From Clostridia bacterium (lineage in GTDB: Bacteria > Bacillota > Clostridia > UMGS1810): a stretch of 58,044 bases of DNA. Of the stretch, positions 1-58,044 are shown in pieces. The position numbers and the translations under genes were made by a program. Numbering within the stretch: the stretch's first letter is position 1; each line of letters opens with the position of its first letter. Below the pieces are notes generated by a model. It was not told the DNA's origin. It saw only the letters and a list, made by a program, of their open reading frames with translations, and searched no databases. The stretch lies in assembly GCA_017502845.1 (NCBI GenBank), contig JAFVUE010000001.1, positions 1 through 58,044 of the forward strand. Direction: 5' to 3'.

Positions 1-114
1 AAAGAGAAATTTTGTCGTAAATAGGAATAAGAACCCGACCCGTTAACGCAATCAAAGATTGCGGTCGGGTACCCCGGAACCTTGTTGTTTCCACAATAAG
101 AAAAAATCCCGTAA
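1..114. repeat. 114-bp terminal direct repeat, copy 1
   Basis: Bases 1-114 are identical to 57931-58044. The unit holds nested inverted repeats: CCCGACC pairs with GGTCGGG around GCAATC-AAA-GATTGC, leaving a 7-base bulge. A second hairpin, CTTGTTGT/ACAATAAG, follows. The right edge falls inside the terminator hairpin at 101-138, so the true repeat is probably longer than what can be compared here. It could be a dispersed structured repeat, the 3' part of a small RNA, or an assembly overlap. Confidence 0.9.
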
Positions 115-138
115 TACTGACGTATTTCGGGATTTTTT
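101..138. terminator. Bidirectional rho-independent terminator
   Basis: AAAAAATCCCG pairs with CGGGATTTTTT, with an inner AATAC/GTATT extension and a TGAC loop. On the minus strand it lies about 90 bases past the GH31 stop and would end that transcript. On the plus strand it would end any RNA made from the terminal repeat. Confidence 0.8.
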
Positions 139-225
139 ATGGACAATTTGCGGTAAATTGCCTTTCAAAACCGAATTCTCCCTATGAAGCACCGCCTTAT
201 CAGGAGGTTTTTTAGATTAGTTATA

Positions 226-1755
226 TTATTTAACTTTTCTGAACCAGGGGAGAACATTGAGGGGGGAAGGAACTTTGTGAACACCTGCTTCGTAGGTGTT
301 TCCGTTTTCGTCTGCCCACTTACCCTCGGGGAAAACTACATCTCTTTCAACTGTACCCTGTGTAACAACAGGTGCAACGAGAATGTCGTTTCCAAGCATA
401 AACTGGTCGTTTATCATCTCGTAACCGCTTCCGGGATACTGATATTCCATATGGCGTACAATCGGTTCGCCTGTTACGGCACTTTCTTTAACAAGAGCAA
501 CTATTTCGTCAGCCATTTTCTTGTGGAGTTTGCCTGCCTCGATAACAATGTCGAGTGCCTCTTTTGAGAGGACTCTCCAGGGGAGGAGAGAATACTGCAT
601 CATAGGCAGAAGTGCAGAACACTGTGCTGAACGGATAAAGAGCTCCTCGTCAATAGGATCTCCGTTTATAAATGCTCCCCAGTCGCCGCCGTAAATCATA
701 TCGGGGCAAACGAACGGATGACCGATAAGTCCCTGAAGAATGGTGTTGGGGAGTAACTGGTTGATACCGATTCCGTCCCATGTGGGATACTTGTCGCGGA
801 GACGCTGAATAACCGCTTTACCGCCACCTTTGAATGTGTCTTTATATTCGTGGAATTCGTATCTCTCGCCAAATTCGTTCCATGCAATGTTCAACTCTGC
901 GGCAGTCATTTTACAAGCCAGTTTGCCGTTTATAACGTTTTCCGGCTGATACGATGCAATGTCTCCGCCGTCAAATTTGAATCCGTCAACGCCATATTCG
1001 TCCATAAGGTAGTGGAGTTGCTTGTCAAGAAATTCTCTGTCGTTTTTGTGTGAAACATTGAGGATTGCGCTGAATCCGTTCCACCATTTGATTATGGCAA
1101 CCTCGCCTGATTCAGTACGCATAAACACGTCTTCTCCTGCAAGGATTTTTCTTATGAACGATTCGCCGTCAGCACAAACATAGGGAACAACCCACAGCAT
1201 AACTTTGAATCCCATTTCGTGGAGTTTGTCAATCATACCCTTGGGATCGGGGAACTTTTCTCTGTTGAAATCCCATTCGCCGTATCTGCCGTGCCAACCC
1301 TCGTCGATGATGAGTATGCCCGGTTCAAAACCGTTTTCGATAATCTCTTCGGCATATTTCATGGTTTTTTCCTGTGTGGGATTGTATGTAAACTCAATCC
1401 ATGTGTTGTACTGTGCAGTTTTGAAGAATACTTCAGGCAACTGCTTTCCGCTGAACGGGAAATGCTTTTTCATAGCAGTTGTGTATGCATCCTTGAGGTT
1501 TTTCCCACCATTATAGATGTCAATTCCCTCTCCGTCAAAGCAGAATTTTCCGTCTTTGATTTCCACTTTGAACGGATTTTCACTCCAGATGTATCTGCCC
1601 TTGTTTGAAAGAAATAAGGGCATTGTCTGGTTTGAAGCGTCTACTCTGAAATCGTGGCAGTATTCACTGTTGCTACCTAATGGCATTTTGTCGCCATAGT
1701 CAGATGAACCGCCCCACCAGAGTTCGTTTTCCAAAAAATCAAATGTGTAATTCAT
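226..1755 (-). CDS. Glycoside hydrolase family 31 (alpha-glycosidase)
   Basis: A 509-aa TIM-barrel glycosidase of the GH31 type, which hydrolyses terminal alpha-linked sugars by a retaining mechanism. The segment IIDEGWHGRYGEWDFN (about 149-164) is the typical start of the barrel. DGFKFDGGD (257-265) carries the likely nucleophile Asp262, and HPFVCPDM (346-353) the likely acid/base Asp352. It is shorter than most GH31 enzymes because the N-terminal beta domain is reduced. There is no signal peptide, so it probably acts in the cytoplasm on imported sugars. The start ATG has an AGAGGT site upstream. It lies 44 bases behind the copper-amine-oxidase-like gene and may be co-transcribed with it. 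Substrate (glucoside, xyloside or N-acetylgalactosaminide) cannot be told from the sequence. Confidence 0.88.
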   Translation of the reverse strand: MNYTFDFLENELWWGGSSDYGDKMPLGSNSEYCHDFRVDASNQTMPLFLSNKGRYIWSENPFKVEIKDGKFCFDGEGIDIYNGGKNLKDAYTTAMKKHFPFSGKQLPEVFFKTAQYNTWIEFTYNPTQEKTMKYAEEIIENGFEPGILIIDEGWHGRYGEWDFNREKFPDPKGMIDKLHEMGFKVMLWVVPYVCADGESFIRKILAGEDVFMRTESGEVAIIKWWNGFSAILNVSHKNDREFLDKQLHYLMDEYGVDGFKFDGGDIASYQPENVINGKLACKMTAAELNIAWNEFGERYEFHEYKDTFKGGGKAVIQRLRDKYPTWDGIGINQLLPNTILQGLIGHPFVCPDMIYGGDWGAFINGDPIDEELFIRSAQCSALLPMMQYSLLPWRVLSKEALDIVIEAGKLHKKMADEIVALVKESAVTGEPIVRHMEYQYPGSGYEMINDQFMLGNDILVAPVVTQGTVERDVVFPEGKWADENGNTYEAGVHKVPSPLNVLPWFRKVK

Positions 1756-1799
1756 AAGTGTACCTCTTTTGTGTTTATATTTTCCTGTGTATAAATATA

Positions 1800-2978
1800 T
1801 TAATACTCCGTTACGAATTCTGAATAATCAACTGTAAAATTGTCAGAAGGCACTTTGATATCAAATGCCTCTGCTGCATCTTCTCTTTCGATAATAAGTG
1901 TAAAACCCTCTTCAGTTTCGCCAGTTGTCTGGTCAAGGCCGATTAAAGAAATTGCTGCCGCAGAAAGTGTATCTTTTTTATAACTTTTGAAAATTTCAAT
2001 AACAGCAGCCACGTCATTATCGGGAATTATAAGCTCATATTCTACAGTTTTAATATCGCCCTTTTTCTCGACTTTGAGATTACCCGCTTTTGCCTGTTCA
2101 ACTATGTACGCAAGTCCTTCAGAGTACGCATAGAATGTTTCAAGAGATGCATCGTACATAAGCATAGAATCAGCAACTGCTTTGAGTATCATATCGCTGT
2201 TTATAGCGAGATCTTCGGAACTGATTTTGAAGTCAGGGATAAATTCGTTGTAAGGACATTTAACCCACAGTCCCATTGTGTATGGTGTGCTTATATAGAA
2301 AGCATCGTATGTAGCTATAACCTCAACCTGTTCAGTACCGTCTGAAAAACTGAACATAACTGCATCATCGTCTTTTGCAAATGATATGGTAAGACCTTCA
2401 TTTTCAAGATCGAATTCGGGAGCAGTCAGATATACATTGTAGTAACCCTGAATTTTATTAAGGTCGAAACTTAATATTTCATTAAAAAATTCTGGACACT
2501 GTGCTTTGTAGTCAGAAGTTACACCGGAGAGAACATCAATGATAATAACATCTCTGTTTGCGTTGTCCCAACCAACACTGCAGCCGAATGCTTCGCCGAT
2601 AAGACGGACAGGAACAAGAGTTCTGCCCTCAACGATAAGGGGAGCAACGTCAAATGAGATAACTTCTTCTTTGCCGTTTTCAATCAGAACAGCGTCAGTG
2701 TTACCGATAGTGAGTTTGAGAGTTTTGTCGCCCTGAACAGCGGTAACAATCTTTCTGCCGTCTGCTTCTTCTTTGTAGTCAACTTCTGCATCAAATGCAT
2801 TTGCTACATATCTGAACGGAATCATTGTTCTGTCGCTGATAATCTGGGGAGCAACGTCAAATTCGATTGCCTTTCCGTCCACATAAACGCCGATATCGTC
2901 TGCCGCAAAAGCGTTTACAGCGCCGAACATCAGCATAAGTACTGTTGCCATGATAAGGATTTTAATTGTCTTTTTCAT
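1800..2978 (-). CDS. Secreted protein with copper-amine-oxidase-like N-terminal domains
   Basis: A 392-aa exported protein: signal peptide at about 1-26 ending AFA-A, then two copies of the copper amine oxidase N-terminal-like motif (VAPQIISDRTMIPFRYVANAF and, about 70 residues later, VAPLIVEGRTLVPVRLIGEAF). These domains are common stalk or wall-associated modules in Clostridia and do not imply oxidase activity. The C-terminal ~230 residues are not recognised. I placed the start at ATG 2978, because AGGTG at 2990-2986 lies 7 bases ahead of it; an in-frame TTG at 2984 would nearly touch that site. It has its own minus-strand promoter and reads toward the GH31 gene. Confidence 0.8.
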   Translation of the reverse strand: MKKTIKILIMATVLMLMFGAVNAFAADDIGVYVDGKAIEFDVAPQIISDRTMIPFRYVANAFDAEVDYKEEADGRKIVTAVQGDKTLKLTIGNTDAVLIENGKEEVISFDVAPLIVEGRTLVPVRLIGEAFGCSVGWDNANRDVIIIDVLSGVTSDYKAQCPEFFNEILSFDLNKIQGYYNVYLTAPEFDLENEGLTISFAKDDDAVMFSFSDGTEQVEVIATYDAFYISTPYTMGLWVKCPYNEFIPDFKISSEDLAINSDMILKAVADSMLMYDASLETFYAYSEGLAYIVEQAKAGNLKVEKKGDIKTVEYELIIPDNDVAAVIEIFKSYKKDTLSAAAISLIGLDQTTGETEEGFTLIIEREDAAEAFDIKVPSDNFTVDYSEFVTEY

Positions 2979-3011
2979 TGTCAATCACCTTTCACAATAA
3001 TATTTTATATT

Positions 3012-3041
3012 ATTATACCACTAAAGTGCACATACTTGCAA
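3012..3041 (-). promoter_or_regulatory. Promoter of the copper-amine-oxidase-like gene
   Basis: On the minus strand TTGCAA (3041-3036) and TATAAT (3017-3012) are 18 bases apart, about 35 bases before the start codon. This matches a housekeeping sigma-A type promoter. Confidence 0.65.
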
Positions 3042-3085
3042 TAGAAAAAACGTGTTAAATCAAAGGAAAAACAACGATTTTTTTA

Positions 3086-3114
3086 TTTACAACAGGAAAT
3101 AATTGTGTTATGAT
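3086..3114 (+). promoter_or_regulatory. Promoter of miaB and downstream genes
   Basis: TTTACA (3086-3091) and TATGAT (3109-3114) are separated by 17 bases, with an extended TG motif in front of the -10 element. It is divergent from the minus-strand promoter at 3012-3041. Confidence 0.65.
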
Positions 3115-3150
3115 AGATGTGTATACCCCAAAATAGGCGAGGAGATTACA

Positions 3151-4467
3151 TTGAGTAAAAAGATATATATAGAAACCTATGGCTGTCAGCAGAATGTGAG
3201 CGATTCGGAGAAGATAGCCGGTATGGCATCGGAACTCGGTTATGAACTGTGTAACGACAAAGAAGATGCCGACCTTATAGTTTATAATACCTGTGCAGTC
3301 CGTGAAAATGCGGAACTGAAAGTTTACGGTAACCTCGGTGCCCTTAAAGCGCTTAAGAATAAGAAACCTGACCTTATCATTGCTGTCTGCGGATGTATGA
3401 TGCAGGAGAGTAATGTTGCCGATAGGATAAAGAGAGTTTATAAGCATGTGGATATTGTTTTCGGTACACATGCACTTCATAAATTCAAAGACCTTGTGAG
3501 AAAAGCAGAGCAGGAACATGATTTTATTGCAGATGTTGAAAACATTGATGGCGAGATTCACGAGGGACTCCCGATTATAAGAGGCGAGGGTGTGTGCGCA
3601 TCCGTCAGCATAATGTACGGTTGCAATAATTTCTGCACATACTGTATAGTACCTTATGTACGTGGCAGGGAACGTAGCCGTGATAAGGAGGATATTTTAT
3701 CCGAAGTACGTGATGCCGTTGCAAATGGGTATAAGGAGATTATGCTCCTTGGCCAGAATGTCAATTCATACGGCAAGGGCAAGGATATTACTTTTGCTCA
3801 ATTGCTTGAGGAAGTTGCAGGTATAGAGGGCGTTGAGCGAATCCGATTTATGACATCCCATCCCAAGGATATCAGCGAAGAACTGATTAAGGTTATGAGT
3901 CGCCACGATAATATCTGTAAGCAACTTCATTTACCTGTTCAATGCGGTAATAACCGTGTGCTCAAATCAATGAACAGGGGCTATACGAGAGAGAAGTATT
4001 TCGGGCTTATAGATATGGCAAGGTCATATATGCCGGATATAACCATCTCCACAGACATAATTGTTGGCTTTCCCGGAGAAACTACCGAAGAGTTTGAGGA
4101 TACTCTTGATTTGCTTGAGAGAGTCCGTTATGATACAGTATTCTCGTTTATATATTCCAAGAGGACAGGCACTCCTGCTGCAACAATGGATGATGTTATA
4201 TCCCCCGAGGAGAAAAAAGATAATTTCAACAGATTGCTCGAGGTGCAGAATCGCATCTGCGCAGAGATAAATGCAACTTATAAAGATAAGGTTTGCCCCG
4301 TTCTCGTTGAGGGCAGGAGCAAAACCGATACACATATGTTCACAGGAAGAACAGATGGTGGAAAACTCGTTCACTTCTCCGGAGATGAATCACTGGTGGG
4401 TAAGATTGTGAATGTTAAGATAACCGATCCCAAAACATGGTCGCTTATGGGTGAGATAGATGAGTAA
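3151..4467 (+). CDS. miaB: tRNA-2-methylthio-N6-dimethylallyladenosine synthase MiaB
   Basis: A radical SAM methylthiotransferase that adds a methylthio group to N6-isopentenyladenosine at position 37 of tRNAs reading UNN codons. The N-terminal UPF0004 domain begins with TYGCQQN (Cys12; MiaB proteins usually read TYGCQMN) and carries two further cluster cysteines, in NTCAVREN and CGCMM. The SAM cluster motif CNNFCTYC is at residues 158-165, and a TRAM-like RNA-binding tail ends the protein. The start is TTG at 3151, six bases after GAGGAG. An upstream in-frame ATG at 3103 lies on the -10 element and has no ribosome site. The product is 438 aa, normal for the family. The 3' end overlaps the next gene by 8 bases. 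Confidence 0.93.
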   Translation: MSKKIYIETYGCQQNVSDSEKIAGMASELGYELCNDKEDADLIVYNTCAVRENAELKVYGNLGALKALKNKKPDLIIAVCGCMMQESNVADRIKRVYKHVDIVFGTHALHKFKDLVRKAEQEHDFIADVENIDGEIHEGLPIIRGEGVCASVSIMYGCNNFCTYCIVPYVRGRERSRDKEDILSEVRDAVANGYKEIMLLGQNVNSYGKGKDITFAQLLEEVAGIEGVERIRFMTSHPKDISEELIKVMSRHDNICKQLHLPVQCGNNRVLKSMNRGYTREKYFGLIDMARSYMPDITISTDIIVGFPGETTEEFEDTLDLLERVRYDTVFSFIYSKRTGTPAATMDDVISPEEKKDNFNRLLEVQNRICAEINATYKDKVCPVLVEGRSKTDTHMFTGRTDGGKLVHFSGDESLVGKIVNVKITDPKTWSLMGEIDE

Positions 4468-4963
4468 ACTTAAGAAGATGCTCTTACTTGCCCTGCTTTC
4501 GGGTGTGGCGGCTATGCTTGGTGTGTTTGAGAGTATGCTTCCCATACTCCCTGCAATCCCCGGTGGAAAACTCGGTATTGCCAATAGCATCACACTTATA
4601 ACGCTCTACGTTTTCGGCGGAGTACCCGCTGCAATCGTAAGTGCGCTGCGAACAGTTGTATCCTGTATGCTCTACGGCGGAATGAACGCATTTATGTATA
4701 GTTTCGCAGGTGCAATGTTTTCCGTTGCTGCTATGATATGTGTGAAGAAAGTACTCGGAAGCAAAGTTTCCCCCACAGGAATAAGCGTTATTGGTGCGGC
4801 TTGTCATAATACTGCGCAGGTGGCGGTAGCATGGCTTGTTCTCCGCAGTAGTGTGCTTTTTCAGTATCTTGGAGCATTGCTTCTGATAGCAATAGTTTCG
4901 GGAACTGTGTGCGGTTGGATAAGCGGACGTTGTATAGACAGAATAAAAGGATTGATAAAATGA
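4460..4963 (+). CDS. Gx transporter family membrane protein (heptaprenyl diphosphate synthase component I-like)
   Basis: A 167-aa integral membrane protein with five or six hydrophobic helices and the glycine-rich segment PAIPGGKLGIANSITL (about 32-47) typical of the family often annotated as heptaprenyl diphosphate synthase component I or Gx transporter. Its fold resembles ECF-transporter substrate-binding subunits, so transport of a small molecule is plausible. The family name does not prove a role in prenyl synthesis. It overlaps the end of miaB by 8 bases and the start of maf by 4 (ATGA), so the three genes are probably translationally coupled. Confidence 0.75.
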   Translation: MSKLKKMLLLALLSGVAAMLGVFESMLPILPAIPGGKLGIANSITLITLYVFGGVPAAIVSALRTVVSCMLYGGMNAFMYSFAGAMFSVAAMICVKKVLGSKVSPTGISVIGAACHNTAQVAVAWLVLRSSVLFQYLGALLLIAIVSGTVCGWISGRCIDRIKGLIK

Positions 4964-5547
4964 GTAAACCAAGATTTGTACTTGCTTCAAAATCTCCACG
5001 AAGAAGTGAACTTTTGGAAAATCTGGGGATAGATTTTGATGTAAAGGTAAGCGGTGCTGACGAGGGTGGAATCCCCAAAACACTTCCGCCCCATATTTAT
5101 GTCCAGGAACTTGCTGTGCTTAAGGGTACGGCAGTTGCGGCGGATTGCAGGAGGGGAAATTTCGTTATTGCTGCAGATACGGTCGTTGTGTGCGACGGAG
5201 AGATTGTGGGCAAGCCGAAAGACTGGGATGATGCCTATCGTATGCTTAAAATGTTAAGTGGCAAAGAACACTTTGTATATACAGGTTTCTCTGTTACAGA
5301 TGCATCCAATATGATGACCGTATCCGGTTATGAAATGACGGAGGTACATTTTAAGGAACTCAGTGAAACGGAGATTGAAGAATACCTCACAAGTGGCGAA
5401 CCTTTTGATAAAGCAGGTGGATATGGTATTCAGGGCAAGGCATCACTTTTCGTGGATAGTATAAAGGGCGATTTCTTCAATGTTGTGGGACTTCCCTTGT
5501 GCGCACTTAATAATTTGCTGATAAAAGAATTTAATATTTCACTATAA
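4960..5547 (+). CDS. maf: Maf-like nucleoside triphosphate pyrophosphatase
   Basis: A 195-aa house-cleaning pyrophosphatase of the Maf/HAM1 fold that hydrolyses dTTP, UTP or modified nucleotides to the monophosphates; Maf is linked to septum formation in Bacillus. The family motif SKSPRR is at residues 10-15, followed by AADTVV with the catalytic Asp and GKPKD. The start is the ATG inside the ATGA overlap with the preceding gene; an upstream in-frame start at 4909 would lie deep in that gene. It sits directly before mreB, a common Firmicute arrangement. Confidence 0.9.
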
Positions 5548-5563
5548 AGAGGAGATAAGTAGA

Positions 5564-6574
5564 ATGAAGAGAGATATCGGTATAGACTTAGGTACAGCCA
5601 ATACACTGGTACACATGAAGGGTAAAGGAATCATCGCAAACGAACCTTCTGTTGTTGCCATTAATCAGGAGACCGGTCAGGTTCTTGCGGTGGGTAACGA
5701 TGCAAAAGCAATGCTCGGCAGAACTCCCGGTAATATTGTTGCAATCCGTCCTTTGAAAGACGGTGTTATTGCAGATTTTGAAGTAACACAGGCAATGCTT
5801 AAATACTTTATCAAGAAATCACAGCCCGGACTCAGCATTTTCAAACCCAGAGTAATTGTGTGTGTTCCATCGGGTGTAACAGAAGTTGAGAAGAGAGCCG
5901 TAGAAGAAGCAACACTTGCATCAGGTGCAAAGGAAGTTTATCTTATTGAAGAACCAATGGCTGCTGCGATCGGTGCCGACCTTCCTGTAGAAGAACCTAC
6001 AGGTTGTATGGTAGTTGATATCGGAGGCGGTACAAGTGAAGTTGCCGTTATTTCTCTCGGCGGTATTGTTACAAGTCAATCGCTACGAGTGGCAGGAGAT
6101 GAATTTGACGATTCTATCATCAACTATATCAAGAGAGAATGTAACCTTACAATAGGCGAAAGAACAGCAGAGCGAATCAAACTTGAAATTGGTTCTGCGT
6201 TTGAGATGGCAGAGGAGATGAATATGGAAGTCCGTGGTCGCGACCTTATTACCGGTCTTCCCAAGAATATCTATATCACATCCCAGGAAATCCGCCGTGC
6301 GTTGGACGAGCCACTCACAGCGATTATAGACTCTATCAAGACAACACTTGAACAGACTCCACCTGAACTTTCAGCAGATATTATGGAGCGCGGTATAACC
6401 TTGACGGGAGGCGGAGCACTTCTCCGCGGTCTTGACCGTCTTATCGAACTTGAAACAGGTATGCCCGTAAATATTGCAAATACTCCTCTTGACTGTGTTG
6501 TTCTCGGTACAGGTAAAGTTCTTGAAGAGATTGATTTGTTAAAGGAAGTTCTTATCAAGTCAAAGAAAATGTAA
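5564..6574 (+). CDS. mreB: Rod shape-determining protein MreB
   Basis: A bacterial actin homologue (336 aa) that forms membrane-bound filaments guiding lateral wall synthesis. The phosphate-1 motif DLGTANT is at 8-14, the phosphate-2 motif DIGGGTSE at about 152-159, and the adenosine motif [10 protein letters not shown] near 282. Length is typical. A strong AGAGGAG site precedes the ATG. It begins the mreB-mreC-mreD-PBP2 block, 16 bases after maf, so it probably shares the miaB transcript. Confidence 0.96.
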
Positions 6575-6612
6575 TTTTGCATTGATGTTATAAATAATCA
6601 GGAGGTGGAAGC

Positions 6613-7443
6613 GTGTCATTTTTTGAGAGAAATAAGAGCAGGGTTGTATTAGGTATAGTGTCAGTACTGTTGGTTGTTGTAATTGCGCTGTCCACCATAC
6701 CTTCACTAAAACCGAATTTTGTAAGTAACGCAGTAAACTTTGTGATATCCCCGATTCAGAAGGGTATAAGCTCTGTTATAAATTCCGTTCAGAATTTTTT
6801 CAATGTGCTTTTCAATATGGACGAATTTCAGGCGGAGAACGAACAACTGAGGCAAAGAGTTGTCTTTCTTGAGAGCGAAATCCGTGAGACGGAAGAACTT
6901 AAGAAAGAAAACAGCCGATTGAGGTCAATGCTCGGTATGCGTGAGCGTATGGTAGAGTATGAGACAGAGACGGCAGAGGTTATTGCAAAAGATCCGGGTA
7001 ACTGGTTCGTAACCTTTACAGTAGATAAAGGCAGTTCCAGCGGGGTAGAACTTTATGACCCAGTTATTACAGATAAAGGTCTTGTGGGTTATGTCAGTGA
7101 GGTTAATGTCAATTCTTCCAAAGTAACCTCTATTATAGATTCAACCACTTCCGTTGCGGCAAATGTCAAGCGAACAGGCGATGCTGCTGTAGTAGAGGGC
7201 GATTTGAAACTCCAGGAGCAGGGCAGATGCCGTATGGTATATGTTGATAAGGGTTCTGTAATAACTGCGGGAGACGAACTTGAAACCTCTGGAATGGGCG
7301 GTATATATCCCAAAGGAATTTATATCGGTAAGGTTATGGAGATAACAGGCGACGGCACAGGCCTTTCCCAACAGGCGACTATAGAACCTGCTGTGGATTT
7401 TGACAGCGTGTCGGAAGTTTTCATTATAATACAGATAGAATAA
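6613..7443 (+). CDS. mreC: Rod shape-determining protein MreC
   Basis: A 276-aa bitopic membrane protein that links MreB filaments to the external wall-synthesis enzymes. It has one transmembrane helix near 9-30, a coiled coil at about 70-112 (AENEQLRQRVVFLESEIRE) and two beta-barrel-type domains to the C-terminus. It starts at GTG 6613 with GGAGG seven bases upstream. The family-typical DPGNWF and VGYVSEV segments are present. Confidence 0.94.
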   Translation: MSFFERNKSRVVLGIVSVLLVVVIALSTIPSLKPNFVSNAVNFVISPIQKGISSVINSVQNFFNVLFNMDEFQAENEQLRQRVVFLESEIRETEELKKENSRLRSMLGMRERMVEYETETAEVIAKDPGNWFVTFTVDKGSSSGVELYDPVITDKGLVGYVSEVNVNSSKVTSIIDSTTSVAANVKRTGDAAVVEGDLKLQEQGRCRMVYVDKGSVITAGDELETSGMGGIYPKGIYIGKVMEITGDGTGLSQQATIEPAVDFDSVSEVFIIIQIE

Positions 7444-7479
7444 TGTGAATTAACATAAAGAGGGCGGTGAGCAAAGAAA

Positions 7480-7995
7480 ATGAACAGACGGAAAGGTCGC
7501 TATGCACTTGCATATTTTTCTTTGATTGTTGCCCTTGTTTTACAGACAACACTTGTGAAGGAAATTGCGATTTTCGGCATATCCCCAATGCTTGTACTTG
7601 TGCTTGTGGTGTGTTTCTCTCTGATGAATGACAGTATCCCCTCAGCAATCTTTGCTGTTATAGCAGGGCTTTTGCTTGATGTTGCGGGAAACAGGGCGTT
7701 TGGGCTTAATGCTCTTATGATGATGTATCTGTCTTTAGGGGTTTCCACCGTAGGACGTGAATTTTTTCAGGATACTTCCCGTTCTGCAATAATTCTTGTT
7801 TTTGTGGGAACGTTGCTTTACGAAACTGTATATTTCATATGCAATTTTCTTATATTCGGCTCGGGACATTTCTGGTATATGCTGTGGAGAGTAACACTTG
7901 TTGAAGCGGTATATAACGCGATTCTTACTATACTTGTATACTATTATTGCAATAAATTTCTGAAACTTGTTGTCAGTCGTTCGCTTTTAGATTAA
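7480..7995 (+). CDS. mreD: Rod shape-determining protein MreD
   Basis: A 171-aa integral membrane protein with about five hydrophobic helices, placed between mreC and PBP2 as in most rod-shaped Firmicutes. MreD works with MreC in the elongasome. Sequence conservation in the family is low, so the call rests on size, topology, the segment GLLLDVAGNRAFGLNAL and gene order. Confidence 0.88.
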   Translation: MNRRKGRYALAYFSLIVALVLQTTLVKEIAIFGISPMLVLVLVVCFSLMNDSIPSAIFAVIAGLLLDVAGNRAFGLNALMMMYLSLGVSTVGREFFQDTSRSAIILVFVGTLLYETVYFICNFLIFGSGHFWYMLWRVTLVEAVYNAILTILVYYYCNKFLKLVVSRSLLD

Positions 7996-8028
7996 TTTGA
8001 GTAAAATACACAGGAAAGGTGTGAGAAT

Positions 8029-10080
8029 ATGCAGGAGAAAGATTCCAATAAAGTTGTAGTTGTATATATTTTTGCGGCACTCCTTATGATTCTCATACTG
8101 ATCCGTCTTATAGACCTTCAGCTTGTGAAGGGTAAGGATTATGCCCTTAAGAGTGAGAGCCATCTTGTTTCATCTCTTAATGTACCTGCTCCCCGTGGCG
8201 AGATTCTTGACCGCTACGGAAGACCGCTTGTTATAAACAGGATGGGGTTTTCCATACAGTTCCGTAAGACAAGTGCAACGGACGAGCAACTCAATTCAAC
8301 CATACTTGCTATTGTAAATCTTATGGACGAATACAATCAGAACTATGTTGACACTCTCCCGTTAAATGAAGACGGCAGTGATTTTCTCTATATGCAATAC
8401 GAGGGGGAGGAAAGACAGAGCAGGATAGATAAATTCCGTGATAAATCAAAACTTAAAAGCACTACTGCAGGTGGCGTCCTGTATGAACTTTGCGAAAGAT
8501 ACGGTATAAATCCGGCATATACTCTTTCGGAAAAACGCAAGATTGCAGGTGTGCGGTATGAGATGGAGACAAGGGTTTTCAGCGCAAGTTCTCCATATAC
8601 TTTTGCGGCGGATGTTGATGAATCTGTTGTTATGATACTCCGTGAACAGAGTATGAAGTATGACGGAGTGAATATTGTTATAAACCCTGTAAGAGAATAT
8701 GTTAATGGCAGTCTTGCGTCTCATATTCTCGGTAGGGTAGGTATCATCTACCAGGAAGAGTATGAATTGCTCAAGGACAAAAATTACGGTATGAACGATA
8801 TCATCGGTAAAGACGGTATGGAAAAATACCTTGAGCCCTATATACGTGGAACAGACGGTAAGAGTAGTGTAGAGCAGACTTTCAAGGGCAAGACTACTTC
8901 CGTAACCAATGAAGTAGCTCCCATCCCCGGCGACGATGCGCTTCTTACTATTGATATAGATATCCAACGTGCAGCAGAGGATGCCCTTGCACGGACTATT
9001 GCAGATCTTCAGGCGGGAGACACAAGCGGTAACCAGGCAAAGGTCGGATCCTGCGTGGCAGTTGATGTAAATACAGGAGAAATCCTTGCTATTGCGAGTT
9101 ATCCGTCATTTAATCCCACTACTTTTGACGAGGATTATAACGATCTTTATAACGATCCCCTTAAGCCAATGTTCAACAGAGCGCTTGGCGGTGCTTATGC
9201 GCCGGGTTCCACATTCAAAATGCTTACTGCTATTGCGGGTCTTGAAGAGGGTGTTATCACAACAGACGAATATATAAAGGACGAAGGTGTTTACGAATAT
9301 TACGGACAGACCTTCGACTGTTGGATTTATACAAGCACAGGAGAGAATCACGGTTATGTAAATGTTTCCGAAGCAATCCGTGATTCCTGTAACTATTATT
9401 TTTATGAAACGGGCAGACGCCTTGGTGTTGATAAGATGATGGAGTACGGCAAATCCATCGGTCTCGGCGAATACACGGGTATTGAGATAGAGGGCGAAAC
9501 CAAGGGCGTTCTTGCAAGTCCCGAATATAAGCAGAGGATTTTTGAGCAGCAATGGTTCCCCGGCGATACATTGCAGATGGCAATCGGTCAGTCGTTCAAT
9601 CTTTTCTCTCCCCTGCAACTTGCAAGTTATACTGCGACTTTGGCAAACGGCGGGACAAGATACCGTCTCCATTTACTTAAGAATGTGCGCGACAGAGAAA
9701 CAGGTGAATATGTTGTGTCCGGCGAACCTGTTGTTCTCGGGCAGATTGATATGAAAGATTCCACAAGGGATGCCATTTTCTCCGGTATGCGAAAGGTTTG
9801 TCAGGAGGGCGGTACTGCTGCAAGTGTATTTGCTGAGTATCCTATTCCCGTTTGTGCAAAGACCGGTTCAGCACAGGTAAATACAGGTGCGGCAAACGGT
9901 GTGTTCGTTGCCTTTGCACCTGCGGATAATCCGCGTATAGCTGTTGCAGTTGTGGTTGAGAATGCAGGTTCAGGTAATTCTATCGCCCCTATCGCGCGAG
10001 AAATATTCGACGTGTATTTCCAACTTAATAAGACGCCACAGAAAGATAATACCGGTACTAAAAACCAACTTCTGCCGTAA
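8029..10080 (+). CDS. mrdA: Penicillin-binding protein 2 (class B transpeptidase of elongation)
   Basis: A 683-aa class B penicillin-binding protein that cross-links peptidoglycan during cell elongation. It has a short cytoplasmic tail, one membrane helix at about 8-28, the dimerisation region beginning PAPRGEILDRYGRPL (54-68), and a transpeptidase domain with the active-site serine in STFK (394-397), SCN (453-455) and KTG (611-613). It follows mreD closely. The partner glycosyltransferase RodA is not encoded nearby. Confidence 0.94.
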   Translation: MQEKDSNKVVVVYIFAALLMILILIRLIDLQLVKGKDYALKSESHLVSSLNVPAPRGEILDRYGRPLVINRMGFSIQFRKTSATDEQLNSTILAIVNLMDEYNQNYVDTLPLNEDGSDFLYMQYEGEERQSRIDKFRDKSKLKSTTAGGVLYELCERYGINPAYTLSEKRKIAGVRYEMETRVFSASSPYTFAADVDESVVMILREQSMKYDGVNIVINPVREYVNGSLASHILGRVGIIYQEEYELLKDKNYGMNDIIGKDGMEKYLEPYIRGTDGKSSVEQTFKGKTTSVTNEVAPIPGDDALLTIDIDIQRAAEDALARTIADLQAGDTSGNQAKVGSCVAVDVNTGEILAIASYPSFNPTTFDEDYNDLYNDPLKPMFNRALGGAYAPGSTFKMLTAIAGLEEGVITTDEYIKDEGVYEYYGQTFDCWIYTSTGENHGYVNVSEAIRDSCNYYFYETGRRLGVDKMMEYGKSIGLGEYTGIEIEGETKGVLASPEYKQRIFEQQWFPGDTLQMAIGQSFNLFSPLQLASYTATLANGGTRYRLHLLKNVRDRETGEYVVSGEPVVLGQIDMKDSTRDAIFSGMRKVCQEGGTAASVFAEYPIPVCAKTGSAQVNTGAANGVFVAFAPADNPRIAVAVVVENAGSGNSIAPIAREIFDVYFQLNKTPQKDNTGTKNQLLP

Positions 10081-10150
10081 TCTGCATGTAAAAACAACAG
10101 GGATATTTATGTAAAAAAGTTACAAAAGAGTAAAAAATAGCATCAAGTTA

Positions 10151-10179
10151 TAGACAAGCATATGTAAATGTAGTATGAT
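10151..10179 (+). promoter_or_regulatory. Likely promoter of minD
   Basis: TAGACA (10151-10156) and TATGAT (10174-10179) are 17 bases apart in the 135-base gap between the PBP2 gene and minD. The -35 element is imperfect. Confidence 0.5.
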
Positions 10180-10215
10180 TATAGGGTAAAATATATTGAC
10201 AGGAGGTGTGCTCTG

Positions 10216-11010
10216 ATGGCCGAAACAATAGTTATAACATCCGGTAAAGGCGGCGTAGGTAAGAGCACCACAACTGCCAATGTGGGTATAGCACTTGCTG
10301 CACTTGGCAAGAAAGTTATACTTGTTGATACTGATATCGGTCTTCGTAACCTTGACGTTATATTGGGAGTAGAGGACAGCATCGTATACGATATAGTAGA
10401 CGTTATCCGTGATGAAGCACTTTATGATAAAGCGCTTTTGGAGGATTCCAGATATCCAAATCTTAAATTTCTTGCGGCGGCGCAGACTTGCGATAAGACG
10501 GCCATCTGTGAGGAGGATATGATAAAACTCTGTGATCGACTTAAGAAGGATGCGGATTATGTGCTGATTGACTGTCCTGCGGGTATAGAGCAGGGTTTCC
10601 GCAATGCTGTTGCAGGTGCGGATAAGGCGCTGGTTATCACAATGGCTGAGAAATCTGCCATCCGTGATGCTGACAGGATAATAGACCTTCTTTCGGAACA
10701 CGGAATAGACGATGTGCGCTTTATTATAAACAGAATACATCCTAATCTTATTAAGCATGGATATATGATGAATGTGGATGATGCCATTGACGCCCTCGGA
10801 GTTCAGGTTATCGGTATAGTTCCCGATGATACGGAGATTATCATAGCCGCATCCCGAAATGAGAACGTGGCACAGGTTGAACATTCACTTGCAGGTAAGG
10901 CATATCGTAATATAGCGGAGCGACTTATGGGAAAGCATGTACCTATTATGGAGATGCCCGACGAAGACAGATTTTTCCGTAAACTAAAGAGACTATTTTC
11001 AAAAAAATAA
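10216..11010 (+). CDS. minD: Septum site-determining protein MinD
   Basis: A 264-aa ParA/MinD-type ATPase that binds the membrane as an ATP dimer and directs where the septum forms. The deviant Walker A motif KGGVGKST is at 11-18, the switch segment [10 protein letters not shown] follows at about 38-47, and the C-terminal amphipathic helix ([13 protein letters not shown]) is the membrane anchor. In many Clostridia minD lies between minC and minE; here neither is present, with the PBP2 gene upstream and mgsA 23 bases downstream. MinD could work with MinC encoded elsewhere or with a DivIVA/MinJ-type partner. Confidence 0.93.
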
Positions 11011-11033
11011 ATACAGCAAAGGATGGTAAACAG

Positions 11034-11444
11034 ATGAACATAGCACTTATAGCACACGACAAGAAAAAAGAACTGATGGTACAGTTTTGTATCGCATACA
11101 CATCTATACTTTCTAAGAACAATTTGTTTGCTACAGGCACAACGGGCGGACTTGTTGCAGATGCTACAGGACTGAAAGTACACAGATTTCTGTCAGGCCC
11201 CCAGGGCGGAGACCAACAGATAGGTGCGCGTATTGCCTATAATGAGATTGACCTGGTTATTTTTTTTCGCGATCCTTTGACGGCACAGCCCCATGAACCT
11301 GATGTTTCAGCGCTCTTCCGTCTTTGCGATGTGCATAATATTCCTCTTGCAACCAACGTTGCTACTGCAGAGGTTCTTGTACGCGGTCTTGAGCGGGGCG
11401 ACCTTGACTGGAGAGATATTGTAAACCCCAAATCAAATTCATAA
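11034..11444 (+). CDS. mgsA: Methylglyoxal synthase
   Basis: A 136-aa enzyme converting dihydroxyacetone phosphate to methylglyoxal plus phosphate, a bypass that relieves sugar-phosphate stress. The phosphate-binding GTTG (about 36-39), the catalytic-loop [10 protein letters not shown] (about 56-65) and the segment [11 protein letters not shown] are all characteristic. Size is typical. It lies just behind minD, a common order in Clostridia. Confidence 0.95.
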
Positions 11445-11525
11445 TAATTTATACATAAGGCAGGCAATTCCTATGGCGTTGTCTGCTAAAATTATATAAG
11501 TAGTTAATTCACAGGAGGTTACTTC

Positions 11526-12050
11526 ATGGATATTTTTTTAGAGTATATCGTTCCCCGTAAAAAAGGTGTTAGAGAAACAGTAAAGATTATTGCATCGCTT
11601 TTCGGTGTTTTTATTCTTCTTACGATCTGCACTGTTCTCCTTGTTACACCGTTAAATGGTATAGCAATTCCTCTTCTTGCGGCAGGTATATACGGAGCGT
11701 ATCTCATCATCACATCCCAGAACGTGGAGTATGAGTATATAGTAACCAACGGCGAACTTGATGTTGATACCATTATTCATCGCAGGAAGCGTAAACGCCT
11801 TATCAGCGTTCATTCAAGAACGTTTGATATTGTTGCTCCCTGCGGAGATAGCGAATTTGTAAGAGAAGAGAACGCTAATTTCACAAAGGTTATAGATGCT
11901 TCTTCGGGCTATAATGACGGTAAGGCATATTTCGCCGTATTCTCCAAAGACGGTATGAAGATAAAACTTATATTTGAGCCAACTGAAAAAATGCTTGATG
12001 CGTTTAAGACATTTGTTCCGAGAAATGTGCATAAGAGGGCGGATGTATGA
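11526..12050 (+). CDS. Small membrane protein of unknown function (possibly the DUF6106 family)
   Basis: A 174-aa protein with two predicted helices at about 20-62, where the hydrophobic run is interrupted near LNGIAIP, and a soluble C-terminal domain of beta character beginning VEYEYIVTNGELDVDTI. The pattern resembles Clostridial membrane proteins annotated as DUF6106, but I could not check this. AGGAGG lies just before the ATG, and the stop overlaps nnrD by 4 bases (ATGA), suggesting coupled translation. Confidence 0.55.
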   Translation: MDIFLEYIVPRKKGVRETVKIIASLFGVFILLTICTVLLVTPLNGIAIPLLAAGIYGAYLIITSQNVEYEYIVTNGELDVDTIIHRRKRKRLISVHSRTFDIVAPCGDSEFVREENANFTKVIDASSGYNDGKAYFAVFSKDGMKIKLIFEPTEKMLDAFKTFVPRNVHKRADV

Positions 12051-12967
12051 AATCAGATGTAGATATTTCGGATATCATTGCCGGAACTGATACTGGCGAT
12101 GCCGGTGTTATTTCATACGGCAGAGTGAAGAAATCCATCCTTCTCCGCAAAGATGAAACCCATAAGGGCGACTATGGCAGGATATTTATCGTAGCCGGTT
12201 CCAAAGGGCTCACAGGTGCGGCTATTATGGCATCAAAGGCGGCACTTCGATCAGGAGGCGGACTTATTACTCTTGGTTGTGCAGAATCTCTTAACAGTAT
12301 TTTTGAGATAGCACTTCACGAGGTTATGACACTCCCTCTCCCTGATGACGGAAAAGCAATAACACGATACAGCGCAGATGCAATTGTTGATAAAGCATCG
12401 AAATCTTCCGTTCTTCTTTTTGGATGCGGACTTTCCGATACACAGGATGTTTATTCTGTCCTTAAATCCATTCTCCGCAATGTTCATATCCCTGTAGTTA
12501 TAGATGCTGATGGTATAAATGCCATGAGCAGGAATATATATATATTGAAAACGGCAAAATGCCCTGTGATAATTACTCCACATATGGGCGAGTTTTCAAG
12601 GTTGACAGGACTTTCTGCCGAAGATATTATGGCGGATAAGGAAAGAATTGCATCAGAGTTTGCCACAGAATACGGAGTAACACTTGTACTCAAATCCCAC
12701 GAAACAATCATTGCACACAGCAACGGCAAAGTTCGCAGGAATGTTCTTGGCAATCCCGGTATGGCAACAGGCGGAAGCGGAGATGTTTTAGCTGGTGTTA
12801 TCGCATCTTTCATAGGTCAGGGGCTTGAACACGCTGTAGAATGTGGCGTGTATATTCATTCTTTGGCAGGGGATATGGCGGCAGTTGATAAAGGCGAATA
12901 CGGTATGATTCCCACGGACATCATTGAAAATCTTCCTTATGCCATAAAACACATCGTGAAAGGATGA
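12047..12967 (+). CDS. nnrD: ADP-dependent NAD(P)H-hydrate dehydratase
   Basis: A 306-aa metabolite-repair enzyme that dehydrates damaged NADHX/NADPHX back to NAD(P)H, usually at the cost of ADP in bacteria. It has the ribokinase-like fold with KGDYGRIFIVAGS (about 39-51) and the catalytic GNPGMATGGSGDVLAG (about 237-252). The N-terminal epimerase domain (NnrE/YjeF-N) found in many fused versions is absent; the first ~35 residues are a short extension without recognised function. The epimerase must be elsewhere or absent. Confidence 0.87.
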   Translation: MKSDVDISDIIAGTDTGDAGVISYGRVKKSILLRKDETHKGDYGRIFIVAGSKGLTGAAIMASKAALRSGGGLITLGCAESLNSIFEIALHEVMTLPLPDDGKAITRYSADAIVDKASKSSVLLFGCGLSDTQDVYSVLKSILRNVHIPVVIDADGINAMSRNIYILKTAKCPVIITPHMGEFSRLTGLSAEDIMADKERIASEFATEYGVTLVLKSHETIIAHSNGKVRRNVLGNPGMATGGSGDVLAGVIASFIGQGLEHAVECGVYIHSLAGDMAAVDKGEYGMIPTDIIENLPYAIKHIVKG

Positions 12968-12973
12968 TATTGT

Positions 12974-13501
12974 CTGCGAAAAATCTGCTTGGTAATTTTA
13001 CTTTTAACGATAATCCTCACAGGATGCGGAAAGAATGCCGAGGTCAGATATACAGTAGATGAACTTCTCCGTACACCATATAAAGCGGAATGCACGGCAA
13101 GGATTTCCACAAATAAAACCGTAAACGAATTTACCTACAGTTGTCAGCGATTTGAAGACGGTACATATACCGTAGATTACGGAGATATGAAGATTACTGT
13201 AGATAGTAGCGGTGCTGTTTTAAGCGGATACGGCATGGAGAAAAACACAGGGCTTGCAGAGGGTGTGCTACCCCTTCTCCCAACGTATTTTTTTGAAAAT
13301 TATCTTGCAGACGGCAAGGTTAAGGAAACAGATGAGGGGTATATCCTTTCCTGTGATATACAGGGCGACAACCCTTACCGTGTCAAAGGCGAAATGACGA
13401 CAGATAAAAACCTTATCCCCACCGTTATGAGAATAGCGGATAAAGATGGTAGAACCACTATAGATGTTGAAATTACAGATTTCCACAGAAAGGCAGAATG
13501 A
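12974..13501 (+). CDS. Lipoprotein, YdcC/LolA-like by position, probable CTG start
   Basis: An exported lipoprotein with lipobox LTGC; the cysteine would be acylated after cleavage. The reading frame has no ATG or GTG before the lipobox. A TTG at 12989 gives a signal peptide without the basic N-region. CTG at 12974 gives MRKICLVILLLTIILTGC, a near-ideal lipoprotein signal, nine bases after AAAGGA, so I prefer it (175 aa). The mature part is beta-rich and unrecognised. In Bacillus the lipoprotein YdcC also lies immediately upstream of alr and the MazEF homologue, so a LolA-like role is possible. Confidence 0.65.
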   Translation: MRKICLVILLLTIILTGCGKNAEVRYTVDELLRTPYKAECTARISTNKTVNEFTYSCQRFEDGTYTVDYGDMKITVDSSGAVLSGYGMEKNTGLAEGVLPLLPTYFFENYLADGKVKETDEGYILSCDIQGDNPYRVKGEMTTDKNLIPTVMRIADKDGRTTIDVEITDFHRKAE

Positions 13502-13505
13502 TTTT

Positions 13506-14669
13506 ATGAGAGCATGGGCAGAGATAAATCTTGATAATATTTCTCATAATATATCTTGCATCCGTAAGAGATTGAAAGGCGACACGCGCCTTCTTGCAGT
13601 TATCAAGGCGGACGGCTATGGCCATGGTTATAAAGAAGTGGCAAAGGTTGCCGTTGAGAACGGTGCGGACTTTTTCGGAGTAGCATCAGCAGATGAAGCG
13701 ATGCAGCTTCGCCGTAGCGGTTTTGATACGCCGATTCTTATTTTAGGACCTGTTGACGATGACGAATTCGTTTACGTTGTTGATAAAAATGTGGCAATCA
13801 CCGTTTTTGATATCAACATCGCAAAACGAATTTCCACCGTTGCGGTGGCGCTTGGTAAGGAAGCCAAAATTCATATTAAGATAGATACAGGTATGAGTCG
13901 TATCGGTTATATGGCAGTAAGTGATAACAGAGAAGCAATGATAGATGAGATTGTAGAGATCAACAACCTCCCCAATCTTACCATAGAGGGAATATTTACT
14001 CATTTTGCAAAATCCGATGTTCCGGGCAGTGATTTCACAAAAATCCAGTTTGAGCGGTTTATTGATGTTTGCGACGAACTTAAATCCCGTGGTGTGGATA
14101 TTCCAATACGCCATTGTTGTAATAGTGGCGGTATAGTTAATTTCCCCGAATACCATCTTGATATGGTTCGCAGCGGCATTATCTCTTACGGCTATTATCC
14201 GTCAGAAGAATCCTTTTCTGAAGAGTTTGACCTTCGTCCCGCAATGCAGCTTAAATCAAAAATAACCGATGTCAAACGTGTCGGTGCAGGAATCGGCGTA
14301 AGTTACGGCGGCACCTATGAAACCGAAGAGCCCGTTGACGTGGCAACATTTGGAATCGGCTATGCAGACGGATATTTCCGTTCACTTTCGAATAATGCAC
14401 AGGTTATAGTAGGCGGGAAAATTGCCAATGTGATTGGCAGAGTGTGTATGGACCAGACAATGGCTGATGTTACACATATTAAAAATATAAAAATCGGTGA
14501 TGAGGTTATATTATTCGGCACAGATGGTAATAATACAATTACCGTAGATTCTGTTGCAGCCAGAGCAGGTACTATCAATTATGAAGTGCTTTCGGTTGTC
14601 GGTAAGCGCGTCCCCCGGGTTTACATAAAGGACGGTAAAGTGATAAAGGTGCTGAATTACTTGGTATAA
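13506..14669 (+). CDS. alr: Alanine racemase
   Basis: A PLP-dependent racemase (387 aa) making D-alanine for peptidoglycan. AVIKADGYGHGY carries the PLP lysine (Lys34). The C-terminal domain supplies the catalytic tyrosine in GVSYGGTY, and GRVCMDQTM is also conserved. The start chosen is ATG 13506, four bases after the lipoprotein stop; an upstream in-frame start at 13464 lies within that gene. Gene order lipoprotein-alr-mazE-mazF matches Bacillus. Confidence 0.94.
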   Translation: MRAWAEINLDNISHNISCIRKRLKGDTRLLAVIKADGYGHGYKEVAKVAVENGADFFGVASADEAMQLRRSGFDTPILILGPVDDDEFVYVVDKNVAITVFDINIAKRISTVAVALGKEAKIHIKIDTGMSRIGYMAVSDNREAMIDEIVEINNLPNLTIEGIFTHFAKSDVPGSDFTKIQFERFIDVCDELKSRGVDIPIRHCCNSGGIVNFPEYHLDMVRSGIISYGYYPSEESFSEEFDLRPAMQLKSKITDVKRVGAGIGVSYGGTYETEEPVDVATFGIGYADGYFRSLSNNAQVIVGGKIANVIGRVCMDQTMADVTHIKNIKIGDEVILFGTDGNNTITVDSVAARAGTINYEVLSVVGKRVPRVYIKDGKVIKVLNYLV

Positions 14670-14676
14670 ACTGCAT

Positions 14677-14705
14677 TTGACTTTCATATGAAACCTTTGT
14701 ATAAT
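14677..14705 (+). promoter_or_regulatory. Promoter of mazEF
   Basis: TTGACT (14677-14682) and TATAAT (14700-14705) are 17 bases apart, between alr and mazE. This would give the toxin-antitoxin pair its own transcription. An imperfect AT-rich inverted repeat follows and could be an operator, but that is speculative. Confidence 0.75.
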
Positions 14706-14749
14706 GTAGTATATATATCACAATGTATACGAATGGGGGCTTGATTGAA

Positions 14750-15031
14750 ATGTCGCGACAAAGGAAGATACTTATCAGCGTGCCTGATTCTTTGCTTACA
14801 GAAGTTGACGATTTTGCCAGTTCCATAAACATAAACAGAAGCGAATTCATACGTGATGCCTTGCGCCTGTATATCAAGGAACGTAAGAAGACAGATATGA
14901 TTTCACGGCTGAGAAAGGGCTATGAGGAAATGGCGGAGATCAATCTCGATATTGCTGAGTTCTGCGTTACGGCAGACGAGGAACAGCAACGGGCCTACGA
15001 GATCAAACTTTCGGAGTGTGATTGTAAGTGA
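14750..15031 (+). CDS. mazE: Ribbon-helix-helix antitoxin MazE (EndoAI-like)
   Basis: A 93-aa antitoxin. The N-terminal ribbon-helix-helix DNA-binding domain ([18 protein letters not shown], then [14 protein letters not shown]) would bind its own promoter. The C-terminal tail would block the toxin's active site. The start is ATG 14750, ten bases after a GGGGG ribosome site; earlier in-frame starts at 14723 and 14741 lack one. It overlaps mazF by 4 bases (GTGA), which couples their translation. Confidence 0.85.
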
Positions 15032-15375
15032 TAGTAAGACGAGGCGATATTTATTACGCGGATTTATCACCTGTTGTAGGCAGTGAACAGGGTGGCATAC
15101 GCCCTGTACTTGTAGTGCAGAATGATGTGGGCAATAAATACAGTCCCACGGTTATTGTAGCGGCTATTACCAGCCGTATCAATAAAGCCAAGATGCCTAC
15201 ACATATAGAGATAAAAGGTGAGGAATACGGGTTAAGTAAGGATTCTGTTATCCTGCTTGAGCAGATACGTACCGTAGATAAGAGACGCCTCAAGGAACGG
15301 ATAGGTCATGTGGATGATTCCGTCATTGAAATGGTAAACGAAGCAGTAGCCGTAAGTTTAGGGCTTATGGATTGA
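15028..15375 (+). CDS. mazF: mRNA interferase toxin MazF (EndoA/PemK family)
   Basis: A 115-aa sequence-specific endoribonuclease; the Bacillus homologue cuts at UACAU. It opens with the hallmark [20 protein letters not shown] (about 4-23), and has RPVLVVQND and [13 protein letters not shown] (about 76-88) supplying active-site residues. The GTG start overlaps the antitoxin stop. A terminator lies 13 bases downstream, so the module ends here. Confidence 0.93.
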
Positions 15376-15387
15376 TAAGATAAAATG

Positions 15388-15413
15388 AACGGGTACGTAA
15401 GTGCCCGTTTTTT
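15388..15413 (+). terminator. Rho-independent terminator after mazF
   Basis: AACGGGTAC pairs with GTGCCCGTT (one G-T pair) around a 4-base loop, followed directly by a T run. It ends only a few bases before the rqcH ribosome site. Confidence 0.8.
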
Positions 15414-15427
15414 AAGGAGCATATACT

Positions 15428-17191
15428 ATGGCAATGGATTCCATTACAGTCCGCGCACTTGTAGTTGAACTCAATGAACTACTCACGGGCGGCAGGATAG
15501 ACAAAATATATCAACCGGAGAGAAGCCAGATTATAATGGGTATTCGCTCAAACGGAGTTAATTATAAATTACTCCTTTGTGCAAACCCGTCTTTTCCGAG
15601 AGTACATATTACAGAGGGTAAGGCAGAGAACCCTGCCACGCCGCCGATGCTTTGTATGCTTTTGAGAAAGCATCTTTCAGCGGGTAAGATTTTAAGGGTG
15701 TATCAGCACTCTTTTGAACGTGTAATTAAAATAGATATCGAAAGCAGGGACGAGCTTGGCGAACTGTCTGTGAAAACCCTTATAGCCGAGATTATGGGCA
15801 AACACTCCAATATTATATTGGTTGATAAGAACGGTAAGATAATCGACAGTATTTATCACGTGGATATTACCGTTAGTAGCGTCCGTCAGATTCTTCCTGG
15901 ACTTATGTATGAAAATCCACCTTCACAGGGTAAAGCATCTCCACTTGCCGCATCTGAAGTAGATGTTGCATCTGCTATTGACGATGACGGCGAAGCGGCG
16001 CATAGTATTGTAAATAAATTTATGGGTATCAGTCCTCTTTCTGCACGTGAGATAGTGTATAGGGCAATTGGTTCAGCCGAAGCGGTTGTTCCAAAAGGCG
16101 ATACTGAAACACGAAATAAAATCGCAGATTCTTTCTGCATTATATTCGATAAAATCAAATCGGGAGATTTCACGCCACAGGTTATAGTGAACACAGAGAA
16201 TAAATCTCTTGTGGATTTCTCTGCTATAGACATTGCCCAGTATGAGGGAATGGCAAGTTCCGTTAAATTTGAAACTTTAAGCGAGGCACTTGAATATTTT
16301 TTCATAGGTAAGGCAACTGCCGCGTTTCTTAAACAGAAATCTTCCGATCTTACGAAAATAGTTAATGCCAATCTTGACCGTTGCCGTAAGAAACTGCAGA
16401 TAGAGAACGAAACTATTGCCAAGGCAGAGAAGAGAGAAAAATATAAAGTTTACGGCGATCTTATTATGGCAAATCTCTATGCCATTGAACCGGGTGCAAA
16501 ACAGGTAACGCTTGATAATTTCTATGGAGAACCGGGAGAGCAGATAACGATTCCTCTTAAGGAAGATCAATCTGCCACTCGTAATGCACAGCGTTATTAT
16601 GCTCGTTACAATAAGGAAAAGACGGCGTATGCGGAAACTCTCAAACAACGTGAACTCAATCTTCGTGAGATAGACTATCTTGAATCCGTTGCAGAAGCAA
16701 TACCTCTTGCGGAATCAAGCGACGAGATAGGGCAGATAAGAGATGAACTTGCAGGAGAGGGCTATGTGCGCCTCCGCGGTGTGCAGAAACGCAAAAAAGA
16801 AGAGAAACCCAATCCAATGCACTTTATCAGCAGCGACGGCTATGATATTTATGTAGGTAAGAATAATAGGCAGAACGATTATGTTACATTAAAACTTTCC
16901 CGTCCCACGGATATATGGCTTCATACAAAGGAGATACACGGCTCCCACGTTATAGTCAAGACAAACGATGCCATGACTGTACCTGACCGTACTTATGAGG
17001 AGGCAGGAATGCTTGCGGCATATTACAGTAAGGGTAGAGGTTCGGCATCGGTGCCTGTGGATTATACCGAAGTTTATAATGTGAAGAAACCCTCAGGGGC
17101 AAAACCCGGCATGGTAATATATGTTGATTACAGTACAATGTATGTAACTCCCGACAGAGAAGTAATCGAGAAACTGGAAAGAGTAAAATAA
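15428..17191 (+). CDS. rqcH: Ribosome-associated quality-control protein RqcH (NFACT family)
   Basis: A 587-aa homologue of Rqc2/FbpA that binds split 50S subunits carrying stalled nascent chains and recruits alanyl-tRNA to add poly-alanine tails. The NFACT-N domain covers about 1-250 (LTGGRIDKIYQP near 20, TPPMLCMLLRKHL near 75), a long coiled coil spans about 300-430, and the NFACT-R domain near 455-555 has the conserved SDGYDIYVGKN and TDIWLHTKEIHGSHV. Older annotation calls it a fibronectin-binding protein. AAGGAG lies 8 bases before the ATG. Confidence 0.92.
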   Translation: MAMDSITVRALVVELNELLTGGRIDKIYQPERSQIIMGIRSNGVNYKLLLCANPSFPRVHITEGKAENPATPPMLCMLLRKHLSAGKILRVYQHSFERVIKIDIESRDELGELSVKTLIAEIMGKHSNIILVDKNGKIIDSIYHVDITVSSVRQILPGLMYENPPSQGKASPLAASEVDVASAIDDDGEAAHSIVNKFMGISPLSAREIVYRAIGSAEAVVPKGDTETRNKIADSFCIIFDKIKSGDFTPQVIVNTENKSLVDFSAIDIAQYEGMASSVKFETLSEALEYFFIGKATAAFLKQKSSDLTKIVNANLDRCRKKLQIENETIAKAEKREKYKVYGDLIMANLYAIEPGAKQVTLDNFYGEPGEQITIPLKEDQSATRNAQRYYARYNKEKTAYAETLKQRELNLREIDYLESVAEAIPLAESSDEIGQIRDELAGEGYVRLRGVQKRKKEEKPNPMHFISSDGYDIYVGKNNRQNDYVTLKLSRPTDIWLHTKEIHGSHVIVKTNDAMTVPDRTYEEAGMLAAYYSKGRGSASVPVDYTEVYNVKKPSGAKPGMVIYVDYSTMYVTPDREVIEKLERVK

Positions 17192-17297
17192 CAGCACAAT
17201 TTTATAGTTTTTCTTACGGTAAGCAAAAAATTTATAGAAAAACATGATAAAAGTGTTGTATACTTTGGATAACTTGATTTGTTAGGGGGTACGATCT

Positions 17298-19232
17298 ATG
17301 ATAAAGTTTGAATATTATGAAATGCCGGCGGCAGATCTCGGTCCCGAGAGTCCTCTGCCAAATCTCAAATCCGAGGAAGGCGTTGTGGACAATCCCGACC
17401 TTGGAGAAGATATATCTGCAGAAGACAGAAAATATTTCGGTGTTGGCTTTGCCAAAACCTTTTTGCCGTATAAGAGGCAGGACGGCTATAACAGAGACCG
17501 TAAAATCCGTAAATTCAAGGCGGCGGTTCTGGAGAACGATTACATAAAGGCAATATTCCTCCCCGAACTCGGAGGTCGTCTGTGGTCGCTTTTTGATAAG
17601 ACGGCACAGAAAGAGCTGCTCTACGTTAATTCCGTGTTTCAGCCCTGTAACCTGGCTGTTAGAAATGCCTGGTTTTCAGGTGGCGTTGAATTCAATGTGG
17701 GTGTCCGTGGTCATAATCCCCTCACTTGCTCCCCAATGTATTGCGAAATCGGAAGAACTTCCGAGGGCGAGGAAATTCTCACTCTCTATGAATTTGAACG
17801 TATTCGCGGCGTGTCATATTCTATCAGTGCATATCTTCCCGAAAATTCACGTACACTCTATCTTAATATGAAGATTGAGAATCGAAATGACGAAGAGAAA
17901 TATATGTACTGGTGGTCAAATATCGCTTACCCCGAGAAGAAAGATACGAGAGTTATAGTTCCTGCCAACGAGATGTTCCGTTTCTATTATGAGAATGGCG
18001 GTTACAGAGTCCGTAATTTCGGTTTTCCCGTGGCAGACGGTGTGGACTTTTCGTTCCCGCAGAATATTTACAGATCACAGGATTTCTTCTACCGAATCCC
18101 TGAGAATGAACAGAAATGGATCGCCGCAACTGACAGTACAGGCACGGGATTGCTTCAGTATTCTACAGATTTTCTTAAAGGCAGAAAGCTTTTCCTCTGG
18201 GGTATGGGACAGGGCGGAAGACACTGGAACGAATTTCTTTCCAACGAGGGCGAAGCATATATCGAGATTCAGGCAGGAATCTTGAGAACTCAACTTGAGC
18301 ATATCCCTATGCCTGCAAATACAGAGTGGACATGGACAGAAGCATACACAATGCTCGAAACCGATCCCGATGTTATAATGGGAGACGACTATAACAGTAT
18401 GGTCAAGGAAGTAGAGAAATGTATCGTTAAGAAGATTGACGATGTTATCGACAGTTTCCCTACGGATATAGTTTATCGTGAAGTTGTATTTCAGGGTAGC
18501 GGCTGGGGCGTTCTGGAGAATGCTATCCGTGATAAAGAAATAAGTAAATATTATAATTACACAAATACAAAAGACGCTGAAACACAACAGTGGTTCTACC
18601 TTCTTGAAAACGGACGGCTCCCCGTTCATAATGTTTCCGATGAACCCGAAAGTTATGTTATTGGCAAGTTCTGGCAAGAAAAACTTGAGGCAATCGCCGA
18701 TAAAACCTGGTACGAGCATTATCAGCTTGGCGTTATCTATTACGAAGCAGAGAGATATGACGATGCTCTCAGTCAGTGGAAACAGTCGGTTGCCAAGGAA
18801 GAAAACTGCTGGGCATACAGATGTATCGCAGTTATGGCAAGTGACCTTAATAATGACGGTGCAACCGCCTGTGAGAATATCAAGAAAGCGTATGCACTCA
18901 AACCTGATTGCCTGACACTTTGCCGAGAATATGCCCGAATACTCGTTGCATACGGATGCGGAAAGGACCTTATCAGCGACTTTGATAATATCCCCGAATC
19001 AATCCAGAGGGATCCCCGTGTGCTCCTTAATAAGGCAAAGGCGCTTCTTGACGAAAAACGCTATGAAGATGCCGCCGCAATTATAAATGAAGATTTCGAT
19101 CTTCCCGATAACCGTGAGTGTGAGATAGCCGTTTCCGATATATGGAGCGATATCTATAAGGGCATCTACGGAGATGATGCAGAGAAGATTGCACCTCTCC
19201 CGAAACATCTTGATTTCAGGATGGATGGTTGA
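17298..19232 (+). CDS. DUF5107 protein with C-terminal TPR-like helices
   Basis: A 644-aa protein whose first ~350 residues match the DUF5107 type, a beta-sandwich related to aldose epimerases (LPELGGRLWSLFDK, GGVEFNVGVRGHNPLT, YMYWWSNIAYPE). The C-terminal ~200 residues contain helix pairs like tetratricopeptide repeats (YQLGVIYYEAERYDDALSQW and similar). DUF5107 proteins often sit with glycosidases, and a carbohydrate mutarotase or binding role is plausible but unproven. There is no signal peptide, so it is probably cytoplasmic. A TATACT -10 element lies about 35 bases upstream of the ATG, and the ribosome site is TAGGGGG. Confidence 0.75.
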   Translation: MIKFEYYEMPAADLGPESPLPNLKSEEGVVDNPDLGEDISAEDRKYFGVGFAKTFLPYKRQDGYNRDRKIRKFKAAVLENDYIKAIFLPELGGRLWSLFDKTAQKELLYVNSVFQPCNLAVRNAWFSGGVEFNVGVRGHNPLTCSPMYCEIGRTSEGEEILTLYEFERIRGVSYSISAYLPENSRTLYLNMKIENRNDEEKYMYWWSNIAYPEKKDTRVIVPANEMFRFYYENGGYRVRNFGFPVADGVDFSFPQNIYRSQDFFYRIPENEQKWIAATDSTGTGLLQYSTDFLKGRKLFLWGMGQGGRHWNEFLSNEGEAYIEIQAGILRTQLEHIPMPANTEWTWTEAYTMLETDPDVIMGDDYNSMVKEVEKCIVKKIDDVIDSFPTDIVYREVVFQGSGWGVLENAIRDKEISKYYNYTNTKDAETQQWFYLLENGRLPVHNVSDEPESYVIGKFWQEKLEAIADKTWYEHYQLGVIYYEAERYDDALSQWKQSVAKEENCWAYRCIAVMASDLNNDGATACENIKKAYALKPDCLTLCREYARILVAYGCGKDLISDFDNIPESIQRDPRVLLNKAKALLDEKRYEDAAAIINEDFDLPDNRECEIAVSDIWSDIYKGIYGDDAEKIAPLPKHLDFRMDG

Positions 19233-19321
19233 TTTTCTGTGTATTATAGTACAAACTATGATACTAAACAGGTATAAATAGTGGGAATTTTAGAAAAAAA
19301 TAATAAAATTTCAAATTTGTA

Positions 19322-19350
19322 TTGATTTTTTGGAAAAACTGTGTTAGAAT
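19322..19350 (+). promoter_or_regulatory. Promoter of rpsT
   Basis: TTGATT (19322-19327) and TAGAAT (19345-19350) are separated by 17 bases, about 40 bases before the S20 start codon. Confidence 0.65.
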
Positions 19351-19391
19351 AATTTGCAGTGATTATTTGAAGGAATATGGAGGTGGAAACT

Positions 19392-19655
19392 GTGCCGAAT
19401 ATTAAATCCGCAAAGAAAAGAGTAAAGGTTATCGAAACCAAAACACTGAGAAATCAGATGATTAAGAGCAACTTAAAAACTTGCATTAAGAAATTTGAAG
19501 AATATATTGCAAACGGCGATAAAGATAACGCTGTTGCACTTTGCAGCGAAGTTTATAAGAAGATTGATAAAGCTGTTGCTAAGGGTATTTTCCACAAGAA
19601 TACAGCTGCAAGAAAGAAATCTCTTATCGCTACACGTCTTAACAAAATGGCGTAA
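19392..19655 (+). CDS. rpsT: 30S ribosomal protein S20
   Basis: An 87-aa basic helical protein of the small subunit that binds 16S rRNA. The start is GTG 19392, eight bases after GGAGG, giving the canonical N-terminus MPNIKSAKKR; an in-frame ATG at 19377 overlaps the ribosome site and is not used. The family segment KGIFHKNTAARKKSLIA is near the C-terminus. It is monocistronic, with its own promoter and terminator. Confidence 0.95.
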   Translation: MPNIKSAKKRVKVIETKTLRNQMIKSNLKTCIKKFEEYIANGDKDNAVALCSEVYKKIDKAVAKGIFHKNTAARKKSLIATRLNKMA

Positions 19656-19674
19656 GTATTTTTTAAGTTATTGA

Positions 19675-19704
19675 ACGACAACGTAAATACGTTGTCGTTT
19701 TTTC
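19675..19704 (+). terminator. Rho-independent terminator after rpsT
   Basis: ACGACAACGTA pairs perfectly with TACGTTGTCGT around a 2-base loop and is followed by a T-rich run. Confidence 0.85.
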
Positions 19705-19736
19705 TTTTTAGTGGACTTTTTATGGGACATATGTTA

Positions 19737-19745
19737 TGATATAAT
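19737..19745 (+). promoter_or_regulatory. Extended -10 promoter of addBA
   Basis: TGATATAAT, an extended -10 element, lies 31 bases before the addB start. No good -35 element is visible at the normal distance, which fits an extended -10 promoter. Confidence 0.5.
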
Positions 19746-19775
19746 GGTAGAAGAAACGGGAGGAGGTAACCCATC

Positions 19776-22700
19776 ATGGCAATAAAACTTATATACGGCA
19801 GAGCAGGATGCGGTAAGACACACTATATCACAGATAAGATCCGCAAACGCCTTGCATCGGGGCAGAAGTCTGTCCTCGTTGTGCCAGAACAGTATACTCA
19901 TATTGCAGAGCATAAACTTCTTTCTGCAATCGGCAGTATAAGTGCAGATACAGCCGAGGTTACCTCTTTTAATAAGATGATAAAAAGGGTAGAACGGGAG
20001 CAGGGGATAACAGGTATCCTTTCCCCTATGGCAAAGAGTATTATTATGGCAGACGTTGTGTCATATACAAAACTCGACTATTTCTCTGACTCTGCGCAAT
20101 CTTCCGGTTTTTCCGATGTTTGCCTGAAACTTGTCAGCGAGTTTAAGAAATACTGCATCACTCCCGAACAACTTGCCGAATCCAATAATACCAACAGTAA
20201 CGAACGTCTTAAACTGAAGATTAACGATATTGCCCGTATCTATTCGGAATATATCCGCCGTATCGCAGAGAAGGGCTTTGATGCAGATGACGGTGCATCA
20301 ATCCTTGCAGAGCGTATTGCCGATAACTGGGATATCAGCGAGACAACATTCTTCTTTGACGAATTTACAAGTTTCATCCCCCAGGAGATGCAGATTATAA
20401 AGGAACTGGCACTTAAATGTCAGGATATATATATAACTCTCTGCACAGACGGCAGAGACGATGTTCTCTTTGCACCTATCACAGATACAGTTAATAAGAT
20501 TAACCGTATGTGCAACGAGTCGGGAATAGAATTTTCTCAGCCCCATATCCTTAACGAAAATTATAAACACGGCAGAGAGATTGCCTTTTTAGAGAAAAAT
20601 CTTTTCCCGTACCCTAAAGGCAAATATGATGATGACTGTGTGGATATCAATATTTTCTCTGCATCAGGTCCCTACGCCGAGGTTGAGGATACTGCAAGGA
20701 AGATTGTACACCTTTGCCGTGATAACGGTTTCCGATACCGGGATATCGGTGTTATCTGCAGTGATATGAGCACTTATGCCCCTTATATAAAGAGCGTTTT
20801 TTCAAAACACGGTATATCATATTTTATCGACGATAAAACTCCTGCAATCAACCATCGCATTATCGTATTCGTGCTGAATGTTCTTGATATATATCTTAAT
20901 GATTATAATAATACTTCTGTGTTTGCATTCTTAAAATCCGGTTTCTGTGATGTGGATGCAGACAGCGTATATCTCCTTGAGAATTACTGCCGTAGCACCA
21001 ATATGCATAAAAACACATGGCTCAATGATTCCAAATGGATAGCCCTTATGGACAGATTTGAGTTAAGCGATTACGATAAGAAACGTATCAGCGATGTCCG
21101 TGATAATGTAGTAAAGCCACTTGCACTTTTTCATGAATCAATCAAAGGCAGACACAGCGCAGAACATATGTGCAAGGCACTTTATGAATATCTTGTGGAG
21201 ATTGGACTTATCCGCCATATTGAGAAATGTCTTAAGCGCTTTGAAAAGGAGCAGGATGTTCAGCATGGGGAAGAATATGAGAAGATATGGAATATTATAG
21301 TGGATGCCCTTGACTCCATTGCTGAGGTTGTGGGAGATAAGACGGTTAATGTCCGTAATTTCCGTGAATTACTCCGTACTGCATTTTCAGGTCATTCCAT
21401 CGGCTTTATCCCAAAATCTTTAGACGACGTTTTTGTAGGCGATGTTACCCGCAGTAAGGCGGATAATATCAGGGCACTTTTTGTCCTTGGTGTGAATGAC
21501 GGTGTGTTCCCGGCACCTGCCCCCAAAGGCGAACTTATAAACGATAAGGACAAGCTTATCCTTGCAGAAAGCGGTATAGAACTCTCTACCGACAGTAAAA
21601 CAAAGGCGTTCTTTGAGCGGTTCTTTATGTATAGCGCATTTACCGTTCCAAAGGAAATGCTTTTTGTATCATTTTCCAGAGCAGACAACTCTTCGGGTGC
21701 ACTGCGCCCCTCTTTTGTGCTGTCTGATTTTAAGCGTATCTTCCCGGACCTTGTAACCGAAAGTGATATACTTGAGGATACATCCGACTTCGGGCAGATG
21801 GATTATATTACTGCACAGACACCTACTCTTGAGAAAATGATAGAGAAGATGACAGAATATAAAAACGGCGCAGAAATCAGCCCTGTGTGGTTTGATGTGT
21901 ACGATTATTTCTGCCGTAATTTCGACTTTGGCACAAAACTCAAAAAATACTACGCTCATACTAATACTGCATTTCCAATTGACAGAGAACTTATGAGCAA
22001 ATTCATCCCCGACGAATTTTATACTACTGTGTCCCGACTCCAGAGATACCGCAGTTGCAGATTCTCGTATTTCCTTGAATTTGTTCTCAAACTCAAAGAA
22101 AACTCTCCCTTTGATATTACTGCAATTGATACGGGTTCTTTCGTTCACGGAGTGATAGAGCACCTCTGCGGCGATATGGCAAAGGACGGATATGATTACT
22201 CCACCGTAACCGATGAATATATATATGGCAGAATAGACTGGTTCATAGATGATTTTATAAAGAAACTCACTGATAACAGTGCCTATATATCAAAACGTAA
22301 ACTGTATCTTATCAAACGCCTCAGAAATACTATCTTCAGGTGTTTCTCCCTTTTGAAGAGCCATATAAATGATTCTAAATTTGAACCCCTCGGCTATGAG
22401 ATGCGCTTCGACGATGAGAATATCGGATGTATCGAGTTCGACCTTGGCGATGGTAAGAAAGCCAAGATAACAGGCGTTATTGACAGAAGCGATATATACC
22501 ACGGGCAAGACGGAGATTATATCCGTGTAGTAGACTATAAAACAGGCAATAAGGTATTCAATCTTACAGATGTGTTCTACGGATTGGATATCCAGCTTTT
22601 CGTGTACCTGAATGCACTTGTTGCAAGTAAAGATAATTATAAATACGGCGGTGCTCTGTATTTCCGTATAGACGATCCGATGTTCAAGGCGGATAACCGC

Positions 22701-23075
22701 TATGATGAGAGCAAGACGGAAAGCAAAATTTTGAGCGAACTTAAGATGAAAGGTCTGCTTCTTGATGAGGATCATTTCCTTGATGCTAACGATTCCGCCA
22801 CATCATCTGCAGCGAAGAAAGCCACCTACGATAATTTCGTGGATCTTGATAAGCATCTGCGCCGTATAGTTTCTGATTTGTGTAAGGAAATGGCAGAGGG
22901 CAGGATAGATATCCGCCCCTATAATAAACAGGATTTCTCTCCATGTCAGTATTGTGGTTATAAATCTGTTTGCCGATTTGATCCGCAAAAGAGGGGAAAC
23001 AGTTACGATAACCTTTCAAAGATGAAAGACGATGAAATCTGGGAAGCAATAGGAGGTAAGCAGAATGTGGACTAA
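19776..23075 (+). CDS. addB: ATP-dependent helicase/nuclease subunit AddB
   Basis: A 1099-aa subunit of the AddAB helicase-nuclease, which processes DNA double-strand ends for recombination. Walker A is GRAGCGKT (8-15). The C-terminal RecB-type nuclease has VVDYKTG near 920. Four cysteines form the iron-sulphur staple that closes the nuclease: one in YRSCRFSYFL near 760, and the C-x2-C-x5-C group in CQYCGYKSVC near 1056-1065. It overlaps addA by 11 bases. Confidence 0.93.
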   Translation: MAIKLIYGRAGCGKTHYITDKIRKRLASGQKSVLVVPEQYTHIAEHKLLSAIGSISADTAEVTSFNKMIKRVEREQGITGILSPMAKSIIMADVVSYTKLDYFSDSAQSSGFSDVCLKLVSEFKKYCITPEQLAESNNTNSNERLKLKINDIARIYSEYIRRIAEKGFDADDGASILAERIADNWDISETTFFFDEFTSFIPQEMQIIKELALKCQDIYITLCTDGRDDVLFAPITDTVNKINRMCNESGIEFSQPHILNENYKHGREIAFLEKNLFPYPKGKYDDDCVDINIFSASGPYAEVEDTARKIVHLCRDNGFRYRDIGVICSDMSTYAPYIKSVFSKHGISYFIDDKTPAINHRIIVFVLNVLDIYLNDYNNTSVFAFLKSGFCDVDADSVYLLENYCRSTNMHKNTWLNDSKWIALMDRFELSDYDKKRISDVRDNVVKPLALFHESIKGRHSAEHMCKALYEYLVEIGLIRHIEKCLKRFEKEQDVQHGEEYEKIWNIIVDALDSIAEVVGDKTVNVRNFRELLRTAFSGHSIGFIPKSLDDVFVGDVTRSKADNIRALFVLGVNDGVFPAPAPKGELINDKDKLILAESGIELSTDSKTKAFFERFFMYSAFTVPKEMLFVSFSRADNSSGALRPSFVLSDFKRIFPDLVTESDILEDTSDFGQMDYITAQTPTLEKMIEKMTEYKNGAEISPVWFDVYDYFCRNFDFGTKLKKYYAHTNTAFPIDRELMSKFIPDEFYTTVSRLQRYRSCRFSYFLEFVLKLKENSPFDITAIDTGSFVHGVIEHLCGDMAKDGYDYSTVTDEYIYGRIDWFIDDFIKKLTDNSAYISKRKLYLIKRLRNTIFRCFSLLKSHINDSKFEPLGYEMRFDDENIGCIEFDLGDGKKAKITGVIDRSDIYHGQDGDYIRVVDYKTGNKVFNLTDVFYGLDIQLFVYLNALVASKDNYKYGGALYFRIDDPMFKADNRYDESKTESKILSELKMKGLLLDEDHFLDANDSATSSAAKKATYDNFVDLDKHLRRIVSDLCKEMAEGRIDIRPYNKQDFSPCQYCGYKSVCRFDPQKRGNSYDNLSKMKDDEIWEAIGGKQNVD

Positions 23076-26000
23076 AGAACAGCAGATGTCAATAGATGCA
23101 CCTGTTTCTGATGTGCTTGTTACTGCTGCCGCCGGTTCGGGTAAGACAGCCGTTATGGTTGAACGCCTTATTCAGCGTGTTATCGCACCGGAGGGAACTG
23201 ATATTGACAGGATGCTTGTGGTTACGTTTACCAAAGCCGCCGCTTCGGAGATAAAGGAGCGTATTGCTTCAAAAATCTCGGAGAAACTTGCCGAGGGCGA
23301 TAACCCTCGCCTTAAAAATCAACTTGTTCTTGTAAACAGGGCATCAATCTGTACAATACACAGTTTCTGTCTTGATATATTAAAGGAAAATTTCCATCTT
23401 CTCGGTCTTGATCCAAACTTCAAAGTTGGCGATACCACCGAACTTGCCATATTAAAATCAAAGGCAATGGGCGATGTGCTTGACCGCTATTATGATGCAG
23501 AAGACGAAACTTTTTTGCGTGTCATAAATTCTTTTACCAAGAAACGCGACGACGCTATTGAAAATATAATAGGAAGCATTTATGATTTCGCGCAGAGTGC
23601 ACCCGATCCCGAAGCATACCTTGACGATTGTTGCAAAGTGTATTCGGGGGATTGTGATGCACAACTTTCCTATATCCTTGGCAATGCGGCAGATACCGCA
23701 GATTATGCCGCAGAATGTTACAGAAAAGCACAGAGATTGTGCCTTACGGATAAATCTTTTGAAAAAGCCCTTGGCGTTATAAGTGAAGAACTTGACTTCG
23801 CCGAGAATATTTCCAACCTGTGCAATAAAGGTTGGGATGATGTTTATGTCTTTGTAAACGGGCATAAATTCTCTTCATTGCGTTCTAATAAGGATATGGA
23901 TATGTCCGTTTTCGATGAGATAAAATCTCTTCGCGACAAAGGGAAAGAATGTCTTAAATCTATTATTGCGGATAAGGTTAATCTTCCGATAGATACCATT
24001 AAGGAAGACCTTTTGTATATGCAGCCATGTGTAGAGATGCTTTGTCAGCTTGTAAAGGAATTTTCCGAAACATATCGCATATATAAAAGAGATAAAAATA
24101 TCGTAGACTTCAATGATATTGAGCACCTTGCATTAAAACTGCTCACTTCCGAAGAAAACAGGGAAGTTGCAGAATCTTGCCGTGAACGTTTCGATGAAAT
24201 CTATATCGACGAATATCAGGACTGTAACGGTGTTCAGGAAGCACTTTTCAAAGCCATTTCCCAAGAGAAGAGCGGCAGAACAAATATGTTTATGGTTGGA
24301 GATATGAAACAGTGTATCTATCGTTTCCGTAATGCCAATCCGATGCTTTTCAAACATAAGAGTGATACGTATACTTTAGGAACAAACGGCGATTATAATA
24401 AGATAATATTAAGTAAGAATTTCCGCAGCCGTGATTATGTGATTAACTGTGTGAATCTGATATTTTCACGTATTATGAGCGAGAATGTGGGCGGGATAGA
24501 ATACAGTGCGGAAGAATATCTCTATAAAGGTGCCGACTATGACGATACCAATGATGATATGCAGTATATCGACCTGTGTATTATAGACAGTTCCGCCACC
24601 GATGACGAAGAAGAGGAAAAGCCCATAGCAGTTATGGCAGAGGCGGAACTTGTTGCAAGAAAGATTCGTGCACTTAAAGAAAGTAATTACACAGTATACG
24701 ATAAATCTGCGGATATGTACCGTCCCATCAAATACAGGGATATTGCTATTCTTCTCCGCGGTGTCAGCGGAAACGGCGAATACTTTGCCGATGCCCTTGC
24801 AAATAGCGGTATACCTGCTTATTGCGATTCAGGTGTTGGATATTTTGAATGCGAAGAGGTTAATATGCTTATAAGTTTCATTAAGGTTATAAGCAACCCT
24901 CTTGACGATATCAATCTTGTTTCCGTTATGAGAGGTCCTGTTTACGGATTTAACGATAATGATCTTCTTTCAATCCGTACTGCAGACAGAAAAGGTTATT
25001 TCTATGATGCGGTTGTAAAGTACAGCAGGGGAGAAGAACCACTTTCCTTTAAGATTCGCAAATTCCTTAAGGACCTTGATGAATACCGCCTCAAGGCATC
25101 TATTCTTTCGGTAGACGAATTTCTATGGTATCTTATGGAAAAGACGGGGTATATGGAGTATATTAGCGCACTTTCCGGTGCTGCCACAAGGAAGGCGAAT
25201 GTCCGCACATTTATAAACAGAGCCCATATATATGTGTCTAACACAGGCGGAGATATAAGCGGCTTTGCGGAATATGTTGACGATATCACAATGTCCGGCG
25301 GAGACGGTCAGGGGGCAAAACTTATTGGCGAGAATGACGACGTTGTCCGCATTATGACCATCCATAAGAGTAAGGGTCTTGAATTCCCCGTTGTTTTCTT
25401 AAGCCAATGTGGCAAACGATTTAATATGCGTGATACTGCAGAGAGTGTTCTTATGCACCATGACTTGGGTCTTGGCATAGACTATGTTGATGAGAAAAAA
25501 CGTTTTGCATATTCTATGGCGGTCAAGAATGCTATTAAAGATAAGATAATGGAAGAAAACCTTTCCGAGGAGATGCGACTGCTCTATGTTGCACTCACAC
25601 GCGCGAGGGAGAAGCTTTTCATAACAGGCGTAGTCAATGATTATGTGAAATTCATGGAGGGTGTCCGTGAAGAGTGCAGCGGTGTGGATGGTAAGCTTCA
25701 TTCACGTATTATTTCTTCGGGCAGAACTTACCTTTCGTGGGTTGTTCGTGCCCTTTATGAAGATGATAATAATCCCTGCCGTTCAATATCCGGCGGTGGC
25801 TTTGTAAGACGGGAGATTACTTCTATATATTCTCTTGTCCCTGAACTTTGTGAAGGAAAGAATGACGCGGAAATCCCCTCGTTCGATGAAACATCCGAGT
25901 ATAAAGGAGAAATCCTTCGCCGACTTGATTACGAATATCCCCATGCAGCTCTTTCAAGACTGCCGAGGAATGTTACCGTTACTGAGATTAAACGTATATT

Positions 26001-26613
26001 TGACAATACCGATGAATACACATTCCGTCTTTACCGTATGCCCGACCTTAAGAAACCGTCGTTCCTCGGTACTGATGCCAAACCCGATGCGGCACATCGC
26101 GGTACACTTATGCACCTTTGTATGGAAAAAATTAAATTGACAGACGGTGTAAATCACGATACAATAAAAGAAACAATTGTATCTATGGTATCGGAAGGTA
26201 TTATTACTTCTGCAGAATCAGAAAGTATTGATTCAGATGCCATCAGCGGTTTCTTTGAATCATCTGTAGGTAAGGCGATGCTTGATGCCCGTGAAGTTTA
26301 CAGGGAAGTTCCATTTGAAATTCTTGTAGATGCGGATGATATATTCCGCGGCGTGGGAACAGCTGAAAAGATTGTGGTTCAGGGAATGATAGATGCTTAT
26401 TTCATAGATAATGACGACAATGTTGTCCTTGTGGATTATAAGACGGATAAGAACAGGTGTGATTCCGTAGAAGAATTCAAGGAATTGATCATCAGAAGAT
26501 ATCAATCACAGTTGCATTATTATGAGAGAGCGCTTGAACTTCTTACAGGCAGAGCCGTTCATGGGAAATATGTATACCTGTTTGATATAGGCGAAGCGGT
26601 GGAAATACATTGA
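23065..26613 (+). CDS. addA: ATP-dependent helicase/nuclease subunit AddA
   Basis: An 1182-aa UvrD-type helicase and nuclease, the partner of AddB. Walker A AAAGSGKT is at about 21-28, motif II is IYIDEYQD near 380, and motif VI is LLYVALTRAREKLF near 840. The C-terminal nuclease motif VLVDYKTDKN lies near 1130. Length is typical. GGAGG precedes the ATG inside the end of addB, so the subunits are translationally coupled. Confidence 0.95.
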   Translation: MWTKEQQMSIDAPVSDVLVTAAAGSGKTAVMVERLIQRVIAPEGTDIDRMLVVTFTKAAASEIKERIASKISEKLAEGDNPRLKNQLVLVNRASICTIHSFCLDILKENFHLLGLDPNFKVGDTTELAILKSKAMGDVLDRYYDAEDETFLRVINSFTKKRDDAIENIIGSIYDFAQSAPDPEAYLDDCCKVYSGDCDAQLSYILGNAADTADYAAECYRKAQRLCLTDKSFEKALGVISEELDFAENISNLCNKGWDDVYVFVNGHKFSSLRSNKDMDMSVFDEIKSLRDKGKECLKSIIADKVNLPIDTIKEDLLYMQPCVEMLCQLVKEFSETYRIYKRDKNIVDFNDIEHLALKLLTSEENREVAESCRERFDEIYIDEYQDCNGVQEALFKAISQEKSGRTNMFMVGDMKQCIYRFRNANPMLFKHKSDTYTLGTNGDYNKIILSKNFRSRDYVINCVNLIFSRIMSENVGGIEYSAEEYLYKGADYDDTNDDMQYIDLCIIDSSATDDEEEEKPIAVMAEAELVARKIRALKESNYTVYDKSADMYRPIKYRDIAILLRGVSGNGEYFADALANSGIPAYCDSGVGYFECEEVNMLISFIKVISNPLDDINLVSVMRGPVYGFNDNDLLSIRTADRKGYFYDAVVKYSRGEEPLSFKIRKFLKDLDEYRLKASILSVDEFLWYLMEKTGYMEYISALSGAATRKANVRTFINRAHIYVSNTGGDISGFAEYVDDITMSGGDGQGAKLIGENDDVVRIMTIHKSKGLEFPVVFLSQCGKRFNMRDTAESVLMHHDLGLGIDYVDEKKRFAYSMAVKNAIKDKIMEENLSEEMRLLYVALTRAREKLFITGVVNDYVKFMEGVREECSGVDGKLHSRIISSGRTYLSWVVRALYEDDNNPCRSISGGGFVRREITSIYSLVPELCEGKNDAEIPSFDETSEYKGEILRRLDYEYPHAALSRLPRNVTVTEIKRIFDNTDEYTFRLYRMPDLKKPSFLGTDAKPDAAHRGTLMHLCMEKIKLTDGVNHDTIKETIVSMVSEGIITSAESESIDSDAISGFFESSVGKAMLDAREVYREVPFEILVDADDIFRGVGTAEKIVVQGMIDAYFIDNDDNVVLVDYKTDKNRCDSVEEFKELIIRRYQSQLHYYERALELLTGRAVHGKYVYLFDIGEAVEIH

Positions 26614-26626
26614 ATGAGGTGATACT

Positions 26627-26986
26627 GTGAAATATTATATCGGTAGCAGTAACAGAGTCGGCAAAAAGAAAAAGATAGGCAAAGCCCTTCTGTATATACT
26701 TGCGTATACTGCAGCGTTTGCCCTTGCGTTTTTCATAAGTTATAAGCTTGTGTCAGCAACCCAGTCGGGTTATCAGCAAGAAGCGATTGCTCTTCGTGCA
26801 GAGGTATCCGAACTCAACTCCCAACTTGCGGAGAAAGAAGAAATCATCGGCACTATGCAGATGCAGATGACAGCCCTCGAAGGAGAACTTGCCGAATCAC
26901 AGCGTAAATACGAGGAACTTGCAAATGCCACAACTGAAGAGCAGATGAATCCGGACGCTCTGCAGACAGGTGTTCCCGTTCAGTAA
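26627..26986 (+). CDS. Small membrane-anchored coiled-coil protein
   Basis: A 119-aa protein starting at GTG with GAGGTG just upstream. It has a basic N-terminus (KKKKIGK), one membrane helix at about 22-42 and a coiled coil at about 53-100 (LRAEVSELNSQLAEKEEII). I do not recognise a family. The layout resembles FtsL/DivIC-like or septum-associated proteins, but nothing specific supports that. It is 13 bases behind addA and probably shares its transcript. Confidence 0.6.
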   Translation: MKYYIGSSNRVGKKKKIGKALLYILAYTAAFALAFFISYKLVSATQSGYQQEAIALRAEVSELNSQLAEKEEIIGTMQMQMTALEGELAESQRKYEELANATTEEQMNPDALQTGVPVQ

Positions 26987-27011
26987 TTATATAATATAAG
27001 GAGGAATTTTT

Positions 27012-27293
27012 ATGAGTTTATTGGAATCTGTAAAGAAAACATTGTTTAGAACCACAAAGAAAGTGGCGAAGACATCTGGTGAAATTGTAGAGCATACAAA
27101 GCTTAAAATCAAAGAAATTGATATAAAAGATGAGATAAACACAAGATATGCCAGAATCGGCGAACTTTATTTCGGCGTTGCCGAGTATGATCAGGATAAT
27201 GCTGAAGAGATCAATGCCGTTATGGAAGAAATCAAGGCATATAAGGAAAAACTTGATGAGATTGAATCAGAAAGATCAATGATGAAAAAGTAA
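27012..27293 (+). CDS. Small helical protein of unknown function
   Basis: A 93-aa, strongly charged, helical protein with AGGAGG upstream. The pattern VAKTSGEIVEHTKLKIKE...INTRYARIGELYF resembles the N-terminal half of small Clostridial zinc-ribbon proteins, but here no cysteines follow. It is co-directional with the coiled-coil protein upstream. The function is unknown. Confidence 0.6.
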   Translation: MSLLESVKKTLFRTTKKVAKTSGEIVEHTKLKIKEIDIKDEINTRYARIGELYFGVAEYDQDNAEEINAVMEEIKAYKEKLDEIESERSMMKK

Positions 27294-27358
27294 TCTCTTT
27301 TTTGCTTGGAAAATCACCGTAATTTTTGCTTAATAAAGTATATAATTTCAGACGAAAA

Positions 27359-27410
27359 TACCTTTTTTGAAAATTGTAAAATTTTTTTCAAAAAAGGTAT
27401 TGCTTTTTTT
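27359..27410. terminator. Long A/T-rich perfect hairpin, likely terminator
   Basis: TACCTTTTTTGAAAA (27359-27373) pairs perfectly with TTTTCAAAAAAGGTA (27385-27399), and TTGCTTTTTTT follows. It would end the transcript of the addBA group. It directly abuts the -35 element of the nrdDG promoter. Confidence 0.65.
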
Positions 27411-27428
27411 GAAAAATTATTCTATAAT
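27400..27428 (+). promoter_or_regulatory. Promoter of nrdDG
   Basis: TTGCTT (27400-27405) and a consensus TATAAT (27423-27428) are 17 bases apart. Transcription should begin near 27435, just ahead of the first NrdR box. Confidence 0.8.
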
Positions 27429-27437
27429 AGGTCTTGG

Positions 27438-27485
27438 ACACAATATATAGACATTTTTCAAAAAATGTTACACAATATATAGTTA
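27438..27485 (+). promoter_or_regulatory. Tandem NrdR boxes
   Basis: ACACAATATATAGACA (27438-27453) and ACACAATATATAGTTA (27470-27485) fit the NrdR box consensus. Their starts are 32 bases apart, about three helical turns, as is usual for NrdR sites. NrdR is the ATP/dATP-sensing repressor of ribonucleotide reductase genes. The boxes lie just downstream of the expected start of transcription. The 16 bases between them also hold a small inverted repeat. Confidence 0.85.
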
Positions 27486-27503
27486 TATTCAGGAGGAACA
27501 GTT

Positions 27504-29711
27504 ATGGTATCGAATATCCGTAAAAGAGATGGCAGAATCGAAAATTTCGACAAAGCCAAGATCGTCAATGCTATTCTGAAGGCGATGAATCATGAGTTTG
27601 TAAACGACGTAAAATACGCTGAGGAGATAGCCGATAAACTGGCAAACCTTGAGATGGATGTTATCGACGTTGAGGAGATACAGAACCTTGTCGAGGTTGA
27701 GCTGATGAAATCACAGTATAAGAATGTGGCGAAGGCATACATCCTTTACCGTGAGAAGAGAAATATTGCCCGTGGACGTAAAACTTATGAGATGTATATG
27801 GGCATTGTAAACACAATTGCCAATGACATCACTAAAGAGAATGCCAATATGAATGCAGAGACACCTGCAGGTATGATGATGAAGTTTGCCAGTGAGTCAT
27901 CCAAGCCATTCGTTATCGATATGTTGCTTTCTCAGGAGTCCAAAGACTATGTTAAGAGTAACTATGTCCATATCCATGATGCGGACTATTACCCCACGAA
28001 GTCTCTTACCTGTCTCCAGCATCCTCTTGATCAGGTGCTTGAGAATGGTTTCCAGGCAGGACACGGTTCAAGCCGCCCCGCAAAGAGAATTGAGACTGCG
28101 GCTATTATCGCTTGTATTTCTATGGAGTCAATTCAGAATGAGATGCACGGCGGACAAGCAATCCCTGCATTTGACTTCTATCTCGCACCTTATGTAAGAA
28201 CATCTTACCAGGAAGAGATCAAGAAACTTGAAGGCCTTACAGGAGAAGACCTTTCAGACCTCAAAGATGTTGCACTTGATGACTATATCACAAAACCATT
28301 AGACGGTCTTACAGGTAAAGAGCGCTATATGCAACACGCAATTAACCAGACTGTAAACAGAGTACATCAGGCAATGGAGTCATTCATTCATAATATGAAT
28401 ACAATCCATAGTCGTGGCGGTAACCAGGTTGTGTTCTCATCCATTAACTACGGTACAGACACATCTGCAGAAGGCCGTTGCATTATGAGAGAGATTCTCA
28501 ATTCCACATACCGCGGTGTTGGTAATGGCGAAACACCTATATTCCCAATCCAGATCTGGAAGAAGAAACGCGGTGTAAACTACCTGCCCGAAGATCCTAA
28601 CTATGACCTTTACAAACTTGCATGTAAAGTAACAGCAAAGAGATTCTTCCCCAATTTCGTAAACCTTGATGCATCCTTTAACCAGAACGACGCGTGGAGA
28701 GCAGATGATCCCAAGAGATACGAGCACGAGGTTGCTACAATGGGTTGCCGTACACGTGTATTTGAGAACCGTCATGGTGCGAAGACTTCTATCGGCCGTG
28801 GTAACCTTTCATTCTCAACTATCAATATCGTAAAACTCGGTATTGAATGTATGAATATTGCTGATGAAAATGAGAGAATTGCTACATTCTACGAAAAACT
28901 CGATAAATGTATCGAAGTTACAGCACGTCAGCTTTATGACAGATATTCATTCCAGCGCACAGCCCTTAAGAAACAGTTCCCCATGCTTATGAAGGGAATG
29001 TGGTACGGCAGTGAGAAACTTGCAAACGATGAGCAGGTTAAGGATGTGCTCAAATCAGGTACATTGGGTATCGGCTTTATCGGTCTTGCTGAAACACTTA
29101 TTGCCCTTACAGGTAAGCATCATGGTGAAAGCGAAGAATCACAGAAACTTGGTCTTGAGATTGTTAAACATATGGCTGATAAAGTTGCAGAGATTGCAGA
29201 AGAGAGAAACCTCAACTACAGTTTACTTGCGACTCCGGCAGAGGGCTTAAGCGGTAAGTTTACCAAGAGAGACAGAGAACTCTTCGGTATTATTGAGAAC
29301 ATCACAGATAAAGAATATTATACAAACTCATCTCACGTACCTGTATGGTATAAGTGCAGCGTAGAGCATAAAGCAGCAGTAGAAGGTCCTTACCATAAGT
29401 ATGAACGCGGCGGACACATTTTCTATGTAGAACTTGATGGTGATGCTACACATAACCCCGATTGCATTATGCAGACAGTAGATCTTATGGATAAGTACGA
29501 TATTGGCTACGGTTCTGTAAACCACACAAGAAACAGATGCCTTGACTGCGGATTTGAGAATGCAGATGCTAATCTTACTGTATGCCCAAGCTGTGGTAGT
29601 GAAAATATTGATACAATTCAGCGTATCACAGGTTACCTTGTAGGTAGCACAAGCAGCTGGAACGCCGCAAAGAAAGCAGAACTTAAGGATAGGGTAACAC
29701 ATGAAGTATAA
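27504..29711 (+). CDS. nrdD: Anaerobic ribonucleoside-triphosphate reductase
   Basis: A 735-aa class III reductase making deoxynucleotides from ribonucleoside triphosphates without oxygen. An ATP-cone regulatory domain covers about 1-95 (IRKRDGRIENFDKAKIVNAI). The catalytic barrel follows. A zinc site with two CxxC pairs (CLDC and CPSC) lies near 676-698, and the glycyl-radical segment RITGYLVGS has the radical glycine at about Gly710. It overlaps nrdG by 11 bases. Confidence 0.96.
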   Translation: MVSNIRKRDGRIENFDKAKIVNAILKAMNHEFVNDVKYAEEIADKLANLEMDVIDVEEIQNLVEVELMKSQYKNVAKAYILYREKRNIARGRKTYEMYMGIVNTIANDITKENANMNAETPAGMMMKFASESSKPFVIDMLLSQESKDYVKSNYVHIHDADYYPTKSLTCLQHPLDQVLENGFQAGHGSSRPAKRIETAAIIACISMESIQNEMHGGQAIPAFDFYLAPYVRTSYQEEIKKLEGLTGEDLSDLKDVALDDYITKPLDGLTGKERYMQHAINQTVNRVHQAMESFIHNMNTIHSRGGNQVVFSSINYGTDTSAEGRCIMREILNSTYRGVGNGETPIFPIQIWKKKRGVNYLPEDPNYDLYKLACKVTAKRFFPNFVNLDASFNQNDAWRADDPKRYEHEVATMGCRTRVFENRHGAKTSIGRGNLSFSTINIVKLGIECMNIADENERIATFYEKLDKCIEVTARQLYDRYSFQRTALKKQFPMLMKGMWYGSEKLANDEQVKDVLKSGTLGIGFIGLAETLIALTGKHHGESEESQKLGLEIVKHMADKVAEIAEERNLNYSLLATPAEGLSGKFTKRDRELFGIIENITDKEYYTNSSHVPVWYKCSVEHKAAVEGPYHKYERGGHIFYVELDGDATHNPDCIMQTVDLMDKYDIGYGSVNHTRNRCLDCGFENADANLTVCPSCGSENIDTIQRITGYLVGSTSSWNAAKKAELKDRVTHEV

Positions 29712-30225
29712 TGGTATTGATTTAGACTCCACAATTGCCATATCGGGAATTACGCGTAGTTCTTCTGTGGATGGAGTTGGGTTTAGAGATGTGCTTTTTG
29801 TCAATTACTGTCCTCATCATTGCGACGGATGCCATAATCCCGAAACATGGGACAGGTCCAACGGAAAGATAGTAACTATCCGTAGCGTATATGAGCAACT
29901 GACAGAGAGTGCACTTACCAATATAACTTTCAGCGGCGGAGAGCCCTTTGAACAGGCGAGAGAACTTGCGTTTTTAGCCAAGTATATCCGTGAGAATAAC
30001 GGTAAGAATTGCTGGGTTTACAGCGGTTACACGTTTGAACAGATAATTGCTGATCCGGAGAAAAAAATTCTTCTTGATGAATGTGATGTCCTTGTTGATG
30101 GCAGATTCGAGAAGAATAACCGTGAACTCAATATGCGCTTCAAAGGTTCCAATAATCAGCGGATAATAGATATTAAGAAATCCCTTGCAGCGGGAGAAGT
30201 AGTACTCTATGACCTTGATTGGTAA
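29701..30225 (+). CDS. nrdG: Anaerobic ribonucleotide reductase activating protein
   Basis: A 174-aa radical SAM activase that generates the glycyl radical on NrdD. The cluster motif CPHHCDGC is at residues 37-44, followed by the family's HNPETW and the glycine-rich FSGGEPF near 80. The ATG lies inside the end of nrdD, so the two are coupled. A strong terminator follows. Confidence 0.95.
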   Translation: MKYNGIDLDSTIAISGITRSSSVDGVGFRDVLFVNYCPHHCDGCHNPETWDRSNGKIVTIRSVYEQLTESALTNITFSGGEPFEQARELAFLAKYIRENNGKNCWVYSGYTFEQIIADPEKKILLDECDVLVDGRFEKNNRELNMRFKGSNNQRIIDIKKSLAAGEVVLYDLDW

Positions 30226-30229
30226 AAAT

Positions 30230-30265
30230 AAACGGTGATGTTAAACATCACCGTTTTTATTTTTG
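30230..30265. terminator. Bidirectional terminator between nrdG and a convergent gene
   Basis: AAACGGTGATGT pairs perfectly with ACATCACCGTTT around a 3-base loop, with T runs on both strands. It serves nrdG and the minus-strand gene ending at 30304. Confidence 0.9.
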
Positions 30266-30303
30266 CTTCTTCACTCTTCACTATTCCTTAATATGCCTTT
30301 TCC

Positions 30304-30669
30304 TCAACTCGAAAAATCTTCAATTAACGATGCCAATTCCCGTTTTGAATTAAGCACAACACCCTCGTTAAAACTCTTCCTGTCCTGTTCTGGCAAACGT
30401 GCCAGATTGATTTCGGGCACAGGCACCGCCTGTTCAAACCCGTTGGAATACACTTCGTATACTGCAACTTTTCCATTTTCGGCACGTGCAATGTAATGGG
30501 ATAGGGTGGCACTTTGTACAGGTTTGCTCACGTCCTCTGTCTTTGTGGGTTCCTGGACAGGGGCAGGTTCTTCCCGAACCGCAAAAAACACGGAAAAGGC
30601 CGTAATCCATACTATAAGGAAAATCCCCACCGTAACCGTACATATTTTGAAATATAATTGCTTGTTCAT
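30304..30669 (-). CDS. Small membrane protein with BofC-C-like tail
   Basis: A 121-aa protein with one membrane helix at about 8-30, a Pro/Glu/Thr-rich linker, then a domain of about 60 residues (YIARAENGKVAVYE ... LPEQDRKSFNEGV ... LASLIEDFSS). That tail resembles a pattern common in Clostridial proteins, sometimes assigned to the BofC C-terminal fold; I could not check this. The start is ATG 30669, with AGGAG eight bases upstream; an earlier in-frame start at 30696 lacks a ribosome site. The tail would lie outside the membrane. Confidence 0.6.
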   Translation of the reverse strand: MNKQLYFKICTVTVGIFLIVWITAFSVFFAVREEPAPVQEPTKTEDVSKPVQSATLSHYIARAENGKVAVYEVYSNGFEQAVPVPEINLARLPEQDRKSFNEGVVLNSKRELASLIEDFSS

Positions 30670-30767
30670 ATTGTCTGCTCCTATATTCATTTGCAATAGT
30701 ATTTCCTATAACAGGATTATTATGTAATAAATGTTTTCAAATTGTAATATAACTTTTGATTTTTTTG

Positions 30768-30776
30768 TGGTATAAT
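30768..30776 (+). promoter_or_regulatory. Extended -10 promoter of the PBP1A gene
   Basis: TGGTATAAT, an extended -10 element, sits 66 bases before the PBP1A start codon. No clear -35 element is at the usual distance. Confidence 0.5.
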
Positions 30777-30841
30777 CAATATGAAGTAGTATATATAGGT
30801 ATATTAGGAAAATATTGATTATAGTAAATGGAGGCGCTGTT

Positions 30842-33139
30842 ATGGCGAGAAATCCTGAAACAAGACAAAGAGGAAGAACCCCCGGCAGACGAAGGGGAAA
30901 ACGTTCGGGTAAGCAGATTGCAAAGCTTATTCTCAAGATAATCCTTATTAGTATTTTGGTTGTCTGCCTTGTGGTTGGAGGATATGTAGCGTATATAGTG
31001 AGTACTGTAGATTTCTCCATAGGCGATTCAATGAGTATGCTCAATATGAATCTTACCAGTATTGTGTATTGGCAGAATCCGGATACAGGGGAGTGGGAAG
31101 AATATGAATACCTGTCCTCGGAGAGTAACAGAATCTGGGCAGATATTGACACTATCCCAAACTATCTTGAAGATGCATTTATAGCCATAGAGGACCAACG
31201 TTTTATGAGCCACCACGGTGTGGATTGGAAACGAACCATCGGTGCTACGTTCAATGAATTGTTTGGCGGCGGTTCTACTTATGGAGGCAGTTCTATCACA
31301 CAGCAGCTTGTGAAGAATATGACCGGAGAGAAAGACCGTAGTTATGACCGTAAGATTAAGGAAATAGTGAGAGCACTTGCGATTGAGAGGAAGATGTCCA
31401 AGCAGCAAATACTTGAACTGTATCTTAACTCTATTTACCTTGGTCAGGGTTGTTACGGTGTGGAATCCGCATCACAGATTTATTTCAATAAGAGTGTCAG
31501 CGAACTCACATTGGCTGAAGCGGCATCAATAGCGGGTATTACGCAATATCCGGCTCTTTATGATCCATTTATCAATCCGGAGAAGAATATTGAGAAACAG
31601 CGCACAGTTCTGTATAAGATGCTGGAACTCGGCTATATAACACAGGAAGAGTATGATGCTGCGATAGCAGAGGAACTTCATTTCGTTCGTGGTGAAGTAC
31701 GAAACGGTGTGAGCCAGTCTTACTTTGTTGACCAGGTTGTGGAGGATGTTATAGCCGATCTTTGTGCAAACGGTTATTCCGAAGCGATTGCCACACAGAT
31801 GGTATATAACGGCGGACTTAAGATTTACGCTACTGTAGACAGAGATGTACAGGCGAGAGCAGAGTATGTTTTTGAAAATGAAGATAATTTCCCCACCATC
31901 AGCGGCAATGAACAGCCACAGGGTGCAATAGTTGTAACAGAACCGTCAACGGGCTATATCAAGGCAATTGTCGGCGGCAGGGGAGAGAAGAATCTCAGCC
32001 GCGGTCTTAACCGTGCGACACAGACAACCCGTCAGCCCGGTTCGACCATAAAACCCTTGTCGGTATATGGCCCTGCTATAGATATGGGGATTATCTCTCC
32101 TGATTCGATTATAGAGGACGAACCGCTTGATATAGGCGGTTGGTCGCCCAAGAACCATTATTCCGGTTATTATGGCGAAATGACCATTCGCAGAGCAGTT
32201 AATATTTCTGCAAATACTCCTGCAGTTCGTGTGTTGCAGAAACTGACCATTGACAATTCTTATAACTATATGACAAACCGTCTAAATTTCACAACATTGG
32301 TAGATAGTGAAAAACGTAACGATGGCAGGGTTTATTCGGATAAGAATTTACCGGCCCTGGCACTTGGCGGACTTACCGACGGTGTAACAGTTAAAGAGAT
32401 GACCGCTGCATATGCCACATTTGCAAACGGCGGTGAATATATAGAACCTATCACATACCTCCGTGTTGAGGATAATGCCGGTAAGGTAGTTCTTGATAAG
32501 ACACAGGGAACAAACAAACAGAGGAGACAGACCGCATTTACTCCTGCGACAGCATATCAGATGAATAAGCTGCTTAACGGCGTTGTAACAAGCGGTACTG
32601 CGGCGGGGTCATCGATTCCCGGTATAGAAACTGCAGGTAAAACAGGTACAACCGATGGCGATACGGACAGATGGTTTGCGGGATATACTCCGTATTATTC
32701 TGCAGTAGTGTGGGTAGGTATGGATTCAGGTAAAATGCCGTCATTCTCATCTAACCCTGCATTGGCACTGTGGAAGAAAGTTATGGTAAATATCCATGAG
32801 GATCTGCCGAATAAATCTTTTGATATGCCTTCAGGAATGAGCAGTGTAAGCGTTTGCTATGTAACAGGAATGTTGGCATCTGCCGACTGTTATGACGAAG
32901 AGGGCGTAAGCACAGCTGTTGTAAGATATTATGATAGTAATAACCTTCCCCAGGTGTACTGTGATGGTGCTCATGGTGTTAAACCTACCGAGGGAGGAGA
33001 GGGAGAACCCACAGAAGGCGAAGAAGGCGAAACTCCATCAGACGTGGGTAACAGCGGAGAAAATGCTCCTGAGGATGGTAGTAATACACCGGCTACCGAA
33101 ACAGTCCCCGAAGCGCCTCCTGAAAACATAACTGAATAA
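30842..33139 (+). CDS. ponA: Penicillin-binding protein 1A (bifunctional class A PBP)
   Basis: A 765-aa peptidoglycan synthase. A basic N-terminus is followed by one membrane helix (about 30-55), a GT51 glycosyltransferase domain with catalytic EDQRF (Glu117), and a transpeptidase domain with STIK (Ser401), SAN (456-458) and KTG (600-602). The last ~50 residues are an acidic Glu/Pro/Thr tail of low complexity. The start is ATG 30842, with GGAGG seven bases before it; an earlier in-frame start at 30815 has no ribosome site. Confidence 0.94.
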   Translation: MARNPETRQRGRTPGRRRGKRSGKQIAKLILKIILISILVVCLVVGGYVAYIVSTVDFSIGDSMSMLNMNLTSIVYWQNPDTGEWEEYEYLSSESNRIWADIDTIPNYLEDAFIAIEDQRFMSHHGVDWKRTIGATFNELFGGGSTYGGSSITQQLVKNMTGEKDRSYDRKIKEIVRALAIERKMSKQQILELYLNSIYLGQGCYGVESASQIYFNKSVSELTLAEAASIAGITQYPALYDPFINPEKNIEKQRTVLYKMLELGYITQEEYDAAIAEELHFVRGEVRNGVSQSYFVDQVVEDVIADLCANGYSEAIATQMVYNGGLKIYATVDRDVQARAEYVFENEDNFPTISGNEQPQGAIVVTEPSTGYIKAIVGGRGEKNLSRGLNRATQTTRQPGSTIKPLSVYGPAIDMGIISPDSIIEDEPLDIGGWSPKNHYSGYYGEMTIRRAVNISANTPAVRVLQKLTIDNSYNYMTNRLNFTTLVDSEKRNDGRVYSDKNLPALALGGLTDGVTVKEMTAAYATFANGGEYIEPITYLRVEDNAGKVVLDKTQGTNKQRRQTAFTPATAYQMNKLLNGVVTSGTAAGSSIPGIETAGKTGTTDGDTDRWFAGYTPYYSAVVWVGMDSGKMPSFSSNPALALWKKVMVNIHEDLPNKSFDMPSGMSSVSVCYVTGMLASADCYDEEGVSTAVVRYYDSNNLPQVYCDGAHGVKPTEGGEGEPTEGEEGETPSDVGNSGENAPEDGSNTPATETVPEAPPENITE

Positions 33140-33154
33140 TCAAGAAATAATATG

Positions 33155-33190
33155 AAAACAGGTAACGGATTCCGTTACCTGTTTTACTTT
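33155..33190 (+). terminator. Terminator after the PBP1A gene
   Basis: AAAACAGGTAACGGA pairs perfectly with TCCGTTACCTGTTTT, followed by a T-rich stretch. Confidence 0.85.
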
Positions 33191-33204
33191 TTGCTCTCAT
33201 TTTC

Positions 33205-33365
33205 CTTATGTGTACGCTATACCTTTTCTTTCCGCCGTAGGGAACGGATTCATCCGTTCCGTTTTTGTTGGCACTACTTCGTGGCTGCGTCATACCTTTC
33301 CCATTCCGTAGGGGCGATTCCACCCTGAACGGGCACACGACGAATCGCCCGTTTATGTTTGCACT
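33205..33365. repeat. Intergenic palindromic repeat units
   Basis: This stretch has short repeat units of the GTAGGG-palindrome kind. GGAACGGATTCATCCGTTCC (33241-33260) also occurs at 36138-36157, and a GGGGCGATT...AATCGCCC unit follows. Units are separated by degenerate text such as 'gctgcgtcatacctttcc'. No coding capacity is evident. The style is that of dispersed intergenic repeats in Oscillospiraceae-type genomes, by general familiarity only. Confidence 0.7.
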
Positions 33366-33574
33366 ACCATATCTGCGAGGAATATATCGGAACATTTGAC
33401 TTACTCTCGTGGTTTCCTGTCCGTAACACACCAATTTTTCGTAAATCGTTCTTATTTGTCATTTATATATTCCGTCTTATCATGTTTATTTTCTTGTTTT
33501 GGCATCTTCAAAAAATACTGATTTTGCGCGTGAAAAATGCGATTTTGTGCACACTACAGATTTTATGCAGAGCA

Positions 33575-33897
33575 TTGCCCAAAGTTACAGTATGCTTTCA
33601 ACAAAAAACATACTTACCTATTGTGAGGTATGCCAAAAATTGTCCCCCCCTATTGCAAAAAATGAACAATTTGGTTAGAATGATATTGTGAATTATCGTC
33701 TGTGTTTCTGTTTGTAGTCGCTTTTTGGCTATGACGTGATTAATGCAATTTATGACGAAAATGGCATATTAATTAAACGTATTTTACTGTTTTTTTCGCA
33801 AAATCGGTTGTATACTGTTTTTACAATCGAATTTATATTCGTTATTTAATGTTCAGTGTTAAATAAATATAAAATTTTTTTAAGGAGGACGACAACT
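33575..33897 (+). promoter_or_regulatory. Promoter and ~210-nt leader of the first repeat-domain gene
   Basis: The promoter is TTGCAA (33653-33658), 17 bases, TAGAAT (33676-33681). The leader ends with TTTTACAATCG and an inverted repeat TTATTTAA/TTAAATAA (about 33842-33866), then AAGGAGG. The block starting at TTGCCCAAAGTTACAG (33575) aligns with 36593-36864 upstream of the next gene, with matching spacing to the promoter. Bases 33366-33574 hold nothing I can identify. Confidence 0.7.
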
Positions 33898-35820
33898 ATG
33901 AGAATGACAAAGAGAATCATTGCTGTTATGGTAGCTGTTATGATGGTTATGGCTATGGCCGTATGCACAGTATCCGCTGCAGCAGTGGTTGACGAGTATG
34001 AAGTAATTGAGTTCGGTGTTTTCAATGCTGCCGGTACTGCTCCCGATACAATCGGTGCAGACAAGACCGTTACAGTTAAGGCAACACTGAGAAGAGTAGC
34101 CGGTGCTAACAACATTGATGACAGTGTTTCTGTTGTAGCAGCAGTTTACTCCGGTACAGAACTGGTGGATGTTTCTGTATCTACAAAGGATTATACATTT
34201 GCAGGTCCTGTACAGGATAATACAGTTCAGCTTACAATCCCTGCAGATAAAACAAACCTTACATTTAAGGCATTCCTCTGGGATGGCGATATGATCACAC
34301 CTCTTGCTAAAGCTTCTAACGAAGCAGTAGTTGAGGATATTGTAATTGCTGGTCAGAGTGTTGATTTTGATGCGGCTACAGCAACATATAATGTAGAACT
34401 TCCTGTAGGAACACCTGCTGAACCTGATGTAAAGGTTGTTTCAAACGGTCTTATTGATGCATCTGTTGCTTATAACGATGCTAAAACTGTTGCAACAGTT
34501 ACTGTTGGTGCAGATGTTTACACAATCAACTATACAATCGCAACAGTTGTAGGCGAACTGACAAATGTGTCATATACAAGTGAAACCACATATGCTTTTG
34601 ATGGTACTGCCAATGCTTTGAGAACACAGACAGTAAGACCTAACCTTGATGCAGACCTCTTCTATGACGAAGCAACAGGTGGTTACACAAAGACAATTTA
34701 TGATGTTTATGAGGTAACTGCATATACAGGTCTTGATCAGTATGTAACAGCTACAGTTTCCAACAGATATCCCTACTGGTTCTATATGAGTATGCCCGAG
34801 AAATTCGTTGGTATGACAGCACTTCTCGTTCCTTACACAAACCCTGATACAGTATATCCCGGAAATGACACAATAACATTCACAACCAACAAGAGCGTTC
34901 GTTTCTATGTATCATCTGATGCAAGTTGGGTTGACGGAAACGGCGTTTTAGATGGAACTTATACATTTGATGAACTCCGTCTTGCCGATTCAAATGCTCA
35001 TACAACAGATTATGCAACAATGTTGTCAACTTCACAGGGTGCTAACTACAGATTCTCTACAAACATGTACAAGTATGAGTTCATCCTTCCCGAAGGTCAG
35101 GAAACAATGACAGCAACTGTTAAAGTTAAGAGCGCAGGTACATGGGATTTCCCCCATATCTTCTATGAATTTATAGATACACCTGCTGAAGAAGCATCTG
35201 TTAATGTTACAAATGTATCATATAATGATGCAGGTGCTACAGTTCACTCCGGTACTGAACTCAAAATCGTAGATATTCTTGCTGAACCCGATCCTGCTGA
35301 TTTCTATGATGAAGCAACAAGTGCATACAGCAAATCTATGAGAGATGTACACGGTCTCCCCAATGGTCTTGCTGACCTTGCAAATGTTGTAACACCTATC
35401 GTTGCAAACAGATATCCCTATTGGTTCTATATTGATATGCCTGAAGAATTCGTAGGTATGAAAGCTATTCTCATTCCTTACACAAATCCCGGTACTGTTT
35501 ATGCAGGTTATGACTCAATTACTCTGACAACAGATAAGGATATCCGTGTATATGTTTCATCTACAAGTAACCATACCGACGCAGGTGCAGTTCTTGAAGG
35601 TACATACGCATTCCAGTATACAGCGCCCGGCGATTCTGCATCTATAGTAGGTTCATATGCAGATTTGCAGACAGCTGCTAATGGTAAGGCATTCACAACT
35701 CCTATCTATTCTTACGACATCATAGTTCCCGAAGGTCAGGCAACTGCAACAGCAACTATTAAAGTTCGTAGTGCAGGTACATGGTTCTTCCCCCAGATTT
35801 TCTTTGAGGAAATCAAATAA
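33898..35820 (+). CDS. Secreted protein with two copies of an unrecognised YPYWF domain
   Basis: A 640-aa exported protein. A signal peptide covers about 1-27 (cleavage near VSA-AA). A beta-type domain follows at about 30-140, then a cadherin-like beta-sandwich (PF12733-like, FDAATATYNVELPVG...YTINYT) at about 145-215. Two ~200-residue copies of a domain I do not recognise occupy 221-430 and 437-640. Each copy has NRYPYWFY, FVGM, PYTNP, TVYxG, YVSS and ends AGTWxFPxIFxEfI. There is no SLH domain or sorting signal. Threonine is mostly ACA and valine mostly GTA/GTT, unlike neighbouring housekeeping genes, suggesting high expression. The ATG at 33898 has AAGGAGG nine bases upstream. Function unknown; an extracellular structural or glycan-binding role is inferred. 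Confidence 0.75.
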   Translation: MRMTKRIIAVMVAVMMVMAMAVCTVSAAAVVDEYEVIEFGVFNAAGTAPDTIGADKTVTVKATLRRVAGANNIDDSVSVVAAVYSGTELVDVSVSTKDYTFAGPVQDNTVQLTIPADKTNLTFKAFLWDGDMITPLAKASNEAVVEDIVIAGQSVDFDAATATYNVELPVGTPAEPDVKVVSNGLIDASVAYNDAKTVATVTVGADVYTINYTIATVVGELTNVSYTSETTYAFDGTANALRTQTVRPNLDADLFYDEATGGYTKTIYDVYEVTAYTGLDQYVTATVSNRYPYWFYMSMPEKFVGMTALLVPYTNPDTVYPGNDTITFTTNKSVRFYVSSDASWVDGNGVLDGTYTFDELRLADSNAHTTDYATMLSTSQGANYRFSTNMYKYEFILPEGQETMTATVKVKSAGTWDFPHIFYEFIDTPAEEASVNVTNVSYNDAGATVHSGTELKIVDILAEPDPADFYDEATSAYSKSMRDVHGLPNGLADLANVVTPIVANRYPYWFYIDMPEEFVGMKAILIPYTNPGTVYAGYDSITLTTDKDIRVYVSSTSNHTDAGAVLEGTYAFQYTAPGDSASIVGSYADLQTAANGKAFTTPIYSYDIIVPEGQATATATIKVRSAGTWFFPQIFFEEIK

Positions 35821-35907
35821 TTGATATTTGAATATCTTATGAGGTAATTATAGAAAAAACAGATTGTTTAACCAATTCGGATACAATGTTTTTTTCATTA
35901 TATACCC

Positions 35908-35955
35908 AATCAAAAGCGACGACGGATTTTCCGCCGTCGCTTTTGATTTTCTTTG
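35908..35955 (+). terminator. Terminator after the first repeat-domain gene
   Basis: AATCAAAAGCGACGACGGA pairs with TCCGCCGTCGCTTTTGATT (one mismatch) around TTT, followed by TTTCTTT. The long stem separates this gene from the following operon. Confidence 0.85.
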
Positions 35956-35984
35956 ATTTACATTTGCACCTCTTCACGGCTACC

Positions 35985-36160
35985 GTATGCCTCCCTTGCC
36001 CTAAAGGGAGGGGGACCGTCGCAGACGGTGGAGGGATTGTGATTTTGTCCGCACTGCATTTTTACGGCTTGTATATATAACGGACTGTCGGGGACGCCAG
36101 TCCCTACAATTACGCACTACCTATGTTTCCACCGTAGGGAACGGATTCATCCGTTCCGTT
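35985..36160. repeat. Mosaic of intergenic palindromic repeat units
   Basis: Several degenerate units are strung together: CCCTTGCCCTAAAGGGAGGG with CCGTCGCAGACGG, then GGACTG...CAGTCC, then GGAACGGATTCATCCGTTCC (36138-36157), which is identical to the copy at 33241-33260. No gene is supported here. Confidence 0.7.
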
Positions 36161-36462
36161 TATGTTCGCGCTCCCTTACGGCTACACCATACCTTTCCTT
36201 TCCACCGTAGGGTTCGGCGGTTTCCGACGAACCGCTGTACTTGCGATTTCCTTTGACTGTGCTCAATTGTAAGGGCGATTGAAGAATCTCCTGTTTATGT
36301 TCGCACTCCCTTACGGCTACGTCATACCTTTCCTTTCCGCCGTAGGGTTCGGCGGTTTCCGACGAACCGCTGTACTTGCGATTTCCTTTGACTGTGCTCA
36401 ATTGTAAGGGCGATTCGAGAATCTCCTGTTTATGTTCGCACTCCCTTACGGCTACGTCATAC
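36161..36462. repeat. 135-bp tandem repeat (two full copies and a partial third)
   Basis: Units begin at 36161, 36296 and 36431, giving an exact 135-base period; the third breaks off near 36462. Each full unit contains GGTTCGGCGG...CCGACGAACC and an AAGGGCGATT segment. The two copies differ at only a handful of bases. Short open frames across it (minus strand) merely reflect the repeat and are not genes. A related GGACAG...CTGTCC unit follows to about 36510. Confidence 0.9.
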
Positions 36463-36592
36463 ATTTTCCATTCCACTGTAGGGACAGGCGTCCTCGACTG
36501 TCCGTTTCCTTTACATTCTCGCTCACATCTCGGCTACGGAACCCCTCAAAAAACCTGCAATTCCACGCATTTTAAGGGTTTTGGGCACGACG

Positions 36593-36864
36593 TTGCCCAA
36601 AGTTACAGGGCACTTTTAACAAAAATCTCAATATCTGTTGTAATGTATGACAAACTCACGGTTTTTCTATTGCAAAATCAGCCAAAATCATATAAAATGG
36701 TATCGTGAGGTGGACTATGTTTTTTTGCAGAAAACGCAGTTATTTTCAACTGTGAAAATCACTTGTTTTACCCCATCTCAACACTCTGCATTCTGCAGAA
36801 ATTTTACAATCGTTATTTAATGTTTAATATTAAATAAAAATATATTATTTTATGAGGTGACAAT
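36593..36864 (+). promoter_or_regulatory. Promoter and ~160-nt leader of the second repeat-domain gene
   Basis: The promoter is TTGCAA (36670-36675), 17 bases, TAAAAT (36693-36698). As upstream of the first gene, TTGCCCAAAGTTACAG lies 77 bases before the -35 element. The leader ends with TTTTACAATCG, an inverted repeat TTATTTAA/TTAAATAA and GAGGTGAC. The two upstream regions are clearly copies of one ancestor. Confidence 0.7.
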
Positions 36865-39570
36865 ATGAAAAGAACCAGAATTTTTTCACTCATTCTTCTC
36901 GTTGCAATGTTGTTTTCATTGTACACTCCGTCAGTAGTAATGGCAGACGCTGCCGTAGCTGCTTATGATGTAGTGGCTTTTGAATATTGCGACGGATCCG
37001 GCGATCCTATTGATGTTCTGTCGGCAAATGGCGTTGTTAAGGTAAACGCTACTATCAGAAACAATGTTGTTGATACAGCAGATGTAACCCTTATCCTTAT
37101 GGCGTATGATAACGGCAAACTTATCCGCCTTTCACAGGGTGTTGCATCTTTTGATAATGACGATGCTGTAGGAACAGAGATTCCCGTAACAGCTCAGTTC
37201 ACTCTTCCTGCTGATATTTCCAAAGTAAAGGTAATGACTTACTTCTGGGACAGTGCTCTCGGTATGGAACCCCTTGCTCCCGGTGGTGTATTTGATTCAG
37301 CAGATGCGTCAATCCTTTCTGCTAAAGTAGCAGGAGTAAGCGTTCCTGCATTTGATGCAAATAATTCTGCAACAGTAGCTCTTCCTGCAAGTGCATCCGA
37401 TGAACCGGCAGTTGAAGTAACCTGTGCAGACGTAACTACAACTGTTGTACCTACATATGCAGACGGTGTTATCACACTTACTGCCACAGCACATAACGGT
37501 ACAAGCAAAGTATATACAATCAATTACACTAAAGAAGCAGCAAAACTCACAAATGTTTCTTACACAAGTGATACTGTTTATGCCGAGGCAGATCTTAAAT
37601 TCTCTACTGTAAAGCCAAACTTTGACGCATCTCTTTTCTATGATGCGACTACAGAGGGCTATACAAAGACATTCAAAGATGTCTACGATGCATCACTTGC
37701 TACTCTGGATACAATCGTTACTCCCCATGTTGCAAACAGATATCCTTACTGGTTCTTGTTTGAAGTACCTGAAACATTTGTTGGTATGAATAATATCGTT
37801 GTTCCCTATAATAACGACACTGTTTATGCAGGTAACGACACAATCACATTCACAACCAATAAGAGCGTACGTTTCTACGTATCTTCTATAGACGGTTGGA
37901 AAGATGCTTCTGCAACCAATCTTGGTCCATTCACATTCAAACCCTCAAGAGGTGGCGATAGTGCTTCGGTTACTACATCTTATGCAGATATGAAATCCAC
38001 AGCAGAAGGTCAGCCATTTACTACAAATATTTATTCTTATGATGTGGCTGTTGCCGAGGGTGGTGCTCCAGTTACTGCAACTATTAAAGTTCGTAGTGCA
38101 GGCACATGGGCATTCCCCAATATCTACTACGAATTCATCGACAATAGCGAACTTGATACTCCTGTAGTTCCCGACCCCGATCCCACACCCGATCCGGATC
38201 CTACTCCTGATCCCGATCCTACTCCTGATCCCGATCCTACACCCGATCCTGAACCGGAGCCGGAACCCGATGATGGTGCTGAATTGACAAATGTATCTTA
38301 TGTAAGTGAGTCTACATATACTTTTGATGGTAGTGCCAATGCTCTGAAAACACAGACAGTAAGACCTAACCTTGATGCAGACCTTTTCCTTAATGAGGGA
38401 ACAGGCGAATACACAAAGACGATTTATGATGTTTATGAGGTAACTGCATATACAGGTCTTGATCAGTATGTAACATCTGTCGTTTCAAACAGATATCCCT
38501 ATTGGTTCTATATGAGTATGCCCGGGAAATTTGTTGGTATGACAGCACTCCTTGTTCCTTACACAAACCCCGATACAGTATATCCCGGAAATGACACAGT
38601 AACATTTACAACCAATAAGAGCGTACGTTTCTATGTATCATCTGATGCAAGTTGGGTTGACGAAAGCGGCGTTTTAGATGGAACTTATACATTTGATGAA
38701 CTCCGTCTTGGCGATAGTACTGCTCATACAACAGATTATGCAACAATGTTGTCAACTTCACAGGGTACTAACTACAGATTCTCCACGAATATGTATAAGT
38801 ACGAATTCATCCTTCCCGAAGGTCAGGAAACAATGACAGCAACTGTTAAAGTTAAGAGTGCTGGTACATGGGATTTCCCCCATATCTTCTATGAGTTCAT
38901 AGACACTCCTGCTGACGAAGAGGAAGAAGTAAATACACCTGCTAATGTTACTGCTGTAACATATACAGAAGATGACTCTACAGCACATTCCGGTGATGCA
39001 ATCAAAATCATAGATGTTGTAGCTGAACCTGATCCTGCTGATTTCTATGATGAGGCAACAAGCACATATAGCAAATCAATGGGAACAGTACACGGCATTT
39101 CAACTCTTACTGACCTTGCAAATGTTGTAACACCAATCGTTTCAAACAGATATCCCTATTGGTTCTATATGGATATGCCCGAGAAATTTGTTGGTATGAA
39201 AGCAATTATCGTTCCATACACAAACCCTGGTACTGTTTATGCAGGCGATGATACAGTTACTCTGACAACAGATAAGGACATCAGAGTATATGTTTCATCC
39301 ACATCAGGACATATTGATGAAAGTGCTACACTTGATGGCGAGTATACATTTGCTTATACTTCCGTTGGCGATTCCGCATCACTTACAAGTGCTTTTTCAG
39401 CTTTGCAGGAGGCAGCGGCGAATAAAGTGTTTACAACAAATATTTATTCTTACGACATCACAGTTCCCGAAGGAGAGACAACAGCAACAGCTACTATTAA
39501 AGTTCGCGGTGCGGGTACATGGTTCTTCCCCCAGATTTTCTTTGAGGAAATCGAAACTGTAGTTGAATAA
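36865..39570 (+). CDS. Secreted protein with three copies of the YPYWF domain
   Basis: A 901-aa exported protein. After a signal peptide (about 1-28) come a beta domain and a cadherin-like sandwich (to about 225), then YPYWF domain copy 1 (228-430). A low-complexity Asp-Pro-Thr-Pro linker (about 433-472) follows, then copy 2 (474-690) and copy 3 (695-901). Copies 2 and 3 are very close in protein and DNA to the two copies in the preceding gene, while copy 1 is more distant. So the N-terminal part matches the preceding protein's N-terminus and the C-terminal pair was probably added by duplication. It may be the first gene of a unit running to 53986, since later gaps are all under 85 bases. The function is unknown. 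Confidence 0.75.
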   Translation: MKRTRIFSLILLVAMLFSLYTPSVVMADAAVAAYDVVAFEYCDGSGDPIDVLSANGVVKVNATIRNNVVDTADVTLILMAYDNGKLIRLSQGVASFDNDDAVGTEIPVTAQFTLPADISKVKVMTYFWDSALGMEPLAPGGVFDSADASILSAKVAGVSVPAFDANNSATVALPASASDEPAVEVTCADVTTTVVPTYADGVITLTATAHNGTSKVYTINYTKEAAKLTNVSYTSDTVYAEADLKFSTVKPNFDASLFYDATTEGYTKTFKDVYDASLATLDTIVTPHVANRYPYWFLFEVPETFVGMNNIVVPYNNDTVYAGNDTITFTTNKSVRFYVSSIDGWKDASATNLGPFTFKPSRGGDSASVTTSYADMKSTAEGQPFTTNIYSYDVAVAEGGAPVTATIKVRSAGTWAFPNIYYEFIDNSELDTPVVPDPDPTPDPDPTPDPDPTPDPDPTPDPEPEPEPDDGAELTNVSYVSESTYTFDGSANALKTQTVRPNLDADLFLNEGTGEYTKTIYDVYEVTAYTGLDQYVTSVVSNRYPYWFYMSMPGKFVGMTALLVPYTNPDTVYPGNDTVTFTTNKSVRFYVSSDASWVDESGVLDGTYTFDELRLGDSTAHTTDYATMLSTSQGTNYRFSTNMYKYEFILPEGQETMTATVKVKSAGTWDFPHIFYEFIDTPADEEEEVNTPANVTAVTYTEDDSTAHSGDAIKIIDVVAEPDPADFYDEATSTYSKSMGTVHGISTLTDLANVVTPIVSNRYPYWFYMDMPEKFVGMKAIIVPYTNPGTVYAGDDTVTLTTDKDIRVYVSSTSGHIDESATLDGEYTFAYTSVGDSASLTSAFSALQEAAANKVFTTNIYSYDITVPEGETTATATIKVRGAGTWFFPQIFFEEIETVVE
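38166..38276 (+). repeat. Tandem Asp-Pro-Thr-Pro linker coding repeat
   Basis: An 18-base unit coding for DPTPDP repeats about five times with synonymous drift, then degenerates into EPEPEP. It encodes a stiff, extended linker between domain copies 1 and 2. Such Pro-Thr linkers are common between modules of clostridial cell-surface and cellulosomal proteins. Confidence 0.85.
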
Positions 39571-39634
39571 TTCAATATAAACCAAGTGGGAAAATCCCCG
39601 AATAACATAATCATTAGAAAGGCAGGTGCAAGAT

Positions 39635-42600
39635 ATGAAGAAATTACTTATTACTTTGGTATTCTCCGTAATACTTATATTTTCACTTGCCACCGTTGTT
39701 TCGGCCGATTCAATTGCTGTTGAAGCAGAGGATTTTAATATCACATCCGGTTTCTTTACCACATATTCAAATTCCAACGCTTCAAATGGCAAACATATCC
39801 GTGCAAATAATAACAACGCTTCTGATTCTATAAGAAACGAATCACATTTTACCCAGGTGGAAGCGGAGTATAAATTCTCCGTTTCCAATCCGGGTTTCCA
39901 TTCGGTTTATATCCGCATAGCAAACCCATCCGCCTACAATGGCGATTCCTGTTGGGTAACTCTTGACGGTGTTCTCTACGCCGTACACTTTGGTTCTGAT
40001 GACCTTAACTTTCGTTGGCAGAAGATAGTTATAACCAAGCTCACAGAGGGCGAACACACATTGCGTATTTACTGCCGTGAAGCAGGTGCGCAGATTGATA
40101 AATTCATCATAACCGGTAATCTGGCGTATCTGCCCACAGGTACAGGAACGCCACCTACGAGTGATGAGTACACCATCGACGATTTGCCAATCGGTGCCCC
40201 CGAGCAGAAACCACCTGCAAACGAGCACCCACGACTTCTTTTACGTGAGAGCGATATTCCCACAATCCGTGCTAATCTCACTCATCCACAGAACGAAGCG
40301 GCGTGGGAGAGAGTTCAGCAACTTGCTCAGAGCACCCGAAACGGAAATCAGGCAAGTTACAGCGCAGAACTTCTTGAGATAATGCAGGCAAAGGCGTTTA
40401 TGTATCTTATTGAGGGTGATGAGCAACGTGGAAGAGAAGCGGTTGATATTGTTCTCAACCATATGCGTAAATTCGCCGTGGCAAGTGGTTATGCAACCGA
40501 TGCTACAATGCGTTATACGGGACACTTCATATTTTCCACTGCTTGTGTATATGACTGGTGCTATGATCTGTTCACACCCGAGGAGCGAACTGAATATATC
40601 ACAAAGTGCGAAGAACTTGCAGTTCTGTATTTTGAGGGTGGATACCCCATAGTAGAACAACCCGGTGCAACAGGAAGCGCAGGTCATAGAGACGAGAACC
40701 CCCTGTTCAAGGATTTACTTGCGTTGGGTATCGCAACTTATGATGAAAAGCCATTTATCTACGAAAACGTAGCAGGTGTTCTTTACGAAAATTACTTTCC
40801 CTGGAGAAATATGGTTTATCCATCCGGTTGGAATCATCAGGGTGTACACACCTACGGAATATTCCGTACTGTATGGGAAGCGTTCTGTGCACAGATGCTT
40901 GATGTAATCGGTCAGCAGCCATTTACAGATGAGCAGAATGAATATGTTTATAAATATTTATATTTCCGTAGACCTGACGGCAGATATGTTATGGATGCGG
41001 ATGAAGCACCAAAATCGTTTACAAATACATTTCAGAATACAGACAGTGCACTTTACTTTATCATAGGAAACTTGTATGACGATTCTACACTTAAGTGGGC
41101 ATACTACCACGAAAGAGGAGATCTGGATTATACAAGCTTGGGTTATACAGCAGTCAATGCCCCTATGTATCTTGTTATGAATGACACTTCCGTAGGACTT
41201 GACAACACAAAAGATCTGCCCCTTACTCACTATTACGGTTCGCCTATTGGGGCAATGATAGCCCGTACTGATTGGGAAGAGGGTGCAGAATCTCCCACCG
41301 CAATTGCGGTTATGAAACCATTTGAAAATTACTTCGGCGGCCATATGCACCGTGAAGTCGGCTCATTCCAGTTCTATTATAAAGGAATGTTGGCACTTGA
41401 CTCTGGCGCTTACGAAGCCCCTGCTTATACTAAAGAAGACGGAACATCCGTTCCTGGTTCGGGCTGGGGAACAGGCCACTACATGAGTTACCTTTCCGCA
41501 CCGATTGCACATAATGTTTTAACTGTTTATGATGAGAGCAATCCTGCAGAAATTTCCTATGGCGGTCAGCGTATGGAAGAGGGAGGAAAATCCGCTCTCG
41601 GCACTCTTGCAGAATTCAAGGCGGGTTCTCATAAAACAGGTGAGATAATCGGTTATGATTACGGCCCCGATAAGCATACCCCCGAATTCAGTTATATCGA
41701 GGGCGACCTTACTGCAGGTTACAGATCGGACAGAGTTTCCGATTATTCCCGTTCATATATGTTCTTAAATCTTTTTGATGAAGATGTTCCTGCGGCACTT
41801 ATAGTATTCGACCGTATGACTTCCACCAATAAGAATTACAGAAAAGCATGGCTTCTCCATTCACAGGAGGAACCCGTTGTGGACGGAAACAATATTGTTA
41901 TCCACCGTACAGAGGGACATAATGACGGCAGAATGATAAACACAGTTCTTCTACCCGAAAACCCCGATATCACAAAAGTCGGCGGAGCGGGTTATGAGTA
42001 CTGGCTTGGTAATCAGAACGCAGAGATTTACCGTCAGCCCGTAGGGGACGAAAGCGGTACCTGGAGAATTGAGATAAGTCCCGAAACCAAAAGTACAAAG
42101 GATTATTTCCTCAATGTTATGCAAGTGAGCGATAACGATTCAACCGTTAAGCCATATAACGTAACATATAACGAACAGGGCTCATTCGTTGGTGTGTTCA
42201 TCTCCGACAGAGCCGTGTTTATGAAGAAAGACAAAGGCACAGTAAATACTGATTTCACCGTTACTGCAAATGGCAGCGGCGAAATCTCATACATAATAAC
42301 AAATCTTGCAGAGGGCAAGTGGACAGTTAAGAATTCCTCAGGGGCAACCGTTGCAACAGAAAATGTTGACGGCGACCACGGCGTACTCCGCTTTAGAGCA
42401 AACGCCGGAACATACACAGTTTCATTTGCATCTCAGTCAGGCATCAATCCCAAGACATTCAGTATCAAGGATGATGCACTTACAAAAGAATATACACCTG
42501 TAAGTGTGTATATAGACGATAACTACAACGGCAGAGGCATTGTGGTAGATGATGTTGTTATGATGGCGCTGGAGGATATTGCAAAACACTCCGGTTCTGC

Positions 42601-43978
42601 ATATAACATAACTTCAGATAGTTTTACTGCAACAGGTGTAAACGGTATTGTATCCGGTACAGTTGGAAGTGCTTCAGCCACAGTAAACGGCGAGGCAACG
42701 CAGTTTGCGGTTGCACCTGTAAATTATAATGGTACAATCTACGTTTCAATGAGCGACCTTGCAAGAGCATACGATTTCTCGTATGAATACGATGAACTCA
42801 CTTATATAATGCGCCTTGAATGTGTACCGAAGGCAAAGGTTGATGTAAAAGGCATCTCTGTTAATAACCTTGGTTGGTATAACGATGCGGGTAAGGAGAT
42901 AACATCGTTTACTCCCGGAGAGAATGTTACACTCAAAGCAGATGTTTCAAGGCACTTTGATATTAACGGTTCATCTGCCAAGGCAACACTTTATGCCGCA
43001 TTCTATAGTGGAAATCAACTTGTTGCACTTTCAAGTGATACGGAAACATTTGCAACCTACGGAAGCGTCGCTTCTTATGAAATGAAATTCAAGATCCCCG
43101 AAGATATTTCGCAGTGCAAACCCGTCCTGTTCTTCTGGAAAGACAAAACACTTGCACCTGTAGTATTAAGCGGTAATTCCCCGAAAGTTACGGGTGTTAC
43201 TGTAGGCGGTGTGAATATATCGGATTTTGATGCGGATGTTCTTACCTACGAGGTTGAATTACCGGAATACATTTCCGATACGCCCTATGTTGTATGCTAT
43301 AGTGATACAATAGGAGTTTCAGCAAAGGCAGAGTATGAAGAAGATAAAATTCTTCTCACAGTAAATAACTTTGCTGATGTTAAGACGTATACAATCAATA
43401 TCAAAAGAGCCGAGAAGAAACTTACTGTGGTATTTGATCCCAGCACTTCTTCGGAAGATGATATAATTACGCTTACCCAGGAATATGTAATGAAACAGCC
43501 GGACGTACGACTGGCAGACACTTCAAAGACACTTGCTCAGGCAATGGGTGATGATGCAGAAAACTTTGGCGAGTTTGCATCACTTGCGTATTACAACAGA
43601 AACTATATCTATTACGATAATGTTCCCGAGGAACTTGTCGGACTTAAGTATTACCCCACAGATTATTCGTTGCACAGATTCAACAGTTACAACACAATAA
43701 CTGTAACAACTCAGCAAGATGTCCGTTTGTACTTCTCATCAAGAGACAGTATCGTAAATAGCGGAGCACAGAAACTTACTCTTTCTGATCCCCTTACTAT
43801 GAGGAGAATGCTCAACACGGCAACCGTTATTGAAAATGCCGCATCTCACGAGATGACAGATAATATCTATTATATCGACCTGAGAGTTCCCATAGGGGAG
43901 ACAAGCGCTACAATAACGCTAAATACCTCTCATCCTGATTTCATTCCGGTTCTGTTTATGTACGAATATCTCAATTAA
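39635..43978 (+). CDS. Secreted heparinase II/III-like polysaccharide lyase with a C-terminal YPYWF module
   Basis: A 1447-aa exported enzyme. Signal peptide about 1-24, a carbohydrate-binding-like beta sandwich (about 26-170), then a heparinase II/III-type lyase: alpha/alpha barrel from HPRLLL (198), GWNHQGVHTYG with putative catalytic Asn400, His401 and Tyr407, and the beta domain motif HMHREVGSF (His570/His572) leading to LDSGAYE. Copper-amine-oxidase-like domain about 950-1065, then a beta domain, cadherin-like sandwich and divergent YPYWF domain (1068-1447), the same order as in the two preceding proteins. The family cuts uronic-acid polysaccharides (heparin, alginate, related glycans) by beta-elimination; the substrate is unknown. 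The start is ATG 39635, after AGGTG; the in-frame GTG at 39626 is part of that site. Confidence 0.8.
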   Translation: MKKLLITLVFSVILIFSLATVVSADSIAVEAEDFNITSGFFTTYSNSNASNGKHIRANNNNASDSIRNESHFTQVEAEYKFSVSNPGFHSVYIRIANPSAYNGDSCWVTLDGVLYAVHFGSDDLNFRWQKIVITKLTEGEHTLRIYCREAGAQIDKFIITGNLAYLPTGTGTPPTSDEYTIDDLPIGAPEQKPPANEHPRLLLRESDIPTIRANLTHPQNEAAWERVQQLAQSTRNGNQASYSAELLEIMQAKAFMYLIEGDEQRGREAVDIVLNHMRKFAVASGYATDATMRYTGHFIFSTACVYDWCYDLFTPEERTEYITKCEELAVLYFEGGYPIVEQPGATGSAGHRDENPLFKDLLALGIATYDEKPFIYENVAGVLYENYFPWRNMVYPSGWNHQGVHTYGIFRTVWEAFCAQMLDVIGQQPFTDEQNEYVYKYLYFRRPDGRYVMDADEAPKSFTNTFQNTDSALYFIIGNLYDDSTLKWAYYHERGDLDYTSLGYTAVNAPMYLVMNDTSVGLDNTKDLPLTHYYGSPIGAMIARTDWEEGAESPTAIAVMKPFENYFGGHMHREVGSFQFYYKGMLALDSGAYEAPAYTKEDGTSVPGSGWGTGHYMSYLSAPIAHNVLTVYDESNPAEISYGGQRMEEGGKSALGTLAEFKAGSHKTGEIIGYDYGPDKHTPEFSYIEGDLTAGYRSDRVSDYSRSYMFLNLFDEDVPAALIVFDRMTSTNKNYRKAWLLHSQEEPVVDGNNIVIHRTEGHNDGRMINTVLLPENPDITKVGGAGYEYWLGNQNAEIYRQPVGDESGTWRIEISPETKSTKDYFLNVMQVSDNDSTVKPYNVTYNEQGSFVGVFISDRAVFMKKDKGTVNTDFTVTANGSGEISYIITNLAEGKWTVKNSSGATVATENVDGDHGVLRFRANAGTYTVSFASQSGINPKTFSIKDDALTKEYTPVSVYIDDNYNGRGIVVDDVVMMALEDIAKHSGSAYNITSDSFTATGVNGIVSGTVGSASATVNGEATQFAVAPVNYNGTIYVSMSDLARAYDFSYEYDELTYIMRLECVPKAKVDVKGISVNNLGWYNDAGKEITSFTPGENVTLKADVSRHFDINGSSAKATLYAAFYSGNQLVALSSDTETFATYGSVASYEMKFKIPEDISQCKPVLFFWKDKTLAPVVLSGNSPKVTGVTVGGVNISDFDADVLTYEVELPEYISDTPYVVCYSDTIGVSAKAEYEEDKILLTVNNFADVKTYTINIKRAEKKLTVVFDPSTSSEDDIITLTQEYVMKQPDVRLADTSKTLAQAMGDDAENFGEFASLAYYNRNYIYYDNVPEELVGLKYYPTDYSLHRFNSYNTITVTTQQDVRLYFSSRDSIVNSGAQKLTLSDPLTMRRMLNTATVIENAASHEMTDNIYYIDLRVPIGETSATITLNTSHPDFIPVLFMYEYLN

Positions 43979-44010
43979 TATATTAACAGTATAAGTAAAG
44001 GAGAAATGTT

Positions 44011-47000
44011 ATGAAGAAAGTACTTGTAACACTTGTGTTTTCTCTGCTGCTGATGTTTGCCCTTGCAATAGGCGTATCAGCAGAAACCATTGCCATAGAG
44101 GCAGAGGATTTTGAGATACACGGTGGTTATACCATTCAGCAGAGCGAACAATCCTCCGGAGGAAAGTGCATTGTCGCTAATATTACAAATGCAATAGTGG
44201 CAAGAAACCCCGCCGACTTCGGTGGAGAAAACGCTATTGCAAAGGTAACATTTAATGAAACGGCAAACTATTCTATGTATGTGCGAGTAGCAAACCCCGC
44301 AGCATACAACGGCGACTCGCTGTTCTTCGTGCATGATGATGTTGTGCATGAGTTTCACTTCGGTGTTGACCATCTTGATTTCTACTGGAAAAAAGTTGGC
44401 GTAGCGAAATTTACCGCAGGTGAGCATACAATCCGAATCTATGCCCGTGAACAGGGTGGTATGGTAGATAAAGTTATTATCACAAGCGATCCGTTCTTCA
44501 CACCCGAGGGTGTGGGCGAACTTCCCGAGAGAAATTCTATTCTCTTCCATAACGGAGAGGGCGATGTAAGATCTCCTCTTCCGGCGGTAGTTCCTCCCGA
44601 TGAACATCCACGACTCCTTGTCCGTGCAAGTGATCTTCCCCGTATCAGAGAAACTCTCACACACCCCCAGAATATAGCGGCTTATGAGAGAACTCTTGAA
44701 AAAGCAAAATCAACCAATAGAGGCGATCAGGCATCTTATAGCACAGATCTTCTTGAAGAGATGCAGGCAAAAGCATTCCTCTACCTTGTAGAGGGCGATG
44801 TGGAAATGGGTAAACAGGCAGTCGAAATGGTTATGAACCATATCCAGAAAGTACAGATTGCTACAACATTCGCATCTGACTCAACAATGAGAAGTGCAGG
44901 TCATGTTGTATTCTCAACCGCTTGTGTATATGACTGGTGTTATGACCTGTTCACACCTGAACAGAGACAGATTTATATTCAGAGTTGTTCAGACCTTATC
45001 ACATTGAACTTCGAGGGTGGTTTCCCCAACGTAGAAAAACAGGATGTGCCCACAACAGCAGGACACAGCGTTGAGAACCCGTACTATAAAGACCAGTTGG
45101 CATTTGCAATAGCAGTTTATGATGAGGATCCTTTCTATTATAATAACCTTGTTGGTGTTCTCAACATGAACTACTTCCCCTTACTTAACTGGTACTATCC
45201 CTCACACTGGATGACACAGGGTGTATCAACCTATGGTGACTTCCGTTCTGTATGGGAACTCTTCTGTGCATATATGCTGGACACTCTCGGACAGAAACCC
45301 TTCATCGACGAAGGTCCTCACTATACACTTTATAAGTCAATCTACTGGCGCCGTCCTGACGGACACTTCTTTACAGACTCTGATGAAACAAGAAAAGTAT
45401 TTGACGGTACATATGTAAAGAACGCACATATGAACTACCTTGTGGCAGGTAATATGTACAGAGACCCCGTTCTTAAATGGCAGTATTTTAAGAATAAAGC
45501 AGATACTGATTATGTAAGTACAGGAATTACTTCACTTACAGCGCCTATGTATCTTCTTATGAACGATACAACAGTAGAGCTTGATAACAGAGCAGTACTT
45601 CCCCTTACGAAATATTATCCCTCTCCCGTGGGTAATATGATAGCACGTACAAGTTGGGATGAGGACTATGATTCCAGAGCAATGATGGTTTCTATGAAAC
45701 CACAGGAAACATACTTCTCACAGCATACACACGTAGAGGTTGGTAACTTTACTGTATATTACAAAGGTATGCTTGCTCTTGACTCCGGTTCATACGAAGC
45801 ACCTGCATATACAAAAGAAGACGGAACAGCCGTTGCAAGTTCAGTTTGGGGTAGCGGACATTATATGAATTACCTTACACAGCCCGTTGCTCACAATGTA
45901 ATGCTCGTATACGATCCTACAAATCCCTCCGAGATAAGATCGGGTGGACAGAGAATGCAACCCGGTGCATATAACTCAATCAAAACATACTCATCGTTTA
46001 TGAACGGCTCTAATAATACAGGCAAAAACCTTGCTTACGATTACGGCCCGGATAAACAGGCACCTGAATACAGTTACCTTGAGGGCGATATCACAGCCGG
46101 TTATAAACCCGAGAGAGTTAAGGACTACACTCGTTCTTATATGTTCTTAAACCTCTTCGACGATGAGATTCCTGGTGCATTTATAGTATTCGACAGAATC
46201 AAATCAGCCGATCCCGCACTTGAAAAGGCATGGCTTCTCCACTCCATGGAAGAGCCAAAAGTAGACGGCAATATTATTACAATTGATAATACTTCACTTC
46301 ACAATAACGGCCGTCTTACCAATACAATTCTTGCACCCTCTGATTTTAAGGTAGAGAAAGTCGGTGGTCCCGGTAAAGAGTTCTGGGATGGCACAGCCAA
46401 CCTTGAGATTTACCGTCAGCCCATAGGCGATGAAGCCGGAGACTGGCGTGTAGAGATTCATACAGAGGGTAAGAGAGAACAGGATTACTTCCTTAATGTA
46501 ATTCAGGCAAGTGATGCTGACGACAACATTAAACACCACGAAGTTACTTCAAACGAGCAGGGCGAATTTGTAGCAGTATTCGTTGCTGACCGTGCAGTAT
46601 TTATGAAGAAAGACCGTGGCAGCGTATACAGAGATTTCACAGTAACTGCAGAGGGCGAGGGCGATATTTCCTATATCATCACAAACCTTGCAGAGGGCAG
46701 ATGGACTGTTAAGGATTCAGAGGGCAATGTTGTTTATGCCGAAGATGTTTCCGGAGAGCACACAGTATTGCGCTTCCGTGCAAAAGCAGGTACATATAAT
46801 GTATCCTGGGAATACAAACTCGGTATTGAATCAAAAGTGTTTAACGTTTTAGCCGATGCTAAACGCCTTGATTACACTCCTGTAGATGTATTCTTAAACG
46901 ATAAGCACTATACAGACAGAGGCCGTCTTGAAGATGGCGTGATAATGCTTTCTCTTGATTCACTTGCAAAGAATACAAACCGCACAACATTTACAGTTGA

Positions 47001-47688
47001 AAACGGTACATTTACCGTTAAAGGCGGCGTGGGCGAGATGACAGGCACAGTTGACAGCGCAGATGTTGTTATTAACGGAAATCCTGTAAAACTCTCTGTT
47101 CCTGTAAGAGAATTTGACGGTAAGATTTACATTCCTATGGATGACTGTATGCACGATGTATATGAATATATGTCAGAGTACGATTCTCTCACATATATCC
47201 TCTACTTCCGTGGCGGTTACTATATGGTACCCGGTGCACACACCTCAATCGTTAACTCCGAACTCCGCAACAGAGCAGATATCATTGCCACAACCTGCAG
47301 TGAGATCAATGCAGAGGTTAACCCACCCGAGGCGAGTCTTGACGATAACTACTCTACTTACTGGTGTAGTTCCGGCAGCGGCGAGTGGATTACTTACGAA
47401 CTTGCTGAAGAATACGAACTCACAGGTTTAGGTCTTGCGTGGGCATCCGGTCACTTAAGACAGGAACACTTCGCAGTTCATGTTTCAACAGACGGTGTAA
47501 CCTGGACAGAGGTATGGAGAGGCGATTCTTCCGGTAAGACAGACCGAATCGAAGATTTTATGTTCTCTGCACCTATTAAAGCAAAGTATGTGAAACTTGA
47601 ATGTAATGAGAATACAGTTAATATGATGAACTCACTTTATGAAACACACGTTTACTGTACAGAAAAGATTCCTTATTACGAGAAATAA
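44011..47688 (+). CDS. Secreted heparinase II/III-like protein with F5/8C domain, altered active site
   Basis: A 1225-aa paralogue of the preceding lyase, alignable through the signal peptide, binding domain and lyase region. Where the first enzyme has GWNHQGVHTYG, this one reads HWMTQGVSTYG (399-409): the Asn-His pair becomes Met401-Thr402, though the Tyr and the HTHVEVGNF histidines remain. It may be inactive, a binding protein, or of changed mechanism. A copper-amine-oxidase-like domain (about 955-1070) is followed by an F5/8 type C (discoidin, CBM32-like) domain at about 1085-1225, replacing the YPYWF module. It is 32 bases after the first lyase gene, so the two are probably co-expressed. 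Confidence 0.8.
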   Translation: MKKVLVTLVFSLLLMFALAIGVSAETIAIEAEDFEIHGGYTIQQSEQSSGGKCIVANITNAIVARNPADFGGENAIAKVTFNETANYSMYVRVANPAAYNGDSLFFVHDDVVHEFHFGVDHLDFYWKKVGVAKFTAGEHTIRIYAREQGGMVDKVIITSDPFFTPEGVGELPERNSILFHNGEGDVRSPLPAVVPPDEHPRLLVRASDLPRIRETLTHPQNIAAYERTLEKAKSTNRGDQASYSTDLLEEMQAKAFLYLVEGDVEMGKQAVEMVMNHIQKVQIATTFASDSTMRSAGHVVFSTACVYDWCYDLFTPEQRQIYIQSCSDLITLNFEGGFPNVEKQDVPTTAGHSVENPYYKDQLAFAIAVYDEDPFYYNNLVGVLNMNYFPLLNWYYPSHWMTQGVSTYGDFRSVWELFCAYMLDTLGQKPFIDEGPHYTLYKSIYWRRPDGHFFTDSDETRKVFDGTYVKNAHMNYLVAGNMYRDPVLKWQYFKNKADTDYVSTGITSLTAPMYLLMNDTTVELDNRAVLPLTKYYPSPVGNMIARTSWDEDYDSRAMMVSMKPQETYFSQHTHVEVGNFTVYYKGMLALDSGSYEAPAYTKEDGTAVASSVWGSGHYMNYLTQPVAHNVMLVYDPTNPSEIRSGGQRMQPGAYNSIKTYSSFMNGSNNTGKNLAYDYGPDKQAPEYSYLEGDITAGYKPERVKDYTRSYMFLNLFDDEIPGAFIVFDRIKSADPALEKAWLLHSMEEPKVDGNIITIDNTSLHNNGRLTNTILAPSDFKVEKVGGPGKEFWDGTANLEIYRQPIGDEAGDWRVEIHTEGKREQDYFLNVIQASDADDNIKHHEVTSNEQGEFVAVFVADRAVFMKKDRGSVYRDFTVTAEGEGDISYIITNLAEGRWTVKDSEGNVVYAEDVSGEHTVLRFRAKAGTYNVSWEYKLGIESKVFNVLADAKRLDYTPVDVFLNDKHYTDRGRLEDGVIMLSLDSLAKNTNRTTFTVENGTFTVKGGVGEMTGTVDSADVVINGNPVKLSVPVREFDGKIYIPMDDCMHDVYEYMSEYDSLTYILYFRGGYYMVPGAHTSIVNSELRNRADIIATTCSEINAEVNPPEASLDDNYSTYWCSSGSGEWITYELAEEYELTGLGLAWASGHLRQEHFAVHVSTDGVTWTEVWRGDSSGKTDRIEDFMFSAPIKAKYVKLECNENTVNMMNSLYETHVYCTEKIPYYEK

Positions 47689-47719
47689 TTTCAATTAAGT
47701 AAATAAACATATACGGATT

Positions 47720-47743
47720 GAGCACTGAACTTTTTCGGTGCTC
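47720..47743 (+). other. Stem-loop in the gap before the SLH genes
   Basis: GAGCACTGAA pairs with TTCGGTGCTC, and outer CGGA/TCCG bases extend the stem. No T run follows, so it is not a standard terminator. It may protect or process the long surface-gene transcript. Confidence 0.5.
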
Positions 47744-47770
47744 CGTCCGAGGTAAAAAAGGAGAAGACAT

Positions 47771-49513
47771 ATGAAGAAATTGATTTCTTTGGTATTGTCA
47801 GCGCTGCTTGTATTTTCAATGACAGCAGTATATGCGGCTCCCACTGCAGATGACATTACCTACACTGTGCGCCTCAGCACAGATGATGACGGCACTATCA
47901 TCCAGACCGTTGTCATAAACGGAAGCGGCGCAGATGCCGGTGAATTCGTTACACTCAGAATCTGGAAAGACGGTATGAGTGAAGCCGATTACGACGATGA
48001 TCCGTCAGCCCGTGTGGATGATATTGACCTTTTTGCAGTTCTTCTGCAGACGGTTGCTGATGAAAACGGCGAATTTGAATTTGAATTCCTTTTTGATGAG
48101 GAAGCAGCAGATTACCGTGCCGATATCAAGTCAGCAGGAGATACCGCGGTGCAGAAGACAATCTCCACAGCCGATGTTGAAGCGGCAAACGATTTCCTTG
48201 AGATGATAAACGATGCGGCACAACTCGCAGTAATGGATACAGACGATTTTGCGCCTGTACTTGATGCACCCTCTGATTATGGTCTGGTGCTCACAACCTT
48301 CGACCGCCTGACACCTGCTAATCAGGAAGCAGTTCTTGAAGCTGCAATTGATCTCTTTATTGCGAATAACGATGACGGTATAGAGAATACTATCGAAACT
48401 GTTACCAATGTTATAGGCGAGAACACAATACTTGCAATTTTCGACCAGACAGACGATGCGGATATCCTTGCAGAAGCATTCACAGTATACGCTGATATCG
48501 TAGATATCGAAAACCTCGAAAATGCCGCAGGTATAGATGACCTCTTTGATGGCTTTGAAGATGAGCAGAGCGAAGTTTTCGCCGCAATGGGCAATAAAGA
48601 ATACGACGATGTAGAAGATCTTCTTGAAGCATTCAAAGAAAGAGTATTCTTAAAAGCAATAAAAGATACACAGTATTATAATGAACTTGCTCCCATCATC
48701 GAGGGTAACCTTGATTACCTTGAACTTGATGAAGATGCATTGGAAGAATACGAAGATTCTTCTGCAGTAAGAACATTTGTTCTCAAAGCACTCAATAAAG
48801 CAAAATCAGGTATCAAAACTGTTGCAAAGTTCAAACTTTCATTTGAAAATGCAGTAGGGGACTACGGCAAGGACGATAAAGGCGGTTCAACAGGCAGTGG
48901 AACATCTACAAATGTTACCGTAAGTTCTGACCTTATCCCCAACGATATTGCACAACCCACTGCAGGTGTTTACAGCGATATGGCAGGACACTGGGCATAT
49001 CCGGCGGTATCTTACCTCTCCAATACCCGAATCGTTTCAGGTCGTGGCGACGGCACATTCGATCCCAATGCACCTATTACACGTGCAGAATTTGTTAAGA
49101 TGATTGTTGAGGCATATGGCCTTTACGATTCCAGAGCAACAGCTGACTTTGTTGATGTAAGCACATCCGACTGGTACTACGGTTATGTTGCTTCTATGGT
49201 TAAGAGGGGCTATATTCTCGGTAATGATGAAGGCAAATTCAATCCTAATGCAATCATATCCCGTCAGGATATGGCAGTAATTCTTTACAGAACACTTCAG
49301 GGCAAAAATCTTGTAAAGGTTATCCCCACACTTGAGAAACTCTTCACAGACTTTGATACAGTTTCTCCCTACGCACAGAACAGCGTAACTTATCTTTCAA
49401 ATATGGGACTCATCAATGGCTCTGACGGTATGTACAGACCGCATGATTCCTCAACACGTGCAGAAGCTGCACAGGTATTGTTTAATGCTATTATGGAGGT
49501 GGGTGTAAGATGA
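47771..49513 (+). CDS. S-layer homology (SLH) domain protein
   Basis: A 580-aa secreted protein with a signal peptide (about 1-22). An acidic helical region of unknown function (about 30-370) is followed by three C-terminal SLH repeats: about 401-445 (YSDMAGHWAYPAVSYL), 460-505 (FVDVSTSDWYYGYV) and 525-575 (FTDFDTVSPYAQNSV). SLH triplets bind pyruvylated secondary cell-wall polymers, so this protein is probably held on the cell surface. Its stop overlaps the next start by 4 bases (ATGA). Confidence 0.85.
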   Translation: MKKLISLVLSALLVFSMTAVYAAPTADDITYTVRLSTDDDGTIIQTVVINGSGADAGEFVTLRIWKDGMSEADYDDDPSARVDDIDLFAVLLQTVADENGEFEFEFLFDEEAADYRADIKSAGDTAVQKTISTADVEAANDFLEMINDAAQLAVMDTDDFAPVLDAPSDYGLVLTTFDRLTPANQEAVLEAAIDLFIANNDDGIENTIETVTNVIGENTILAIFDQTDDADILAEAFTVYADIVDIENLENAAGIDDLFDGFEDEQSEVFAAMGNKEYDDVEDLLEAFKERVFLKAIKDTQYYNELAPIIEGNLDYLELDEDALEEYEDSSAVRTFVLKALNKAKSGIKTVAKFKLSFENAVGDYGKDDKGGSTGSGTSTNVTVSSDLIPNDIAQPTAGVYSDMAGHWAYPAVSYLSNTRIVSGRGDGTFDPNAPITRAEFVKMIVEAYGLYDSRATADFVDVSTSDWYYGYVASMVKRGYILGNDEGKFNPNAIISRQDMAVILYRTLQGKNLVKVIPTLEKLFTDFDTVSPYAQNSVTYLSNMGLINGSDGMYRPHDSSTRAEAAQVLFNAIMEVGVR

Positions 49514-52077
49514 TGAAAAGATTATCAGCATTACTTTTAATCGTTGCCCTTGTTGCAACATCAATATTCGTTATACCTGCTTCTGCTGAAACAGCAACTG
49601 CAGATGCATCTTTTGAGATAGAATTCTTAAAAGCAATCGGAATTTTTGATGAAAACTTTAACACTAATGTTCCTGTAACAAGAGGAACTTATGCTAATTA
49701 TGTTGCACGTCTTATGGGCGATGTTCCTCCCTCAACATCTGCATCTGTTGTATACGTGGATGTTAAGGCAGAAGATCCCAACTGTGCAGGTATTTCACTC
49801 CTCACATCACACGGTATACTCAACGGTTACGGCGACGGAACCTTCCTTCCCGACCGTCCTGTTACTCTCAATGAGGCAGTTAAACCCCTCGTTGATATGC
49901 TCGGTTATAAATACCGTGCAAATCTCAATGGCGGTTATCCCAACGGCTATATGATTGCTGCACAGGATCTTGGCCTTTTCAAAGGTATCGAGATCAAGGC
50001 AGGTTATATGTACGGCGACGATTTTGCAAAACTTCTCTATAATGCACTTGATGTAGATGTTCTTCTTGAAAACGGTATTATCAAGAAAGACGGAGAAACA
50101 TCTTCAATGATGGAATCCGTTGAGGGTAAAACTCTTCTTACAGAAAATCTTGATATGTACATTGAAGAGGGCGTTGTAAATGCAAACTATGTTACAAGCA
50201 TTTCAGGCGATGTTGTAGCTGAAAATCAGCTCAATATCGGTGGTACAGTAGTTACTGCTACTGATGCAAAATACTTCGATATGGTTGGATGCTATGTAGA
50301 GTATGTATATTATCAGAAAGAGAACACAAAAGAGAAAGTTCTTGTATACGCTCAGCCCGAGGCAGGAAGCACGCTTACCCTTACAAAAGAGACACTTATC
50401 AGCGTAGACGGCCTTGACGTGCAGTACAGTGATGAGAACGGTAAACTCAAGAAAGCAAAACTCTCCGGCGAAGTTGATTTCGTATATAACGGCGATGTCG
50501 TAATTTTTGATCAGGACTATATTGATAATTTCAATGTAGGTACAATCCGCCTTGTAAACAGCGATGGTGATAATGATTACGATGTATTCTTTATTGAAAA
50601 CTACACAAGCTTCGTTGTAGATAGCGTTAACAGCACACAGAAGAAAGCAGATTCTTCAGTTCAGCTCGGTTTCTCATTATCACTTGATCCTGATAACTAC
50701 GGAATTATGCACCTTGTAAATTCTGCAGGAAATGCGGTAAATTTTGAAGATGTAAATAAAGGCACAGTGCTTTCTTACTATGTAAACGGCAATTACTTAA
50801 AGGCAATCGTTTCCAAGGAAATAGGCGAGGGTGAGATTGAGTCAATCAGAACCGGTGCAATGGGCACAGAGTATACAGTAGGCGGTAAGGTATATAAAGA
50901 ATCTCCTCTCTATGCTGCAAACACAGCAGAAGTTGGGGATGTCGTTACACTTTATGTTGATGCATTCGGTTATATTTCCGACATCAAACTTGGCTTTAAC
51001 GATAACCTGCAGGTGGGTTTCCTCCTTAAGGGGGCAAGAGATTATAACGGTCTTAATAAAGCATACGGCTTCAAGATTTACACACCCCAGGATAAAGTTT
51101 TAGTTGTATATGCTGCTGATAAAGTATCATATAACGGTACTTCCACAAAGATGGAAGATCTCCCTGCTACACTTTCACAGAGTATTATCTGCTATCAGCT
51201 CAATGAAGAGGGTAACCTCAATGTTCTTGAAACTCCCGTTCCGAGAGATGAAAACTATGTAGACGGTCGCCTTATGGCTATCTATCCCAAGACAGAAAGT
51301 TCACCCTATTACAGTAATATGATTGATTCCAGAATAGTAAAAGACGGAACTACAGTTGTATTCTCTATAGCCGATGTTGAGGGCGATATTACTGAAAGTA
51401 TGATCAAGTCAACACCTACAGCTCTTACAGACCGTGAATCATATACACTTGAGGGCTTTGCTATTTCCAAGGAAGCACCCCGTCTTAAAGTACTTATTAA
51501 GTACGGTGAAGTATCAGATATCATCCCCAGAGGCGAAAACCTTGCAACGGTTGTGAAGTTTGAGCAGGTACTCGGCGATAACGGTATGGATGAATATAAG
51601 ATGGATGTACTTGTAGAGGGTATCGAAAGATCCTTTACCGTTGCAGATGATGTAACAGGTGTTGAGAGTCCCACAGACTTCCTCCCCGGCGATACATTCC
51701 GTTACGGAACAAATTCCGACGGTGCGATTGACAAAGTTGACCGTATGTACAGAGTGGAAGAGGGTTGGCTGCCTGATTCATACGAATACTTCCCTGTTGA
51801 GGGTATTACTGAAACTGTAATGCACTACGGCGAAGTGCTTTCAAATGACGGTGCATACTTAAGAGTTAAATTTGATGACACTCCTTATACAGGATTCATT
51901 CAGGACTATTATGCAATTCCTATGTCCCACTACACAGCGGCAACTGTTGTTACAATCAGCGGCAGAGGTTGCACAGTTACAAAGGGCAGAATTCAGGATG
52001 CTAATGTAGGCGATATGGTTATCAACTACCGTAACCTTATGGCGGCTGTTGGCTTTGTAGTAATTAAGTTTGAATAA
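49510..52077 (+). CDS. Large secreted SLH-like protein of unknown function
   Basis: An 855-aa exported protein with a signal peptide (about 1-25). An N-terminal SLH-like region (about 30-190) has VYVDVKAEDPNCAGISLL, GYGDGTFLPDRPVTLNEAVK and a third, weaker repeat. The remaining ~650 residues are beta-rich and show no family I recognise. SLH repeats lie at the N-terminus, opposite to the gene before it. The ATGA overlap indicates coupled synthesis. A second ATG directly follows the first (ATGATG), so either may be used. Confidence 0.7.
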   Translation: MMKRLSALLLIVALVATSIFVIPASAETATADASFEIEFLKAIGIFDENFNTNVPVTRGTYANYVARLMGDVPPSTSASVVYVDVKAEDPNCAGISLLTSHGILNGYGDGTFLPDRPVTLNEAVKPLVDMLGYKYRANLNGGYPNGYMIAAQDLGLFKGIEIKAGYMYGDDFAKLLYNALDVDVLLENGIIKKDGETSSMMESVEGKTLLTENLDMYIEEGVVNANYVTSISGDVVAENQLNIGGTVVTATDAKYFDMVGCYVEYVYYQKENTKEKVLVYAQPEAGSTLTLTKETLISVDGLDVQYSDENGKLKKAKLSGEVDFVYNGDVVIFDQDYIDNFNVGTIRLVNSDGDNDYDVFFIENYTSFVVDSVNSTQKKADSSVQLGFSLSLDPDNYGIMHLVNSAGNAVNFEDVNKGTVLSYYVNGNYLKAIVSKEIGEGEIESIRTGAMGTEYTVGGKVYKESPLYAANTAEVGDVVTLYVDAFGYISDIKLGFNDNLQVGFLLKGARDYNGLNKAYGFKIYTPQDKVLVVYAADKVSYNGTSTKMEDLPATLSQSIICYQLNEEGNLNVLETPVPRDENYVDGRLMAIYPKTESSPYYSNMIDSRIVKDGTTVVFSIADVEGDITESMIKSTPTALTDRESYTLEGFAISKEAPRLKVLIKYGEVSDIIPRGENLATVVKFEQVLGDNGMDEYKMDVLVEGIERSFTVADDVTGVESPTDFLPGDTFRYGTNSDGAIDKVDRMYRVEEGWLPDSYEYFPVEGITETVMHYGEVLSNDGAYLRVKFDDTPYTGFIQDYYAIPMSHYTAATVVTISGRGCTVTKGRIQDANVGDMVINYRNLMAAVGFVVIKFE

Positions 52078-52093
52078 GGAGTAAAAGACAACT

Positions 52094-53986
52094 ATGTTGA
52101 AGATTAACTTTAATGGCGATATAGCAGATGTGTCCGAGGGTTTGTCCCTTGTGGCAGGTCGTCTTGGTATAGAACTTGACGATTCAGGCATCTGCGTTGA
52201 AGTAAAAAAAGTTGATAAGGGACTGGCGGTATCAGGTACCGCCGGTGCCTACACCATATCATACAGCACAAAGGTTGAGTTTTTCAGAGCACTTTCTCTT
52301 GTTGTTGATAAAATCAAAAAAGACGAGAAAAATTTTTCAATAAACGAAGAAGCAAAAATCGCAACAAGCGGTTTTATGGTAGACCTTTCAAGATGTGCTG
52401 TTATGACAGTTGATACAGTTAAGGATGTTATTGAGAGAATGTCTCTTATGGGACTTAATATGCTTATGCTCTACACAGAAGATAGCTATGAACTCGAGAA
52501 ATATCCTTATTTTGGCTATATGCGCGGCGCTTACAGCAAAGAAGAACTTAAAGAACTTGATGCTTACGCTCTTAAATTCGGCGTGGAACTGATTCCTTGC
52601 ATTCAGACACTTGCTCACCTTGGTGCGGCGCTTCGCTGGAGAGCATTCGGCGATGTTAAAGACACATCAACGGTTCTGCTTGTAGGGGAGGAAAAAACAT
52701 ACGAACTCATCGAGGAAATGATCAAAACCTGCCGTGAGATATTTACAACAGACAGAATCCATATCGGTATGGATGAGGCGTTTGATATCGGAACAGGCGG
52801 ATATTTCCGCAGAAACGGCTATGTTCCCACAGCAGATATAATGGCGGCACACTTAAAGAGGGTTTCCGCTATTGTGGATAAACACGGCTATAAGCCGATG
52901 ATGTGGAGTGATATGTTCTTCACAAGCTGTAATGATGAGAAATACTATTATATCCCCGAAACACAGTTCCCTGAAGACTTCAAGAAGAGTATTCCCGAAA
53001 ATCTTCAGATGGTTTACTGGGATTATGAGGGGGATCACGAGGAACGATATGACGGTATGATTACCGCACATGAACGCCTTGAGCACGATATTGTGTTCGC
53101 AGGTGCTGTGTGGAGTTGGAGCCGTCTCTGTCCTAACTTCCAGAAGACATTTATGGCATCCAGAGCGGCACTTGCCTCCTGTAAGAAACACGGTGTGCAG
53201 ACTGCCTTTATGACAATCTGGGGCAATGGCGGAACACAGACTAACTTCTATGAGAATCTCCCCGCACTTCAACTCTGGGCAGACCTTACTTATAATGATG
53301 AAGTAAGCGACGAGCTTTTTGCAGACCGCTTTCATGCGTGCACAGGTTATAATCTTGCAGATTTTATGCTCCTTTCCTGCGACGATTTCCCTGTGGACGA
53401 TATTATCGAGCATTTTGCAAGAACAAGAGCATTCCTTTGCATCAATACATCAATCCAGATTTTCTATCAGGATCTTCTCTACGGACTTCTTGATAAGAAC
53501 TTCAGAGATTATGATTTCAAGAGCCATTATAAATCATACCTTGATGCAATCGAGAAAGTCGGCGATCAGGGGGATATGAATGATATCTTTGAGATACATA
53601 AAGTCCTCTATCGTATACTTGTAAGTAAATCCGATATGGGTATCCGCCTGACAGATTCTTATCTTGCAGGGGATAAGGCGACTCTTGGCACATTGGTTGT
53701 TGAGATGGGTGTTATGCTTGAGGATATTATGAAACTTCACGGTATGTATTATGACCTCTGGCATAAAACCAATAAGCCCTTCGGCTGGGAACAGTTTGAT
53801 GGTCGTCTTGGCGGTCTTGAAGCACGTATCAGAACAACTATCCGCCGTGTAAGTCAGTTTGTTTCAGGTGAGGTTTCTTCTCTTCCCGAATTTGAAGCAG
53901 AACGCCTTTACTTTGACGGCTATGATAAAGCAATGGTAGAGGTTGCAGGTGTACATACATTTGACAGACCTTGTATAACTGACTAA
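52094..53986 (+). CDS. Glycoside hydrolase family 20 beta-N-acetylhexosaminidase
   Basis: A 630-aa enzyme releasing terminal beta-linked GlcNAc or GalNAc by substrate-assisted catalysis. The catalytic pair is Asp227-Glu228 in HIGMDEAFDIG, and the barrel begins near GFMVDLSRCAVM. There is no signal peptide, so it probably acts in the cytoplasm on imported oligosaccharides. It resembles the GH20C type of exo-hexosaminidase in length and in lacking export. It lies 16 bases behind the SLH protein gene, linking amino-sugar release to the surface lyases. Confidence 0.85.
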   Translation: MLKINFNGDIADVSEGLSLVAGRLGIELDDSGICVEVKKVDKGLAVSGTAGAYTISYSTKVEFFRALSLVVDKIKKDEKNFSINEEAKIATSGFMVDLSRCAVMTVDTVKDVIERMSLMGLNMLMLYTEDSYELEKYPYFGYMRGAYSKEELKELDAYALKFGVELIPCIQTLAHLGAALRWRAFGDVKDTSTVLLVGEEKTYELIEEMIKTCREIFTTDRIHIGMDEAFDIGTGGYFRRNGYVPTADIMAAHLKRVSAIVDKHGYKPMMWSDMFFTSCNDEKYYYIPETQFPEDFKKSIPENLQMVYWDYEGDHEERYDGMITAHERLEHDIVFAGAVWSWSRLCPNFQKTFMASRAALASCKKHGVQTAFMTIWGNGGTQTNFYENLPALQLWADLTYNDEVSDELFADRFHACTGYNLADFMLLSCDDFPVDDIIEHFARTRAFLCINTSIQIFYQDLLYGLLDKNFRDYDFKSHYKSYLDAIEKVGDQGDMNDIFEIHKVLYRILVSKSDMGIRLTDSYLAGDKATLGTLVVEMGVMLEDIMKLHGMYYDLWHKTNKPFGWEQFDGRLGGLEARIRTTIRRVSQFVSGEVSSLPEFEAERLYFDGYDKAMVEVAGVHTFDRPCITD

Positions 53987-54015
53987 TTGCAATTTCTTCA
54001 TTTATATGTTATAAT
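53987..54015 (+). promoter_or_regulatory. Promoter of the esterase gene
   Basis: TTGCAA (53987-53992), a 17-base spacer and TATAAT (54010-54015) with an extended TG. The expected start (near 54021) lies inside the left arm of the terminator hairpin at 54016-54046. Confidence 0.75.
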
Positions 54016-54057
54016 AGAGCAGAACCCAATCGGCGGGTTCTGCTCTATTTATTTTTT
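54016..54057 (+). terminator. Terminator after the GH20 gene, overlapping a promoter
   Basis: AGAGCAGAACCC pairs perfectly with GGGTTCTGCTCT around 7 bases, then ATTTATTTTTT. It can stop read-through from the surface operon, whereas transcripts from the overlapping promoter lack most of the left arm. Confidence 0.85.
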
Positions 54058-54071
54058 AAGGAGATGTTCAT

Positions 54072-54851
54072 ATGATACACGAGAGAATATCATTGAGGAA
54101 AGATAAACCAACGGTATATATGGAAACATATATTATAGACAAGCCTATGGAGGATAGCAAAAAATACCCCACAGTTGTTATATGTCCCGGCGGTGGCTAT
54201 GCATTTTGTTCTCCCCGTGAGGCAGAACCTATTGCCTTTAATTTCAATGCGGCGGGTTTCAATGCGGTAGTTGTTTACTATTCTGTATACGAACTTTATC
54301 CCACTGCTTTGCAGGATTTGTCCGAAGCGGTTGTTACTGTCCGTGAAAATGCAGAGGCGTGGAATGTAGATACTGATAAGGTGTTTGTGTGCGGATTTTC
54401 TGCCGGTGGACATCTTGCTGCATCACTTGGTACATTGTGGAATAGTGAGCCAACAATTAAACGTGAGGACGGCATGAATAAACCTAATGGTATGATTCTC
54501 TGTTATCCTGTTATCACTTCGGGAGATAAATGTCATGCCGGTTCAATTGAAGTTATCACAAATGGCGATAAAGCACTTGTGGAGCAGGTGTCTCTTGAAA
54601 AACAGGTAACGCCTGATTGTCCGCCTACTTTTATATGGCACACTTTTGGGGATGCGGCAGTTCCTGTAGAAAATACTCTCTATTTTCTGGAAGCACTCTC
54701 TGAAAATGGTATTTCAGCAGAAGCCCATATTTATCCCAGAGGCGGCCACGGTCTTTCACTTGCAAACGAATATGTTTGTCTGGACGAAAACTGTTTCTCT
54801 GAAGTGCAGGACTGGATGCGACATGCCGTAAGATGGATTAAATCATTATAA
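54072..54851 (+). CDS. Alpha/beta hydrolase, carbohydrate-esterase-like
   Basis: A 259-aa cytoplasmic hydrolase. The oxyanion segment is CPGGGY (about 38-43), the nucleophile Ser110 is in GFSAGGH, and Asp194 (FGDAAVP) and His226 (GGHGL) complete the triad. The pattern is that of the BD-FAE/acetyl xylan esterase group that removes acetyl or feruloyl groups from sugars. Placed behind GH20, it may deacetylate imported oligosaccharides. It has its own promoter and AAGGAG ribosome site. Confidence 0.8.
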   Translation: MIHERISLRKDKPTVYMETYIIDKPMEDSKKYPTVVICPGGGYAFCSPREAEPIAFNFNAAGFNAVVVYYSVYELYPTALQDLSEAVVTVRENAEAWNVDTDKVFVCGFSAGGHLAASLGTLWNSEPTIKREDGMNKPNGMILCYPVITSGDKCHAGSIEVITNGDKALVEQVSLEKQVTPDCPPTFIWHTFGDAAVPVENTLYFLEALSENGISAEAHIYPRGGHGLSLANEYVCLDENCFSEVQDWMRHAVRWIKSL

Positions 54852-54856
54852 AAATT

Positions 54857-54891
54857 AAAATCCTCTGATTGTGAATATCAGAGGATTTTTT
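54857..54891. terminator. Bidirectional terminator between convergent genes
   Basis: AAAATCCTCTGAT pairs perfectly with ATCAGAGGATTTT, with T runs on both strands. It separates the esterase gene from the minus-strand small-protein genes. Confidence 0.9.
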
Positions 54892-54896
54892 ATGTA

Positions 54897-55190
54897 TTAT
54901 TTGTCTTTGAGTCCTGATAAGAAGATCACTGCGAGTATGATAATAATCATTGTGTCGTCTGCCGAATCTTTCATAACCATGAGCAGTACGCCTATAAGTA
55001 TTATGTCGTCTATTCCGAAATTATCAAAAACACGGCTTAAACCACCTGGTTCACAGGATGCGGGTTCAGTTTCGCATTCACAACAATCTTTTTTTTCGGG
55101 TGCGCAATCTGCCTCTGGAACGACGATTTCCCCGCAATATGCGTTTTTTCGCGGGGATACGCCGTAGCCGTCATAGTAACGCTTATACAT
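54897..55190 (-). CDS. Small Cys-rich protein with hydrophobic C-terminus
   Basis: A 97-aa protein. The middle has clustered cysteines (CAPEKKDCCECETEPASC), and the C-terminal ~45 residues form two short hydrophobic stretches around Asp-rich turns (GIDDIILIGVLLMVMKDSADD...). The layout is one I have seen in many Clostridial genomes without an assigned function. The start is the second of two adjacent ATGs, since AGGTG sits five bases before it and only two before the first. Confidence 0.6.
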   Translation of the reverse strand: MYKRYYDGYGVSPRKNAYCGEIVVPEADCAPEKKDCCECETEPASCEPGGLSRVFDNFGIDDIILIGVLLMVMKDSADDTMIIIILAVIFLSGLKDK

Positions 55191-55205
55191 CATCTCACCT
55201 CATGT

Positions 55206-55541
55206 CTACAGTTTGAACATTGACGCCATCTTTGCTATCTGTATTAATCTTATTGCCTGATCGGCTTTTGCAGAACGCTTTTTTCCCATATAAGGTTTAA
55301 GAGAATTAAGTAAACTTATTCTCGGATCGTTTGTGGATGTTGTCTCCGAAAGTATCTGGCTGATTTTGTTTATAGAATCCACCTGATTTACAGGTGTACT
55401 TGCAGAAACCGCTTCTTCCTCTACCGTTTCAAAAGTTTCGGGGGCAGAGGGTTGAATATTTCCCAGGAGAGATGAAACCGCATTCAATGCTTCGGGATTT
55501 TCAAGCATGGATTTGAGCTTTTCTACCATATTATTGTCCAT
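55206..55541 (-). CDS. Conserved-looking small protein of unknown function
   Basis: A 111-aa soluble, helical protein. The tail (NDPRISLLNSLKPYMGKKRSAKADQAIRLIQIAKM) resembles a pattern found in small Clostridial proteins next to the preceding type. The start is ATG 55541, eight bases after AGGAGG; a GTG at 55550 is part of that ribosome site. It is probably in one transcript with its two neighbours. Confidence 0.6.
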   Translation of the reverse strand: MDNNMVEKLKSMLENPEALNAVSSLLGNIQPSAPETFETVEEEAVSASTPVNQVDSINKISQILSETTSTNDPRISLLNSLKPYMGKKRSAKADQAIRLIQIAKMASMFKL

Positions 55542-55555
55542 AGTTTGCACCTCCT

Positions 55556-55810
55556 TTAACGGAATAACTTTTTCAGTTTGTCGAGGACCTGTGGATTCTT
55601 GGAGATTGCATTTATAATATCGTCATTGCTCATCCCCGATAATTTATCTGCAGCATCGCCGAGGCCCATTTCACGCATTTTCCGTGATGCTTCGCCCAGG
55701 TCAATATTTCCAATCTTTTCTTTTATACTCTGACCATTTAAGTTTTTGATGGTATCTTTGTCCTTTTGAGTTAAATTACGGGCAAGTTTCTCCATATCGG
55801 GGTTTGCCAT
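55556..55810 (-). CDS. Small helical protein, first of a three-gene unit
   Basis: An 84-aa, helical, charged protein without a membrane segment (LARNLTQKDKDTIKNLN, NDDIINAISKNPQVLDKLKKLF). AAAGGA lies ten bases before the ATG. No family is recognised. Its stop is 15 bases before the next start, so the three small genes 55810-54897 form a likely operon. Confidence 0.6.
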   Translation of the reverse strand: MANPDMEKLARNLTQKDKDTIKNLNGQSIKEKIGNIDLGEASRKMREMGLGDAADKLSGMSNDDIINAISKNPQVLDKLKKLFR

Positions 55811-55930
55811 AAGAATTCATTCCTTTCTGTTATATTCCATTTTAGTATATGCGGAAAGTCAACCGATTGTGCGGATTTTTTTGATATTGCGGGATATACT
55901 AATTAAAAAAAGGAAACGGAGCAGGATGCA

Positions 55931-57736
55931 ATGTGCGGTATAACTGGTTATACAGGGAAAAGGCAAGCGGCTGAAATTATTCTTGAAAATCTTAAACGAC
56001 TGGAGTACAGAGGATATGATTCCTCGGGTATAGCAGTTTCGTGGGGGAACGCCGTTGCTGTGCGAAAAACAGAAGGAAGGGTAGAACGCCTTGAAGAAAT
56101 ATGCCGTGAAAATCCGGTTCGTGGCACTTGTGGAATAGGCCATACAAGATGGGCAACTCATGGAAAAGCGGATACCGTAAATGCGCATCCCCACACAACT
56201 CCCGATGGAGCAGTTGCCGTTGTTCATAACGGTATCATAGACAATTACAGAGGACTTCGTTCATTTCTTGAAAGTAAGGGATATCGCTTTGTCTCTGAAA
56301 CGGACACTGAGGTAATACCTAATCTTGTAGATTATTATTACCGCATATGTTATGACTTTCTCGGTGCAGTTCAGTGTGCCGTGGCAGAATTTGAAGGGAG
56401 CTTCGCCATAGGTGTTATATGTAGTGATTCTCCGGGGAAAATCATAGCTGTCAGCAAACGCAGCCCTCTTGTTATAGGAGCGGGTGATGATGGCAATTAT
56501 ATTTCGTCCGACATAAACACCTTGCCTGAAGATATCAAAAAAGTTTATGTTCTGGAGGATGGAGAAATAGCTGTAGTAACGGCGGATGGTGTGTCGGTTT
56601 TTGGTAAGGACGGCAAGGCAACGGAAAAAAGATGGGTCAGAGTATCTCATGCATCTTTAACTAATAGTATGGGGGAATATCCTCATTATATGCTTAAAGA
56701 AATATATCAACAGCCACATATACTGCATAATATTATATCTTCTCATGTCGAAGATGGGAAAGTTGTCTCTTTTGCTGATATGAAGTGGAGCGATATATCG
56801 GATATTCAAAAAGTTTTTATCATTGGATGCGGTACTTCATATAACGCTGCAAGGATTGGTAAAATTGTTGTGGAACGTTACGGAAGAATAAGTGTGGAGG
56901 CAGATATTTCCTCGGAATTTCGTTACAGAGCACCTGTTATAAACGATAAAACTTTCGTTGTCGCCATAACACAGTCAGGAGAAACGGCGGACACCTTGAG
57001 TGCAATGACTATGGCAAAGGAAAGAGGAGCAAAAGTTGTTGTTATAACAAATACACCATCCGGAACTGCTTCGAGAATAGCTGATTACACATTTCTGACA
57101 GAAGCAGGACCGGAAATATCAGTTGCATCTACCAAGGCGTATACCGCCCAACTTGCAGCACTTTATATTTTTGCGTTATTCCTGGGCGAACATAATAAAA
57201 TCACAGAATGCAGTGAACTTCGCACAGCACTCTCTAATGTTGCAAAGGATGTAACTACAGCGCTTTCATTCGCAGATGAAGTTAAAGAACTTGCTGAAAA
57301 TCTGGCTTGTAAAGAGCATTTGTTTTATATTGGAAGAGGTCTTGATTCCGTTACCTGTTCAGAGGGTGCTCTTAAGATGAAAGAGATAACGTATATTCAT
57401 GCAGATTCATACCCAGCAGGGGAACTGAAGCATGGGCCTATCGCCCTTATAGATAAAGGTACTCCCGTAATTGCCGTTAGTACCGATAGTGAAGTTCACA
57501 GCAAACTTTGTGCCAATATCAGCGAAGTTTCATCCCGAGGTGCAGATGTTGTATGCATAACTCCTTTTGATGCCCCGAAAGATTGCATCTCCATTGAAAT
57601 TCCCGAAACCTACAGCTCTGTATCGCCATTTGTGTCGATAATCCCACTACAACTTCTTGCATATTATACTGCAGTTTATAAGGGATGCGATGTTGACAAA
57701 CCCCGAAATCTCGCAAAATCCGTTACTGTAGAATAG
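55931..57736 (+). CDS. glmS: Glutamine-fructose-6-phosphate aminotransferase (isomerising)
   Basis: A 601-aa enzyme making glucosamine-6-phosphate from fructose-6-phosphate and glutamine, the entry to wall amino sugars. The N-terminal glutaminase begins with the catalytic cysteine (MCGITGYTG) and has EYRGYDSSGIA (about 25-35). Two SIS sugar-isomerase domains follow (IGCGTSYNAARIG; SQSGETADT-like TQSGETADT). The end is the usual KPRNLAKSVTVE. The 120-base upstream gap is too short for, and shows no motif of, the glmS ribozyme seen in many Firmicutes. Confidence 0.96.
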   Translation: MCGITGYTGKRQAAEIILENLKRLEYRGYDSSGIAVSWGNAVAVRKTEGRVERLEEICRENPVRGTCGIGHTRWATHGKADTVNAHPHTTPDGAVAVVHNGIIDNYRGLRSFLESKGYRFVSETDTEVIPNLVDYYYRICYDFLGAVQCAVAEFEGSFAIGVICSDSPGKIIAVSKRSPLVIGAGDDGNYISSDINTLPEDIKKVYVLEDGEIAVVTADGVSVFGKDGKATEKRWVRVSHASLTNSMGEYPHYMLKEIYQQPHILHNIISSHVEDGKVVSFADMKWSDISDIQKVFIIGCGTSYNAARIGKIVVERYGRISVEADISSEFRYRAPVINDKTFVVAITQSGETADTLSAMTMAKERGAKVVVITNTPSGTASRIADYTFLTEAGPEISVASTKAYTAQLAALYIFALFLGEHNKITECSELRTALSNVAKDVTTALSFADEVKELAENLACKEHLFYIGRGLDSVTCSEGALKMKEITYIHADSYPAGELKHGPIALIDKGTPVIAVSTDSEVHSKLCANISEVSSRGADVVCITPFDAPKDCISIEIPETYSSVSPFVSIIPLQLLAYYTAVYKGCDVDKPRNLAKSVTVE

Positions 57737-57754
57737 AAATATGTACACGGTGTA

Positions 57755-57930
57755 AAGTGCCTTTGAGTCATAAAGGCACTTAAGGCGGTGCTCCATAGGG
57801 ATAAATTGCCTTAAAATGCATGTTTTTGCACATAACTTCGTTAAAAGCACTTGAAATCCGTCAGGATTCCTTCGTGCTTTTGCCTTGCTCTGTACTAAAA
57901 ACCTTTGTTTTAAGGTGCATAGCAGTTTTG
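57755..57930. repeat. Structured intergenic repeat after glmS
   Basis: AAGTGCCTTT pairs with AAAGGCACTT (57755-57781). Further on, AAAAGCAC (57843-57850) pairs with GTGCTTTT (57874-57881), with AATCC/GGATT nested inside. There is no T run after the first hairpin. It leads directly into the terminal 114-base repeat. A 125-codon minus-strand frame covers it and the end of glmS but has no support as a gene. The text resembles repeats I have seen across gut Clostridia. Confidence 0.6.
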
Positions 57931-58044
57931 AAAGAGAAATTTTGTCGTAAATAGGAATAAGAACCCGACCCGTTAACGCAATCAAAGATTGCGGTCGGGT
58001 ACCCCGGAACCTTGTTGTTTCCACAATAAGAAAAAATCCCGTAA
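57931..58044. repeat. 114-bp terminal direct repeat, copy 2
   Basis: Identical to bases 1-114 and cut by the window end inside the hairpin equivalent to 101-138. In this copy the element is preceded by the structured sequence at 57755-57930, which is not visible in copy 1 because the window begins there. Confidence 0.9.

What the first reader, a model, noticed from the sequence alone, without database searches (positions are those of the whole stretch)
33898..43978. An unrecognised extracellular domain (YPYWF domain) present six times in three adjacent proteins
Seen directly: residues 221-430 and 437-640 of the first protein, 228-430, 474-690 and 695-901 of the second, and 1263-1447 of the lyase align on a common pattern. 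The pattern is NRYPYWFY, then PE-x-FVGM, PYTNP, TVYxG, a TT-x-K-x-xR-x-YVSS strand, and a final AGTWxFPxIFxE. I know no named family with this signature. The copy number (2, 3, 1) and tandem layout suggest a structural or glycan-binding unit.
Basis: partly seen in the sequence, partly recalled or inferred. Interest (0 to 1): 0.78.

Follow-up and report, generated by a model that had tools for sequence, protein, structure and literature searches.

The report
Unnamed domain of polysaccharide-lyase accessory proteins
Three neighbouring secreted proteins of a small-genome clostridial bacterium carry six copies of a real, still unnamed beta-sandwich domain, which turns out to be a far-diverged branch of a wider uncatalogued domain found on or beside enzymes that cut uronic-acid sugars, so it most likely helps a heparinase-like enzyme hold its polysaccharide at the cell surface.

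Summary
The six copies are real. Leave-one-out profiles recover every one, the divergent lyase copy included (6e-11 against 2,000 shuffles). No Pfam or NCBIfam family covers them, apart from one spurious DUF3575 match. The domain is not an orphan. The same genome and one congener hold nine more copies, five of them a diverged "type 2". Class-wide searches found a "type 3" in another family, with the same protein architecture, again directly upstream of heparinase II-like lyases. Type 3 joins by profile to a domain on pectinesterases and on PL1, PL10 and RGL11 pectin/rhamnogalacturonan lyases. That domain in turn matches the C-terminal domain of the solved GH2 enzyme 6hpd (E 4e-7). Independently, the AlphaFold model of a window copy (pLDDT 85) is closest to that same 6hpd domain (Z 9.1), then to that of GH138 (Z 7.3), with the next entry at 3.2. 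Conclusion: a genus-specific branch of an uncatalogued accessory-domain superfamily that accompanies uronate-polysaccharide enzymes. Most likely role: secreted, tandem glycan-handling modules serving a heparinase II-type lyase cluster. Binding is inferred, not shown. The copies are acidic, so simple electrostatic binding of a sulfated glycan is unlikely. The rivals are a passive spacer or a protein-docking module.

The parts
33898..35820 (+). Protein A (640 aa from ATG 33898): signal peptide, Ig-like + cadherin-like module, two YPYWF domains
   Evidence: ORF and RBS
33991..34542 (+). N-terminal Ig-like plus cadherin-like module of A (approximate limits), shared with B, with the C-terminal part of lyase C and with proteins of another family (G190, G041)
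   Evidence: alignment; cadherin-like PF12733 weak hit in the G190 protein
34555..35178 (+). YPYWF domain copy A1
35203..35817 (+). YPYWF domain copy A2
35920..35939 (+). terminator-like hairpin after protein A; a 1,044-base gap then separates A from B
   Evidence: consensus match only
36865..39570 (+). Protein B (901 aa): signal peptide, Ig-like + cadherin-like module, three YPYWF domains
37543..38142 (+). YPYWF domain copy B1
38155..38277 (+). PDPTPDPDP linker between B1 and the B2-B3 block
   Evidence: sequence
38281..38904 (+). YPYWF domain copy B2 (91% identical to A1)
38944..39555 (+). YPYWF domain copy B3 (72% identical to A2); the copy modelled by AlphaFold
39626..43978 (+). Protein C (1450 aa): heparinase II-like lyase with C-terminal accessory domains
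40214..42418 (+). catalytic part of C, aligned end to end with Pedobacter heparinase II (2fuq, E 5.7e-118)
   Evidence: NF045571 517 bits, below its 600-bit cut-off
42539..42805 (+). Cu_amine_oxidN1-type module of C
42833..43390 (+). Ig-like plus cadherin-like module of C (same kind as the N-terminus of A and B)
43415..43975 (+). diverged YPYWF domain copy on lyase C
   Evidence: leave-one-out E 6.3e-11; type-2 profile E 6.9e-8
44011..47688 (+). Protein D: second heparinase II-like lyase, ending in an F5/8 type C domain instead
47771..49513 (+). SLH-domain protein of the cluster
49510..52077 (+). second SLH-domain protein of the cluster
52094..53986 (+). GH20-type N-acetyl-hexosaminidase of the cluster

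Best explanation
The YPYWF domain is a beta-sandwich accessory domain of about 205 residues, a far-diverged, genus-specific branch of an uncatalogued superfamily carried by, or encoded beside, enzymes that attack uronic-acid polysaccharides (pectin, rhamnogalacturonan, ulvan, glycosaminoglycan-type). Proteins A and B are secreted, non-catalytic strings of these domains. They most likely bind the polymer or its fragments outside the cell and concentrate them for the heparinase II-like lyases C and D, much as surface glycan-binding proteins do in Bacteroides loci; the copy fused to lyase C plays the same part in cis. SLH proteins of the same cluster would provide the wall anchoring that A and B lack. 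Shown: the homology chain, the predicted fold, the gene neighbourhood and the fusion. Inferred: carbohydrate binding, ligand identity, localisation and partnership with the SLH proteins.
For: Fold: window copy B3 modelled at pLDDT 85.2, pTM 0.83. Best solved match is the C-terminal domain of GH2 enzyme 6hpd (residues 849-990, Z 9.1, 129 residues, 3.1 A), then the C-terminal domain of GH138 enzyme 6hzf/6hze (Z 7.3/7.1); the next entry is at 3.2. Sequence: types 1+2 versus type 3, hhalign 97.7%, score 84.6; type 3 versus the pectinase-associated domain (its alignment including the 6hpd piece), 98.5%, score 97.2. Null controls (100 column shuffles per comparison, reversed profiles, the unrelated N-terminal module) stay at score <= 25.4, prob <= 6.5%. 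A profile of the pectinase-associated domains, without 6hpd, finds 6hpd in the PDB at E 3.9e-7, next hit 0.79. So sequence and structure lead independently to the same solved domain. Context: seven of seven clusters with SLH-free tandem proteins have them directly upstream (2-98 nt between genes, same strand) of a HepII/III-type lyase: window, L022, L023, G190, two in G041, and G148, where a PL8 lyase is also fused to the domain. The G190 and G041 C10 lyases pass the NCBIfam HepB cut-off (602 and 607 against 600). The pectinase-associated form sits on pectinesterase, PL10, RGL11, PL1 and PelZ-like proteins, several with dockerins. Lyase C keeps the catalytic His/Glu/Tyr/His of heparinase II in the alignment (residue roles from memory).
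Against: No binding has been measured for any member that I know of. The copies are acidic (pI 4.1-4.7 for 14 of 15, net charge down to -20), which argues against plain electrostatic binding of a sulfated anionic glycan, although the other secreted proteins here are acidic too. Direct comparison of the YPYWF profile with the pectinase profile is weak (43%), so the link rests on type 3 as a bridge and on the fold. Foldseek itself gave no significant hit (best E 0.089). No GH88/GH105 gene was found in the three genomes of the genus and no sulfatase in this one (genomes 72-88% complete), so a heparin-type substrate is not established. Several lyase clusters of the genus lack the domain.
Confidence: 0.6

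Rival explanations
1. Passive spacer: the domains are stiff beta-sandwich beads that hold the lyase or the N-terminal module away from the wall, with no ligand.
For: Tandem layout with Pro-rich linkers and Ig-/cadherin-like beads; rapid divergence with few invariant residues (9 invariant columns in 15 copies); copy number varies 1-5 per protein; array exchange between A and B.
Against: A and B have no enzyme to space. The relatives on pectinases occur as single copies on enzymes, and keep a conserved core signature ((D/N)R..Y....P..l.G).
Confidence: 0.22
2. Protein docking: the domains, or the shared Ig/cadherin module, assemble A, B, the lyases and the SLH proteins into a surface complex.
For: A, B and lyase C share the same Ig-like + cadherin-like module; A and B lack SLH domains while the cluster encodes two SLH proteins; a similar set recurs in G190 and G041.
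Against: On free pectinases with dockerins, docking is already provided; no pairing partner domain is recognisable.
Confidence: 0.13
3. Adhesin: A and B attach the cell to host mucosa or food particles independently of the lyases.
For: Secreted tandem-domain proteins of a gut-associated lineage (the congener is a goat rectum MAG).
Against: Strict placement beside lyases, and fusion to a HepII-like lyase and to a PL8 lyase.
Confidence: 0.05

Closest known systems
C-terminal domain of the GH2 enzyme 6hpd (residues about 849-990)
   Same: Same predicted beta-sandwich over 129 residues (Z 9.1); reached independently by sequence through type 3 and the pectinase-associated domain.
   Different: About 8% identity; the window copies carry an extra N-terminal region with helices (residues about 30-60), occur in tandem, and lack the D-x-R...P-x-W-L stretch seen in the pectinase form.
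C-terminal domain of GH138 6hzf/6hze (rhamnogalacturonan II enzyme, residues 733-873)
   Same: Second-best fold match, Z 7.3/7.1; also on an enzyme for a uronate polysaccharide.
   Different: No sequence link detected here.
Pectinase-associated domain (pectinesterase, PL1, PL10, RGL11 proteins of Clostridia; no Pfam or NCBIfam model covers it)
   Same: Shares the (D/N)R..Y....P..L.G core and strand pattern through type 3.
   Different: Single copies on enzymes, about 140 aa, no YPYWF, conserved D-x-R...P-x-W-L motif.
Surface glycan-binding proteins of Bacteroides loci, such as BT4661 of the heparin locus (PMC9067506)
   Same: Works like: a non-catalytic secreted protein encoded beside heparin-type lyases.
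   Different: No sequence or fold relation tested; a Gram-positive system with SLH proteins and, in relatives, ABC transporters instead of SusC/D.

Membership tests
6hpd-type / pectinase-associated accessory-domain superfamily | same beta-sandwich fold | tested here: met
   Z 9.1 to 6hpd, 7.3 to 6hzf, next 3.2; model pLDDT 85
6hpd-type / pectinase-associated accessory-domain superfamily | profile similarity to the pectinase-associated domain | tested here: inconclusive
   direct 43% (score 32.5, above all nulls); transitive through type 3 at 97.7% and 98.5%
6hpd-type / pectinase-associated accessory-domain superfamily | core signature (D/N)R..Y....P..l.G, then a strand ending VYV/RFYVSS | tested here: met
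   joint alignment; weaker in type 2
6hpd-type / pectinase-associated accessory-domain superfamily | attached to or beside enzymes acting on uronate polysaccharides | tested here: met
   lyase C fusion, lyases C/D next door; relatives
Carbohydrate-binding module | demonstrated carbohydrate binding | not testable with these tools
   needs purified protein
DUF3575 (PF12099) | match of the copies to the family profile above its cut-off | tested here: not met
   one copy context passes (27.5 against 21.1 bits in protein B), but only 2 of 15 copies match alone, at best E 0.0024, over the N-terminal half only
Heparinase II (HepB; lyase C) | end-to-end similarity and catalytic residues | tested here: met
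   E 5.7e-118 to 2fuq with the His, Glu, Tyr, His positions kept
Heparinase II (HepB; lyase C) | NCBIfam equivalog cut-off of 600 bits | tested here: not met
   516.8 bits, so substrate identity is not assured
SLH-anchored S-layer protein (A, B) | SLH domains | tested here: not met
   no SLH hit in A or B

The most novel reading that the evidence does not exclude
The domain is one lineage of an undescribed carbohydrate-binding superfamily specialised on uronic-acid polysaccharides, spanning enzymes for pectin, rhamnogalacturonan, ulvan and glycosaminoglycan-type polymers. In these clostridia it has been cut loose from the enzymes into free tandem catcher proteins, a Gram-positive counterpart of surface glycan-binding proteins.
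Probability: 0.35. Interest if true: 0.6.

Novelty: new variant of a known kind. Interest (0 to 1): 0.45.

Why it matters
No curated library tested covers this superfamily, although it accompanies many pectin-, glycosaminoglycan- and ulvan-type enzymes; naming it would annotate many 'hypothetical' stretches and give a candidate new carbohydrate-binding family with an existing crystal structure (6hpd) to start from. A 2022 review notes that knowledge of the glycosaminoglycan machinery of gut Firmicutes lags far behind that of Bacteroides (PMC9067506); this cluster type (tandem catcher + HepII lyase + SLH proteins) is a concrete candidate to test.

Tried and rejected
DUF3575 as the family: rejected (see membership test). 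Direct PDB sequence searches with the domain profiles: only chance hits. Viral contigs: no relative. Genome-contig scan: only the congener L022. Foldseek without the second aligner: no hit under E 0.05. Full-length model of protein A: pLDDT 61, not used. S-layer protein: A and B lack SLH. Heparin degradation as an established substrate: not accepted, as no GH88/GH105 was found in the genus and no sulfatase in this genome. The first alignment of pectinase-type copies held five rows read on the wrong strand; it was redone and only the corrected one is used. Papers on the GH138 and heparinase II structures are not held; in the PmeC5 paper (PMC12109409) the passages found by a term search did not describe this domain.

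Full report
Observation. The three genes at 33898-43978 hold the six repeats described. Alignment A1 gives 20 invariant columns over six rows. Leave-one-out profiles, with near-identical sister copies also removed, recover each repeat: E 2.5e-64 to 7e-70 for the five in proteins A and B, and 6.3e-11 for the one on the lyase, against 2,000 shuffled decoys whose best score in these searches is about 0.015. The lyase copy lacks YPYWF and AGTW and is about 25% identical to the others.

Extent. The same genome (820 kb, 72% complete) has a second cluster on contig C9 with one more type-1 copy and four copies of a diverged type 2 (L023). A congener (goat rectum MAG, L022) has three type-1 copies and one type-2 copy in the syntenic cluster. 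Types 1 and 2 are homologous over the C-terminal 136 columns (hhalign 95.8%; reversed control 0.6%). A pattern-based scan of about 85,000 species genomes found only the congener, and a search of 391 genomes of the class found types 1 and 2 only in this genus. Tree and identities show A1/B2 (91%) and A2/B3 (72%) as pairs: a two-domain block was copied between A and B. A similar exchange is seen in the C9 pair (c635_1/c877_3 77%, c635_2/c877_2 76%).

Wider relatives. The class-wide search gave two weak hits, and both proved informative. G190 encodes a secreted protein with the same plan as A, an Ig-like plus cadherin-like module followed by two domains (type 3). It lies 6 nt upstream of a heparinase II-like lyase, downstream of an ABC transporter and solute-binding protein, and upstream of an SLH protein. 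G331 is a pectate lyase whose N-terminal domain matches. More type-3 arrays lie in G041, G148, G043, G075 and G191; the G043 protein carries SLH domains. In G148 a type-3 copy is fused to a PL8 lyase with SLH domains. The pectinase form occurs with pectinesterase, PL10, RGL11 and dockerin domains, and no Pfam or NCBIfam model covers it.

Homology tests. Profile-profile: types 1+2 to type 3, 97.7% (score 84.6, 138 columns); type 3 to pectinase form, 98.5% (97.2, 128 columns); types 1+2 directly to pectinase form, 43% (32.5). One hundred column shuffles per comparison reach at most 20; reversed profiles and the neighbouring Ig/cadherin module reach at most 25.4. The 6hpd fragment was a row of the pectinase alignment used there. 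A pectinase-form profile built without 6hpd finds it in the PDB at E 3.9e-7 with the next hit at 0.79.

Structure. Copy B3 modelled with an alignment of ten sequences gives pLDDT 85.2 and pTM 0.83. Foldseek gave nothing significant. Realigning its 1,000 best candidates put 6hpd residues 849-990 first (Z 9.1, rmsd 3.1, 129 aligned), GH138 6hzf/6hze next (7.3/7.1), then nothing above 3.2. The fold search knew nothing of the sequence chain, so the agreement on 6hpd is independent support.

Context and function. Seven clusters with SLH-free tandem proteins all place them immediately 5' of a HepII/III-type lyase on the same strand, with gaps under 100 nt; two of these are orthologous (window and L022). 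The partner lyases of G190 and G041 C10 exceed the NCBIfam HepB cut-off (602 and 607); lyase C has 517 bits but aligns end to end with Pedobacter heparinase II and keeps the catalytic positions. The common denominator of the enzymes across the superfamily is a uronic-acid-containing substrate (family knowledge for PL1, PL8, PL10, PL11, PL21-like and GH138; 6hpd is titled a beta-glucuronidase of GH2, and that it acts on ulvan is from memory). This supports a role in handling such polymers. Binding itself is not shown, the copies are acidic, and spacer or docking roles remain possible. The substrate is open: the genus lacks a detectable GH88/GH105 gene, and this incomplete genome a sulfatase.

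Verdict. A real and unnamed domain, best described as a genus-specific variant of an uncatalogued accessory-domain superfamily rather than an isolated novelty.

Noticed in passing
window 35956-36515: The 1,044-base gap between A and B holds two 135-base tandem repeats at 96% identity (36158-36427), a partial third unit, and a 39-nt inverted repeat pair 368 nt apart (82%); a hairpin with the sequence GGAACGGATTCATCCGTTCC lies at 36138-36157 and also at 33241-33260, upstream of A.
   Followed up: partly
window 34555-35178 versus 38281-38904: Copies A1 and B2 are 91% identical in DNA, with 30 synonymous and 18 nonsynonymous differing codons, which points to recent block duplication or gene conversion between A and B.
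   Followed up: partly
G000 contigs C1, C2, C9 (L123, window, L127): At least six heparinase II-like lyases in an 820-kb genome, in clusters with paired SLH-type proteins of about 600 and 860-890 aa; other clusters of the genus (L123-L126) lack the YPYWF proteins, and several have an about 430-480-aa secreted protein next to the lyase instead.
   Followed up: partly
L118, L119, L120, L050: A separate conserved trio in other clostridia: a propeller-like 840-aa protein, an about 890-aa SLH-type protein, and a type-3 repeat protein (SLH-bearing in G043), sometimes beside a solute-binding protein; function unknown.
   Followed up: no
L022, end of lyase 11394-15269; L023, end of lyase 8336-12103: The orthologous and paralogous lyases stop after the Ig/cadherin module and lack the YPYWF copy that lyase C of the window carries.
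   Followed up: no
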